IMG/VR virus record: IMGVR_UViG_3300027741_000153
Location: 1 to 35,447 of that record
DNA from: a virus
Reading direction: 5' to 3' (one strand)
DNA length: 35,447 bases
Shown piece by piece: positions 1-35,447 of the stretch (positions within the stretch are counted from its first letter, which is position 1; every line of letters starts with the position of its first letter). Below the pieces are notes generated by a model, which worked only from the letters and a program-made list of their open reading frames with translations, was not told where the DNA came from and did no database searches. A program made the translations under genes and the position numbers.

Positions 1-1
1 A

Positions 2-142
2 ACAGAAACACGTGTTACATTTGAATGTAACTTCAAAAAGACTGATGCAAGTCGTAATAGATTATTTTTAGAAACAGTAGATTGCAGCACCAAGACCGAT
101 ACTGCACAATACTGGAGTCTTCCTGTAAAAACGAGAGGCTAA
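2..142 (+). CDS. C-terminal end of a truncated upstream gene, unknown function
   Basis: An open frame enters from the left edge and ends at TAA 140-142, giving the last 46 residues of a protein (ends YWSLPVKTRG). The next gene starts 4 bp later, so it heads the same rightward operon of small proteins. It has two cysteines and alternating hydrophobic and polar residues, which fits a beta-rich structural domain, but I do not recognise the family. Because the neighbours to the right look like virion-side genes (packaging, possible internal head proteins), a structural role is a guess from context only. Confidence 0.6.
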   Translation, partial: TETRVTFECNFKKTDASRNRLFLETVDCSTKTDTAQYWSLPVKTRG

Positions 143-146
143 GCCG

Positions 147-500
147 ATGCGAGCCAGCGAGTTTATAAGCGAAGGAAAAAAAGCAAAAACACACCGAGAC
201 CATGTATCAACCATGCCTGCTAGTATGGTTTATCCTGATATGGACCCAGGCTATGATTATTATCGTTTCATGAATATAGTTGCTGCTCATCCACATCACA
301 AGGCACCGCATGACCACGAGCATTTTCGTGACCATCCATTTGTAAGTGCTTATAGTGATGAAGAAGTAGAAATGTTAAACAATAGCATCAAGGGTCTTGG
401 TCATAAAACAAAGTGGCTTACCAAAACCAAAGGTGTTGAACCTAAATCTACCAATAAAGCAAGTCCAGTTCCACACAACAGTGGCAAGAGAAAGAAATGA
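147..500 (+). CDS. Small MRASEF-family protein, possible packaged internal head protein (paralogue 1)
   Basis: 117 residues. The N-terminus MRASEFISEG resembles the capsid-targeting peptide of T4 internal proteins (EFIAEA type) and ends in I-S-E, fitting the Ile/Leu-x-Glu site cut by T4 prohead protease gp21. The body shares a layout with the genes at 497 and 1061: a VYPDMD-YDYYRF segment near residues 28-42, a YSDEE segment near 69-75, and a C-terminal SPVPHNSGK tail. It is rich in His (residues 48-65) and Lys. The start is the ATG 4 bp after the preceding stop. It overlaps the next gene by 4 bp (ATGA), so translation is probably coupled. The enzymatic function, if any, is unknown; packaging into the head is inferred from the leader peptide only. 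Confidence 0.75.
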   Translation: MRASEFISEGKKAKTHRDHVSTMPASMVYPDMDPGYDYYRFMNIVAAHPHHKAPHDHEHFRDHPFVSAYSDEEVEMLNNSIKGLGHKTKWLTKTKGVEPKSTNKASPVPHNSGKRKK

Positions 501-874
501 GAGCAAGTGAATTTGTAAATGAAGCAAAAGATTATGCTGGTAGTAAGGGAATGTCTCAACAGGCTCTCACAACTATTCCTAATGCACATGTTTATCCTGA
601 ATTAGATAACAGCAGTGGTTATATGGCATATCGTTTTGGTGTTGCGCTTGCCGGTATGCCAGAAAAGAAAATGGCTAAGGCAAGTCCAACTGGTCTTAAG
701 ATGGTAACAATCAGTTATACACCAGCAGAAGAAGAAATTCTTAATGCAACAGCAGCATATTTTGGTACTCCAAAAGTTCAGTTAACACCAGAAGAAAGTA
801 GCGAACCCGACTATGTAAATCCAATTAGTCCAGTTCCACATAATAGCGGTAAAACGAGAAAGAAAAATGGATAA
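497..874 (+). CDS. Small MRASEF-family protein (paralogue 2)
   Basis: 125 residues, paralogous to the genes on both sides. The leader MRASEFVNEA ends in V-N-E, a slightly relaxed version of the Ile/Leu-x-Glu prohead cleavage pattern. The core has IPNAHVYPELD with GYMAYRF (about residues 27-47), then ISYTPAEEEIL (about 70-80), and the tail SPVPHNSGKTRKK, nearly identical to the tail of the gene at 147. The start overlaps the preceding stop (ATGA) and its end overlaps the next gene by 8 bp, so it lies inside one operon. The family recurs in marine T4-like phages as far as I recall; its function is unknown. Confidence 0.75.
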   Translation: MRASEFVNEAKDYAGSKGMSQQALTTIPNAHVYPELDNSSGYMAYRFGVALAGMPEKKMAKASPTGLKMVTISYTPAEEEILNATAAYFGTPKVQLTPEESSEPDYVNPISPVPHNSGKTRKKNG

Positions 875-1064
875 TCTTGCTCAACTTAAAATTCTTGCTG
901 GTGTTAAGAAGCATACATTTACTGAAAATGAAGGCAGCAATATTAGTTTAACTGGTATGGAAAAACGTGCACTAGAAAAGAAAAATAATATTCAACCTGG
1001 TACACAGGAATGGTTCCAACTATGGTTTAGTCGTCCTTACCTTACTGGAGAAAAACCAGTATGA
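867..1064 (+). CDS. Small protein with LAGV leader motif, unknown function
   Basis: 65 residues. It begins MDNLAQLKILAGVKK followed by TFTENEG; the leader resembles two other sites in this window (start of the gene at 6625, and residues 836-854 of the large protein at 3611), all of the form Leu-x-x-Leu-[AS]-Gly-[LV] followed by Glu. The second half, IQPGTQEWFQLWFSRPYLTGE, is aromatic-rich and looks like a conserved binding segment. The start ATG lies inside the last codons of the previous gene and its stop overlaps the next start (ATGA). No enzyme motif is visible. By position and leader it may be a small virion-associated protein, but this is inference. Confidence 0.65.
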   Translation: MDNLAQLKILAGVKKHTFTENEGSNISLTGMEKRALEKKNNIQPGTQEWFQLWFSRPYLTGEKPV

Positions 1065-1453
1065 GAGCCAAAGAATTTATAACTGAACAAGAAGATTATG
1101 AAAAAGATTTTTCGGCTGACCACAAAGATTGGGAACCACGTGAAATACCTGGTGCTTTCGTAATTCCTGATGCCAGCGCAAACTTTTATAGAATGTATCG
1201 TTATGGCATTCTAATGGCTCGTAGTCCTGAACCACAGCCAGATGCGTATGATGACCAAACCGCACTTGGCGATAAATTGATTATTGCACCTTACAGTGAT
1301 GGCGATATTGCAACAATGCAAGGTGCAAGTACAGCAAGTGGACACGCAGCAGTAAAATCACACAGCTATAATAATAAAGCTGAACATAGTGACGTAAATC
1401 GTGTTAGTCCAACTGCTAAGTTTGTTCCGACAAAACGTCCATCCCAACGTTAA
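1061..1453 (+). CDS. Small MRAKEF-family protein (paralogue 3)
   Basis: 130 residues, the third and most diverged copy of the family at 147 and 497. The leader MRAKEFITEQ ends in I-T-E, an exact fit to the T4 prohead-protease pattern Ile/Leu-x-Glu. Shared core segments are IPGAFVIPD with MYRYGILMA (about residues 30-52) and IAPYSDGDI (about 74-82); the tail VSPTAKFVPTKRPSQR is basic. It is the last gene of this operon and its stop overlaps the end of the reversed HNH gene by 4 bp. Function unknown; packaging into the head is inferred from the N-terminal peptide. Confidence 0.75.
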   Translation: MRAKEFITEQEDYEKDFSADHKDWEPREIPGAFVIPDASANFYRMYRYGILMARSPEPQPDAYDDQTALGDKLIIAPYSDGDIATMQGASTASGHAAVKSHSYNNKAEHSDVNRVSPTAKFVPTKRPSQR

Positions 1454-1959
1454 CCTACGTAATCTAACCAACTCTTATGCTTAATATTATAATTAAACTG
1501 TTTACGACGAGCAGTTAGCGTCCAGTAATCTGGTCTAAATGGCTCACGAATTGGCTTAATTAACTTATTGCCTTTGTTATGATTGCACTTCTTACATGAT
1601 GTAGCACAGTTTTCCCAATTGGTTTTGCCACCCTTGCTAATAGGAATAACATGGTCAATGTTAAGGTCGTGCGGTTCAAAAGTCTCAGCACAATATTGAC
1701 ACTGAAATAAGTCACGAATATACAGATTCTGGCGGCTAAAGCGAATGCCTTTGCTGAAACTATGATAATCTTTGGTTATTGCAAGCGCAGGCACAAACAT
1801 AGTCGTTGAAGGACTATGAATTTCCCAATCATCGTAGTATTCAAGAATCTTAATACGATCCATAAAATGTAGTTTAACGCTTTGTTGCCATGGTATAACA
1901 CTTAGTGGTAACCATGAAAGTGGTTGATAGTTAGCGTTTAGAATCAGTGTGTCTGACAT
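1450..1959 (-). CDS. HNH endonuclease (free-standing, McrA-like)
   Basis: 169 residues on the minus strand. The C-terminal half holds an HNH nuclease: CQYC (about residues 88-91), DHVIPISKGG (catalytic His about 104), a WENCATSCKKCN block with the second Cys pair and HNKGN. The N-terminal part (LILNANYQPLSWLP and later IRFSRQNLYIRD) matches the widespread bacterial and phage HNH family in which this module precedes the zinc-bound nuclease. It is reversed relative to all genes around it and sits between the small-protein operon and the terminase, the placement expected of a homing-type or otherwise mobile endonuclease. It overlaps the upstream gene's end by 4 bp. Substrate unknown; it is a single-domain nuclease with no visible DNA-modification partner. 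Confidence 0.9.
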   Translation of the reverse strand: MSDTLILNANYQPLSWLPLSVIPWQQSVKLHFMDRIKILEYYDDWEIHSPSTTMFVPALAITKDYHSFSKGIRFSRQNLYIRDLFQCQYCAETFEPHDLNIDHVIPISKGGKTNWENCATSCKKCNHNKGNKLIKPIREPFRPDYWTLTARRKQFNYNIKHKSWLDYVG

Positions 1960-2018
1960 ATAAGTTATTTACTTCTTGTTTGTGACAATTTAATAATACT
2001 ACACATACAAAATATGTC

Positions 2019-2026
2019 AATAAATA
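2019..2026 (+). promoter_or_regulatory. T4-type late promoter octamer before terminase
   Basis: AATAAATA matches the NATAAATA late promoter pattern of T4-like phages. Late transcription starts about 6 nt after the octamer, which here falls on the ATG at 2032. There is no Shine-Dalgarno before either candidate terminase start, so the mRNA may be leaderless. Function is inferred. Confidence 0.5.
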
Positions 2027-2031
2027 TTTGC

Positions 2032-3594
2032 ATGGCTAAACCAATAGAGAATAATTTAACTAAAAAACCGCATAAACGTATGCAAATGACTCAAAAAGAG
2101 ATCATTGAGTTTAGTTTATGTGCTGACCCTGACACTGGACCAGAATATTTTATTAGAAATTTCTTTTATATTCAGCATCCAACACGAGGGAAACTGCAGT
2201 TTGTTCCGTTTGACTATCAAGAAGAATTACTAACAAACTATCATAGTTTTAGATTTAGTATCAATATGCTTGGTCGTCAAATGGGTAAGACTACTATTGC
2301 CGCTGGTTATCTATTGTGGTATGCAATGTTCATTCCTGATAGTACTATTCTTGTGGCAAGTAACAAATATACTGGTGCACAAGAAATTATGCAACGTATT
2401 AGATACGCATATGAAAACTGTCCAGATCACATTCGTGCTGGTGTGGTTGATTATAATAAAGGTTCGCTTGGATTTGATAATGATAGTCGCATTGTAAGTG
2501 CCACCACCACTGAAACAACAGGTCGTGGTATGAGTATTTCACTGCTATACTGTGACGAAATGGCATTCGTTCGTCCTACTATTGCTAAAGAATTTTGGAC
2601 ATCTATTAGTCCTACGCTGTCAACGGGTGGTAAAGCAATTATTACATCTACCCCAAATAATGATGAAGATCAATTTGCAGATATTTGGAAAGAAGCCAAT
2701 AAAAAGTTTGATTCTCATGGCAATGAAACACCATTGGGCAGAAATGGATTTAGCCCATATCTGGCAACATGGGATCGCCATCCAGAACGTGATCGTGATT
2801 GGGCAGAGCGTGAAATGAGCAGCGTTGGCATTGATCGTTTCCGCCGTGAGCATAATTGCGAGTTTATCATCTATGATGAAACACTTATTGCGCCAGGCAT
2901 TCTTGTTGACTTGAATGGAATTGAACCTATTGAAAAACAAGGACAAGTTCGTTGGTATGAAAAACCACAACGCAATCATGTTTATATTGTAGCACTTGAC
3001 CCAAGTCTTGGAACTGGTGGCGATCCTGCTGCTATTGAAGTGTATGATGCAACTACTATGCGTCAAGTAGCAGAGTGGCAACACAACCTTACTATTATTC
3101 AAAAACAAGTGCTAATTATGGCTGAAATCTGCAAGTATATTAAAGAAACAACAGGCAGTGCTGGTGATATCTATTACAGTGTAGAAAACAATACCATCGG
3201 TGAAGCAGCATTAAACGCAGTTGCTGATATTGGTGAAGAAAATATACCAGGCAGTTTCTTAAGTGAACCAAGTAATAGTGGTGGACGTAGGTTCCGTAAA
3301 GGTTTCAATACTACACCAAAGAGTAAGATTGCAGCCTGTTCTAAGTTCAAACTATGGATGGAAACAGGCAAGATTAAACTACATAGTAAGAGTTTAATAA
3401 GTGAACTTAAAACATTTGTTGCACATGGCGTAAGTTATGCAGGTAAAGTTGGTGAAACCGATGACCTTGTAATGGCAACGTTACTTGCAGTTCGTATGAT
3501 TCTACATCTACGCATGTATGATAGTAGAATTAGTGATGGATTGGCTATGGAAGCTGCAGACATCATTCCACCAATGCCATTTGTAATGCTATAA
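2032..3594 (+). CDS. terL: Terminase large subunit (gp17-like DNA packaging motor)
   Basis: About 520 residues from ATG 2032; a frame-compatible ATG at 2014 would add six. I prefer 2032 because the late octamer predicts a transcript beginning there. The ATPase domain has Walker A GRQMGKTT (about residue 81-88) and Walker B LLYCDE (about 171-176), with the coupling motif TSTPNN after it. The RNase H-fold nuclease domain has VALDPSLGTGGDPAA (first Asp about 323), Glu in YYSVENN (about 385) and GETDDLVMA near the end (Asp about 477-478), corresponding to the three acidic residues of T4 gp17. It cuts concatemeric DNA and drives it into the prohead through the portal. Length is slightly under T4 gp17 (610). 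No intron or intein interrupts it. Confidence 0.95.
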   Translation: MAKPIENNLTKKPHKRMQMTQKEIIEFSLCADPDTGPEYFIRNFFYIQHPTRGKLQFVPFDYQEELLTNYHSFRFSINMLGRQMGKTTIAAGYLLWYAMFIPDSTILVASNKYTGAQEIMQRIRYAYENCPDHIRAGVVDYNKGSLGFDNDSRIVSATTTETTGRGMSISLLYCDEMAFVRPTIAKEFWTSISPTLSTGGKAIITSTPNNDEDQFADIWKEANKKFDSHGNETPLGRNGFSPYLATWDRHPERDRDWAEREMSSVGIDRFRREHNCEFIIYDETLIAPGILVDLNGIEPIEKQGQVRWYEKPQRNHVYIVALDPSLGTGGDPAAIEVYDATTMRQVAEWQHNLTIIQKQVLIMAEICKYIKETTGSAGDIYYSVENNTIGEAALNAVADIGEENIPGSFLSEPSNSGGRRFRKGFNTTPKSKIAACSKFKLWMETGKIKLHSKSLISELKTFVAHGVSYAGKVGETDDLVMATLLAVRMILHLRMYDSRISDGLAMEAADIIPPMPFVML

Positions 3595-3597
3595 CGA

Positions 3598-3605
3598 GAT
3601 AAATA
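3598..3605 (+). promoter_or_regulatory. T4-type late promoter octamer before the 1005-residue gene
   Basis: GATAAATA lies just after the terminase stop. The expected start point, about 6 nt downstream, is the ATG at 3611 itself. No Shine-Dalgarno precedes this ATG. Same geometry as at 2019-2026. Confidence 0.5.
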
Positions 3606-3610
3606 ATCCT

Positions 3611-6600
3611 ATGAGTAATTTAAATCAGGCAGCAGAAGATTTATTTTTTAAATTGCGTAATCGTTTTCCTAAAATCAATTTAGGTGACGAGAACGGTAAA
3701 ACTACTGTTGACCCAGAAAAAGGTAGATTTTTTAATTTTACGTATACTGATAAAGACAGTAAGCGTGAGTATGGCGATATTAGTTGTTCTTTGATTGATG
3801 GCAGTAGCCTTAAGGTATTCTTTGATACAGCAATTACTGAACGCATGTTGCCAGAAGATAAGAATTATTGGTATCAATTTTTGCGTGAATTGCGTCGTAT
3901 GGCAAAAAGCCATATGCTGAACTTTGATGTTCGTGATATCACAAAAGACACATTGAGCCGCCGTGATTATGAATACATGATTAAACTTAACCCTGAGAAG
4001 AAGAAAATGAAAGAATCATTAGAAGAAAGCCGTGTTGTATGGCAACGTCGTGGCAAGATTAGTGAAGGCGATCTTAATAATGTTCGCATCCATGTTGTTC
4101 ATAACGAAAAGATGTTAGAAAATCCAAACAACCGTTTGCTTAAAGTAGATCGTATCTATTGCGTAAATGAAGCAGGTGAAAAGTTCCTTCTTCCATTTAA
4201 AAGCGTTAGTGGCGCAAAGGCAATGGCAAATCACATTAGTCGTGGTGGCAATCCTTATGATTCTAATGGTCAGGTTATCTCTCGTGCAGTAAACGAAATG
4301 CGCAATCTCGGTCGTTTTGCGAGTGCTACTCGCAGTCGCACATTTGAAGCAGCAGAAGCAGGCAATGTTATCAAGGCTGCACAAGAAATGAAAGAAAGCA
4401 TTAAGCGTCATCTTAATCGTTTAAGCAATAACAGCCGTTCATTTGCTGAAAGCCTAACAGCATTAAATGATTTCTTGAGTGAACAAAGCGACGATGTAAC
4501 CGAAGTAAAAGGTTGGTTTACACAACAAACATATAATGAAAACCTAGACAATTATATTGCAAGTGCCGCTGGCGCATACAAAAAACTAAGAGAGAACGCT
4601 ATGAATAAACTTGATGAAGTCAGTGGTGCAGTTGAAAAGAAAATTCTTGATCCTAACTTTAAGTTGGTCCTAAAAGCAGATAGCGGACTTGATAAACTTA
4701 TGGTAACTCGCCAATATACCGATACAACTGCTCTACTAACTGCAGTGCTTGGTGATATTGCTAACCGTTTAATTGCAAAGGATGGAGATGATGTTGCTAA
4801 CTTTGCTGCACTTATGGGTGACCTTGTAAGCAGTGAAGGTGAAGCATTTGGTCAACGCAGCGAACCAGAATATAACCGTGATAAGAAACTTGCTATTGTT
4901 CTTGCACAAAAGTATATGAAAGACTTAGGCAAAATTCATAAGAACCCAGAGTATGCTGGTGAAGTTCGTAAAGAACCTAATGCTCGCCCAAGCGATCTTC
5001 GCAAGGTCAAGAGTGCTGGAGATGAGTTTGAAGAAAGCATTATGGGTCTTGGTGAAAGCCCAATGAGTCAACCAGTGCAAATTAATGGTAAGCAAGTTGA
5101 TGTTGATTCATTGGAAGTTGTTATTCCTGATACATCAGATTACCCAGATTTCAGCGATGCTTATTTTAGTGCTGGTTTATATACCGATGGCACGCCTATT
5201 GATGACCAAACCCTTGAAGACTTAGGTAGAACTCACGGTGATTTGCTACATATGACAGCACATGACCAAGTTCAAGGCATGTATGATGAAAGTGCTGTTA
5301 GTGAAGAAGAAGTAGAAGAAAGCGGACTTCAATATTATACTGGTAAAAAGAAGTATGGCAAAGATGGCATGGCTGCACTTGCAAAAGCAGGTCGTGAAGG
5401 CGCAAGTCAAGAAGAACTTGGCAAGATTAAAGACAAGTATATGAAAGAAGAAGACATTGATGAAGCAGATATGACTCGTCGTGGATTTCTTGGAGCATTG
5501 GGTGCAGGATTAGGTGCTGCCGCTCTTGGCTCTATTGCTGGTTCATCAAACGCCAAGGCTGACAATGCGATTGATCCAAAGGGACCAGATAGAAAAAAAG
5601 AATTGGTTCAACTAATTAAAACTGGAAAAATAGCAAGCTATGATGATTATGTAAATTGGGCATTTAGTAAAGCAGTAGAAGATGCTCCCATTCTTAAAAA
5701 AGGTGTCAAAGATGCAACCGATCAGGAGATCAAAAATACAGTCATTCATTTTGTAACATCTAGCCTAAATTTACCTAATTATAGTAAAATTTCAAACCAA
5801 TTAGCACACAGTGGTACAACCACTTTTGATTGGAGTAATCCACCAACGCAAATTCGTCAAGTAATCCAAAGTTATCTTACAAATATGAAAGCAAATGAGA
5901 GTGCAGTAAATGAAGAACCAAACGAAGGCAATGAGTTTAGTGGTGCATTAGCTGCAGCAAAGGCTAGTGGCAAGAAAGAATTTAAAGTAGATGGCAAAAC
6001 CTATCCAGTTAAGGAAGGCGATGCAAGCGAACCAGAACATCCAGATGCTGATGCTGATGACAAGCGTTGGGATGATCAAGAAGACGTAAAAGAAAATAAA
6101 CCAAAGGGAACCCCAATGAAAAACAAAAATATTGAAGAAATGCGTAAATTGGCAGGTCTGCCTTTGATGGAAAACTATATCTACGCACAAGAAGAAAGCG
6201 AAGATGAAGAAAATGCTCCTGATACTGTTCCGCACAGTGCTAATGAGCCAAGTGCTGACGACAAGGCAGAATATGATCAAGAAGGTCGTATGGCTAAGAG
6301 TGATTTGAAAACTGCAAAAGATGCAGCAGACGAACTGCGTTCAATTCTTGATGATGAAGAAAATCTTCCAGAATGGGTTCAGGCCAAGATTACAAAGGCT
6401 GTTGATTATCTAGACACTGCTCGTGACTATATGAAAGACAACGATGTAGAATATACTGACGAAAGCATTGAAGAAGCCAAGAAGAAAGGCAAGCCAGATT
6501 ATCTTGACTTTGACAAAGATGGCGACAAGAAAGAAACAATGAAGAAGGCACTTAGCGATAAGAAGAAGATGAAAGAAAGTGCTGATCTAACTTGGTTACA

Positions 6601-6628
6601 AGCAGTAGCGGGAATTGTTAGAAAATGA
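3611..6628 (+). CDS. Large mosaic protein, probable virion protein, with internal Tat-like signal
   Basis: 1005 residues, strongly charged, no enzyme motif recognised. Modules seen in order: an N-terminal globular part (1-130); an Ala-rich helical part (about 200-460); an INGKQVDVDSLEV-DYPDFSDAYFSAG module (about 491-560); GKKKYGKDGMAALAKAGREGAS (578-599); an I-D-E site (616-618) followed directly by a twin-arginine signal (622-650); a small domain (651-765); EFKVDGKTYPVKEG (790-803); an internal leader-like segment (836-854); and a tail with DFDKDGDKKE (966-975), an EF-hand-like acidic loop. Several modules recur in marine T4-like phage proteins as I remember them. It follows terminase in the late region and overlaps the next gene by 4 bp. 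It could be a virion, scaffold-like or ejected protein; processing by prohead protease is inferred. Confidence 0.8.
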   Translation: MSNLNQAAEDLFFKLRNRFPKINLGDENGKTTVDPEKGRFFNFTYTDKDSKREYGDISCSLIDGSSLKVFFDTAITERMLPEDKNYWYQFLRELRRMAKSHMLNFDVRDITKDTLSRRDYEYMIKLNPEKKKMKESLEESRVVWQRRGKISEGDLNNVRIHVVHNEKMLENPNNRLLKVDRIYCVNEAGEKFLLPFKSVSGAKAMANHISRGGNPYDSNGQVISRAVNEMRNLGRFASATRSRTFEAAEAGNVIKAAQEMKESIKRHLNRLSNNSRSFAESLTALNDFLSEQSDDVTEVKGWFTQQTYNENLDNYIASAAGAYKKLRENAMNKLDEVSGAVEKKILDPNFKLVLKADSGLDKLMVTRQYTDTTALLTAVLGDIANRLIAKDGDDVANFAALMGDLVSSEGEAFGQRSEPEYNRDKKLAIVLAQKYMKDLGKIHKNPEYAGEVRKEPNARPSDLRKVKSAGDEFEESIMGLGESPMSQPVQINGKQVDVDSLEVVIPDTSDYPDFSDAYFSAGLYTDGTPIDDQTLEDLGRTHGDLLHMTAHDQVQGMYDESAVSEEEVEESGLQYYTGKKKYGKDGMAALAKAGREGASQEELGKIKDKYMKEEDIDEADMTRRGFLGALGAGLGAAALGSIAGSSNAKADNAIDPKGPDRKKELVQLIKTGKIASYDDYVNWAFSKAVEDAPILKKGVKDATDQEIKNTVIHFVTSSLNLPNYSKISNQLAHSGTTTFDWSNPPTQIRQVIQSYLTNMKANESAVNEEPNEGNEFSGALAAAKASGKKEFKVDGKTYPVKEGDASEPEHPDADADDKRWDDQEDVKENKPKGTPMKNKNIEEMRKLAGLPLMENYIYAQEESEDEENAPDTVPHSANEPSADDKAEYDQEGRMAKSDLKTAKDAADELRSILDDEENLPEWVQAKITKAVDYLDTARDYMKDNDVEYTDESIEEAKKKGKPDYLDFDKDGDKKETMKKALSDKKKMKESADLTWLQAVAGIVRK
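5474..5560 (+). other. Internal twin-arginine (Tat) signal-like segment
   Basis: Codes residues 622-650 of the 1005-residue protein. It shows every part of a Tat signal: TRRGFLG (consensus S/T-R-R-x-F-L-K), a Gly/Ala/Leu hydrophobic stretch (629-643), and a c-region ending AKA before DN, a fit to signal peptidase I. A Met (621) directly precedes it, and an I-D-E site three to five residues before that would expose the signal if cut by a prohead protease. Function unknown; the match is by eye. Confidence 0.6.
6116..6628 (+). CDS. Possible nested in-frame gene (C-terminal 170 residues of the mosaic protein)
   Basis: Inside the 1005-residue gene an in-frame ATG at 6116 is preceded at 6 nt by AAAGGGA (6103-6109), a better ribosome site than the parent gene has. 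The product would begin MKNKNIEEMRKLAGLPLMEN, a leader of the same kind as those starting the genes at 867 and 6625. In-frame nested products are known for phage morphogenesis genes (lambda C and Nu3). Contents: acidic linker, a helical part (about residues 60-110 of the short form) and the EF-hand-like tail. It could equally be only a domain boundary within one long protein. Confidence 0.35.
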   Translation: MKNKNIEEMRKLAGLPLMENYIYAQEESEDEENAPDTVPHSANEPSADDKAEYDQEGRMAKSDLKTAKDAADELRSILDDEENLPEWVQAKITKAVDYLDTARDYMKDNDVEYTDESIEEAKKKGKPDYLDFDKDGDKKETMKKALSDKKKMKESADLTWLQAVAGIVRK

Positions 6629-6867
6629 TTGACGCAATTTCAGATATTAAGAGACTTAGTGGTCTTGTTGAATCAGAACAAGTAAATGAAGCAGCAATGC
6701 GAACTATTGATGATGCAATAAACGCACTTGCAAACTTGCGCCAACGTGCAAAAGAAATGCAGATCAATCATGTCAATACTGGTGGTCTTTCTAATGACGT
6801 TGTAGAAGAATTATATAATGTAATATTATTTTTAGAAAAACATAGGGATATAATGCACAATGGCTGA
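6625..6867 (+). CDS. Small helical protein with LSGL leader motif
   Basis: 80 residues. It starts MIDAISDIKRLSGLVESEQVNEA: the same leader type as at 867 and at residue 836 of the preceding protein, with L-V-E and V-N-E sites that resemble prohead-protease cuts. The remainder (AMRTIDDAINALANLRQRAKEM and onwards) is predicted helical by composition. Its start overlaps the stop of the 1005-residue gene (ATGA), so it is translationally coupled to it; its own end overlaps the next gene by 8 bp. Function unknown; likely works with, or is packaged like, its upstream neighbour. Confidence 0.65.
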   Translation: MIDAISDIKRLSGLVESEQVNEAAMRTIDDAINALANLRQRAKEMQINHVNTGGLSNDVVEELYNVILFLEKHRDIMHNG

Positions 6868-7078
6868 TACATATGATTTAGCATGGCTCCAAAATTGGGC
6901 ATCAACACAAACTTATACTGATAGCGGTGCAGCAAGTTGGGCAGTAATTTCACAAGTTATTCCTAACTTTCCTAACCACAGTGTCACACTTGGTGCAACA
7001 GATGATGGACGTTATCAAATTATTCTTGCTGGTGACCAAGTAGATGGAACACCAGTTTATATTAATCCACCAGCGTAA
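6860..7078 (+). CDS. Small protein, unknown function
   Basis: 72 residues, starting MADTYDLAWLQNWAS. Mixed polar and aromatic, no signal, no membrane segment, no cysteine. The tail (VTLGATDDGRYQIILAGDQVDGTPVYINPPA) looks like a short beta-hairpin domain. It overlaps the previous gene by 8 bp and its stop shares a base with the next start (TAATG), so it belongs to the same transcript. I do not recognise the family. Confidence 0.6.
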   Translation: MADTYDLAWLQNWASTQTYTDSGAASWAVISQVIPNFPNHSVTLGATDDGRYQIILAGDQVDGTPVYINPPA

Positions 7079-7785
7079 TGAAAACACCTCTACTCACGGA
7101 TATAGAAGCATATCCTCAATATCCGTGGGCAAGGTGGGTTTACAATAAGTTATTACTATCACAAGCACTGCAATATGAGTGCGCTCCTCACGGTATCCCC
7201 CCTAAAACATATCCTGTATTTTCCAAACCAATAATAAATTTAGAAGGAATGGCACTTGGTAGCCGTGTCTGGAATAGTGCGGACGATGTTGAGTATATTG
7301 CTGGTCACTTTTGGATGCCATTATTCACGGGTACACACTGTTCCTACGATATTCAATTATTAGGCGGTGAAGTAATACACTGCAAGAAGGCAACTGCGCA
7401 TCCAACTGCTGATCATAAAGTCATAGAATACTGGCGTATTGAAAATGGTGATATAGATGAAGCCCAATCTATATGGAAGAACCTACTTCCAGAGTTCACA
7501 GGTTATGTAAACTTTGAAACAATGGGTGGTAAAATATTTGAAGTTCATCTACGTTGGTCAAGTGAATGGTATGATTGGTATTATAAACCACTTTTTTACA
7601 GCGTTCCAGTATGGTGGAAAAATTTACCAAAAACTATTGACATTCCACCAAACACCTGTTATGTTAAGGATGTGTGCGGCGATATTACGAATCAGTCATT
7701 GGAAATTAAACGCAGTCATCTAATACTCTGTGAAGATTTGGCAGAGGGACTAGCACTGCGTGACAAAATAATTTCAAATAATTGA
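7078..7785 (+). CDS. Hypothetical protein, resembles the C-terminal half of an ATP-grasp enzyme
   Basis: 235 residues. The stretch from about 83 to 160 reads like the end of an ATP-grasp fold: GTHCSYDIQLLGGEVIHCKKA, a later LLPEFTGYVNFETMGGKIFEVHLRWS, where ATP-grasp ligases have a tyrosine-strand and a final acidic-strand E-x-N/H-x-R. The N-terminal nucleotide-binding half is missing or very reduced, so catalytic activity is doubtful. It is rich in Trp (about 11). It starts at the TAATG overlap with the gene before, and is the last gene before the gp32 late promoter. The ATP-grasp reading is tentative; it could be an unrelated phage protein. Confidence 0.6.
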   Translation: MKTPLLTDIEAYPQYPWARWVYNKLLLSQALQYECAPHGIPPKTYPVFSKPIINLEGMALGSRVWNSADDVEYIAGHFWMPLFTGTHCSYDIQLLGGEVIHCKKATAHPTADHKVIEYWRIENGDIDEAQSIWKNLLPEFTGYVNFETMGGKIFEVHLRWSSEWYDWYYKPLFYSVPVWWKNLPKTIDIPPNTCYVKDVCGDITNQSLEIKRSHLILCEDLAEGLALRDKIISNN

Positions 7786-7817
7786 AGAAATATATTGCAT
7801 CTATCTTATCGTTGGTG

Positions 7818-7825
7818 TATAAATA
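7818..7825 (+). promoter_or_regulatory. Late promoter octamer, exact T4 consensus, upstream of gene 32
   Basis: TATAAATA, identical to the T4 late consensus. Predicted start is near 7831, leaving a leader of about 59 nt before ATG 7890, which has an AAGGAA ribosome site. In T4 gene 32 is also transcribed from several promoters and autoregulated in its leader; whether this leader does the same is not visible. Confidence 0.6.
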
Positions 7826-7889
7826 GATATATGCAGTGGAGAGAGTTCCATTGTATAAGGCACATAAGGCAACAGAAAAGGAAAACATT

Positions 7890-8897
7890 ATGGCTTCATT
7901 GGCAGAAATCCGTGCGAAACTCGCACAACAAGAATCCCGCAACGGCGGAAATAACAGCGGCGGCGGTCGTGATAACGCAATTTACCCACATTGGGATATC
8001 CCAGAAAGTTCAACAGCACGTATCAGGTTCTTGCCTGATGGTGATGCGAAGAATGACTTTTTCTGGGTTGAACGTGCAATGATCCGCTTGCCATTTGCAG
8101 GTGTTAAGGGTCAGATGAACAGCAAGCCCGTGACTGTTCAGGTTCCTTGTATGGAAATGTGGAACGAAACTTGTTCCATTCTTACAGAGGTTCGCACATG
8201 GTTCAAGGACAAGAGCCTTGAAGAAATGGGTCGCAAGTATTGGAAGAAGCGTTCGTATCTTTTCCAAGGCTTTGTACGTGAAAATCCACTTACCGAAGAC
8301 AGCACTCCTGAGAATCCAATTCGTAGGTTTGTAATTAGCCCAAGCATTTATCCTTTGATCATTGCTGCATTGAAAGACCCTGATATTGAAGAACTACCGA
8401 CAGACTATGATAAGGGTCTGGACTTTAGTGTCACTAAAACGAGCAAGGGTCAGTATGCAGATTATGCTACCAGTAAGTGGGCCCGTAAGGAATCAGCACT
8501 CACTCAGACAGAACGTGCGGCAATTGATGCCTATGGTTTGTTTGATTTGAAGAGTTTCCTTCCAAAGAAACCTGGTACTGATGAACTTAAGATTATCAAA
8601 GAGATGTTTGAAGCATCTGTTGATGGCGCTACCTACGATGAGTCACGTTGGAGTCAGTATTACAAGCCAAGTGGTTTGAACGGTAACAACAACAGCGATA
8701 CTGATGATGTTCCCTCTGCAAAGCCAGCAGTAGCTTACAGCCGTCCAGCACCAGTTCAAGAGGACGTTCCTTTTGATATGGACGATACGCCAGTTGCAAG
8801 TGCACCAGTAAGCACTGCTCCAAAGAGTGGTGGTGAAAGCAACCAACGTGCTGCAGAAATTCTCAGCATGATTCGTAATCGCAAGACTGCAGAATAA
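7890..8897 (+). CDS. 32: Single-stranded DNA-binding protein gp32
   Basis: 335 residues from ATG 7890 (MASLAEIRAKL), chosen over an in-frame ATG at 7836 because AAGGAA lies 4-9 nt upstream and the protein then begins like marine gp32 homologues. It coats ssDNA during replication and recombination and recruits UvsY, the primase-helicase and others. Basic N-terminal arm (cooperativity), central OB-fold (about 30-230) with YWKKRSYLFQGFVREN, and a disordered acidic C-terminal part (EDVPFDMDD) ending AAEILSMIRNRK, for partner contacts. The zinc site of T4 gp32 (three Cys, one His) is not intact: only PCMEMWNETCS is seen. Own late promoter and a strong terminator after it. Slightly longer than T4 gp32 (301). 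Confidence 0.93.
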   Translation: MASLAEIRAKLAQQESRNGGNNSGGGRDNAIYPHWDIPESSTARIRFLPDGDAKNDFFWVERAMIRLPFAGVKGQMNSKPVTVQVPCMEMWNETCSILTEVRTWFKDKSLEEMGRKYWKKRSYLFQGFVRENPLTEDSTPENPIRRFVISPSIYPLIIAALKDPDIEELPTDYDKGLDFSVTKTSKGQYADYATSKWARKESALTQTERAAIDAYGLFDLKSFLPKKPGTDELKIIKEMFEASVDGATYDESRWSQYYKPSGLNGNNNSDTDDVPSAKPAVAYSRPAPVQEDVPFDMDDTPVASAPVSTAPKSGGESNQRAAEILSMIRNRKTAE

Positions 8898-8907
8898 TAG
8901 CACTATT

Positions 8908-8941
8908 CAGGACAGGATTTAGTAGTCCTGTCCTGTTTTTT
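8908..8941 (+). terminator. Rho-independent terminator after gene 32
   Basis: A perfect 10-bp stem, CAGGACAGGA (8908-8917) with TCCTGTCCTG (8926-8935), an 8-nt loop and six T (8936-8941). It isolates the gp32 transcript from the AT-rich gene at 8957. Confidence 0.92.
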
Positions 8942-8956
8942 AATTGGAAAAATAAA

Positions 8957-9736
8957 ATGAAATTTGTTTGGTCTAAAACAGGCGATTATATTGAGTTTGA
9001 CTCATTCAATAATAATTTTCTAGAATTAGTCATCGATGAATGGAATAAAAGTTCTATTAATAAGTTTACCTTTGACAAAAAACTTGATGTTATTTTAGAA
9101 AAAGATAACTTAGATAAAAATTTAAATTTAGTTAATGATTTTTTAAAAAAATTAAATGTATCTCCATTTGTATGTAAATTTGATGATTTAAATCAAGATT
9201 CATTAAATTTATTACATAAGGAATGGGTGTTGTTTCATATTAACAATTCAGCAATATCAATGCTATTAAATAAAAATAAAATTTTAAAAGATGCATTTAG
9301 TGATATAAACATTAGTATTCATCGTTTAGAAAGTATATTTTCTATAACATTGAATAACAATAGTGTTATCTCAGTTCGTAACCCCTATAAAGAATCAATT
9401 ACCACTTTTAATCAGACAAATCTTTATTTTCATAATTCAAACCTTGGCAGATCAAGTTATAGCAAGTGGAAAAACAATGACAAAAGTATTCATGGATTAG
9501 ATAGAAATGACATGAGTGAAGTATACGGTATTATAGAGTTTAATTTACATGTACCACATACGGTATTACCACCTATAGAATATCAAAATTGGTGTAAAGA
9601 AAATAAAATTGAGTGTGCTGGAAATAAAATATCTATAGGAAATTTTAAAAATTTACAAGATAACCTTACTATTTACAGAAATTTGTTTGTAAAAAATTTT
9701 AATATCGATGATAATTATTGTTTTTTAGAAATTTAA
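8957..9736 (+). CDS. AT-rich orphan protein, unknown function
   Basis: 259 residues, dominated by Asn, Lys, Asp, Ile and Leu with A/T-ending codons, noticeably unlike the flanking gp32 and uvsX genes. It starts MKFVWSKTGDYIEFDSF. The second half has NPYKESITTFNQTNLYFHNSNLGRSSYSKW, ENKIECAGNKI and a HVPHTVLPPIEY segment. No membrane segment, no recognised motif. It lies between the gp32 terminator and the uvsX promoter as a one-gene cassette, with at best a weak TTGGAAA ribosome site. Composition and placement suggest a later insertion of the same style as 32437-34069. I do not recognise a family. Confidence 0.75.
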   Translation: MKFVWSKTGDYIEFDSFNNNFLELVIDEWNKSSINKFTFDKKLDVILEKDNLDKNLNLVNDFLKKLNVSPFVCKFDDLNQDSLNLLHKEWVLFHINNSAISMLLNKNKILKDAFSDINISIHRLESIFSITLNNNSVISVRNPYKESITTFNQTNLYFHNSNLGRSSYSKWKNNDKSIHGLDRNDMSEVYGIIEFNLHVPHTVLPPIEYQNWCKENKIECAGNKISIGNFKNLQDNLTIYRNLFVKNFNIDDNYCFLEI

Positions 9737-9737
9737 A

Positions 9738-9766
9738 TTGATCTAATCCCCCCCAACGGTTATAAT
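9738..9766 (+). promoter_or_regulatory. Sigma70-type promoter for uvsX
   Basis: TTGATC (9738-9743), 17-bp spacer, TATAAT (9761-9766). The predicted start near 9773 leaves about 12 nt of leader containing the ribosome site AGGAG before ATG 9785. The spacer holds a run of seven C. Confidence 0.7.
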
Positions 9767-9784
9767 AAAATAATAGGAGAAACT

Positions 9785-10834
9785 ATGGCTAAACCATTTG
9801 ACATTTCAAAATTTCGTAAAAGTCTTACCAAGAGTATTGAAGGTCTCAGTATTGGATATAATGATCCAACTGATTGGGTCTCAACGGGTAACTATACACT
9901 TAACTATTTAATTAGTGGTGACTTTAATAAGGGTATTCCGCTAGGCAAGGTTACTGTATTTGCTGGCGAGTCTGGCGCAGGCAAGAGTTATATCTGCAGT
10001 GGTAATATTGTTCGTCATGCACAGGAACAAGGCATTTATGTTGTTCTTGTTGATAGTGAAAACGCACTTGACGAAGATTGGCTTAAGGCACTTGGTGTAG
10101 ATACCAGTGAAGAAAAACTTCTTAAACTTAATATGGCAATGATTGATGATGTTGCCAAGACAATCAGTGAGTTTATGAAAGAATATCGCACAATGCCAGA
10201 AGATGGTCGTCCAAAGGTGTTATTTGTGATTGACTCGCTTGGAATGTTGCTTACTCCAACTGACCTTAATCAGTTTGAAGCAGGTGATCTTAAAGGCGAC
10301 ATGGGACGTAAGCCAAAGGCGTTAACTGCGCTGGTTCGTAACTGTGTTAATATGTTCGGTGCAGCAAATGTTGGTATGGTAGCAACCAACCATACCTATG
10401 CATCACAGGATATGTTTGATCCAGATGATAAGATTTCGGGTGGTCAAGGTTTTATCTATGCTTCTTCTATTGTTGTTGCTATGCGTAAGTTAAAGTTGAA
10501 AACTGATGAAGATGGCAATAAAACTACAACAGTCAATGGTATTCGTGCTGCGTGTAAGATTATGAAGACACGCTATGCCAAGCCATTTGAAAGTGTTCAA
10601 GTTGAAATTCCATATAAAACTGGTATGAGTCCGTACAGTGGATTGATTGATATGCTTGAAAGTCAAGGTATTCTTGTTAAGGCTGGCAATATGTTGCAAT
10701 ATACAAGTCCTGTTACTGGCGAGATTACCAAAGCATTTCGTAAAAACTGGACAGATGAACAACTTAATATAATTATGAGTGAGTATGCAAAACATACTCC
10801 TGTTACGAATAAGGAAGAAACCGAAGATGAGTGA
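9785..10834 (+). CDS. uvsX: UvsX, RecA-like recombinase
   Basis: 349 residues. It forms filaments on ssDNA and catalyses strand exchange for recombination-dependent replication, loaded by UvsY in competition with gp32. Walker A is GESGAGKS (about residues 61-68), followed by VVLVDSENALD; Walker B is VLFVIDSLG (about 144-152); the RecA-type segment ATNHTYASQDMF and SGGQGF follow. The start has AGGAG 4-8 nt before the ATG and its own promoter. It overlaps the next small gene by 8 bp and uvsY comes after that, a compact recombination operon. Length is near T4 UvsX (391), somewhat shorter. Confidence 0.95.
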   Translation: MAKPFDISKFRKSLTKSIEGLSIGYNDPTDWVSTGNYTLNYLISGDFNKGIPLGKVTVFAGESGAGKSYICSGNIVRHAQEQGIYVVLVDSENALDEDWLKALGVDTSEEKLLKLNMAMIDDVAKTISEFMKEYRTMPEDGRPKVLFVIDSLGMLLTPTDLNQFEAGDLKGDMGRKPKALTALVRNCVNMFGAANVGMVATNHTYASQDMFDPDDKISGGQGFIYASSIVVAMRKLKLKTDEDGNKTTTVNGIRAACKIMKTRYAKPFESVQVEIPYKTGMSPYSGLIDMLESQGILVKAGNMLQYTSPVTGEITKAFRKNWTDEQLNIIMSEYAKHTPVTNKEETEDE

Positions 10835-11054
10835 TACAAGCGAATTACTTGTTCAATTTTGGCAAACAGTAAAAGAATATATTTCAGCAAAAGATCGTCA
10901 AGTAGCAGCCGACCATGTTATCAATGAGTTGGTTGAATTAGGCATTACAGATCACGATTTACAACAACTAGCCGTTGATAGTGCCATGCGAGCAGCAATT
11001 GCTGAGCATTTAGACGTAGAAGAAACTGATGAAGACAGCGAAGACGACGAATGA
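10827..11054 (+). CDS. Small acidic protein between uvsX and uvsY
   Basis: 75 residues from ATG 10827 (MSDTSELLVQFW); an upstream in-frame ATG at 10779 lies deep inside uvsX and is unlikely. Helical N-terminal two-thirds, then a strongly acidic end (DVEETDEDSEDDE) that mimics an acidic interaction tail. It overlaps uvsX by 8 bp and uvsY by 4 bp, so it is coupled to both and probably acts with the recombination proteins. No family recognised. Confidence 0.75.
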   Translation: MSDTSELLVQFWQTVKEYISAKDRQVAADHVINELVELGITDHDLQQLAVDSAMRAAIAEHLDVEETDEDSEDDE

Positions 11055-11512
11055 GTGGTTGGTATACCAAAGTAAGTCAAGATTTGTCCAATATTCCAAA
11101 CTTCATAGAACACTATGAAGGCGAATTGGAAAGCGCAAAACGTGATATTGGCATCTATGGAAACGTAGAGAAAAATCTTAGCGGCTTGCCTGGTATTACT
11201 GAACATCGTTTTAATCAGCTACAGGAAATTGAGGCTATTCTTAATCATCTGAACATTCAGTTGCGTAAGATTCGTCGCAAACATTTTCAAAAATACCTAG
11301 AACACTATGCTCGTGCACTAACCGCACGTGATGCAGAAAAGTATGTTGATGGTGAAGAAGAAGTCATTGACTTTGAAACTATCATCAATGAAGTTGCCTT
11401 ACTACGTAATCGGTGGTTGGGAATCATGAAAGCAATGGAAAGTAAAAACTTTATGCTTGGTCATCTGGTCAAGTTAAAAACTGCTGGCATGGAAGATTTT
11501 AATATATCTTAA
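11051..11512 (+). CDS. uvsY: UvsY-like recombination mediator
   Basis: 153 residues, mostly helical. UvsY helps UvsX load on gp32-coated ssDNA. The family signature is the tail WLGIMKAMESKNFMLGHLVKLKTAGM, matching the end of T4 UvsY where a Trp, an Ile-Lys-x-x-x-x-x-Phe pattern and a final helix are shared, plus the KYLEHYARALTARDAEKYVDGE segment (Tyr-rich, then an acidic turn). Length is close to T4 UvsY (137). Its position two genes after uvsX supports the call; in T4 itself the two genes are far apart. Confidence 0.8.
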   Translation: MSGWYTKVSQDLSNIPNFIEHYEGELESAKRDIGIYGNVEKNLSGLPGITEHRFNQLQEIEAILNHLNIQLRKIRRKHFQKYLEHYARALTARDAEKYVDGEEEVIDFETIINEVALLRNRWLGIMKAMESKNFMLGHLVKLKTAGMEDFNIS

Positions 11513-11533
11513 TTATTTAATTAAGTGTATAAT
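11508..11533 (+). promoter_or_regulatory. AT palindrome plus -10 box upstream of gmd
   Basis: CTTAATTA (11508-11515) and TAATTAAG (11518-11525) form a perfect inverted repeat with a 2-nt centre, overlapping the uvsY stop. TATAAT (11528-11533) follows 3 bp later; no good -35 is seen. It may be an activator or repressor site controlling the sugar cassette; a simple weak hairpin is the alternative. Confidence 0.35.
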
Positions 11534-11566
11534 CAATAATATATACAAGATATCAACGAGGATAAT

Positions 11567-12586
11567 ATGAAGAAAGCACTTATTACAGGCATTGCCGGTC
11601 AAGACGGCAGTTATCTAGCAGAACTTCTGCTTAACAAAGGTTATCAAGTTCATGGTCTTATTCGCCGCAGCGCAAACTTTGACCACCCAAATATTCAAGA
11701 TGTTAAGGATCAAGTAACATTTCACAATGGTGATTTGAGTGATTCAAATAGCATCCGTAATCTTATTGACAAGGTAGAACCAGATGAGATTTATAATCTT
11801 GCTGCACAAAGCCATGTTAAGGTATCATTTGATATGCCAGAGTTAACTGGTGATACAAATGCTCTTGGACCGCTACGTATCCTAGATAGCATTCGTAGTC
11901 TTAAATTAACAAATAAGACCAAGTTCTATCAGGCATCAACCAGTGAAATGTTTGGTATCCAGAAGTTTAACCCACAGAAAGAAGATACTCCTTTCTATCC
12001 TGGTTCCCCTTACAGTGCAGCCAAGTTGTATGCTTATTGGATCACGGTAAACTATCGTGAAAGTTATAAGATTTTCGGTTGCAATGGTCTGCTATTCAAC
12101 CATGAATCTCCTCGTCGTGGTGAACTCTTTGTTACACGTAAGATTACCAAAGCATTTGCTAACATGGTATTGGGCAAGCAAAAGGTGTTGGAACTTGGTA
12201 ATATGGATAGTCTTCGTGATTGGGGTCACGCCAAAGATTATGTTCGTGCAATGTGGATGATGCTACAACACGAAACGCCAGATGATTATGTTGTTGCAAC
12301 AGGCGTTCAAAGCAGCATCCGTGATTTCTGTAACTCAACTGCTGAATACTTTGGTATCAAGTTAGTTTGGGAAGGAACCGGCATTAATGAAGTTGCTCGT
12401 AATTCTGTAACTGGTGATGTAATGATTAAGGTCAACCCAGAGTTCTATCGTCCAGTTGATGTTGTTAATATTCAAGGTGACGCTACCAAGGTTCGTGAAG
12501 TTCTTGGTTGGAAGCCAGAATATACACTACAAGACCTTGTTAACGACATGTGCGAAACCGATTACAATTTGGCAAAGAAAGGTTGA
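11567..12586 (+). CDS. gmd: GDP-mannose 4,6-dehydratase
   Basis: 339 residues. It converts GDP-D-mannose to GDP-4-keto-6-deoxy-D-mannose, the precursor of fucose, rhamnose, perosamine and colitose type sugars. SDR features: nucleotide-binding TGIAGQDGS (7-15), RRSANFDHP, NLAAQSHV, catalytic STSEMFG (Thr/Ser/Glu about 125-127) and YSAAK (Tyr149, Lys153), FNHESPRRGE, and RDWGHAKDYVRAMW. All are diagnostic of Gmd. Ribosome site ACGAGG 6-11 nt before the ATG. It opens a sugar cassette that continues to about 22110, with the next start only 2 bp after its stop. Slightly shorter than E. coli Gmd (373). gmd is known in several marine T4-like phages. Confidence 0.95.
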   Translation: MKKALITGIAGQDGSYLAELLLNKGYQVHGLIRRSANFDHPNIQDVKDQVTFHNGDLSDSNSIRNLIDKVEPDEIYNLAAQSHVKVSFDMPELTGDTNALGPLRILDSIRSLKLTNKTKFYQASTSEMFGIQKFNPQKEDTPFYPGSPYSAAKLYAYWITVNYRESYKIFGCNGLLFNHESPRRGELFVTRKITKAFANMVLGKQKVLELGNMDSLRDWGHAKDYVRAMWMMLQHETPDDYVVATGVQSSIRDFCNSTAEYFGIKLVWEGTGINEVARNSVTGDVMIKVNPEFYRPVDVVNIQGDATKVREVLGWKPEYTLQDLVNDMCETDYNLAKKG

Positions 12587-12588
12587 AC

Positions 12589-13011
12589 ATGGGACAGTTA
12601 GTATTTGCACCAATTAGTGTTGGCGATTTGTGGGACAAGATTACTATTCTCAACATCAAGTTAGAAGAATATAGTAAGGTTGACAATGAAACCAATCGTA
12701 TCAAGATTGAGTATGTTAATAAAGAATTAGCAGAACTCATGAAGATTATTGATGAACTTGAAGAACCAACTGAGCCAGTCGATGATGTTGTCAAGAATCT
12801 CAAGGCAGTAAATCATATGATTTGGCGACATGAAGATGTTGTGCGAACATATGGCACAGACTTAAAGCCATACGACAGTGAGTTTATCAAATTAGTCACT
12901 GATGTTCATCAAGGTAACAAAGACCGTTGCCAATACAAATTAGATATCAATAAACTTTACAATAGCGATATTGTAGAAACAAAGTCATATATCAACGAGG
13001 GATTGAAATGA
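12589..13011 (+). CDS. DUF6165-like protein in sugar cassette
   Basis: 140 residues from ATG 12589 (MGQLVFAPISVGDLWDKITILNIKLEEY). The PISVGxLxDKITILxIK opening and the repeated pattern of Asn/Glu-Leu helices match my memory of the DUF6165 family, usually found beside polysaccharide genes. It is all-helical, probably a coiled-coil pair (IKIEYVNKELAELMKIIDELEE). Starts 2 bp after gmd and overlaps the methyltransferase by 4 bp. An in-frame ATG at 12550 would overlap gmd and has no ribosome site. Biochemical role unknown. Confidence 0.75.
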   Translation: MGQLVFAPISVGDLWDKITILNIKLEEYSKVDNETNRIKIEYVNKELAELMKIIDELEEPTEPVDDVVKNLKAVNHMIWRHEDVVRTYGTDLKPYDSEFIKLVTDVHQGNKDRCQYKLDINKLYNSDIVETKSYINEGLK

Positions 13012-14228
13012 AGAAGATTTTAGAATTAGGTGATCACTACGTAAGTGATTTTATGAAGCCAGGCGCAGAAATGCGTGAAACAAAGCCATGGAGTCTTGAT
13101 TTGTATCTTGACGAAACCATTGGCGCAGTTCGTCTTGACGGTGTTGCACCACTTGACAAGATGTATGGTCAGTATTGGTATCGTAGTGGTATCAATACAA
13201 GTATGACAAAGCAATTAGGTGAAATCGTAAGCGAGATTACTAGTCGTACAAAGATTAACGATGGCGATATCTGGTTGGATATTGCTTGTAATGATGGTAC
13301 GCTACTTCGCCAAGTTCCTGATAACATGATTAAGTTGGGTATTGATCCTGCCGATGATTCATATTTGGAAGAAAGCCAAAAAGTTGCCGAAGTCAAGCAA
13401 GATTTCTTTAGCAAGGAAGCATATGAAAGCCTTGGTTATGGCAATGAAAAGGCAAAGGTTATTACTTGTATTGCTATGTTCTATGACTTAAACGATCCAC
13501 GTCCATTCATTCGTGATGCTCATTCTATTTTGGCAGATGATGGTGTATTCGTTCTTCAAATGAGTTATACTCCGCTTATGTTGAAGCAGTTGGCATTTGA
13601 TAACATTTGCCATGAACACGTTTATTACTATGATCTTCGTAGTATTCGTAAATTGTTTGCAAGTGAAGGTTTTGTTCTGCGTGATTGTTCACTAAATGAC
13701 ACTAATGGTGGTTCATTCCGTGTAACTTTCCAGAAGGATACAAGCGACGAGAAGACCTTTGCTACACGACAGATTCGTGACGTTTGTGAAATGCGTATTT
13801 CTTCAACTCTTGCATACGAAACACAACATTGGGATATCACCGATGTAAAACTTTGGAAAGACTTTGGTGACAATATCTGGTCATTGAAGGCGCAAGTTCT
13901 TGATTTCTTGCATCAAGCAAAGGCAGAAGGAAAGAAGGTTTATGGATATGGTGCATCAACCAAAGGCAATACGCTGTTGCAGTTGTTTGGAATTACACCA
14001 GATTTGCTAACTGCTATTGCTGAACGTTCACCATATAAGTTTGGTTTACAGACTGTCGGAACTAATATTCCGATTGTTAGCGAAGAAGAAATGAGAGCAG
14101 CTAACCCCGATTACTTGCTTGTTCTTCCTTGGCACTTTATTGATGAGTTCGTTAAGCGTGAAGGTGACTTCATCGCAAAGGGCGGTAAGCTAGTAGTTCC
14201 TTGCCCAACCTTCCAGGTTATTGGATAA
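13008..14228 (+). CDS. Sugar C-methyltransferase (class I SAM, NovU/TylCIII type)
   Basis: 406 residues. Family members transfer a methyl from SAM to C-3 (or C-5) of nucleotide-linked 4-keto-6-deoxysugars. The SAM site is WLDIACNDGTLL (about residues 89-100), then IDPADDS and ICHEHVYYYDLRSI (about 203-216), the invariant HEH-Y motif of this family. The C-terminal domain has VYGYGASTKGNTLLQ (about 312-326), typical of the Methyltransf_14 part. The Cys-rich zinc knuckle at the family's N-terminus is not visible, so the N-terminus is shortened. GAGGG ribosome site before the ATG. Its likely substrate is the GDP-4-keto-6-deoxymannose made by Gmd two genes upstream; that link is inference. Confidence 0.85.
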   Translation: MKKILELGDHYVSDFMKPGAEMRETKPWSLDLYLDETIGAVRLDGVAPLDKMYGQYWYRSGINTSMTKQLGEIVSEITSRTKINDGDIWLDIACNDGTLLRQVPDNMIKLGIDPADDSYLEESQKVAEVKQDFFSKEAYESLGYGNEKAKVITCIAMFYDLNDPRPFIRDAHSILADDGVFVLQMSYTPLMLKQLAFDNICHEHVYYYDLRSIRKLFASEGFVLRDCSLNDTNGGSFRVTFQKDTSDEKTFATRQIRDVCEMRISSTLAYETQHWDITDVKLWKDFGDNIWSLKAQVLDFLHQAKAEGKKVYGYGASTKGNTLLQLFGITPDLLTAIAERSPYKFGLQTVGTNIPIVSEEEMRAANPDYLLVLPWHFIDEFVKREGDFIAKGGKLVVPCPTFQVIG

Positions 14229-14231
14229 TCT

Positions 14232-15149
14232 ATGGAGAACATAGTATTCTTTAATCACTGGCATTACGGTGACCTATTCTCCACGAGAGGATGGGTTGCC
14301 GATATCAAGCGACAGATGCCAGAAACAAATTTTTATTATGCACATAAGAAAAATGGTCGTGCAATTGTTGACCTTGTAGAGACACTTGATGAAGAAAACA
14401 ACCGCATGGTTCTTGATGGCATTGATCAATGGAAACGTTTTGGCAGTGACGATGATACCGTTCTTATCAACACGTGGGTAGGGTCATATATGGGATTATG
14501 GGCTAACACCCATCCTTCCTACGTTAGTCATCAACGTATTATTGGCGAGTGTTACAACAACCTGCGTCAGCAATTTGGTATTGACCTCAAATTAAGTGAT
14601 GATGTGTGGGATTATGTTCCACAGATTGATTATAGTGCATATAATCGTGCTGCTGTAGACGACAATAGCAATTTAGCAGGTAACGTATACCTATTCTGCA
14701 ATAGTGCAGTAGCAAGTAAGCAAAGCAGCATGGATAATATGCAGAAGATTATCGAATATGTTGCAGCAAATCATAGTAAAGATACATTTGTAGTTACTGA
14801 AAAGTTTGAAACTAAAGTTGATAACATTGTCTTTACAAGTGATATCTTTAATGACACTTGTGATTTGTGTGATATTTCTTATCTATCAACAAAGGTTAAT
14901 TTAGTTGTTGGTAAGAATAGTGGACCATTCACTTATGCCAATACTAAACAAAACTTGCTTGATAAGAACAAGGTATTTGTAAACTTTAGTCATAAGCCAG
15001 AAGATGTTTTGCCATATGGTTTAGATATTAAGGCTGACTTCCGCCATAGTGATGTTACCTATTCAAGTCCAGCAGTAAAAATTATTGAAACTGCTATTAA
15101 CGATATCTATAATAATAAACAAATTAGCGGCTACCACATAGTAAAGTAA
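14232..15149 (+). CDS. Putative glycosyltransferase (GT-B-like)
   Basis: 305 residues. The opening IVFFNHWHYGDLFSTRGWVADI resembles glycosyltransferases of the ADP-heptose/GT9 kind that start with a strand and a G-D loop, and the end VNLVVGKNSGPFTYANT resembles their nucleotide-binding loop where a Gly/Ser-rich turn binds the phosphates. A DDSxQY-like beta-alpha middle domain (VYLFCNSAVASKQ) is present. Starts 3 bp after the methyltransferase and is followed after 5 bp by the next glycosyltransferase. Donor and acceptor are unknown; the assignment rests on fold-like pattern and context. Confidence 0.6.
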   Translation: MENIVFFNHWHYGDLFSTRGWVADIKRQMPETNFYYAHKKNGRAIVDLVETLDEENNRMVLDGIDQWKRFGSDDDTVLINTWVGSYMGLWANTHPSYVSHQRIIGECYNNLRQQFGIDLKLSDDVWDYVPQIDYSAYNRAAVDDNSNLAGNVYLFCNSAVASKQSSMDNMQKIIEYVAANHSKDTFVVTEKFETKVDNIVFTSDIFNDTCDLCDISYLSTKVNLVVGKNSGPFTYANTKQNLLDKNKVFVNFSHKPEDVLPYGLDIKADFRHSDVTYSSPAVKIIETAINDIYNNKQISGYHIVK

Positions 15150-15154
15150 ATTAA

Positions 15155-16138
15155 ATGACACATAGATTTTTATTTGTTAATACAAGAGAAGCATCTTGTA
15201 GTATATACGAGAAAGGTTTAACTTTCTATGAACTAATGAAATCTTCTCCTAATTGGAAGATGGATTATTCAGAAGTTCAATTTCTTAATCGTAATGAATT
15301 GCATAACGGTCGTATTGTTGGACCTGATGGTCGTAGTCCACCACAATATGATGCTATTATATGGAACTATCATCCATACACCATGCGTGAAATGGAACAC
15401 ATTGATTGCACACAGTTCTATAAGTTTCCTGGTGTAAACTATTGTATGGTAGTAGAAGAAATACGTGACGATGCTAATCCAGTAGTAGATAATGTTCCCG
15501 ATAGTTTCAATGGATATATTGTTCTTGATCCTACAAAGAAATTTGGCAATCCACGTTTCCATGCTTTTCCACGGGTCTTGCCAAAGATTGTTACTAGTTA
15601 CAAATTTGTGCCAAAGGTTCCTGTTATTGGTTGCTATGGATATGTAACTGTTGACAAAGGTTTTGATTTAATTGTCAAGGCAGCAAGTGAAGAGTTTGAG
15701 CAATCAATTGTCCGTATTAATCTACCACAAGCAGCATACAGTGACCAGAATAAGGCATTGTTAAATCAAGTGTTAGATACTTGTCGTATAGCTGCTCGTG
15801 ATAATGTTGAATTGCGTATTACACATGATTTTATGAGCAATGATGAATTGATTGATTGGTGTTCACAAAATACTGTAAATGCTTTCTTCTATCAACGTCA
15901 TATTTTAGGTATTGCTGCTGCACCTGACCAAGCAATTGCAAGTGGTCGTCCTATTGCGGTAAGTTCTAATCCTACATTCCGCCATATTTTACAATATCAG
16001 AAGCCATACCCAGAAATGAGTTTGCGTGAAACAATTGAAAATGGCGGCGAGTATGTTCGACAGATTCAACAAGACTGGAGCCAAGAACGTTGCATTGAAC
16101 GACTAACAGAAATTATATTTGACAGCGGTGAGGAATAA
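15155..16138 (+). CDS. Glycosyltransferase, GT-B type (paralogue A)
   Basis: 327 residues. One of three related proteins in this cassette (also 17101 and 18078). Shared features: an N-terminal strand domain with YDAIIWNYHPYTMRE (about 67-81), the interdomain link with KVPVIGCYGYVTVDKGFD (about 150-167), a VELRITHDFMSNDELIDWCSQNTVNAFFY block (about 210-238) and the nucleotide-sugar contact region DQAIASGRPIAVSS (about 249-262), then RHILQYQKPYPEMSLRETIENG. These are GT4-like GT-B marks. Closest to paralogue C at 18078 (RHI-QY-PPYP-S shared). It overlaps nothing; GME follows with one base between them. Acceptor and donor not known. Confidence 0.75.
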   Translation: MTHRFLFVNTREASCSIYEKGLTFYELMKSSPNWKMDYSEVQFLNRNELHNGRIVGPDGRSPPQYDAIIWNYHPYTMREMEHIDCTQFYKFPGVNYCMVVEEIRDDANPVVDNVPDSFNGYIVLDPTKKFGNPRFHAFPRVLPKIVTSYKFVPKVPVIGCYGYVTVDKGFDLIVKAASEEFEQSIVRINLPQAAYSDQNKALLNQVLDTCRIAARDNVELRITHDFMSNDELIDWCSQNTVNAFFYQRHILGIAAAPDQAIASGRPIAVSSNPTFRHILQYQKPYPEMSLRETIENGGEYVRQIQQDWSQERCIERLTEIIFDSGEE

Positions 16139-16139
16139 A

Positions 16140-17114
16140 ATGAAAACAGCAATTGTTATTGGTGCTGGTGGATTTATAGGTAGTCATGTTGCCAATCGTC
16201 TCAAAGCAGATGGTTATTGGGTTCGTGGAGTTGATCTAAAAGCACCTGAGTTCGCCTCAACTGCATGTGATGAGTTTTTTATTGGCGATTGTCGCAACCC
16301 ACAAGTAGTTGATTTTATTATTGACCAAAAGGTTGATCAGGTATTCCAACTTGCTGCTGACATGGGGGGAATTGGTTATATTGGTAATGTTGATAATGAT
16401 GCCGATGTTATGACAAACAGTGCTAAGATTAACCTTAATGTAGCAGATGCTGCTTGCCGCCAAGGTGTTGAACAAGTATTCTTTAGCAGCAGTGCTTGCG
16501 TTTACAATGAATACAATCAGGTAGACCCACAGAATCCAGATTGCCGTGAAGATACTGCATATCCTGCACATCCTGATACTGAATATGGTTGGGAAAAATT
16601 GTTTAGTGAGCGACTTTATCTTTCGTATAATCGTCAGTATGGTATGCGCAACCGTATTGCACGTTTCCACAACATATTTGGTGAACATGGAACATGGCGT
16701 GGTGGTAAGGAAAAAGCACCAGCAGCAATTTGTCGTAAAGTTGCAATGGCAAGTGAAGGTGGCGAAATTGAAGTATGGGGTGATGGATTACAAACTCGTT
16801 CATTCTTACATATTGATGACTGCGTAGAAGGCATTATGCGTCTTATGAACAGTGACTTTGAAGGTCCAGTAAACATTGGCAGCGATTATCTTATTTCAAT
16901 TAATGACCTTGTGCTAATGGTAAGTGGCATTGCGGACAAAACAATTACTATTAAGCATATAGATGGGCCGCAAGGTGTTCGTGGTCGCAACAGCAATAAT
17001 GATCTTATTAGGGAAAAACTAAACTGGGTGCCTACTCAAGATTTACATGCTGGTTTAACTAAAACATATAATTGGATTGCGCAACAAGTAAAGGCAGCAA
17101 ATGAAAAAATCTAA
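16140..17114 (+). CDS. gme: GDP-mannose 3',5'-epimerase (plant GME type)
   Basis: 324 residues from ATG 16140 (GGTGAGGA 3-10 nt upstream), rather than the in-frame ATG 16119. SDR fold with IGAGGFIGSHV (7-17). It matches plant GDP-mannose 3',5'-epimerase segment by segment: ADMGGIGYIG, SSSACVYNEY, TEYGWEKL, RFHNIFGEHGTWRGGKEKAPAAICRK, WGDGLQTRSFLHIDDCVEG, NIGSDYLISIND, GPQGVRGRNSNNDLI. The four catalytic residues known in Arabidopsis GME (Cys145, Tyr174, Lys178, Lys217) align with Cys120, Tyr149, Lys153 and Lys192, a constant offset of 25. It should interconvert GDP-D-mannose with GDP-L-galactose or GDP-L-gulose. It sits among glycosyltransferases and shares the GDP-mannose pool with Gmd. Overlaps the next gene by 14 bp. 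Confidence 0.92.
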   Translation: MKTAIVIGAGGFIGSHVANRLKADGYWVRGVDLKAPEFASTACDEFFIGDCRNPQVVDFIIDQKVDQVFQLAADMGGIGYIGNVDNDADVMTNSAKINLNVADAACRQGVEQVFFSSSACVYNEYNQVDPQNPDCREDTAYPAHPDTEYGWEKLFSERLYLSYNRQYGMRNRIARFHNIFGEHGTWRGGKEKAPAAICRKVAMASEGGEIEVWGDGLQTRSFLHIDDCVEGIMRLMNSDFEGPVNIGSDYLISINDLVLMVSGIADKTITIKHIDGPQGVRGRNSNNDLIREKLNWVPTQDLHAGLTKTYNWIAQQVKAANEKI

Positions 17115-18081
17115 AATACTTTATGTAACTACGCCAGTTACTGTCGATGATGGTCGTTGCCGCAGTGGTGAAAGTTTAACTGGTGGGTTGCTTGCTGATG
17201 TTCTAGTAAATCATCCTATCTACAATGTTGAAGTTCTTTATACTGATGATAGACAAGAAACTCAACAAAAGATTATGAACTATAGACCAGATGTATGTAT
17301 TTTAAACTATCATCCAGGTGTAAATCCTTGGATGGAAACATTAAATCTACGTTCACTATATCCAGATATGAAAACGTTTTGTATTGTTTATGATAAGGCA
17401 AATCAGTTTGCCGAACAATGGAATCCATACACACATCCTATATGGCAATATATGTTGACCTTTGAGGATAGTGCTGTTGAGAATGAAGGTGTGTTTAGAG
17501 TAAATCACGTTCTACCTGTATCACCCACTGTAAGCTATGAAGAAAAAACTATTCCAGTATTTGGTTGGCAAGGTTTTCCTGCACCGTGGAAAGGTGTTGA
17601 TAAAATGGCAGCACAAGTTCAACACGAATTTGATGAAGCTATTATACGACTGCACATGCCAGATGGATATTTTACACAGCAAAAGAACTTTTATGGTCCA
17701 CAGATCGTTGCTCATGTTAACTCAATCATTACCAAACCTGGTATTAAAATTGAAGTTAGTAATGATTGGCTTGACGAACAAGGCATTGTAAACTGGCTTG
17801 CACAAAATACAGTCAATTGTTATTTTTATGATTATCTTGATGGTGCTGGTATGAGCGGTAGCATTGATTATGCTATCGCTGCAAAGCGTCCTATTGCAAT
17901 GAAAAAGAGCCACCAGTTTAAACCTTATTGGAACTTGGAACCAACTATTTTAATTGAACAAAGTAGTTTAAAACAAATTATTGCTAATGGCACAACACCA
18001 TGGGAACCCATTTATAAGCGTTTTACAAGAGAACAAATATGGGAAGATTTTAATAGAATATTCAGTAGGATTGGATTATGA
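17101..18081 (+). CDS. Glycosyltransferase, GT-B type (paralogue B)
   Basis: 326 residues, the most diverged of the three related glycosyltransferases. Shared blocks: VCILNYHPGVNPW (about 60-72), IPVFGWQGFPAPWKGVDKM (about 150-168), KIEVSNDWLDEQGIVNWLAQNTVNCYFYDY (about 217-246) and SIDYAIAAKRPIAM (about 255-268); it lacks the FRHI-QY-PYP ending motif of the other two. Starts MKKSKILYVTTPVTVDDGRCRSGESLTGG. AAGG lies 8-11 nt before the ATG; it overlaps GME by 14 bp and the next gene by 4 bp, so it is coupled to both. Substrates unknown. Confidence 0.75.
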   Translation: MKKSKILYVTTPVTVDDGRCRSGESLTGGLLADVLVNHPIYNVEVLYTDDRQETQQKIMNYRPDVCILNYHPGVNPWMETLNLRSLYPDMKTFCIVYDKANQFAEQWNPYTHPIWQYMLTFEDSAVENEGVFRVNHVLPVSPTVSYEEKTIPVFGWQGFPAPWKGVDKMAAQVQHEFDEAIIRLHMPDGYFTQQKNFYGPQIVAHVNSIITKPGIKIEVSNDWLDEQGIVNWLAQNTVNCYFYDYLDGAGMSGSIDYAIAAKRPIAMKKSHQFKPYWNLEPTILIEQSSLKQIIANGTTPWEPIYKRFTREQIWEDFNRIFSRIGL

Positions 18082-19085
18082 CTTATAAATTTGCACTTAT
18101 AAACAAAGACCGTGGTGCTTGCAGCATGTCAACTATTGGTAGAATGTTACATAACGTTCTTAAAGACGGTGCGAACTATACCATGGATTACTTTGAAACC
18201 AATGATTTAGATATAGCCGCACTTAATAACGGTAAGGTTATTCATCGTGGTAAAGAACGTGAACCATATGATGCTTACTTCTTTAACTATCATATTTCTA
18301 CAATGCGTGAGCAAAGTGGTGTCCGCAGTGAAATGATTTGTAAGAACTTGCCTGGTATGAAGTTTTGCTTTCACTTTGAAGGTTTTCCAAACAATCCTTA
18401 CGCAGGCTTAGAAGGCGTTAATTTAGATGACTTTGATGCATATTTTTGGGTAGACCCAACCGCTGATTTTCATGACAAACGGTTCTATGCATTTCCACGT
18501 CCACTTGGCACTGCAAAGGTTCAACCATACACGGAAAAAGAAATACCAGTTATTGGAACATATGGTTTAGCTGGTCATGGTAGAAATCTTGGTGCGCTAG
18601 TTCACGCAGTAAATGCAGAGTTTGATCGTGCAATCATTAGAATGAATTATGCACCTGGCAGTTACTATGGCGATGTTGGCGGCTATGCCAAGATGGAAGT
18701 TGCTACACAGTGCTTGCCTATTGCTAAACCTGGCATTGAAATACGACTTACTGAAAATTATTTCAGTGACCAAGAATTGTTAGAATGGTTGGCACAAAAT
18801 ACTCTTAATGTATTCTTCTATGCTCGTAATACAACTGGCATTAGCAGTGCAACTGACCAAGCATTAATGGTTGGTCGTCCAATGATATGCAGTGGTGATC
18901 ATGCTTTCCGTCATATTCACCAGTATATTCCACCATATCCACAAACAAGTTTTAAACAAGCAATTGAGATTGGTACGGAGCAAGTTGCTAAAATGCAACA
19001 AGCATGGAATGGTGAATCATGCAAGAAACGTTTTGCTGAAATATTGTTTGATGAAAACGGTAAATTAATATCGAAGCATGGCTAA
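18078..19085 (+). CDS. Glycosyltransferase, GT-B type (paralogue C)
   Basis: 335 residues. Closest relative in the window is paralogue A (15155). Marks: LINKDRGACSM at the start, YDAYFFNYHISTMRE (about 67-81), IPVIGTYGLAGHGRNLG (about 156-172), IEIRLTENYFSDQELLEWLAQNTLNVFFYAR (about 219-249), SSATDQALMVGRPMICSG (about 254-271) and FRHIHQYIPPYPQTS. Overlaps the previous gene by 4 bp (ATGA) and the reversed reductase by 21 bp at its 3' end. Likely adds one of the cassette's sugars to a glycan; specificity cannot be read from the sequence. Confidence 0.75.
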   Translation: MTYKFALINKDRGACSMSTIGRMLHNVLKDGANYTMDYFETNDLDIAALNNGKVIHRGKEREPYDAYFFNYHISTMREQSGVRSEMICKNLPGMKFCFHFEGFPNNPYAGLEGVNLDDFDAYFWVDPTADFHDKRFYAFPRPLGTAKVQPYTEKEIPVIGTYGLAGHGRNLGALVHAVNAEFDRAIIRMNYAPGSYYGDVGGYAKMEVATQCLPIAKPGIEIRLTENYFSDQELLEWLAQNTLNVFFYARNTTGISSATDQALMVGRPMICSGDHAFRHIHQYIPPYPQTSFKQAIEIGTEQVAKMQQAWNGESCKKRFAEILFDENGKLISKHG

Positions 19086-19865
19086 TTCTAACCCAAGTAG
19101 CGGCAGATTATATTCTTTAATTCTTTCATTACTGCCAGTATAACCTCTGCTACTTGTGCCTTCTACAACAACCTTGTTGTAATCTAAACCCTTAATATCA
19201 CAGAATATTTTTGCTTGTTGACTTAATGTATACTTGTTTTCGTATACACAGTTGATTGCCTTATGACGAATTTGATTATTCAACACCAAATCAATAACTG
19301 TTGGAACATCTTCCAAGTTAAAGAAATCATGCTTGCGATCTTCACTGATTATTACCCTATCATCGTTTAGCAGTCGTTGAAAAAATCTATTGCTTGGTTC
19401 GGTATAATGTGCCAATCCAAATAGTCGTATATTATAGCAGTTATCTCGTTCAGCTAAATGCATTGCTTGCTTATGTTTGAGTGAAGCATAAGGCAGTTTA
19501 GGTTCTACGTAATTTATATCATCTTCGTCTGCAAAATCTATATTGCGCTCATTATCATATTCATAACCACTGCCAAGGTGAACAAACTTCTTATAATGTT
19601 GTGATTGATTTAATAGATTCCCAAACATTGCAAAGTTCTTAATATAAAAACTTTCATCTGGATTATGAATCATTTCACGACCATAAAATGCACAGTTAAT
19701 TACGGTGTCAACAGGATGTGCAGCCATATAACTTGTTGTTGAATTAAGATCAGTTAAATCAAGTTCGCTACTGTTTGGAGCAAGAACGTGGTGTCCATAT
19801 TCTGTATAATACTTGACAAGATGCTTACCGATATAACCACTGCCACCTGTAATTAATAATTTCAT
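19065..19865 (-). CDS. NAD(P)-dependent nucleotide-sugar epimerase/reductase (RmlD/WcaG-like)
   Basis: 266 residues on the minus strand. Extended SDR fold: LLITGGSGYIGKHLVKYY (3-20), then the usual NCAFYG block, VHLGSGYEYDN (about 94-104) in place of the SS-x-Y active-site strand, and PYASLKHKQA (Tyr and Lys about 126 and 130), the catalytic YxxxK. NIRLFGLAHY and LEDVPTVIDLV follow as in reductase-type members. It probably reduces or epimerises the 4-keto sugar produced by Gmd, with or without C-methylation; that assignment is inference. An AGGATA ribosome site is present. It is reversed in the cassette and overlaps the plus-strand glycosyltransferase by 21 bp tail to tail. Confidence 0.8.
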   Translation of the reverse strand: MKLLITGGSGYIGKHLVKYYTEYGHHVLAPNSSELDLTDLNSTTSYMAAHPVDTVINCAFYGREMIHNPDESFYIKNFAMFGNLLNQSQHYKKFVHLGSGYEYDNERNIDFADEDDINYVEPKLPYASLKHKQAMHLAERDNCYNIRLFGLAHYTEPSNRFFQRLLNDDRVIISEDRKHDFFNLEDVPTVIDLVLNNQIRHKAINCVYENKYTLSQQAKIFCDIKGLDYNKVVVEGTSSRGYTGSNERIKEYNLPLLGLELAMLRY

Positions 19866-19917
19866 ATGCTTATAATATCCTAATATATAATGTATATCAA
19901 TATTTAATGGAAACCCA

Positions 19918-20649
19918 ATGACACCTCAAGAAAGCCACCAACACAGTCTTAAAACTTTAGAATACCTTGCAATGCTTGATGATTATCTTATGGGAATTAA
20001 AAACATTGCTGTTATGGGTGCTGGCATGGGCTATGATGCCGTATGGTGGGCAAATCTTACCAGTTCAGAAGGTCGCAAATATAATTTTAATGTAACTGCA
20101 GTTGAGATTGCACCGCCATTTGGATTACAAACTGTTCAAGGTATGCAATGGCGATTTGAAGATTTCTCCACAATAGAACTACCGTCACAAGACCTTATAT
20201 GGTGTCATAATACACTACATCACACATTGAATCCTATTGGTACGCTATTTCATTGGCATAAACTTTTGCGCCAAGATGGATTATTAGTTGTAGAAATACC
20301 CTATTCACTATCATTGAGTAATCATATTGAGCATAATACTGTAAATGTTAATATGACAAACGGCATGTATCATGTTTATACAATGAGCAATCTTATTGTA
20401 CAATTAGCAAGCGCAGGTTTTGATTGTCGCAATGCTAATTTCCAATTTGATAAAGAAAACGGTTGGCTTCGTGCAGCAGTTTATAAATCAAGCGATGAAC
20501 CACGACTGTATAGCAGTTTATACGAGTTAAAAGATACAAATAGACTTCCATACTGTCTTGACGCTATATTAAGTGGTATTGATAATTTTAACGAAAGCGA
20601 TTTAATGTTAGAATGGATTGATCGTAGCCAAAGTATATTAGGGTTGTAA
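19918..20649 (+). CDS. SAM-dependent methyltransferase
   Basis: 243 residues. A class I Rossmann methyltransferase: motif I IAVMGAGMGYDAVWWA (about 30-45), the acidic residue after strand 2 (VTAVEIAP, about 60-67), motif post-I with DLIWCHNTLHHTLNP (about 92-106), and LRQDGLLVVEIP (about 119-130), the standard LKPGG-type strand. Small-molecule, sugar or lipid carrier substrates are all possible. It starts divergently from the reversed reductase with 52 bp of very AT-rich spacer containing TATAAT boxes (19871-19876 and 19886-19891). The small acidic gene follows one base after its stop. It ends the main cassette run. Confidence 0.8.
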   Translation: MTPQESHQHSLKTLEYLAMLDDYLMGIKNIAVMGAGMGYDAVWWANLTSSEGRKYNFNVTAVEIAPPFGLQTVQGMQWRFEDFSTIELPSQDLIWCHNTLHHTLNPIGTLFHWHKLLRQDGLLVVEIPYSLSLSNHIEHNTVNVNMTNGMYHVYTMSNLIVQLASAGFDCRNANFQFDKENGWLRAAVYKSSDEPRLYSSLYELKDTNRLPYCLDAILSGIDNFNESDLMLEWIDRSQSILGL

Positions 20650-20650
20650 A

Positions 20651-20854
20651 ATGATGACAACAGATGAATTGTTAGAAAGAATGCTACTTGCTATGGAAAA
20701 GATGATTGACGCACAAGATGATATGTGGGAAGAAGAAAAGTATTCTAACTATCGTTACCGTGATAAAATTAAACAAGAAGTTTTCTTGCCTGCCAAAGAA
20801 GAATTTAAAGAATTGTTTATAGAAGTAATTAAAAGCATCAAAACCTCTGCATAA
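20651..20854 (+). CDS. Small acidic helical protein, unknown function
   Basis: 67 residues. It starts MMTTDELLERMLLAMEKMIDAQDDMWEEEKY and is almost all helix, Met- and Glu-rich, then a basic helix (FKELFIEVIKSIKTSA). Six Met and a single Trp. Begins one base after the methyltransferase stop, on the same transcript. The first of two adjacent ATGs is taken; the ribosome site is weak. Not recognised. Confidence 0.65.
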   Translation: MMTTDELLERMLLAMEKMIDAQDDMWEEEKYSNYRYRDKIKQEVFLPAKEEFKELFIEVIKSIKTSA

Positions 20855-20883
20855 AACGCATACCAGAGTTTCCTAAAATACCC

Positions 20884-20912
20884 TTGTTTTTTGCTGCGCT
20901 GCAACATATATT
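20884..20912 (+). promoter_or_regulatory. Candidate sigma70-type promoter for the gene at 20947
   Basis: TTGTTT (20884-20889), 17-bp spacer, TATATT (20907-20912). A CTAAATA, a relaxed late octamer, sits at 20916-20922. Either could drive the next gene, which has AAGGAG before its ATG. The 92 bp between 20854 and 20947 hold nothing else I can support. Confidence 0.4.
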
Positions 20913-20946
20913 ATACTAAATATTATTGCAGTGCAAGGAGAGAGCA

Positions 20947-21129
20947 ATGAAAACATTAAGTAAGATTTGGAAGAACCTTTTTCCATCACACGAAGAAGAT
21001 TATCAACGCCGTTTTGAACAGTTTATGGCTGGTGCAGAAGATATGCGTGAAATTGAATATCGCCACTATCTTTGGGACCGTGGTTTTGGATATAAGAAAA
21101 ATACTTTTGGTGGATTACAAATCCGCTAA
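20947..21129 (+). CDS. Small basic protein, unknown function
   Basis: 60 residues from ATG 20947, which has AAGGAG 8-13 nt upstream; the in-frame ATG at 20926 lacks such a site. The sequence (MKTLSKIWKNLFPSHEEDY then RRFEQFMAGAEDMREIEYRHYLWDRGFG) is helical and amphipathic with a mixed charged core, followed by a short Gly-Lys tail. No motif recognised. It is followed by the structured RNA candidate in its 3' untranslated region, and the RNA may be cotranscribed with it. Confidence 0.65.
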   Translation: MKTLSKIWKNLFPSHEEDYQRRFEQFMAGAEDMREIEYRHYLWDRGFGYKKNTFGGLQIR

Positions 21130-21132
21130 ATA

Positions 21133-21224
21133 GTTATGGGACTAGATGCAGAGTCTAGTATCCCTTAACTAGCTTACCCCCTGCTACTATTCGTAGTAGC
21201 AGTCCATAACTTTCAGGAGTTATG
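21133..21224 (+). ncRNA. Structured noncoding RNA candidate with switch-like alternative pairing
   Basis: GTTATGG (21133-21139) pairs with CCATAAC (21204-21210), closing a three-way junction. Inside are hairpin ACTAGA/TCTAGT (21141-21146 with 21154-21159) and a 9-bp hairpin CTGCTACTA/TAGTAGCAG (21181-21189 with 21194-21202) capped by TTCG. A 21-nt linker (21160-21180) joins them. The CCATAAC strand overlaps CATAACT (21205-21211), which can instead pair with AGTTATG (21218-21224), so the two folds exclude each other. A terminator follows at 21231. I found no match to the riboswitch classes I know. The pairing is by eye only. Confidence 0.55.
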
Positions 21225-21230
21225 CTGTTA

Positions 21231-21257
21231 AAAACCTCGCACTATGCGGGGTTTTTT
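21231..21257 (+). terminator. Rho-independent terminator after the structured RNA
   Basis: AACCTCGC (21233-21240) pairs with GCGGGGTT (21246-21253) over a 5-nt loop, one T-G wobble, followed by T to 21257. It ends the transcript carrying the gene at 20947 and the RNA, just before the tRNA promoter begins. Confidence 0.85.
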
Positions 21258-21258
21258 A

Positions 21259-21287
21259 TTGACAGCATATATAGTATGATATATATT
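21259..21287 (+). promoter_or_regulatory. Sigma70-type promoter for the tRNA gene
   Basis: TTGACA (21259-21264), 17-bp spacer, TATATT (21282-21287), next to the preceding terminator's T-run. The predicted start near 21294 leaves only about 4 nt before the tRNA 5' end. Confidence 0.75.
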
Positions 21288-21297
21288 ATTATCTAGT

Positions 21298-21371
21298 GGG
21301 GAATTAGGCTAGTGGAAAACCGCCGCCTTTGCAAGGCGGATTCATCAGTTCGACTCTGATATTCTCCACCA
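21298..21371 (+). tRNA. tRNA-Ala (anticodon UGC)
   Basis: Acceptor GGGGAAT (21298-21304) pairs with ATTCTCC (21361-21367); base pair 3:70 is G-U, the identity element of tRNA-Ala. D arm GGCT/AACC with one mismatch and a loop with conserved A14 and GG. Anticodon stem CCGCC/GGCGG with 7-nt loop TTTGCAA, anticodon TGC. Variable loop 4 nt. T arm ATCAG/CTGAT with loop TTCGACT. The discriminator A and an encoded CCA end it. It would read GCA, a frequent Ala codon in this genome. Alternative reading as tRNA-Cys (GCA) is excluded by stem register. Confidence 0.93.
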
Positions 21372-21390
21372 ACATCAACAAGGTAATAAA

Positions 21391-22110
21391 ATGACACCGA
21401 TCAAGATTTTCTGGCACGTAAATGAACTAGCAGGTTGGAACAATGTAATGGACCAACAATGGGACTTAATTGAAAAGTCTGGACTATGGGATGCAGCCAG
21501 TGAAATCAATATCTGTATGAATGGTCAACCTTGGACATTTGTTGGATGGTTGCAAACAAAGAATATTAATGATCCTACAGGTAAACTTAAAATGGTAAAC
21601 GTCAATAAGGACGCTGCCCTTCATGAATTTCCTACTCTTTCATATGCACAACATGTTGCCAAGACTGATGAAACACCATTTTATATGTGCTATATCCATC
21701 TAAAAGGTTTGCTGCGTTGGGGTGATGAAAACGTTGGTGATTGGCGTAACTTTATGAATTATTTTACTATTGAACGGTGGCAAGATAATGTTAAAGCACT
21801 TGGAGAAGGTGCACAAGTTGTTGGAACAAATTATAATACTGAACCTTGGCCGCACTTTGCTGGTAATTTCTGGTGGGCTAAAAGTGATTATGTTGCCACA
21901 TTAGACCCATTACATCATCCTGAAGATAAATTAAATCGTAGCTATACACAGTTTAAGCAACATCCAACCAATCCACATTGGCGATTTGACCATGAAGCAT
22001 GGTTGCATAGCAAAGGTCCAGATTATGTAGAATTGGCTCGTAGTCTAGAACCAGGAGAGCGTCACTATCGTGAACGTTATCCACGTGAAAATTATGTTTC
22101 AAAATTATAA
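21391..22110 (+). CDS. Putative glycosyltransferase
   Basis: 239 residues. It carries the set YIHLKGLLRWGDENVGDWRNFMNYFTI (about 100-126) and PHFAGNFWWAKSDYVATLDP (about 152-171), which I know from polysaccharide glycosyltransferase-like proteins with HxKG, WRxxM and HF-GNFWWA motifs. Opens IKIFWHVNELAGWNNVM. Ribosome site AAGGTAA. It follows the tRNA by 19 bp and likely uses its promoter. Its 3' end overlaps the reversed gene at 22092 by 19 bp. The acceptor and donor are unknown. Confidence 0.65.
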   Translation: MTPIKIFWHVNELAGWNNVMDQQWDLIEKSGLWDAASEINICMNGQPWTFVGWLQTKNINDPTGKLKMVNVNKDAALHEFPTLSYAQHVAKTDETPFYMCYIHLKGLLRWGDENVGDWRNFMNYFTIERWQDNVKALGEGAQVVGTNYNTEPWPHFAGNFWWAKSDYVATLDPLHHPEDKLNRSYTQFKQHPTNPHWRFDHEAWLHSKGPDYVELARSLEPGERHYRERYPRENYVSKL

Positions 22111-22412
22111 TTAACAGTTCGTATTTGTGAAATATTGTATTGTTGAAACACAATTAAACTTGCTAAACTTTCAGCAACACACTCAGCAGAACTGTTTAAT
22201 GCTTGTAAATAACTATTGTAGGATTCAAGGTCTGCAAATACCTTAGTTATTTCATATGCATCATCTATTGCTGCATATATTATTTTGTTATCGTGTATGA
22301 AACTATTATCGATTTCCTCAAGATGAGGTGTATCTTCAAAGGGTAAGGTATTTTTATCAATTGTTTGACCAGATGAATTATCGATATATTTTGTTAATGT
22401 CTTAACTGCCAT
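22092..22412 (-). CDS. Hypothetical protein, reversed, likely late
   Basis: 106 residues from the ATG at 22410-22412, chosen because GGAGTG lies upstream of it in the right place; an in-frame ATG ten codons earlier (22442) has none. Starts MAVKTLTKYIDNSSGQTIDK; mixed alpha/beta, no membrane segment, no motif recognised. A late octamer CATAAATA on this strand (22449-22456) fits a 31-nt leader, so it is probably late. Its end overlaps the glycosyltransferase by 19 bp on the opposite strand. Confidence 0.65.
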   Translation of the reverse strand: MAVKTLTKYIDNSSGQTIDKNTLPFEDTPHLEEIDNSFIHDNKIIYAAIDDAYEITKVFADLESYNSYLQALNSSAECVAESLASLIVFQQYNISQIRTVNYNFET

Positions 22413-22435
22413 TTTTTCACTCCAAAAAATAATGC

Positions 22436-22463
22436 TTGACAACCCTAATATTTATGCTATTGT
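22436..22463 (+). promoter_or_regulatory. Sigma70-type promoter for the AAA+ gene
   Basis: TTGACA (22436-22441), 16-bp spacer with TGC just before TATTGT (22458-22463), an extended -10. Leader of about 26 nt with AGGGAA before ATG 22496. It overlaps a late octamer on the other strand. Confidence 0.65.
22449..22456 (-). promoter_or_regulatory. Late promoter octamer on the minus strand
   Basis: CATAAATA read on the minus strand (plus-strand TATTTATG), inside the spacer of the sigma70 promoter facing right. It would drive the reversed gene at 22092 with a start near 22443. Confidence 0.5.
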
Positions 22464-22495
22464 AAGTTATAGACTCAAACACAGGGAAATTTACC

Positions 22496-23281
22496 ATGGC
22501 TCGCATGAATGATGAAGCAATTATGGCACGTATTGCCGAGCGTTTCGAGATTTTGGAAGATATGACCACTGCCGTAAAGGAAGGTGATGTCCGTGCCATG
22601 ATCGTGGTAGGACCGCCAGGCGTTGGTAAATCCTATGGCGTTCATAAAAAGTTGGACGAACATTCTCTTTATGACGAAGTTGCTGGCAAGGTCAAGTATC
22701 AGGTTGTCAAGGGTGCTATGACGGCTCTTGGTCTGTACGCCAAGTTGTATGAATTCAGCGATGCTGGCAGCGTGTTGGTATTTGACGATTGCGATAGCGT
22801 GTTGATGGACGAGTTGTCACTTAATATTCTCAAAGCCGCACTTGACAGTGGCAAGAAACGCACCATCCACTGGAACGCTGATAGTAATTTGCTACACAAG
22901 CAAGGCATCCCTAACAAGTTTGACTTCAAGGGTGGCGTTATCTTTATCACCAACTTGAAGTTTGAAAACATTCGCTCTAAGAAACTGCAAGATCATCTTG
23001 GTGCGCTACAGTCTCGTTGCCACTATATTGATTTGACAATGGATACTGAACACGATAAATATCTTCGTATTCGGCAGATTGCAGAAAGCGGACAACTGTT
23101 TAGTGGTTATGATATGACCAAAGAACAGGAAACCGAAATTCTGCACTTTATGAAGGACAATGCCAAGCGGTTCCGTGAAATGTCATTGCGTACTGCTCTT
23201 AAGTTAGCAGACCTTCGTAAGTCGCAGCCAAACCGTTGGCAGCGTGTTGCAGAAGTAACGATTATGAGGAACGGTGCATGA
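22496..23281 (+). CDS. AAA+ ATPase
   Basis: 261 residues. Walker A VVGPPGVGKSYG (about 37-48), Walker B VLVFDDCDSV (about 93-102), sensor-1 region GVIFITNLKF (about 147-156) and a QSRC-type segment LGALQSRCHYIDL (about 168-180), with an arginine-rich C-terminal helix domain (FREMSLRTALKLADLRK). The SRC triplet recalls clamp loader subunits, but the rest does not match T4 gp44 and the gp44-type N-terminus is missing. It may be a helicase loader or remodelling ATPase for replication. AGGGAA ribosome site; the next gene overlaps its stop (ATGA). Confidence 0.8.
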   Translation: MARMNDEAIMARIAERFEILEDMTTAVKEGDVRAMIVVGPPGVGKSYGVHKKLDEHSLYDEVAGKVKYQVVKGAMTALGLYAKLYEFSDAGSVLVFDDCDSVLMDELSLNILKAALDSGKKRTIHWNADSNLLHKQGIPNKFDFKGGVIFITNLKFENIRSKKLQDHLGALQSRCHYIDLTMDTEHDKYLRIRQIAESGQLFSGYDMTKEQETEILHFMKDNAKRFREMSLRTALKLADLRKSQPNRWQRVAEVTIMRNGA

Positions 23282-23448
23282 AGACATACGATATCAAGGG
23301 ATATGTGACAAAGCCACAAACCCCAACTGCACAGTTTCAAGTAACTGTAAATGCCAATGATCAAACAAGTGCTAAACGTTTAGTTCAAATGCAATATGGT
23401 ATGGGCGGTACAGTTACTATCCAACGAATATTAGAAAAGAAAAAGTAA
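23278..23448 (+). CDS. Small protein downstream of AAA+ ATPase
   Basis: 56 residues from ATG 23278, which overlaps the AAA+ stop. MKTYDIKGYVTKPQTPTAQFQVTVNANDQTSAKRLVQMQYG is a short alpha-beta domain of a type with a beta strand, an Ala-Lys-Arg helix and a final strand. Ends in a basic tail. It is the last gene before a terminator. Function unknown; the coupling to the AAA+ gene suggests a joint role. Confidence 0.65.
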   Translation: MKTYDIKGYVTKPQTPTAQFQVTVNANDQTSAKRLVQMQYGMGGTVTIQRILEKKK

Positions 23449-23455
23449 TTTTCTC

Positions 23456-23481
23456 AAACAGGGCTTTTGCCCTGTTTTTTT
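23456..23481 (+). terminator. Rho-independent terminator before uvsW
   Basis: AAACAGGGC (23456-23464) pairs with GCCCTGTTT (23469-23477), 4-nt loop, T to 23481. It separates the AAA+ transcript from the uvsW promoter that starts two bases later. Confidence 0.88.
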
Positions 23482-23482
23482 A

Positions 23483-23511
23483 TTGCCTTATCGTAAATTA
23501 TTGTGTATATT
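23483..23511 (+). promoter_or_regulatory. Sigma70-type promoter for uvsW, leaderless geometry
   Basis: TTGCCT (23483-23488), 17-bp spacer, TATATT (23506-23511). Only 7 nt separate the -10 from ATG 23519, with no ribosome site, so the transcript would start at or one base before the start codon. Confidence 0.65.
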
Positions 23512-23518
23512 AATACTA

Positions 23519-24964
23519 ATGCTGTGCAAGATTGTAATTCGTGACGAAGTAAATTGTAAACTTGAAGGGCTTGATGCGGATACTCGCCGTAGGCTTGTGG
23601 CCAAGTTCAAGTATGAAGTGCCATATGCTCGCCATCTGCCAAGCGTTAAGTTAGGACGTTGGGATGGCAAGGTTGCGTACTTTCAATTAGGTGGTAGTAC
23701 CTATATCAATCTACTGCCTGATATCATTGAATATCTCACTGAACGCAATTGGGAATTTGAAATAGAAGACAATCGTTCATCTCGTCAAACATTCGAATTT
23801 ACTCAGGTAGACGAAAGCACATTTGCACATAAGACATGGCCAAAAGGTCATCCTGTCGCTGGTCAACCAATAGTACTACGTGATTATCAAATTGAAATCA
23901 TCAATAAGTTTCTTGGTAATACACAGTGTGTACAGAATGTAGCCACTGGTGCTGGCAAAACTATCATGACAGCAGCTTTGAGCCTTATGGTTGAACCATA
24001 TGGTCGTTCTATTGTTATTGTTCCAAGCAAAAGTTTAGTTCTACAAACAGAAGAAGATTACAAAAATCTTGGGCTAGATGTTGGTGTTTATTTTGGTGAA
24101 CGCAAAGAATTAGGTCGCACACATACTATCTGCACATGGCAAAGCCTCAATAGTCTTTACAAGAGCACTAAAGGTACAGGCAATGAGTGGACCATGATGC
24201 TTAATGTTGCAGCAGTTATTGTTGACGAGGTGCATCAGGCAAAGGCAGAAGTTCTCAAGTCAATGCTTACTACTGAATTTGCTGATGTTCCTATTCGTTG
24301 GGGATTGACTGGAACTATTCCCAAAGAAGCATTTGAACAAGTTGCACTTAAAGTAGCAATTGGTGATGTTATCAGTCAACTTAGTGCTAGCACCCTACAA
24401 GAGGCTGGTGTGCTGTCTAATTGCCATGTAAATATTGTGCAAACAGTTGAGCACAGTGATTTTAGAAATTACCAAGAAGAATTAAAATACCTTACAACGA
24501 ATAAAGATCGTCTTGACCATATGGCAAGCCTTCTTGGTGAAGTTATTAAAACAGGAAACACACTTGTGCTAGTAGACCGCCGTGAATGCGGTGATGAATT
24601 GGTTGCACGACTGCCCAACAGTGTGTTTGTTCAAGGAGACATGAAGAATGCAAAACGCAAAGAACATTATGATGAGATTGCTAACGTCAGTGACAAAATC
24701 ATTGTTGCAACTTATGGAGTGGCTGCAGTTGGCATTAATGTTCCTCGTATTTTTAATCTTGTTCTTATTGAACCTGGCAAGTCATTCGTTCGTGTCATTC
24801 AATCTATCGGTCGTGGCATTCGTAAGGCAGAAGACAAAGACTTTGTTCAAATCTGGGACTTAACTGCTGATTGTAAATTTGCCAAGCGCCATCTTACAAA
24901 GCGTAAACAATTCTACAAAGAAGCTAACTATCCATTTACGCAAGAAAAGAGTATCTATAAATGA
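23519..24964 (+). CDS. uvsW: UvsW, superfamily 2 recombination helicase
   Basis: 481 residues from ATG 23519. It is a 3'-5' SF2 helicase that unwinds branched and R-loop DNA and helps switch T4 replication to recombination. Motifs: N-terminal double-psi-like domain (LPSVKLGRWDGKVAYF); QIEIINKFLGNTQCVQNVATGAGKTIMTAA (motif I, about 140-152); VDEVHQAKAE (motif II, DEVH); TGTIPK; then LVDRRECGDELVARL, ATYGVAAVGINVP and VQSIGRGIRKAEDK (motif VI). The in-frame ATG at 23483 lies in the promoter, so it is not the start. It is slightly shorter than T4 UvsW (503). Overlaps the next gene by 4 bp. Confidence 0.93.
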   Translation: MLCKIVIRDEVNCKLEGLDADTRRRLVAKFKYEVPYARHLPSVKLGRWDGKVAYFQLGGSTYINLLPDIIEYLTERNWEFEIEDNRSSRQTFEFTQVDESTFAHKTWPKGHPVAGQPIVLRDYQIEIINKFLGNTQCVQNVATGAGKTIMTAALSLMVEPYGRSIVIVPSKSLVLQTEEDYKNLGLDVGVYFGERKELGRTHTICTWQSLNSLYKSTKGTGNEWTMMLNVAAVIVDEVHQAKAEVLKSMLTTEFADVPIRWGLTGTIPKEAFEQVALKVAIGDVISQLSASTLQEAGVLSNCHVNIVQTVEHSDFRNYQEELKYLTTNKDRLDHMASLLGEVIKTGNTLVLVDRRECGDELVARLPNSVFVQGDMKNAKRKEHYDEIANVSDKIIVATYGVAAVGINVPRIFNLVLIEPGKSFVRVIQSIGRGIRKAEDKDFVQIWDLTADCKFAKRHLTKRKQFYKEANYPFTQEKSIYK

Positions 24965-25731
24965 AGATAGCAGTATGTGGTTGCTCGTTCAGTGCTGTTA
25001 GTAATTTACCTGAGTATGCAGGAACTCATTGGAGTGAAGTTCTTGCCCGTAAACTCGGTGCAGAACTTGTTACATATGCTCGTCAAGGTATTGGCAACAA
25101 TGTAATACGATTACAGATTGATGAAGCTATTAAAGATAAAGCAGATTGGGTATTCATTGCAAGTACTACAGAAGATCGCATTGAATTTCCAGTTGAGAAA
25201 TTTATTAAGATAGAAGATGGTTCTCCCAACCATAGTGCTAAGCCAGAAAACCGCAATGGTTATTTGTGGGAAGATGGTTTAAAGAACTTTAACTATGGTG
25301 ATGCGCATCCTTATCGCATGATTGCTGAAACTATGTTTAGTGTGATTGAGAATTACGACCACAACTATCGCATTGCCAAAGTAGATAAGCATACACGAAT
25401 GGCAATGGAAGGTTACGCAGCATTTCTTTACGATGCACATTGGAAACGTCAAGTAGATAATTGGGTGTTGTTTGGTGGATTATGGAAATTAGATGCCCTT
25501 AAAATTCCATTCCTTTTTAATCCATGGAATACCTATATTAAAAATAAAAGTTGGAATGAAGATTTTCCACACGAATTTACTCACAAGTATTTTGCACCAC
25601 CGCAGTTTGCATTAGGTGCGTTTTGCGATAGCCATCCTCATGGTGGGGTAGACCCTGGCTATCATACAAGTACAGCGGGACAAGAAGCTATCGCTGAACT
25701 ATATTATAATTTTGTTAAGGAAAGACAGTGA
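24961..25731 (+). CDS. SGNH/GDSL-like hydrolase
   Basis: 256 residues. The opening IAVCGCSFSAVSNLPEYAGTHWSEVLARKLG (2-32) has the block-I G-x-S-F-S pattern of SGNH esterases, YARQGIGNNVI (about 39-49) corresponds to the block II-III Gly/Asn loop, and DSHPHGGVDPGYHTSTAGQEAIAELYYNFV near the end has the D-x-H-P block V. Such enzymes often deacetylate sugars; in a phage with a sugar cassette an acyl-esterase or sugar-acetyl modifying role is plausible. Overlaps uvsW and the next gene by 4 bp each. Confidence 0.7.
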   Translation: MKIAVCGCSFSAVSNLPEYAGTHWSEVLARKLGAELVTYARQGIGNNVIRLQIDEAIKDKADWVFIASTTEDRIEFPVEKFIKIEDGSPNHSAKPENRNGYLWEDGLKNFNYGDAHPYRMIAETMFSVIENYDHNYRIAKVDKHTRMAMEGYAAFLYDAHWKRQVDNWVLFGGLWKLDALKIPFLFNPWNTYIKNKSWNEDFPHEFTHKYFAPPQFALGAFCDSHPHGGVDPGYHTSTAGQEAIAELYYNFVKERQ

Positions 25732-26228
25732 GAATACTAACAGTAGACAATACCGTATTTGAGATGAATAATTTACCAGAACAAGTAGATGATTTACGAT
25801 TCTGTGTATTAGATAATTCTAACCCAAGTGAAGCAGATTATTATTTTCTTCCATTAGTATTTTTAGAAAGTTTTAATGATCCTGCCCTTGTGTTAAAGAT
25901 TGGTGAACACCGAATTATGATGCCATATAATTGGCGTATTCTTATTGGTGAAGCAGAGATTGGTGATTTAGAAGCACTACCACTTACAAAATTAAATGAC
26001 CGTGGTTTTCAAGCATTTACATTTAATCCAATCAGTTCATTCCGTGCAGCCTTTATGAATATTGAAATTGAAGATGTGTATCAAGATGTGCGCTGGTACT
26101 TCCCTAAACTAAAGAACGGTCAGCTACTTTGTATCCCAATCAGTGACGGACCAAAACCAATTTGCGCTTACTTTGTTAAAGAAATTAGTAGAGCATCGGA
26201 AACGATTGACATTCAAAACATAGTGTAG
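25728..26228 (+). CDS. Conserved phage hypothetical protein
   Basis: 166 residues with GTG start overlapping the preceding stop; AAGGAAAG 4-11 nt upstream. Compact, beta-rich: LTVDNTVFEMNNLP, MPYNWRILIGEAEIGDLEALPLTKLNDRGFQAFTFNP (about 64-101), VRWYFPKLKNGQLLCIPISDGPKPICAYFVKEISRA. A Gly/Pro/Asp-rich pattern like proteins conserved in marine T4-like phages, but I cannot name a family. The promoter for the next gene overlaps its last codons. No membrane segment. Confidence 0.65.
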   Translation: MRILTVDNTVFEMNNLPEQVDDLRFCVLDNSNPSEADYYFLPLVFLESFNDPALVLKIGEHRIMMPYNWRILIGEAEIGDLEALPLTKLNDRGFQAFTFNPISSFRAAFMNIEIEDVYQDVRWYFPKLKNGQLLCIPISDGPKPICAYFVKEISRASETIDIQNIV

Positions 26229-26234
26229 TATAAT
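26206..26234 (+). promoter_or_regulatory. Perfect sigma70 consensus promoter, leaderless geometry
   Basis: TTGACA (26206-26211), 17-bp spacer, TATAAT (26229-26234), an exact match at both boxes. The ATG at 26241 lies 6 nt after the -10, so the start would be the first codon. It is inside the end of the gene at 25728. Confidence 0.8.
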
Positions 26235-26240
26235 ATTATT

Positions 26241-26483
26241 ATGAGCATTGGAAACGCACCACCACCAAAAAGTTATTCAGACGAATGTGGTACCCACATT
26301 GGACCCGCAAGGTGGATGGCAATTCTTCGTGCAACTGAAAACAATCCTACACTAAAAGAACTTGCTGACGAATTGTTAGTAATGTACGAGTTGAGTGAAG
26401 AAGTGCAGAAAAATGATGACAGCATCTCTGGCATATTTTCACCAACTGCATCAGGTGAGTGGAGAGGAGTAATCCTTGGTTAA
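26241..26483 (+). CDS. Small protein with consensus promoter
   Basis: 80 residues, starts MSIGNAPPPKSYSDECGTHIGPARWM; then a helical acidic part (LKELADELLVMYELSEEVQKNDD). No Shine-Dalgarno; the -10 box is 6 nt upstream. No function recognised. Its stop overlaps the next gene by 8 bp. Being first behind a perfect early promoter suggests strong early expression of this and the following gp62-like gene. Confidence 0.7.
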   Translation: MSIGNAPPPKSYSDECGTHIGPARWMAILRATENNPTLKELADELLVMYELSEEVQKNDDSISGIFSPTASGEWRGVILG

Positions 26484-26940
26484 TAAACTTGACATTGGTT
26501 ATGAGATGGCACAGTTAGATACCAAGAACCGTGCCTTCTATGATGAACTTACCGATGAAGAACGCAAGAAGTTCTCTACCTATCTTATGTTGCGTTGGGG
26601 CAGTGCTGTAACGGGTGAGCCTATGTTGCAGCAGTATTATCTGCAAGCAATGAATGAACGTGTTAATAAGCGTTTCTTTGATCTTGGCAAACATCCTAAA
26701 CTGCAATGGTTATTGCTGACTACTGTCTCTCCTAACATGGGCAAGCATCGTCATGAGTGGATGGCGTTTTCTGCACGTAAGTCAAAGAATAAACGTGCGG
26801 ATATTATTGCCAAATTATATCCTGAATATAAACTTGATGATTGTGAACTGATGGCAGCAAGCATCCCTGATCCTGAATTTAAGGCAATGTTGGTGGAACT
26901 TGGTTGGAATGATAAAGAAATCAAAGAGGCAATGAAATGA
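26476..26940 (+). CDS. 62: Clamp-loader small subunit-like protein (gp62-like)
   Basis: 154 residues. TTG start at 26476 with GGAGAGGAG 7-15 nt upstream; an in-frame ATG follows ten codons later. The segment LMLRWGSAVTGEPMLQQYYLQAMNERVNKRFFDLGKHPKLQWLLL (about 37-81), then MGKHRHEWMAFSARK and the KNKRADIIAKLYPEYKLDDCELM block, matches my memory of gp62 in marine T4-like phages. gp62 with gp44 loads the gp45 clamp. No gp44 or gp45 lies in this window, so the assignment is by sequence pattern only. Overlaps both neighbours, coupled translation. Confidence 0.6.
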   Translation: MVNKLDIGYEMAQLDTKNRAFYDELTDEERKKFSTYLMLRWGSAVTGEPMLQQYYLQAMNERVNKRFFDLGKHPKLQWLLLTTVSPNMGKHRHEWMAFSARKSKNKRADIIAKLYPEYKLDDCELMAASIPDPEFKAMLVELGWNDKEIKEAMK

Positions 26941-27152
26941 CGCTTAAAAGTGCTTTTACAAACACTGGTGATGTTGCGTTTATTAACATTCAAGAAACTT
27001 ACGGCGGTCAAAATATTGATATTAGGTTCTCTATTGAAATGATGGAATTGGTTAAGTTCTGGCGTGAATGGGGACCAGTGTTTAAGAGTCATAATCCAAG
27101 CGTGATGGATGCTCTTCAACAAGCACGAACAATACATGAGATAACAAAATAA
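26937..27152 (+). CDS. Small protein, unknown function
   Basis: 71 residues (MTLKSAFTNTGDVAFINIQETYGGQNIDIRFSIEMMELVKFWREWGP). A beta-hairpin followed by a helix with two Trp. Starts inside the stop of the gp62-like gene (ATGA). One base separates it from the next gene. No family recognised. Confidence 0.65.
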   Translation: MTLKSAFTNTGDVAFINIQETYGGQNIDIRFSIEMMELVKFWREWGPVFKSHNPSVMDALQQARTIHEITK

Positions 27153-27153
27153 T

Positions 27154-27972
27154 ATGGACTTACTAACTGTTGTTTATCGTGATGAACTACATTTGCTTGA
27201 ACATCAAGCATACAGTATTGCGTATTATTTTCTTGATGAAATACAAAACATATACGTCATATTAAATGATGACACGCTAACTCATGATGATATTGACGTA
27301 AGTTGGTATGGCGATCTTGGTTATAAAGTCCGCATATTTCATCGCAATGAATTTGGTTATTATCCATCATCACATTTGTCAGGTTGGTATACGCAGCAAG
27401 TATGTAAGATACTTGGCACTGCACATGCAGAAAGCAATTGGTGCATGATACTTGATGCCAAGACATGGTTTATTCGTCCATTTGAAATTAGTGAAGTATT
27501 TGACCAGTATAACCGTGCACGATTTGCAATTTGGGATATTCCGCATAACCACTGGGATCGTGGTATTGAATATCTCAAAAAACATTATGATATCCCACGC
27601 ATTGATTGGTTAAGTCCTGCTGGTGTGCCATTTCTTGCTGATGTTAAAACGATGCGAGAAATGGTCTATGAAGAACCAGATTTTATAAAGTGGTTTGAAA
27701 ACAATTGTGAATTTCACATAAATGGAATAACTGAATTTCTTTGTTATAGTGCGTGGGTTACCAAACGTGGAAACTTTAATGACTTGTATACTGGTGAACA
27801 AGTAATTGAAGTTGCTAATCTAGCCGATTATGATGTGTCTAACTTTAATGTATGGTGGGAAAAAATTCATAAAGAAAATACGCTTACTGCAAGTGTGCAT
27901 CCTCGTGCTTATAAACTTCTTGATTACGATCAACGTAAAGCATGGGACGAGTTTGTAAAGGAACGCATATGA
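27154..27972 (+). CDS. Putative glycosyltransferase (DUF6492-like)
   Basis: 272 residues. Opens LLTVVYRDELHLLEHQAYSIAYYF, with the key motif SGWYTQQVCKILGTAHAESNWCMILDAKTWFIRPF (about 76-110): a GWY-QQ helix and a D-A-K-T-W that replaces a DxD-like donor site. WDIPHNHWDRG and PAGVPFLAD follow. This matches my memory of DUF6492, glycosyltransferase-like proteins for capsules and lipopolysaccharide. It starts one base after the previous gene and overlaps the PIG-L gene by 4 bp, so the two are coupled. Acceptor not known. Confidence 0.7.
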   Translation: MDLLTVVYRDELHLLEHQAYSIAYYFLDEIQNIYVILNDDTLTHDDIDVSWYGDLGYKVRIFHRNEFGYYPSSHLSGWYTQQVCKILGTAHAESNWCMILDAKTWFIRPFEISEVFDQYNRARFAIWDIPHNHWDRGIEYLKKHYDIPRIDWLSPAGVPFLADVKTMREMVYEEPDFIKWFENNCEFHINGITEFLCYSAWVTKRGNFNDLYTGEQVIEVANLADYDVSNFNVWWEKIHKENTLTASVHPRAYKLLDYDQRKAWDEFVKERI

Positions 27973-28499
27973 AAGCAGTATGTATGGTTGCTCATCCAGA
28001 TGATTGTGCGATCTTTGCTTACCAATTTATTATGGAACACCGTGATTGGGATTGGACGATATGTTATCTTACCTATCAACGAACCGATCCTCGTGGAGCA
28101 GAGATAGCCCAATTTTGGAAACAGCGTGGTATTTCAACAATGTTTGCTGGTTTACCCGATACATGGGAATATGTTGAACGTAATGAACTTGGATTTGACA
28201 CAGAACCAGCAGAAAAGTGGATACGTGCTGTATGCGATGGCGCAGATATTATACTAACACACAATGAGAAAGGTGAGTATAATCATCCTCATCATATATT
28301 CATCTACAAAGTAACGAGTTTTATTGCTATACCTAAGATTTGGTTTGGAAGTTACCCTGATTATTATAATCAACTAATTAGCACAGTTACACCGCCATAT
28401 GACCCAAGTGAACTTCCACTTCACGAAGAGGTAATTCGTGGATTTGATTTGACATCGTGGAAATATTATATTACCCCTGCAGCACAAAAACTGTTATAA
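27969..28499 (+). CDS. PIG-L/LmbE-family deacetylase
   Basis: 176 residues from ATG 27969; the in-frame ATG at 27942 lies inside the preceding gene. Zinc-dependent N-acetylglucosamine-type deacetylase. Metal and catalytic marks: MVAHPDDCAI (His9, Asp11, Asp12) and THNEKGEYNHPHHIFIYK with the H-P-H-H pair (about 97-106). The usual fold GADIILTHN strand is seen. The family removes the N-acetyl group from GlcNAc-type sugars; here the neighbouring glycosyltransferase suggests processing of a phage-made glycan. It is shorter than most bacterial members (about 230). The -10 of the next promoter lies in its last codons. Confidence 0.88.
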   Translation: MKAVCMVAHPDDCAIFAYQFIMEHRDWDWTICYLTYQRTDPRGAEIAQFWKQRGISTMFAGLPDTWEYVERNELGFDTEPAEKWIRAVCDGADIILTHNEKGEYNHPHHIFIYKVTSFIAIPKIWFGSYPDYYNQLISTVTPPYDPSELPLHEEVIRGFDLTSWKYYITPAAQKLL

Positions 28500-28500
28500 T
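28492..28500 (+). promoter_or_regulatory. Extended -10 promoter, leaderless geometry
   Basis: TGTTATAAT: TGN directly before TATAAT (28495-28500), an extended -10; no clear -35. ATG 28507 is 6 nt downstream with no ribosome site. Confidence 0.6.
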
Positions 28501-28506
28501 TACAAG

Positions 28507-29232
28507 ATGGACGAATTGCGTAAAATAGCTATTGAAGCAAGAAAAGAATTCAAACCTGGTGAACACGTATGCAAATACTGTGGGCAAGGATTTGTGCGAG
28601 AAAGTACGTTACAAGTTCATCAATGTGAACCTAAACGTCGTGATCAACAGCGTGGTGAAAAGGGAGTCATTATTGGTTTCCAAACCTGGCTACGGTTTTA
28701 TGAACTTACACAAGGTTCGGCTAAGTTAAAAACCTATGAAGATTTTTGTAACAATAACTTCTACAATGCTTTTGTAAAGTTTGGACGACATTGTGTGGCA
28801 ATTAGTGCAATCAATGTTAATCAGTTTATGGATTATGTGCTAAAGAAACAAATTAAGATCGATAACTGGTGTAAAGATAAAGTGTATGAAGAATATCTTT
28901 ATGGTATACTACGCAGCGAAAGTTCAAGCGATGCATTAGAACGTTCTATTTTAACCATGCAAGAATGGAGCGAAGAAACAGGAAATGATATTACCACATA
29001 TTTTACTGCGGTAAGTGCCAATCGTTTTGTGCAGCATATTCTTAATGGTCGTGTAAGCTGTTGGGCAATTTATTGCTGCGATAATGGCATTGATAAACTT
29101 GGAACGCTAAGCGAAGAACAAGTTACACTTCTTATGCCTTGGATTGATCCAGAATTTTGGCAACGCAAACTACACGATTATACTGCTGATACTGAAATGA
29201 CAAAGCATATATTGACACAAGCAGGTCTTTGA
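28507..29232 (+). CDS. C2H2-type zinc-finger protein
   Basis: 241 residues. HVCKYCGQGFVRESTLQVHQC (21-41) has CxxC then His and Cys, a C2HC zinc finger of the kind rare in bacteria but present in large phages. The rest (about 60-240) is helical with Trp and Phe-rich repeats (FNNFYNAFVKFGRH-like, WCKDKVYEEYLYGI, and TAVSANRFVQHIL). It may bind DNA and regulate transcription; this is inference. It starts 6 nt after TATAAT. Its stop overlaps the next gene start. The fourth metal ligand is Cys41 or His39, so zinc binding needs proof. Confidence 0.75.
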   Translation: MDELRKIAIEARKEFKPGEHVCKYCGQGFVRESTLQVHQCEPKRRDQQRGEKGVIIGFQTWLRFYELTQGSAKLKTYEDFCNNNFYNAFVKFGRHCVAISAINVNQFMDYVLKKQIKIDNWCKDKVYEEYLYGILRSESSSDALERSILTMQEWSEETGNDITTYFTAVSANRFVQHILNGRVSCWAIYCCDNGIDKLGTLSEEQVTLLMPWIDPEFWQRKLHDYTADTEMTKHILTQAGL

Positions 29233-29486
29233 TGTCACCACGTTTTATTATTGCTCACAAAGCATCACTACAAGATATCAGAACCATATCCAGTGATATC
29301 TATGCTATTGATTTGATAAAGAACAAAAGTATACTTGTAATTAGTGATGTTAGTTGGTGGGTTAGTAATGCAAAGGATATTGAGCAATGGTGTAATGCAT
29401 CATTGACAAAGTGGTCACAACACGGTATGCTGTTAGGATTTATAAATGATGAAGAACGTAACTTATTCTTAATGAGATGGGCATAA
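29232..29486 (+). CDS. Small protein with NDEER-RW tail (paralogue 1)
   Basis: 84 residues from ATG 29232, overlapping the previous stop; a TTG one codon earlier is unlikely. Starts MSPRFIIAHKASLQDI; body with KSILVISDVSWWVSNA; ends GFINDEERNLFLMRWA. The C-terminal motif is shared with the next gene. Mixed alpha/beta, function unknown. The next start overlaps its stop (TAATG). Confidence 0.65.
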   Translation: MSPRFIIAHKASLQDIRTISSDIYAIDLIKNKSILVISDVSWWVSNAKDIEQWCNASLTKWSQHGMLLGFINDEERNLFLMRWA

Positions 29487-29692
29487 TGTCTCATGTTGAT
29501 ATTGAATTTTCAAAAGATATATGGCATAATATCATTGAAGTTGGCGAGTGGCTTGATGAGTATATGCCTAATCCACCAGATGATGAGCAACCCAGATGGT
29601 TTATAGCCAATGGGCAAGATGATCGGTGGGGTATTAGGTTTTACAATGAAGAAGATGCTGCACTATACCTATTGCGGTGGGGAACTAGATAA
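29486..29692 (+). CDS. Small protein with NEED-RW tail (paralogue 2)
   Basis: 68 residues from ATG 29486; the in-frame ATG at 29477 is less likely because the TAATG overlap is the usual coupling here. Ends RFYNEEDAALYLLRWGTR, the same tail as the gene before. The N-terminal half (SKDIWHNIIEVGEWLDEYMP) is helical and acidic. Overlaps the next gene start at 29692. Function unknown; I recall similar short F-x-NEED-x-LRW proteins in marine phages. Confidence 0.65.
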   Translation: MSHVDIEFSKDIWHNIIEVGEWLDEYMPNPPDDEQPRWFIANGQDDRWGIRFYNEEDAALYLLRWGTR

Positions 29693-30252
29693 TGGATATT
29701 GACATAGACTTTGGAAACCGTGAGGATATCTTGAAACTTATCAAGCATATACCTGCGTCTATCAGCCGTGACGGTACTGTTGTCAAGCATAACACTGGAG
29801 TCTATGTCAATCCTATTCCCCAAAATCCTGTTACGGGATTAAGCAATATTGATTATGATACAGCCGAAGAACTTGGCTATATGAAGTTAGACCTACTGAA
29901 TGTTCATGTCTATAATTCAGTTCGCAGTAACGAGCATCTTGACGAACTCTGTAAACGTGAACCTCAGTGGGAAAAATTAAAGGAGAGAGATTTCGTTGCC
30001 AAACTTATTCACCTATCAAATCATTATGATATTGTTCAGCAACACTTTCCTGATACCATGGATAAATTGGCTATGGTTTTGGCTATTATACGTCCATCAA
30101 AACGATACCTTATCGGAAAACGATGGCGAGAAGTAGCTGATGAGATTTGGGTAAAACCAGATGAGGGATATTATTTCAAGAAAGCACACGCCTATGGGTA
30201 TGCGCAATTAGTAATGGTTCATATGAACCTATTAACCGAGTCTTTTAACTAA
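29692..30252 (+). CDS. Reduced DnaE/PolIII-alpha-like protein (palm core)
   Basis: 186 residues, far below the roughly 1,100 of DnaE. It starts exactly at MDIDIDFGNREDILKLI, like the DnaE palm motif with two catalytic Asp (DFDVDF-RD). TVVKHNTGVYVNPIP corresponds to the following hydrophobic stretch, ELGYMKLDLLNV (Asp67) to the third catalytic Asp motif (K-F-D-F-L-G), AIIRPSKR to the R-P-G region, and YYFKKAHAYGYAQLVMVHMNL to the F-N-K-S-H-A-x-x-Y-A motif. Fingers, thumb, PHP and clamp-binding parts are absent. It may be a relic or a regulator; activity cannot be assumed. Starts at the TAATG overlap; overlaps the reversed gene's end by 21 bp. Confidence 0.75.
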   Translation: MDIDIDFGNREDILKLIKHIPASISRDGTVVKHNTGVYVNPIPQNPVTGLSNIDYDTAEELGYMKLDLLNVHVYNSVRSNEHLDELCKREPQWEKLKERDFVAKLIHLSNHYDIVQQHFPDTMDKLAMVLAIIRPSKRYLIGKRWREVADEIWVKPDEGYYFKKAHAYGYAQLVMVHMNLLTESFN

Positions 30253-30603
30253 CTGCACAACTCTACGTTTAGTTCTGCGCTCTGCAAGTTTAGCAATAGA
30301 GACAATATGTCCTTGCTGATCTTTTATATCTTTTGTAGTTAGGGTAACCGTACTGTAGCGGAATGGATTCCAACTATCTTTAAGAAATATATTAATTGGA
30401 ATTAGTCTATTGGATTCCCACCACCATATTTCTGCTGCTTCTAAAAACCCAAGTTTATCTTGATCAGTTCGCAATTTATTAAACGCATACATGCTAACTA
30501 TATCTGAGTCATGATTTTGTATAATGCCAATGTAATCAGCAGTTGGGTATTTTATATAAGATAGGAACGGATATTGCTCAAGCATTTGTTCAATTGAAAT
30601 CAT
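30232..30603 (-). CDS. Conserved phage hypothetical protein, reversed
   Basis: 123 residues on the minus strand. Starts MISIEQMLEQYPFLSYIKYPTADYIGIIQ; contains EIWWWESNRLIPINIFLKDSWNPFRYSTVTLTT (about 58-90), aromatic-rich and typical of a conserved marine phage family as I remember it, then a basic tail (ERRTKRRVVQLVKRLG). An exact late octamer on this strand (30647-30654) supports late expression. There is no clear ribosome site in the 38-nt leader. Overlaps the DnaE-like gene by 21 bp tail to tail. Function unknown. Confidence 0.7.
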   Translation of the reverse strand: MISIEQMLEQYPFLSYIKYPTADYIGIIQNHDSDIVSMYAFNKLRTDQDKLGFLEAAEIWWWESNRLIPINIFLKDSWNPFRYSTVTLTTKDIKDQQGHIVSIAKLAERRTKRRVVQLVKRLG

Positions 30604-30611
30604 AATAAATA
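30604..30611 (+). promoter_or_regulatory. Late promoter octamer for the structural gene at 30629
   Basis: AATAAATA on the plus strand, directly before AAAGGAG (30614-30620). The predicted start near 30617 would keep GGAG only, so the ribosome site may be partly outside the transcript. Confidence 0.5.
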
Positions 30612-30628
30612 TTAAAGGAGTCCATCAG

Positions 30629-31417
30629 TTGCAGTTAATTTCAGGTTATTTATATCCACAAATTATTACCGTTGTAAAGAACAGTGACTTCACACTTCAC
30701 AGGGAGAATCAGTTAGTGTATGCGAAACCATTGCAAATTTACAAAGGTGTAGATAACAAGTTTCAATTTTTTATTAAAAATAATGATCAAAAACCTGTAA
30801 GTCTACTTGATAGTTCAATTCTATTTAACTTGATTGATAGCACCACAAAAGAATTAGTGTTTACCAGAAATCTTGACTTAGTTTATAGTGATAATGGTAG
30901 CGCAACTTGCCTTCTTGAAAGTTCAATGATTGATAATATCAATGCTGGTCTTTATAATTACAGCATTGTTGTTACAAACGGCGAAGGTGTACAAGAAATT
31001 GTTTATAGTGATGATAACTATAATGCACAAGGTCAAGCACGTATTAATGAAAACGTGTATCCTGCGTTTGTTCCAAGTTTAAAACCAACTATCCTACAAT
31101 ATGGCAACAATAGCGATACCAACTATCAAAACGTTGCTTACACCAGCAATAGTCTTATGGCTAACTATGTTCGTGGTTCGGCAGTGTATCAAACAGTACA
31201 GTATAATGCTAATGCATTTACAGGAAATGTTGAATTACAAGCAACGCAAGATGTAAGCAGCACAACCATTGCAAATAGTTATACAACCATCAATACTGTG
31301 CAATTGAATAACTACACTGGCACAAACTACTTTAACTTCCAAGGCAAATATGCTGCTGTGCGATTTAAGATTACACAAGTTAACGGCACTATGAATTATA
31401 TCTATTATAGACCTTGA
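30629..31417 (+). CDS. Putative tail or baseplate structural protein
   Basis: 262 residues. TTG start with AAAGGAG 9-15 nt upstream. The first part (YLYPQIITVVKNSDFTLHRENQLVYAKPLQIYKGVDNKFQFFIKNNDQKPVSL, by segments) resembles the BppU-type N-terminal beta-sandwich of phage receptor-binding proteins, with the pattern hydrophobic strand, G-D-N, then a polar strand. The rest is Asn/Thr/Ser/Tyr-rich beta repeats, as in tail fibres. No cysteine-rich or enzyme motif, apart from one Cys. Late promoter upstream. It probably forms part of the tail or baseplate; the assignment is by composition and pattern. Its stop contributes to the next promoter's -35. Confidence 0.7.
   Translation: MQLISGYLYPQIITVVKNSDFTLHRENQLVYAKPLQIYKGVDNKFQFFIKNNDQKPVSLLDSSILFNLIDSTTKELVFTRNLDLVYSDNGSATCLLESSMIDNINAGLYNYSIVVTNGEGVQEIVYSDDNYNAQGQARINENVYPAFVPSLKPTILQYGNNSDTNYQNVAYTSNSLMANYVRGSAVYQTVQYNANAFTGNVELQATQDVSSTTIANSYTTINTVQLNNYTGTNYFNFQGKYAAVRFKITQVNGTMNYIYYRP
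30647..30654 (-). promoter_or_regulatory. Exact T4 late octamer on the minus strand
   Basis: TATAAATA on the minus strand (plus-strand TATTTATA), within the first codons of the gene at 30629. It fits the reversed gene at 30232 with a leader of about 38 nt. The two late transcripts would overlap by about 25 nt at their 5' ends. Confidence 0.55.
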
Positions 31418-31441
31418 CATTTGTTATAAATCTGTTATATT
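31414..31441 (+). promoter_or_regulatory. Sigma70-type promoter for primase, leaderless geometry
   Basis: TTGACA (31414-31419, overlapping the previous stop), 16-bp spacer, TATATT (31436-31441). ATG 31448 is 6 nt after the -10, with no ribosome site. Confidence 0.75.
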
Positions 31442-31447
31442 AGTGTT

Positions 31448-32446
31448 ATGGAAATTACTGACCAAATCATGCAGCATCTGCCATGGAAACGCAAATCCAC
31501 GCCTAGTAAGTGGATAAGTTTCAATGCTGTCTGCTGTCATCATAATGGTCATGCAGCAGATACTCGTGGGCGTGGCGGCGTTATGCCTTCACCAGAGGGT
31601 GGTATCACGGCACACTGCTTTAATTGCCATTATACTGCTTCTTGGCAACCTGGCAATCGACTATCTTATAAGATGCGGCGTTGGATGTCATGGCTTGGTA
31701 TGGCTGATGATACTATCTCTCGCCTTAGCCTATTTGCGTTAGCACAATCTACCCCAGATTATCCACGAGTAGAAGCACGTGAGTTACCCACTTACGAGCC
31801 TCGTGAGCCATGTCCTGGTCGCCCTATTACAAGTTGGTTAAATGATGGATATATCAATGAAAACGATTATAACAGTCTTGAAATGGCTATCAATTATCTT
31901 GATTCTAGAGGTTTTGGTGATAAGTTATCTGATTTTTACTGGACAGACGATCCTGCTTTAAGAAACCGTGTGTTGGTTCCATTTACTTGGAAAAACAAAC
32001 CTATGGGTTTCAGTGGGCGGCTGTTTGAAGATGGCAAGAAGAAAATAAAATACTTCTCTAATTATCCAAGCAATATGATATGGGGTTATGACCGTCAACA
32101 CAAGGATGCGAAATTTTGTATTGTCGTTGAAGGACTGCTTGATGCTGTCGCCATCGGTGCGCTTGCAATTTGTAGCAATGAAATTAATGATGGTCAGGCT
32201 CAAGTTATCGAAACACTTGACCGTGATATCATTGTTGTGCCTGATCGTGATAAAGCTGGTATGGCAATGGTCAACGCTGCTCTAAAATATGGTTGGGGTG
32301 TAGCATTTCCAGAATGGGAAAACGGAATTAAAGATGTAGCAGATGCTGTTGCTAAGTATGGAACACTGTTCACCATGCGTAGTATTCTCAATAGTGTGGA
32401 ATCAAATAACTTAAAGATTCGATTGATGGCGAAAAAATGGCTATAA
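31448..32446 (+). CDS. 61: DNA primase (gp61-like)
   Basis: 332 residues, close to T4 gp61 (342). It makes RNA primers for lagging-strand synthesis in a complex with the gp41 helicase. N-terminal zinc ribbon: CCHH (29-32) and HCFNCH (56-61), so C29/H32 with C57/C60. The TOPRIM domain has CIVVEGLLDAVAIGAL (about 216-231, catalytic Glu) and DIIVVPDRDKAGMAM (about 256-270, the D-x-D pair). NRVLVPFTWKNKPMGFSGRLF is the preceding segment typical of DnaG-type primases. Its promoter lies directly upstream. It overlaps the radical SAM gene by 10 bp; the helicase partner follows after that insert. Confidence 0.93.
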   Translation: MEITDQIMQHLPWKRKSTPSKWISFNAVCCHHNGHAADTRGRGGVMPSPEGGITAHCFNCHYTASWQPGNRLSYKMRRWMSWLGMADDTISRLSLFALAQSTPDYPRVEARELPTYEPREPCPGRPITSWLNDGYINENDYNSLEMAINYLDSRGFGDKLSDFYWTDDPALRNRVLVPFTWKNKPMGFSGRLFEDGKKKIKYFSNYPSNMIWGYDRQHKDAKFCIVVEGLLDAVAIGALAICSNEINDGQAQVIETLDRDIIVVPDRDKAGMAMVNAALKYGWGVAFPEWENGIKDVADAVAKYGTLFTMRSILNSVESNNLKIRLMAKKWL

Positions 32447-33345
32447 AAAGTATTACATTAGAAGTTACTAATATGTGCACCCTAAAATGTTTACGGTGTG
32501 CAAGAACTGATTTCATAAAAAAATATCCGAAGGGGTGGAAAAATCACAACTTAAATTTACAAGATTTAAAAAATTTTCTTGATATTGATTTTAAAAATAC
32601 ATCGTTTACTATTTGTGGTAATTACGGCGATGCCATATATTACAATGATTTATTTCCACTGTGTCGTTGGCTAAAAGAAAATGGTTCTACTATTAAATTG
32701 CATACTAATGGTAGTTATAAAACTGCAGATTGGTGGAATAACCTAGCATCAATTCTCGATGAAAATGACGAGGTAAATTGGGCTATTGATGGCACACCTG
32801 AAAATTTCACTGAGTATAGAGTCAATGCGGATTGGGATTCAATTAAGACAGGCATTGATATTATTACAAAAACTAAAATACAGACTGTATGGCGGCATAT
32901 CGTGCTTAAGTTCAATCAAGGCACTGTTTCTGAGACTGAAACACTTGCAAAATCTTTAGGTATTAAAAAATTTAGTATTGTTCACAGTGACCGCTGGGAG
33001 GAAAATGATGCCTTAAAACCTGATAGTAATTTTATAAATGCGGCTGATGAATTTAAAACTGCTTGGAAAAAAAATGTCAGAAATTTAGATATTTCTCCAA
33101 AATGTTTAACAGGCGAAACTAGTCATTTTATAACAGCAGAAGGATATTATACACCATGCTGTTATATAGCTGACCATCGTTTTTATTATAAAACCAGATG
33201 GGGTAAAGAAAAACAAAAATATAGTATTAAAAATACAAAATTTACAGAAATTTTATCAAGACCTGATGTAATACAATATTTCAAGGATTTGACAAATAAT
33301 ATATGTGATGATGTTTGCAGGTTTAGTTGTCCAAAGATAGGATGA
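32437..33345 (+). CDS. Radical SAM enzyme with SPASM-like C-terminus
   Basis: 302 residues, AT-rich codons. LEVTNMCTLKCLRCART (8-24) contains CxxxCxxC (Cys14, 18, 21), which binds the 4Fe-4S cluster that cleaves SAM. Then the usual FTICGNYGDAIYYND, LHTNGSYK and VNWAIDG strands of the partial TIM barrel. The C-terminal part has KCLTGETSHFITAEGYYTPCCYIAD and ICDDVCRFSCP, a Cys-rich SPASM-like cluster region. The substrate could be a peptide, nucleoside or sugar; nothing in the sequence decides. It is inserted between primase and helicase, with composition like its neighbour at 33350. A starting Met-Ala overlaps the primase end. Confidence 0.85.
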   Translation: MAIKSITLEVTNMCTLKCLRCARTDFIKKYPKGWKNHNLNLQDLKNFLDIDFKNTSFTICGNYGDAIYYNDLFPLCRWLKENGSTIKLHTNGSYKTADWWNNLASILDENDEVNWAIDGTPENFTEYRVNADWDSIKTGIDIITKTKIQTVWRHIVLKFNQGTVSETETLAKSLGIKKFSIVHSDRWEENDALKPDSNFINAADEFKTAWKKNVRNLDISPKCLTGETSHFITAEGYYTPCCYIADHRFYYKTRWGKEKQKYSIKNTKFTEILSRPDVIQYFKDLTNNICDDVCRFSCPKIG

Positions 33346-33349
33346 TGTC

Positions 33350-34069
33350 GTGAATAATATTAATAGTGACACGTTAGTATTTGTTGTTTATTCTCCTGGT
33401 GCTTTTGGAAGTTTTCTTTCTTTGGTTCTAGAGCAGTCAGAACATGTAGATCATCTATGGGACGAAACAGTTATTAATAACTTTGATTCTGATGGAGCAG
33501 CACATATAAAATTAAGCAATTGGATTAAAAATTTTCATGACGGCAATGACATTGATAGATGGGTAGAATTGCCAGATAATGATAAAATTGAGTATATTGA
33601 ATCTCGGCTTTTTAAAGTTCCGACAAACAATTTAAAAATTCATAGGTTTACTGTTCCAAGTGCCATTCCAGAATTGATTAAAATTTTTTCCAAATCAAAA
33701 ATTATATATATTCAGTATGATGAACAAAATAAAGAACTTGTGGTTAATAATTTTATTAACAAAATAATAAAGACTGACAGATTTGCTAAGAATAAATTGT
33801 CCAGTATTATCAATAAGGTACTCTCAAAGGCATCAGACATTGAAAAATTTAAATATTATCGTAAGATTGCCATTGACAGACTTGATAAAATTAACTTGAA
33901 AACTATTCCAATAGGTGTTAAAATAGTTCCTATTGCTTCATTTTTATCATGGGAAGATTTTTTGGTAGAGTATCAACAAATATGTTCATATTTAAAAATT
34001 AAACCAGAATTACATAAGGTCAAAGAATTGTATAATGAATTTATAAAGGTAAACGGATTGAATGGCTAA
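33350..34069 (+). CDS. AT-rich P-loop-like protein, weakly like a sulfotransferase
   Basis: 239 residues, GTG start 4 bp after the radical SAM stop, AGGATG 4-9 nt upstream. Near the N-terminus VFVVYSPGAFGSFLSLVLE (9-27) has a Gly-rich loop after a strand, as in PAPS-dependent sulfotransferases or P-loop kinases, and SKIIYIQYDEQNKELVVNNFINKII (about 113-137) resembles their second strand and following helix. Lys, Ile and Asn rich, A/T-ending codons, the same composition as its upstream neighbour and the gene at 8957. The last bases overlap the helicase start. The enzyme call is weak. Confidence 0.6.
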   Translation: MNNINSDTLVFVVYSPGAFGSFLSLVLEQSEHVDHLWDETVINNFDSDGAAHIKLSNWIKNFHDGNDIDRWVELPDNDKIEYIESRLFKVPTNNLKIHRFTVPSAIPELIKIFSKSKIIYIQYDEQNKELVVNNFINKIIKTDRFAKNKLSSIINKVLSKASDIEKFKYYRKIAIDRLDKINLKTIPIGVKIVPIASFLSWEDFLVEYQQICSYLKIKPELHKVKELYNEFIKVNGLNG

Positions 34070-35447
34070 ATCATTTGATGCTGGCATCCAAAAACTTTTC
34101 ATTGAAATGATGCTAAGTGATCCGCAAAGTTATGTGCGGGTGCAGAATATATTCAATCCAAACAACTTTGATCGTAGTTTACAAAATGCTGCGAAGTTTA
34201 TTAAAACTCACTGTGAGCAGCATACTATTATGCCGTTGCTTGAACAGATAAACGCTGCTACAAACAATACTTTTGCACCTGTGCCTGGCATGACTGATGA
34301 CCATACTGCATGGTTCTTAGAAGAATTTGAAGATTTTACCAAGCAAAAAGAACTTGAGCGAGCCATTCTTGCAGCAGCAGACCTATTAGAGAAAGGTGAT
34401 TTTGATCCTGTTGAAAAATTGATAAAAGATGCAGTACAAATCAGTCTAACCAAAGACCTTGGCACAGATTACTTCCTTGATCCTATTGCTCGTCTTACTA
34501 AGATTAAAGATAATAACGGACAAACAAGCACAGGTTGGAATACACTTGACCAAAAACTATATGGTGGTTTTAATCGTGGAGAGTTGAATATCTTTGCTGG
34601 CGGTTCGGGTTCGGGTAAATCACTGTTCATGCAGAATATTGCATGCAATTGGGTATTGGCAGGTCTCAATGGCGTTTACATTACGCTTGAATTGAGTGAA
34701 GAATTGACTGCTATGCGTATTGATAGTATGTTGACCAATACAGCAAGTAAGGATATTTTCAAGAGCATTGAAGATATTGAGATCAAGGTTAGAATGGTTG
34801 GCAAGAAGAGTGGTAAGTTCCAAATCAAATATCTGCCAGCACAAAGCACTATCAACGATGTTCGCTCATATTGTAAAGAACTTCAAGTCCGCACAGGTCG
34901 CAAACTTGACTTTATCATGATTGACTATCTTGATTTGTTGATGCCAGTTAGTGCAAAAGTTAGCCCAAGTGATTTGTTTGTTAAGGACAAATATGTCTCC
35001 GAAGAAATTCGTAACTTTGCTAAAGAAATGGACATTCTACTTGTTACCGCATCACAGTTAAACCGTGCATCGGTTGAAGAAGTAGAGTTTGATCATTCGC
35101 ACATTTCTGGCGGTATTTCTAAGATTAATACTGCTGATAATCTATTCGGTATCTTTACATCACGTAGTATGCGTGAACATGGCAAGTATCAGCTACAATT
35201 AATGAAAACTCGTAGTAGTAGTGGTGTTGGTCAGAAAGTTGAACTTGAATTTGATATTGATAGTCTGCGTATTCGTGATATGCCAGATGACGGAGAAGCG
35301 CATCAGTTTAAAAAACCTGTTAGCAGTATCTTTGATGGTGTCAAGAACAAGAGTACAGTTGTACCAAGTAGCGAACCAGAAGAAAGCGGCAAGATAACAG
35401 CAGATGTAAATAGCAGTAAGTTAAAACAAATGCTTGCTAATATTAAA
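34062..35447 (+). CDS. 41: Replicative DNA helicase (gp41-like), truncated at the right edge
   Basis: 462 codons are open to the last base with no stop, so the C-terminus lies outside. Starts ATG 34062 (MAKSFDAGIQKLF), overlapping the previous gene by 8 bp. DnaB-type hexameric helicase of the T4 gp41 kind: N-terminal helical domain (1-150), Walker A FAGGSGSGKSLFMQN (about 178-192), TLELSEE, Walker B LDFIMIDYLDLLMP (about 283-296), ASQLNRAS (about 328-335, sensor), and the arginine-finger-like MKTRSSSGVG. T4 gp41 is 475 residues, so only a few residues may be missing. It unwinds the fork and binds primase. Confidence 0.93.
   Translation, partial: MAKSFDAGIQKLFIEMMLSDPQSYVRVQNIFNPNNFDRSLQNAAKFIKTHCEQHTIMPLLEQINAATNNTFAPVPGMTDDHTAWFLEEFEDFTKQKELERAILAAADLLEKGDFDPVEKLIKDAVQISLTKDLGTDYFLDPIARLTKIKDNNGQTSTGWNTLDQKLYGGFNRGELNIFAGGSGSGKSLFMQNIACNWVLAGLNGVYITLELSEELTAMRIDSMLTNTASKDIFKSIEDIEIKVRMVGKKSGKFQIKYLPAQSTINDVRSYCKELQVRTGRKLDFIMIDYLDLLMPVSAKVSPSDLFVKDKYVSEEIRNFAKEMDILLVTASQLNRASVEEVEFDHSHISGGISKINTADNLFGIFTSRSMREHGKYQLQLMKTRSSSGVGQKVELEFDIDSLRIRDMPDDGEAHQFKKPVSSIFDGVKNKSTVVPSSEPEESGKITADVNSSKLKQMLANIK

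Follow-up and report, generated by a model that had tools for sequence, protein, structure and literature searches.

A probable T4-type capsid-targeting leader on a new protein family encoded upstream of the terminase gene: probable head cargo of uncultivated jumbo phages

What are the three small paralogous proteins, here P1, P2 and P3, that an uncultivated myovirus of the T4 superfamily encodes just upstream of its terminase large subunit (TerL), each beginning with nine residues that resemble the leader of the phage T4 internal head proteins? The window, by which we mean the whole stretch of 35,447 b that was analysed, is an IMG/VR fragment of this virus. Its nearest isolates by TerL are the PA5oct-type Pseudomonas jumbo phages (53% identity), followed by Sinorhizobium phage Phosso and Agrobacterium phage Atu_ph07, and from the neck protein to TerL the genes are ordered as in PA5oct gp291-gp280. 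Besides TerL, the fragment carries other genes of T4-superfamily type. We propose, at a probability of about 0.78, that a T4-superfamily jumbo phage carries P1-P3 as head cargo, a new cargo brought in by a T4-type capsid-targeting leader and cut by the phage protease. The order runs from a gp282-like gene through P1, P2, a gene for 65 aa, P3 and an HNH endonuclease on the opposite strand to TerL, with the following features:

1-142, plus strand: 3' end of an upstream gene of the virion neighbourhood; the relatives' protein starts MNFLDYVAQVDRA and ends AQYWSLPVKTRG
147-500, plus strand: P1, leader-bearing paralogue of 117 aa (ORF, homology, alignment, tree)
147-173, plus strand: P1 leader, MRASEFISE
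497-874, plus strand: P2, leader-bearing paralogue of 125 aa (ORF, homology, alignment, model)
497-523, plus strand: P2 leader, MRASEFVNE (V-x-E)
867-1064, plus strand: 65-aa protein, MDNLAQLKILAGV..., with an N-terminal LxxLAG motif (ORF)
1061-1453, plus strand: P3, leader-bearing paralogue of 130 aa (ORF, homology, alignment, tree)
1061-1087, plus strand: P3 leader, MRAKEFITE
1450-1959, minus strand: HNH endonuclease of 169 aa (PF14279 6e-16, PF01844 4e-15)
2014-3594, plus strand: TerL of the T4 gp17 type (PF03237 1e-15; 53% to PA5oct)
3611-6628, plus strand: modular protein of 1005 aa, homologue of PA5oct gp278, with a C-terminal LTWLQAVAGIVRK motif
5456-5560, plus strand: twin-arginine-like segment inside the preceding ORF, DIDEADMTRRGFLGALGAG..., just after a candidate IDE cleavage site
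6625-6867, plus strand: 80-aa protein with an N-terminal IKRLSGL motif

The relative locus L004 is collinear with the window and has the full-length version (9400-9996) of the gene truncated at 1-142. The frames of P1, P2, the 65-aa gene and P3 overlap by 4-8 bases in an operon-like manner, with ATGA junctions at 497 and 1061, and the fourth gene of this set (867-1064), sitting between P2 and P3 and missed by the earlier note, has orthologues upstream of TerL in many relatives. Most close relatives have the HNH endonuclease gene at the same place between P3 and TerL, likewise inverted; it is possibly a mobile element fixed beside the packaging gene. Downstream of TerL, the 1005-aa protein matches PA5oct gp278 by tblastn (6e-25); some of its stretches (for example KPDYLDFDKDGDKKE and GALAAAKASGKKEFKVDGKTYPV) are of a type met again elsewhere in the proteins of these phages, and its homologues in relatives range from about 450 to 1080 aa. 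Further along lie a sugar-nucleotide cassette at 11567-19865 (GDP-mannose 4,6-dehydratase, C-methyltransferase, two NAD-dependent epimerases and further ORFs, some of which gave no Pfam match), which possibly supplies a modified sugar on the virion or DNA, a PIG-L type deacetylase (27972-28496) and a radical SAM/SPASM protein (32437-33342).

An earlier note on this DNA had described three leader-bearing paralogues at 147-1453, and the ORFs and leaders are present as claimed. Their paralogy is directly evident (E 8e-14 for P2 and 3e-5 for P3 against P1) and divergent, with identities to P1 of 38% and 29%, respectively. Iterated HMM searches collected more than 150 family members: the first loci gave 75 members and later loci 104 hits, and because some loci overlap the distinct total is somewhat below the sum of the two. 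In a tree of 122 members, P1, P2 and P3 belong to three distinct groups, and relatives have orthologues of each at the same place; the duplications are therefore old. Of 50 loci, 36 have P genes upstream of TerL, always on the TerL strand; copy numbers range from zero to four. The family keeps a conserved core (Y42, R46, A52, E103 and S111-P112), while the mature proteins differ in charge, P1 (pI 9.6) and P2 (8.1) being basic and P3 (5.5) acidic.

The family is new, without a Pfam, PHROG or PDB match or a cultured relative. P1, P2 and P3 gave no Pfam or PHROG match above chance, and the PHROG matches of single members (best 0.0018) were weak and judged to be chance. A tblastn search with P1 found no match in 50,697 phage records, T4 among them; two distant members gave only chance-level matches and no cultured relatives in the phage records, and the GTDB genome collection gave no cultured relative either. 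A first fold model, built from 66 sequences, was poor (pTM 0.36) and its fold search gave no result. The second, of P2 with 122 sequences (pLDDT 85, pTM 0.54), predicts a leader helix and three further helices; it matched no PDB entry with a Z of 2 or more, and its single viral match, at 30% identity, was to an uncharacterised protein from an uncultured phage.

The leader, observed directly in all three proteins, follows the consensus M-[RK]-[AI]-x-E-[FI]-[IV]-x-E over positions 1-9. Among P members, E9 is present in 66/70 and 98/100, E5 in 65/70 and 98/100, and 165/170 have I, L or V at position 7. E5, F6 and E9 are far better kept than the residues downstream, and column entropy averages 1.10 bits over residues 1-9 versus 2.98 bits over residues 10-30. 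Since the leader codons of the three window copies differ at synonymous positions, selection on the leader acts on the peptide. The ending itself had been described as an Ile/Leu-x-Glu protease site, a description that P1 (ISE) and P3 (ITE) fit; in P2 the residue is Val (VNE).

A regular expression built on the window leaders, M[RK]x1-2x[EDQ][FILV][IVLFMC]xE, matches 80 of 2104 N-termini in related loci versus 2 of 9776 internal Met positions, and the 80 N-termini fall into 20 clusters of unrelated bodies. Outside the P family, 19 of 1776 N-termini match versus 0.56 expected when residues 2-14 are shuffled (maximum 4 in 200 shuffles). These counts bear on a reading in which the leader is common through duplication only and the P proteins stay outside the head throughout, serving as late regulators or inhibitors in the cytoplasm. 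It draws on the fact that 58 of the 80 leader-bearing ORFs near TerL are P paralogues, but we regard it as quite improbable, given that the leader is directly seen on about 18 unrelated proteins besides the P family, that the residues just past it diverge freely while it does not, and that it matches the T4 signal.

The unrelated bodies include candidate enzymes. A 338,435-b relative (TerL 88%) encodes about ten leader-bearing proteins, scattered over the contig (for example at 20, 231, 243 and 297 kb), comprising P paralogues, a GNAT acetyltransferase (PF00583, 20.8 bits against a cut-off of 20.7), a twin-arginine protein and proteins of unknown function. In the twin-arginine protein the leader is followed by the signal, MRISEIIVE-APTDVSRRGFLKG (PF10518 0.0007, below the cut-off). 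In another relative, the gene L099:6860-7543, which adjoins a P gene, encodes an ADP-ribosyltransferase-like protein with the leader MRASDFLPE (ART-PolyVal 1.7e-4 and DUF3990 8e-5, both below the cut-off). A leader-bearing GNAT acetyltransferase gene was also observed in the TerL-upstream cluster of a relative (L032:7923-8423). Domains of the ART and GNAT types are known to occur in proteins that phages inject into their hosts (PMC7824862), and the L099 and L032 proteins are, from their sequences, candidate injected enzymes. A lysozyme-like assignment for a further leader protein, L057:2647-4455, was dropped, Pfam giving no match.

Cargo of this kind would call for a prohead protease, and the earlier note had named a gp21-like enzyme elsewhere in the genome as a check. 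The window and a 183-kb relative contain no head module, probably because both are fragments. The 183-kb contig, read whole, has no recognisable protease or capsid gene, and the 338-kb contig was therefore used for the head genes. There, a portal-like protein, two small core proteins, an S77 protease (PF03420, E 1.9e-26), a scaffold-like protein and the capsid protein are encoded in the T4 order. The protease has the histidine and serine contexts of T4 gp21 (GE[LV][ND]HP and GVSSRG), and the neighbouring capsid protein contains KKYLAE|SASAG, in which Leu-x-Glu is the likely cleavage site. The S77 protease is found in all four P-bearing contigs longer than 250 kb, shorter contigs often being fragments without the module. 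The check thus came out in favour of the note through direct observation of protease and capsid site in relatives, the window fragment itself having no module.

Beside the S77 genes, a second short motif recurs. LxxLAG[IL] forms the extreme C-terminus of the scaffold-like protein in 11 of 11 cases (L108-L111, L298-L304; for example NVIDLKRLAGL). It also ends PA5oct gp330 and most of the gp278-like proteins encoded after TerL, and it is N-terminal in the window's 65-aa protein and its orthologues; the T4 gp22 C-terminus has no such motif. This distribution suggests that LxxLAG[IL] could be a second head-assembly tag. As a separate observation, twin-arginine-like signals (DIDEADMTRRGFLGALGAG; MRISEIIVEAPTDVSRRGFLKG) immediately follow the capsid leader or a candidate prohead-protease site at 5456-5560 of the window, in the L029 ORF 8398-11577 and at L126:17068-17964. 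A conserved tandem of leader and Tat signal was unconfirmed, the Tat protein occurring in two contigs only, as identical copies. It is doubtful that many unrelated proteins are loaded by two tags, a cleavable leader and a scaffold-tail-derived LxxLAG[IL], with the cut exposing in some a twin-arginine signal that would direct them, once injected, to the host periplasm.

The records of PA5oct, which carry ESI-MS/MS notes on virion proteins, connect the locus to a virion proteome. A leader-like pattern that follows the window leader, M[KR][AILVFM]x[ED][IVFLM], is present at the N-terminus of 7 of 90 MS-detected proteins versus at most 4 of 419 other ORFs (odds ratio 8.8, p 8e-4), any possible start being counted for the latter and the pattern having been fixed after the list of MS-detected proteins was seen. 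An example of a leader of this kind in PA5oct is MKINDIITE of gp333. Both gp282 and gp278 were detected in virions by MS, and both are homologous to neighbours of the P genes in the window clade. The synteny around TerL between PA5oct gp278-gp282 (Arenbergviridae), several of them with ESI-MS/MS notes, and the window clade is likewise a direct observation. No P family was found in PA5oct, where gp281 occupies its place with another body.

The position of the genes raises a further alternative, that the leader is a permanent docking helix, left uncleaved, with which P binds the portal, TerL or neck and helps to package the DNA or complete the head. Every P gene found near TerL shares the TerL strand and sits 0.4-5.5 kb upstream, in the company of gp4-like and small-terminase-like genes, and the leader is helical in the predicted structure. 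Yet the leader also heads the proteins of the 338-kb contig encoded far from TerL, as well as an acetyltransferase and the ADP-ribosyltransferase-like protein, and Glu9 is retained where a protease would require it. In addition, 14 of the 50 relatives have no P gene upstream of TerL, so that P is probably not essential for packaging. We consider the docking-helix explanation unlikely.

Under the head-cargo reading, the nine-residue leader would dock the P protein onto the prohead core as the head assembles, the phage S77 prohead protease would cut after Glu9, and the mature proteins, of 108-121 residues, would remain in the head with the DNA. Docking, cleavage and packaging in this manner are, in our view, probable. 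By analogy with the T4 internal proteins, the P proteins would then exit together with the DNA and have an early function in the host, perhaps in countering its defences. Injection is somewhat favoured by that analogy, while inhibition of a host defence is a tentative suggestion. A DNA-organising or ejection role is as open as defence inhibition, because the P bodies are more alike than the T4 internal proteins are. Counting against the cargo reading are the V-x-E site of P2, the acidic mature P3, the missing head module of the window and the 183-kb relative, the late fixing of the PA5oct pattern, the failure to find a P family in PA5oct, and the TerL-adjacent location, which also fits a packaging-motor or neck role.

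The sequences as a whole suggest that these phages may carry their own, previously undescribed set of proteins inside the virion. If so, a nine-residue signature would reveal packaged and injected proteins of many uncultivated jumbo phages from sequence, as for the T-even phages, and would point to new early-acting effectors, the ADP-ribosyltransferase-like and acetyltransferase proteins among them. The T4 loading system would also prove more widespread in the T4 superfamily than is apparent from its cultured members.

The likeness to T4 internal-protein leaders, from which the earlier note set out, is borne out by the T4 record, in which ipII and ipIII begin MKTYQEFIAEA and ipI begins MKTFKEFTS...; the expression finds only ipII and ipIII in a test set of 72 T4 ORFs from two genome stretches. 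The ipII/ipIII leader aligns with the P leader from Glu-Phe onwards. Targeting by the T4 leader depends mainly on residues 4 and 7 (Phe), and its processing, by gp21 cleavage after L/I-x-E, on residues 8 (Ile) and 10 (Glu) (PMC9026906). F6, I/V7 and E9 of the P leader correspond to T4 residues 7, 8 and 10, whereas the Tyr at T4 residue 4 has no aromatic counterpart in P, whose leader is shorter by one residue and has Arg-Ala where T4 has Lys-Thr-Tyr. The gp282-like family adjoining the P genes has a nearly T4-identical 10-residue leader, aromatic included (MKSFTEFLTES, MKTYKDYLFES).

Like IPI, IPII and IPIII, the P proteins have a short N-terminal leader with the same residue pattern ending in x-x-Glu, are small when mature, have several genes per genome and occur patchily, and the S77 protease is found in the same phages. 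Unlike T4, where the internal-protein genes lie near genes e or 57, the P genes lie beside TerL, and their bodies have no detectable relation to IPI-III. T4 also has a packaged ADP-ribosyltransferase, Alt; its putative counterpart, the leader-bearing ADP-ribosyltransferase-like protein in the P cluster of one relative, is a separate gene with a different leader. The P family keeps a conserved core, whereas the T4 internal proteins are described as non-homologous to one another; all three are injected and inhibit type IV restriction enzymes (PMC12373910). The polyvalent proteins, which are injected by phages, contain ART and GNAT domains (PMC5512222, PMC7824862), the same kinds of effector domain as the leader-bearing set (ART-like and GNAT); they are large and multidomain, whereas the leader-bearing proteins are small and have a capsid leader.

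Follow-up and report, generated by a model that had tools for sequence, protein, structure and literature searches.

The 1005-residue protein whose gene immediately follows that of the large terminase in the viral DNA analysed here (positions 1 to 35,447 of IMG/VR record IMGVR_UViG_3300027741_000153, a stretch of 35,447 nucleotides hereafter called the window) carries in its middle an exchangeable cassette, which opens with a hydrophobic, Tat-like leader directly behind an I-D-E motif. We tentatively read the product, with a probability of about 0.38, as a modular internal-head protein from which a prohead protease would free cassettes bearing membrane-targeting leaders, Tat export being possible for the subset of leaders with twin arginines. 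Comparison among relatives gives good support to the structural part of this reading, in which an exchangeable cassette has its leader behind xxE; cleavage by the prohead protease is plausible. The feature picked out by the sequence-only reading is real and, on comparison, proves to be a recurring architecture and no single oddity, though one for which Tat cannot be the general explanation. The features on which the argument turns are as follows.

3611-6628, + strand: whole ORF, encoding the modular protein of 1005 aa (ORF translation; relatives at viral loci)
3611-5020, + strand: conserved N-terminal region, residues 1-470 (homology to PA5oct gp278; phrog_13484)
5045-5296, + strand: exchangeable module 1, residues 479-562, ESPM...DESA (moved, duplicated or absent in relatives)
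5297-5458, + strand: exchangeable module 2, residues 563-616, GLQYYTGKKKYGKDGM... (moved or absent in relatives)
5439-5459, + strand: imperfect direct repeat at the left edge of the cassette (76% identity to 5883-5903)
5456-5464, + strand: I-D-E, residues 616-618, a possible prohead-protease site, followed by A619 (fits T4 gp21 L/I-x-E)
5465-5560, + strand: Tat-like leader, residues 619-650, ADMTRRGFLGALGAGLGAAALGSIAGSSNAKA (TIGR01409; shuffles; DMTRR in L022, L077 and L091)
5561-5890, + strand: the cassette's cargo domain, residues 651-760 (searches returned no relatives; low-confidence, mostly helical model)
5883-5903, + strand: imperfect direct repeat at the right edge of the cassette (L002 and L004 have the empty site)
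5900-6625, + strand: conserved C-terminal region, residues 764-1005 (relatives; EEMRKLAGLPL near base 6140)

Relatives of the protein were compared at 25 and 35 viral loci, some of them on the same contigs. Residues 1-470 and about 764-1005 are conserved among them; between these ends lies a slot whose modules differ from relative to relative by exchange, duplication, change of order or absence. The Tat-like segment opens an in-frame cassette of 148 codons that is absent, precisely and in frame, from L002-L005, where the sequence spanning the site is KYMK[KE]ED-AV[NT]EEPNEGNEF. Imperfect 21-nt direct repeats flank the cassette in the window at a spacing of 444 bases, that is 148 codons, and the precise absence together with these repeats is consistent with recombination within the linkers as the means of exchange. 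Cassettes also occur outside the slot, since in L021:6-1823 another extra module lies between two C-terminal modules, behind VDE and before VAEA. In L015:2011-4998, a long, repeat-like tail rich in Ala, Pro and Thr and ending in ELRRLAGL stands in place of the C-terminal part, and the missing C-terminal module is carried by a separate ORF further on. Elsewhere in the window, an HNH endonuclease ORF (1450-1959, opposite strand) stands just before the terminase gene, and GDP-mannose dehydratase-like and C-methyltransferase-like genes (11567-14228) form part of a run of likely sugar-modifying genes behind UvsX/UvsY-like recombination genes.

Residues 616-650 of the protein read IDE followed by ADMTRRGFLGALGAGLGAAALGSIAGSSNAKA, and residues 616-652 read IDEADMTRRGFLGALGAGLGAAALGSIAGSSNAKADN; TRRGFL occupies residues 622-627 and AKA residues 648-650 (last base 5560), while the leader as a whole is the hydrophobicity maximum of the protein (KD 1.58, 19-residue window). 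The sequence-only reading had proposed a Tat-like segment with n-, h- and c-regions and an AKA site at residues 622-650, directly behind I-D-E, and both observations were borne out: within the full-length protein, NCBIfam TIGR01409 (TAT_signal_seq) matches these residues with 19.7 bits (curated cut-off 16.7), and I-D-E lies at residues 616-618. Pfam TAT_signal gave only a weak match (13.6 bits, below its cut-off of 22.7). As in bacterial Tat signal peptides described by TIGR01409, a TRRxFL motif, a moderately hydrophobic Gly/Ala-rich core and an AxA site are all present. That reading also called so good a segment unexpected in the middle of a structural-region protein. Among 20,000 composition shuffles, a simple Tat rule produced a hit in 13 and a hit with AxA in 4, and it found none in the ORFs of at least 100 aa of a related 338-kb phage (122,000 aa). 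A chance origin was considered, and is ruled out by the shuffles together with the recurrence of the segment in relatives. A Tat signal is expected at the N-terminus of the protein that meets the translocase; the motif here stands at residue 622 of the encoded chain, and the leader would become N-terminal only after a putative cut at E618. Translation from an internal start at M621 (base 5471), by which the 3' part of the gene would yield a Tat-exported protein of its own, is suggested by the ATG that precedes ACT CGT CGT in all four cassettes with twin arginines; as the sequence before this ATG (GATGAAGCAGAT-ATG) has no clear Shine-Dalgarno element at the normal spacing, and leaders lacking the arginines have no ATG at that place, we regard it as highly improbable.

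Leaders were surveyed in 27 distinct relatives, window included. One strong hydrophobic segment follows the N-terminal region in 14 of these, L060 has a weaker segment of a different kind, and the remainder, about half, have no leader. With L088, L091 and L092, added by module search, there are 17 distinct leaders, every one of which starts directly behind xxE ([IVM]xE in 12, TDE in five); the sequences bearing them are mutually related and fall into about four leader types, so these counts are not independent. Twin arginines occur in four of the 17 (window, L022, L077 and L091), always as DMTRR and preceding two unrelated cargo domains; outside DMTRR these leaders are only 38-46% identical to that of the window, and their hydrophobic cores differ. 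In the remaining 13, a Gly/Ala-rich core (as in AGINLGGKIGAGALALGLGATA and GIGKTIAAGALAAGLGAG) is accompanied by one K or R only, or by few charges. The anticipated conservation of the arginine pair in homologues therefore held in part, in the four DMTRR leaders, and failed in the other 13 and in the leaderless half of the relatives. It follows that the common feature is a hydrophobic leader at the start of a module, of which the Tat-like form is a subset, and that Tat export cannot be the general function. A wider spread of E[AED]DMTRR was also considered: an exact-pattern scan of viral contigs returned 29 stretches, a hydrophobic core followed only in family members, and the matches outside the family look like chance.

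These observations bear on one of the two main rival explanations, namely that the leaders are membrane-active, Gly/Ala-rich segments acting at ejection or at the membrane of prohead assembly, with the arginines as a positive flank and without involvement of Tat. Such a role would suit the 13 leaders without twin arginines, in which one K or R accompanies a hydrophobic core rich in Gly and Ala, and the result that only the window's leader passes TIGR01409, L091 and the twin-arginine modules of L022 and L077 falling below the cut-off; T4 proheads, too, are attached to the membrane while assembling (PMC9026906). The same explanation leaves unaccounted the invariance of DMTRR in leaders that otherwise differ so widely, and the full n-h-c layout with AxA in the window, and we consider it possible, though doubtful.

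The cargo behind the window's leader has no relatives in phage records, in viral contigs (where the scans reach close relatives only) or in GTDB genomes, and no match among solved structures; the Tat module, modelled from its single sequence, gave a mostly helical structure of low confidence (pLDDT 54). Third codon positions of this cargo are AT-richer than in the rest of the gene (0.19 vs 0.28-0.29). Together with a leader that starts with Met, in the manner of a gene start, the isolation and composition of the cargo could indicate that part of a Tat-exported host protein was captured recently and is functionless in the phage; as DMTRR leaders stand in frame in four family members, before two kinds of cargo, we think this very unlikely. 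The cargo of other leaders looks beta-beta-beta-alpha. Its HicB-like matches are only weak (best E 0.06), and no function is therefore drawn.

As the protein contains 14 [LI]xE motifs, five of them [LI]xE[AGS], I-D-E is by itself unremarkable. The cleavage rule of T4 gp21 is L/I-x-E (PMC9026906), and among the leader sites only the window's IDE followed by A conforms strictly to it, P3 elsewhere being V, M or T; the T4 prohead-protease pattern that had been proposed therefore describes the window's site and not those of the other leaders. P3 differs in other large phages too, SPN3US being an example with cleavage after A-x-E (PMC10052503). With boundaries defined as the points where local alignments of differing module arrangements end, 91 of 146 swapped-module boundaries lie within 6 residues of [ILVM]xE, vs 43 expected (2.1-fold), whereas control motifs ([ILVM]xD, [ILVM]xK, [ILVM]xA and [AGST]xE) do not exceed expectation. 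This enrichment fits protease sites between modules, but would equally arise from a linker of fixed sequence that is prone to recombination. Accordingly, the other main rival holds that the protein is never cut, the [ILVM]xE linkers being short conserved sequences at which recombination occurs and the hydrophobic segment a part of an intact structural protein. It would yield an identical enrichment at boundaries, and draws further support from linkers that are alike in DNA and protein, from the imperfect direct repeats on either side of the cassette, and from the departure of other leaders from strict L/I-x-E. We nonetheless judge it rather unlikely, because a relative encodes a gp21-type protease and a segment of this kind, always at the start of a module, would be unusual in a soluble virion chain. 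In the 338-kb relative, two proteins contain a stretch of xxE followed by SASAG, perhaps the context of real prohead cut sites in this group.

L033:3615-4832 (G001:143614-144831), 338-kb relative: major head protein (YLAESASAGATAAGN)
L043:12885-13775 (G001:232884-233774), 338-kb relative: second protein (VIGESASAGASSAGG)

Among the genes of the 338-kb relative (record of L024) are those for an S77 prohead protease of T4 gp21 type, the major head protein and the portal; PF03420 (prohead protease) is matched in this phage and in PA5oct. The window, which is a fragment, contains no prohead protease gene. Between the protease and the head protein of the relative, at the position of the T4 scaffold gp22, lies a protein of phrog_10922, a family without known function. 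This scaffold-like protein ends in IIEMKRLAGLK, and the 1005-aa protein contains EEMRKLAGLPL. Motifs of the RLAGL type occur three times in the relative's ORFs of at least 100 aa vs 0.5 expected, their carriers being the member of the 1005-aa protein's family, the scaffold-like protein, and a protein matching a virion structural family. By analogy with the capsid targeting sequences of T4, we infer that the motif may bind the prohead core. In the window, the next ORF (6625-6867, 80 aa) starts with MIDAISDIKRLSGLVESEQVNEAAM, in which an RLxGL-type motif is followed by VNE and then A (VNE, AAM); this start resembles a short targeting propeptide with a putative cut site, and the product is possibly a small internal head protein.

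Residues 1-345 of the 1005-aa protein are homologous to gp278 of Pseudomonas phage PA5oct (phrog_13484), whose gene likewise lies close behind a terminase gene, and the N-terminal region matches phrog_13484, a virion structural protein; alignment of this region against GTDB genomes returned no relative. The record of gp278 bears an ESI-MS/MS note, by which the protein is recorded as found in virions. Unlike the 1005-aa protein, gp278 has 496 aa and lacks exchangeable modules and leaders, and its presence in virions therefore does not show that cassettes are packaged.

Among known systems, the nearest comparison is with T4, in which the internal head proteins (IPI-III and Alt) and the core proteins gp22, gp67 and gp68 are processed by gp21. 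Common to both are a protein with xxE sites that is head-associated (putatively so here), a prohead protease of the same family (here in a relative), and a short motif shared with a scaffold-like protein. In T4 each internal protein has its own gene and a single N-terminal targeting peptide, whereas the chains described here, with candidate cut sites, hold many exchangeable modules, some with a hydrophobic or Tat-like leader. A second comparison is with the ejection (E) proteins of giant phages, such as gp53 and gp54 of SPN3US. These too are head proteins of a large phage with xxE sites, after which a gp21-related protease cleaves, making several cuts in a propeptide (PMC10052503). In SPN3US the cuts follow A-x-E and remove N-terminal propeptides, with no export-like leader described; the sites here are candidates. 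Titles and abstract openings in the open-licence literature yielded no virion or ejected protein with a Tat signal. Phages do eject proteins into the host cytoplasm.

The route proposed by the sequence-only reading, from a cut at head maturation to export of the ejected protein in the next host, is coherent and in part supported. For the preferred reading of a modular internal-head protein, we propose the following course of events. The 1005-aa ORF would encode a protein of the prohead-core type in a large T4-related myovirus, its middle serving as a slot for exchangeable cassettes that are separated by short acidic linkers ending in [I/V/M]xE, the cassette described here comprising a hydrophobic leader and a small cargo domain. 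At head maturation, the gp21-type prohead protease would cut behind xxE, making the leader the new N-terminus of the cargo, which would be kept in the head and enter the next host together with the DNA. There the leader may bring the ejected cargo to the inner membrane, where forms with twin arginines (window, L022, L077 and L091) might be exported by the host Tat pathway, and the other forms would more likely just insert into the membrane. Retention of the cargo is uncertain, because most fragments of the multiply cut core proteins of T4 leave the head (PMC9026906).

In favour of this reading are the precise in-frame absence of the cassette, its direct repeats, leaders that always stand behind xxE, boundaries rich in [ILVM]xE, the constancy of DMTRR despite differing cores, the protease, portal and head genes of the relative, the virion note of PA5oct gp278, and the RLAGL motif. 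Against it count the preponderance of leaders without twin arginines, the leaderless half of the relatives, a P3 that is mostly V, M or T, the loss of fragments in T4, the module-less PA5oct homologue, the mutual dependence of the relatives, and a window without a protease gene. The fuller proposal, in which the cassettes are head-packed effectors, the protease exposes an export leader, and the Tat system of the next host carries the twin-arginine forms to the periplasm, we consider unlikely.

If that proposal were nevertheless true, then the export signal of a virion-delivered protein would be silent until capsid maturation, and a cryptic host-export signal exposed in this way would constitute a new route to the inner membrane or periplasm at the onset of infection. 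The slot would then serve phages as a site for the exchange of effector domains, and the succession of xxE and leader a simple rule usable to look for further cases. Even without Tat, a hydrophobic leader that recurs at the module starts of a head-type protein needs explaining.
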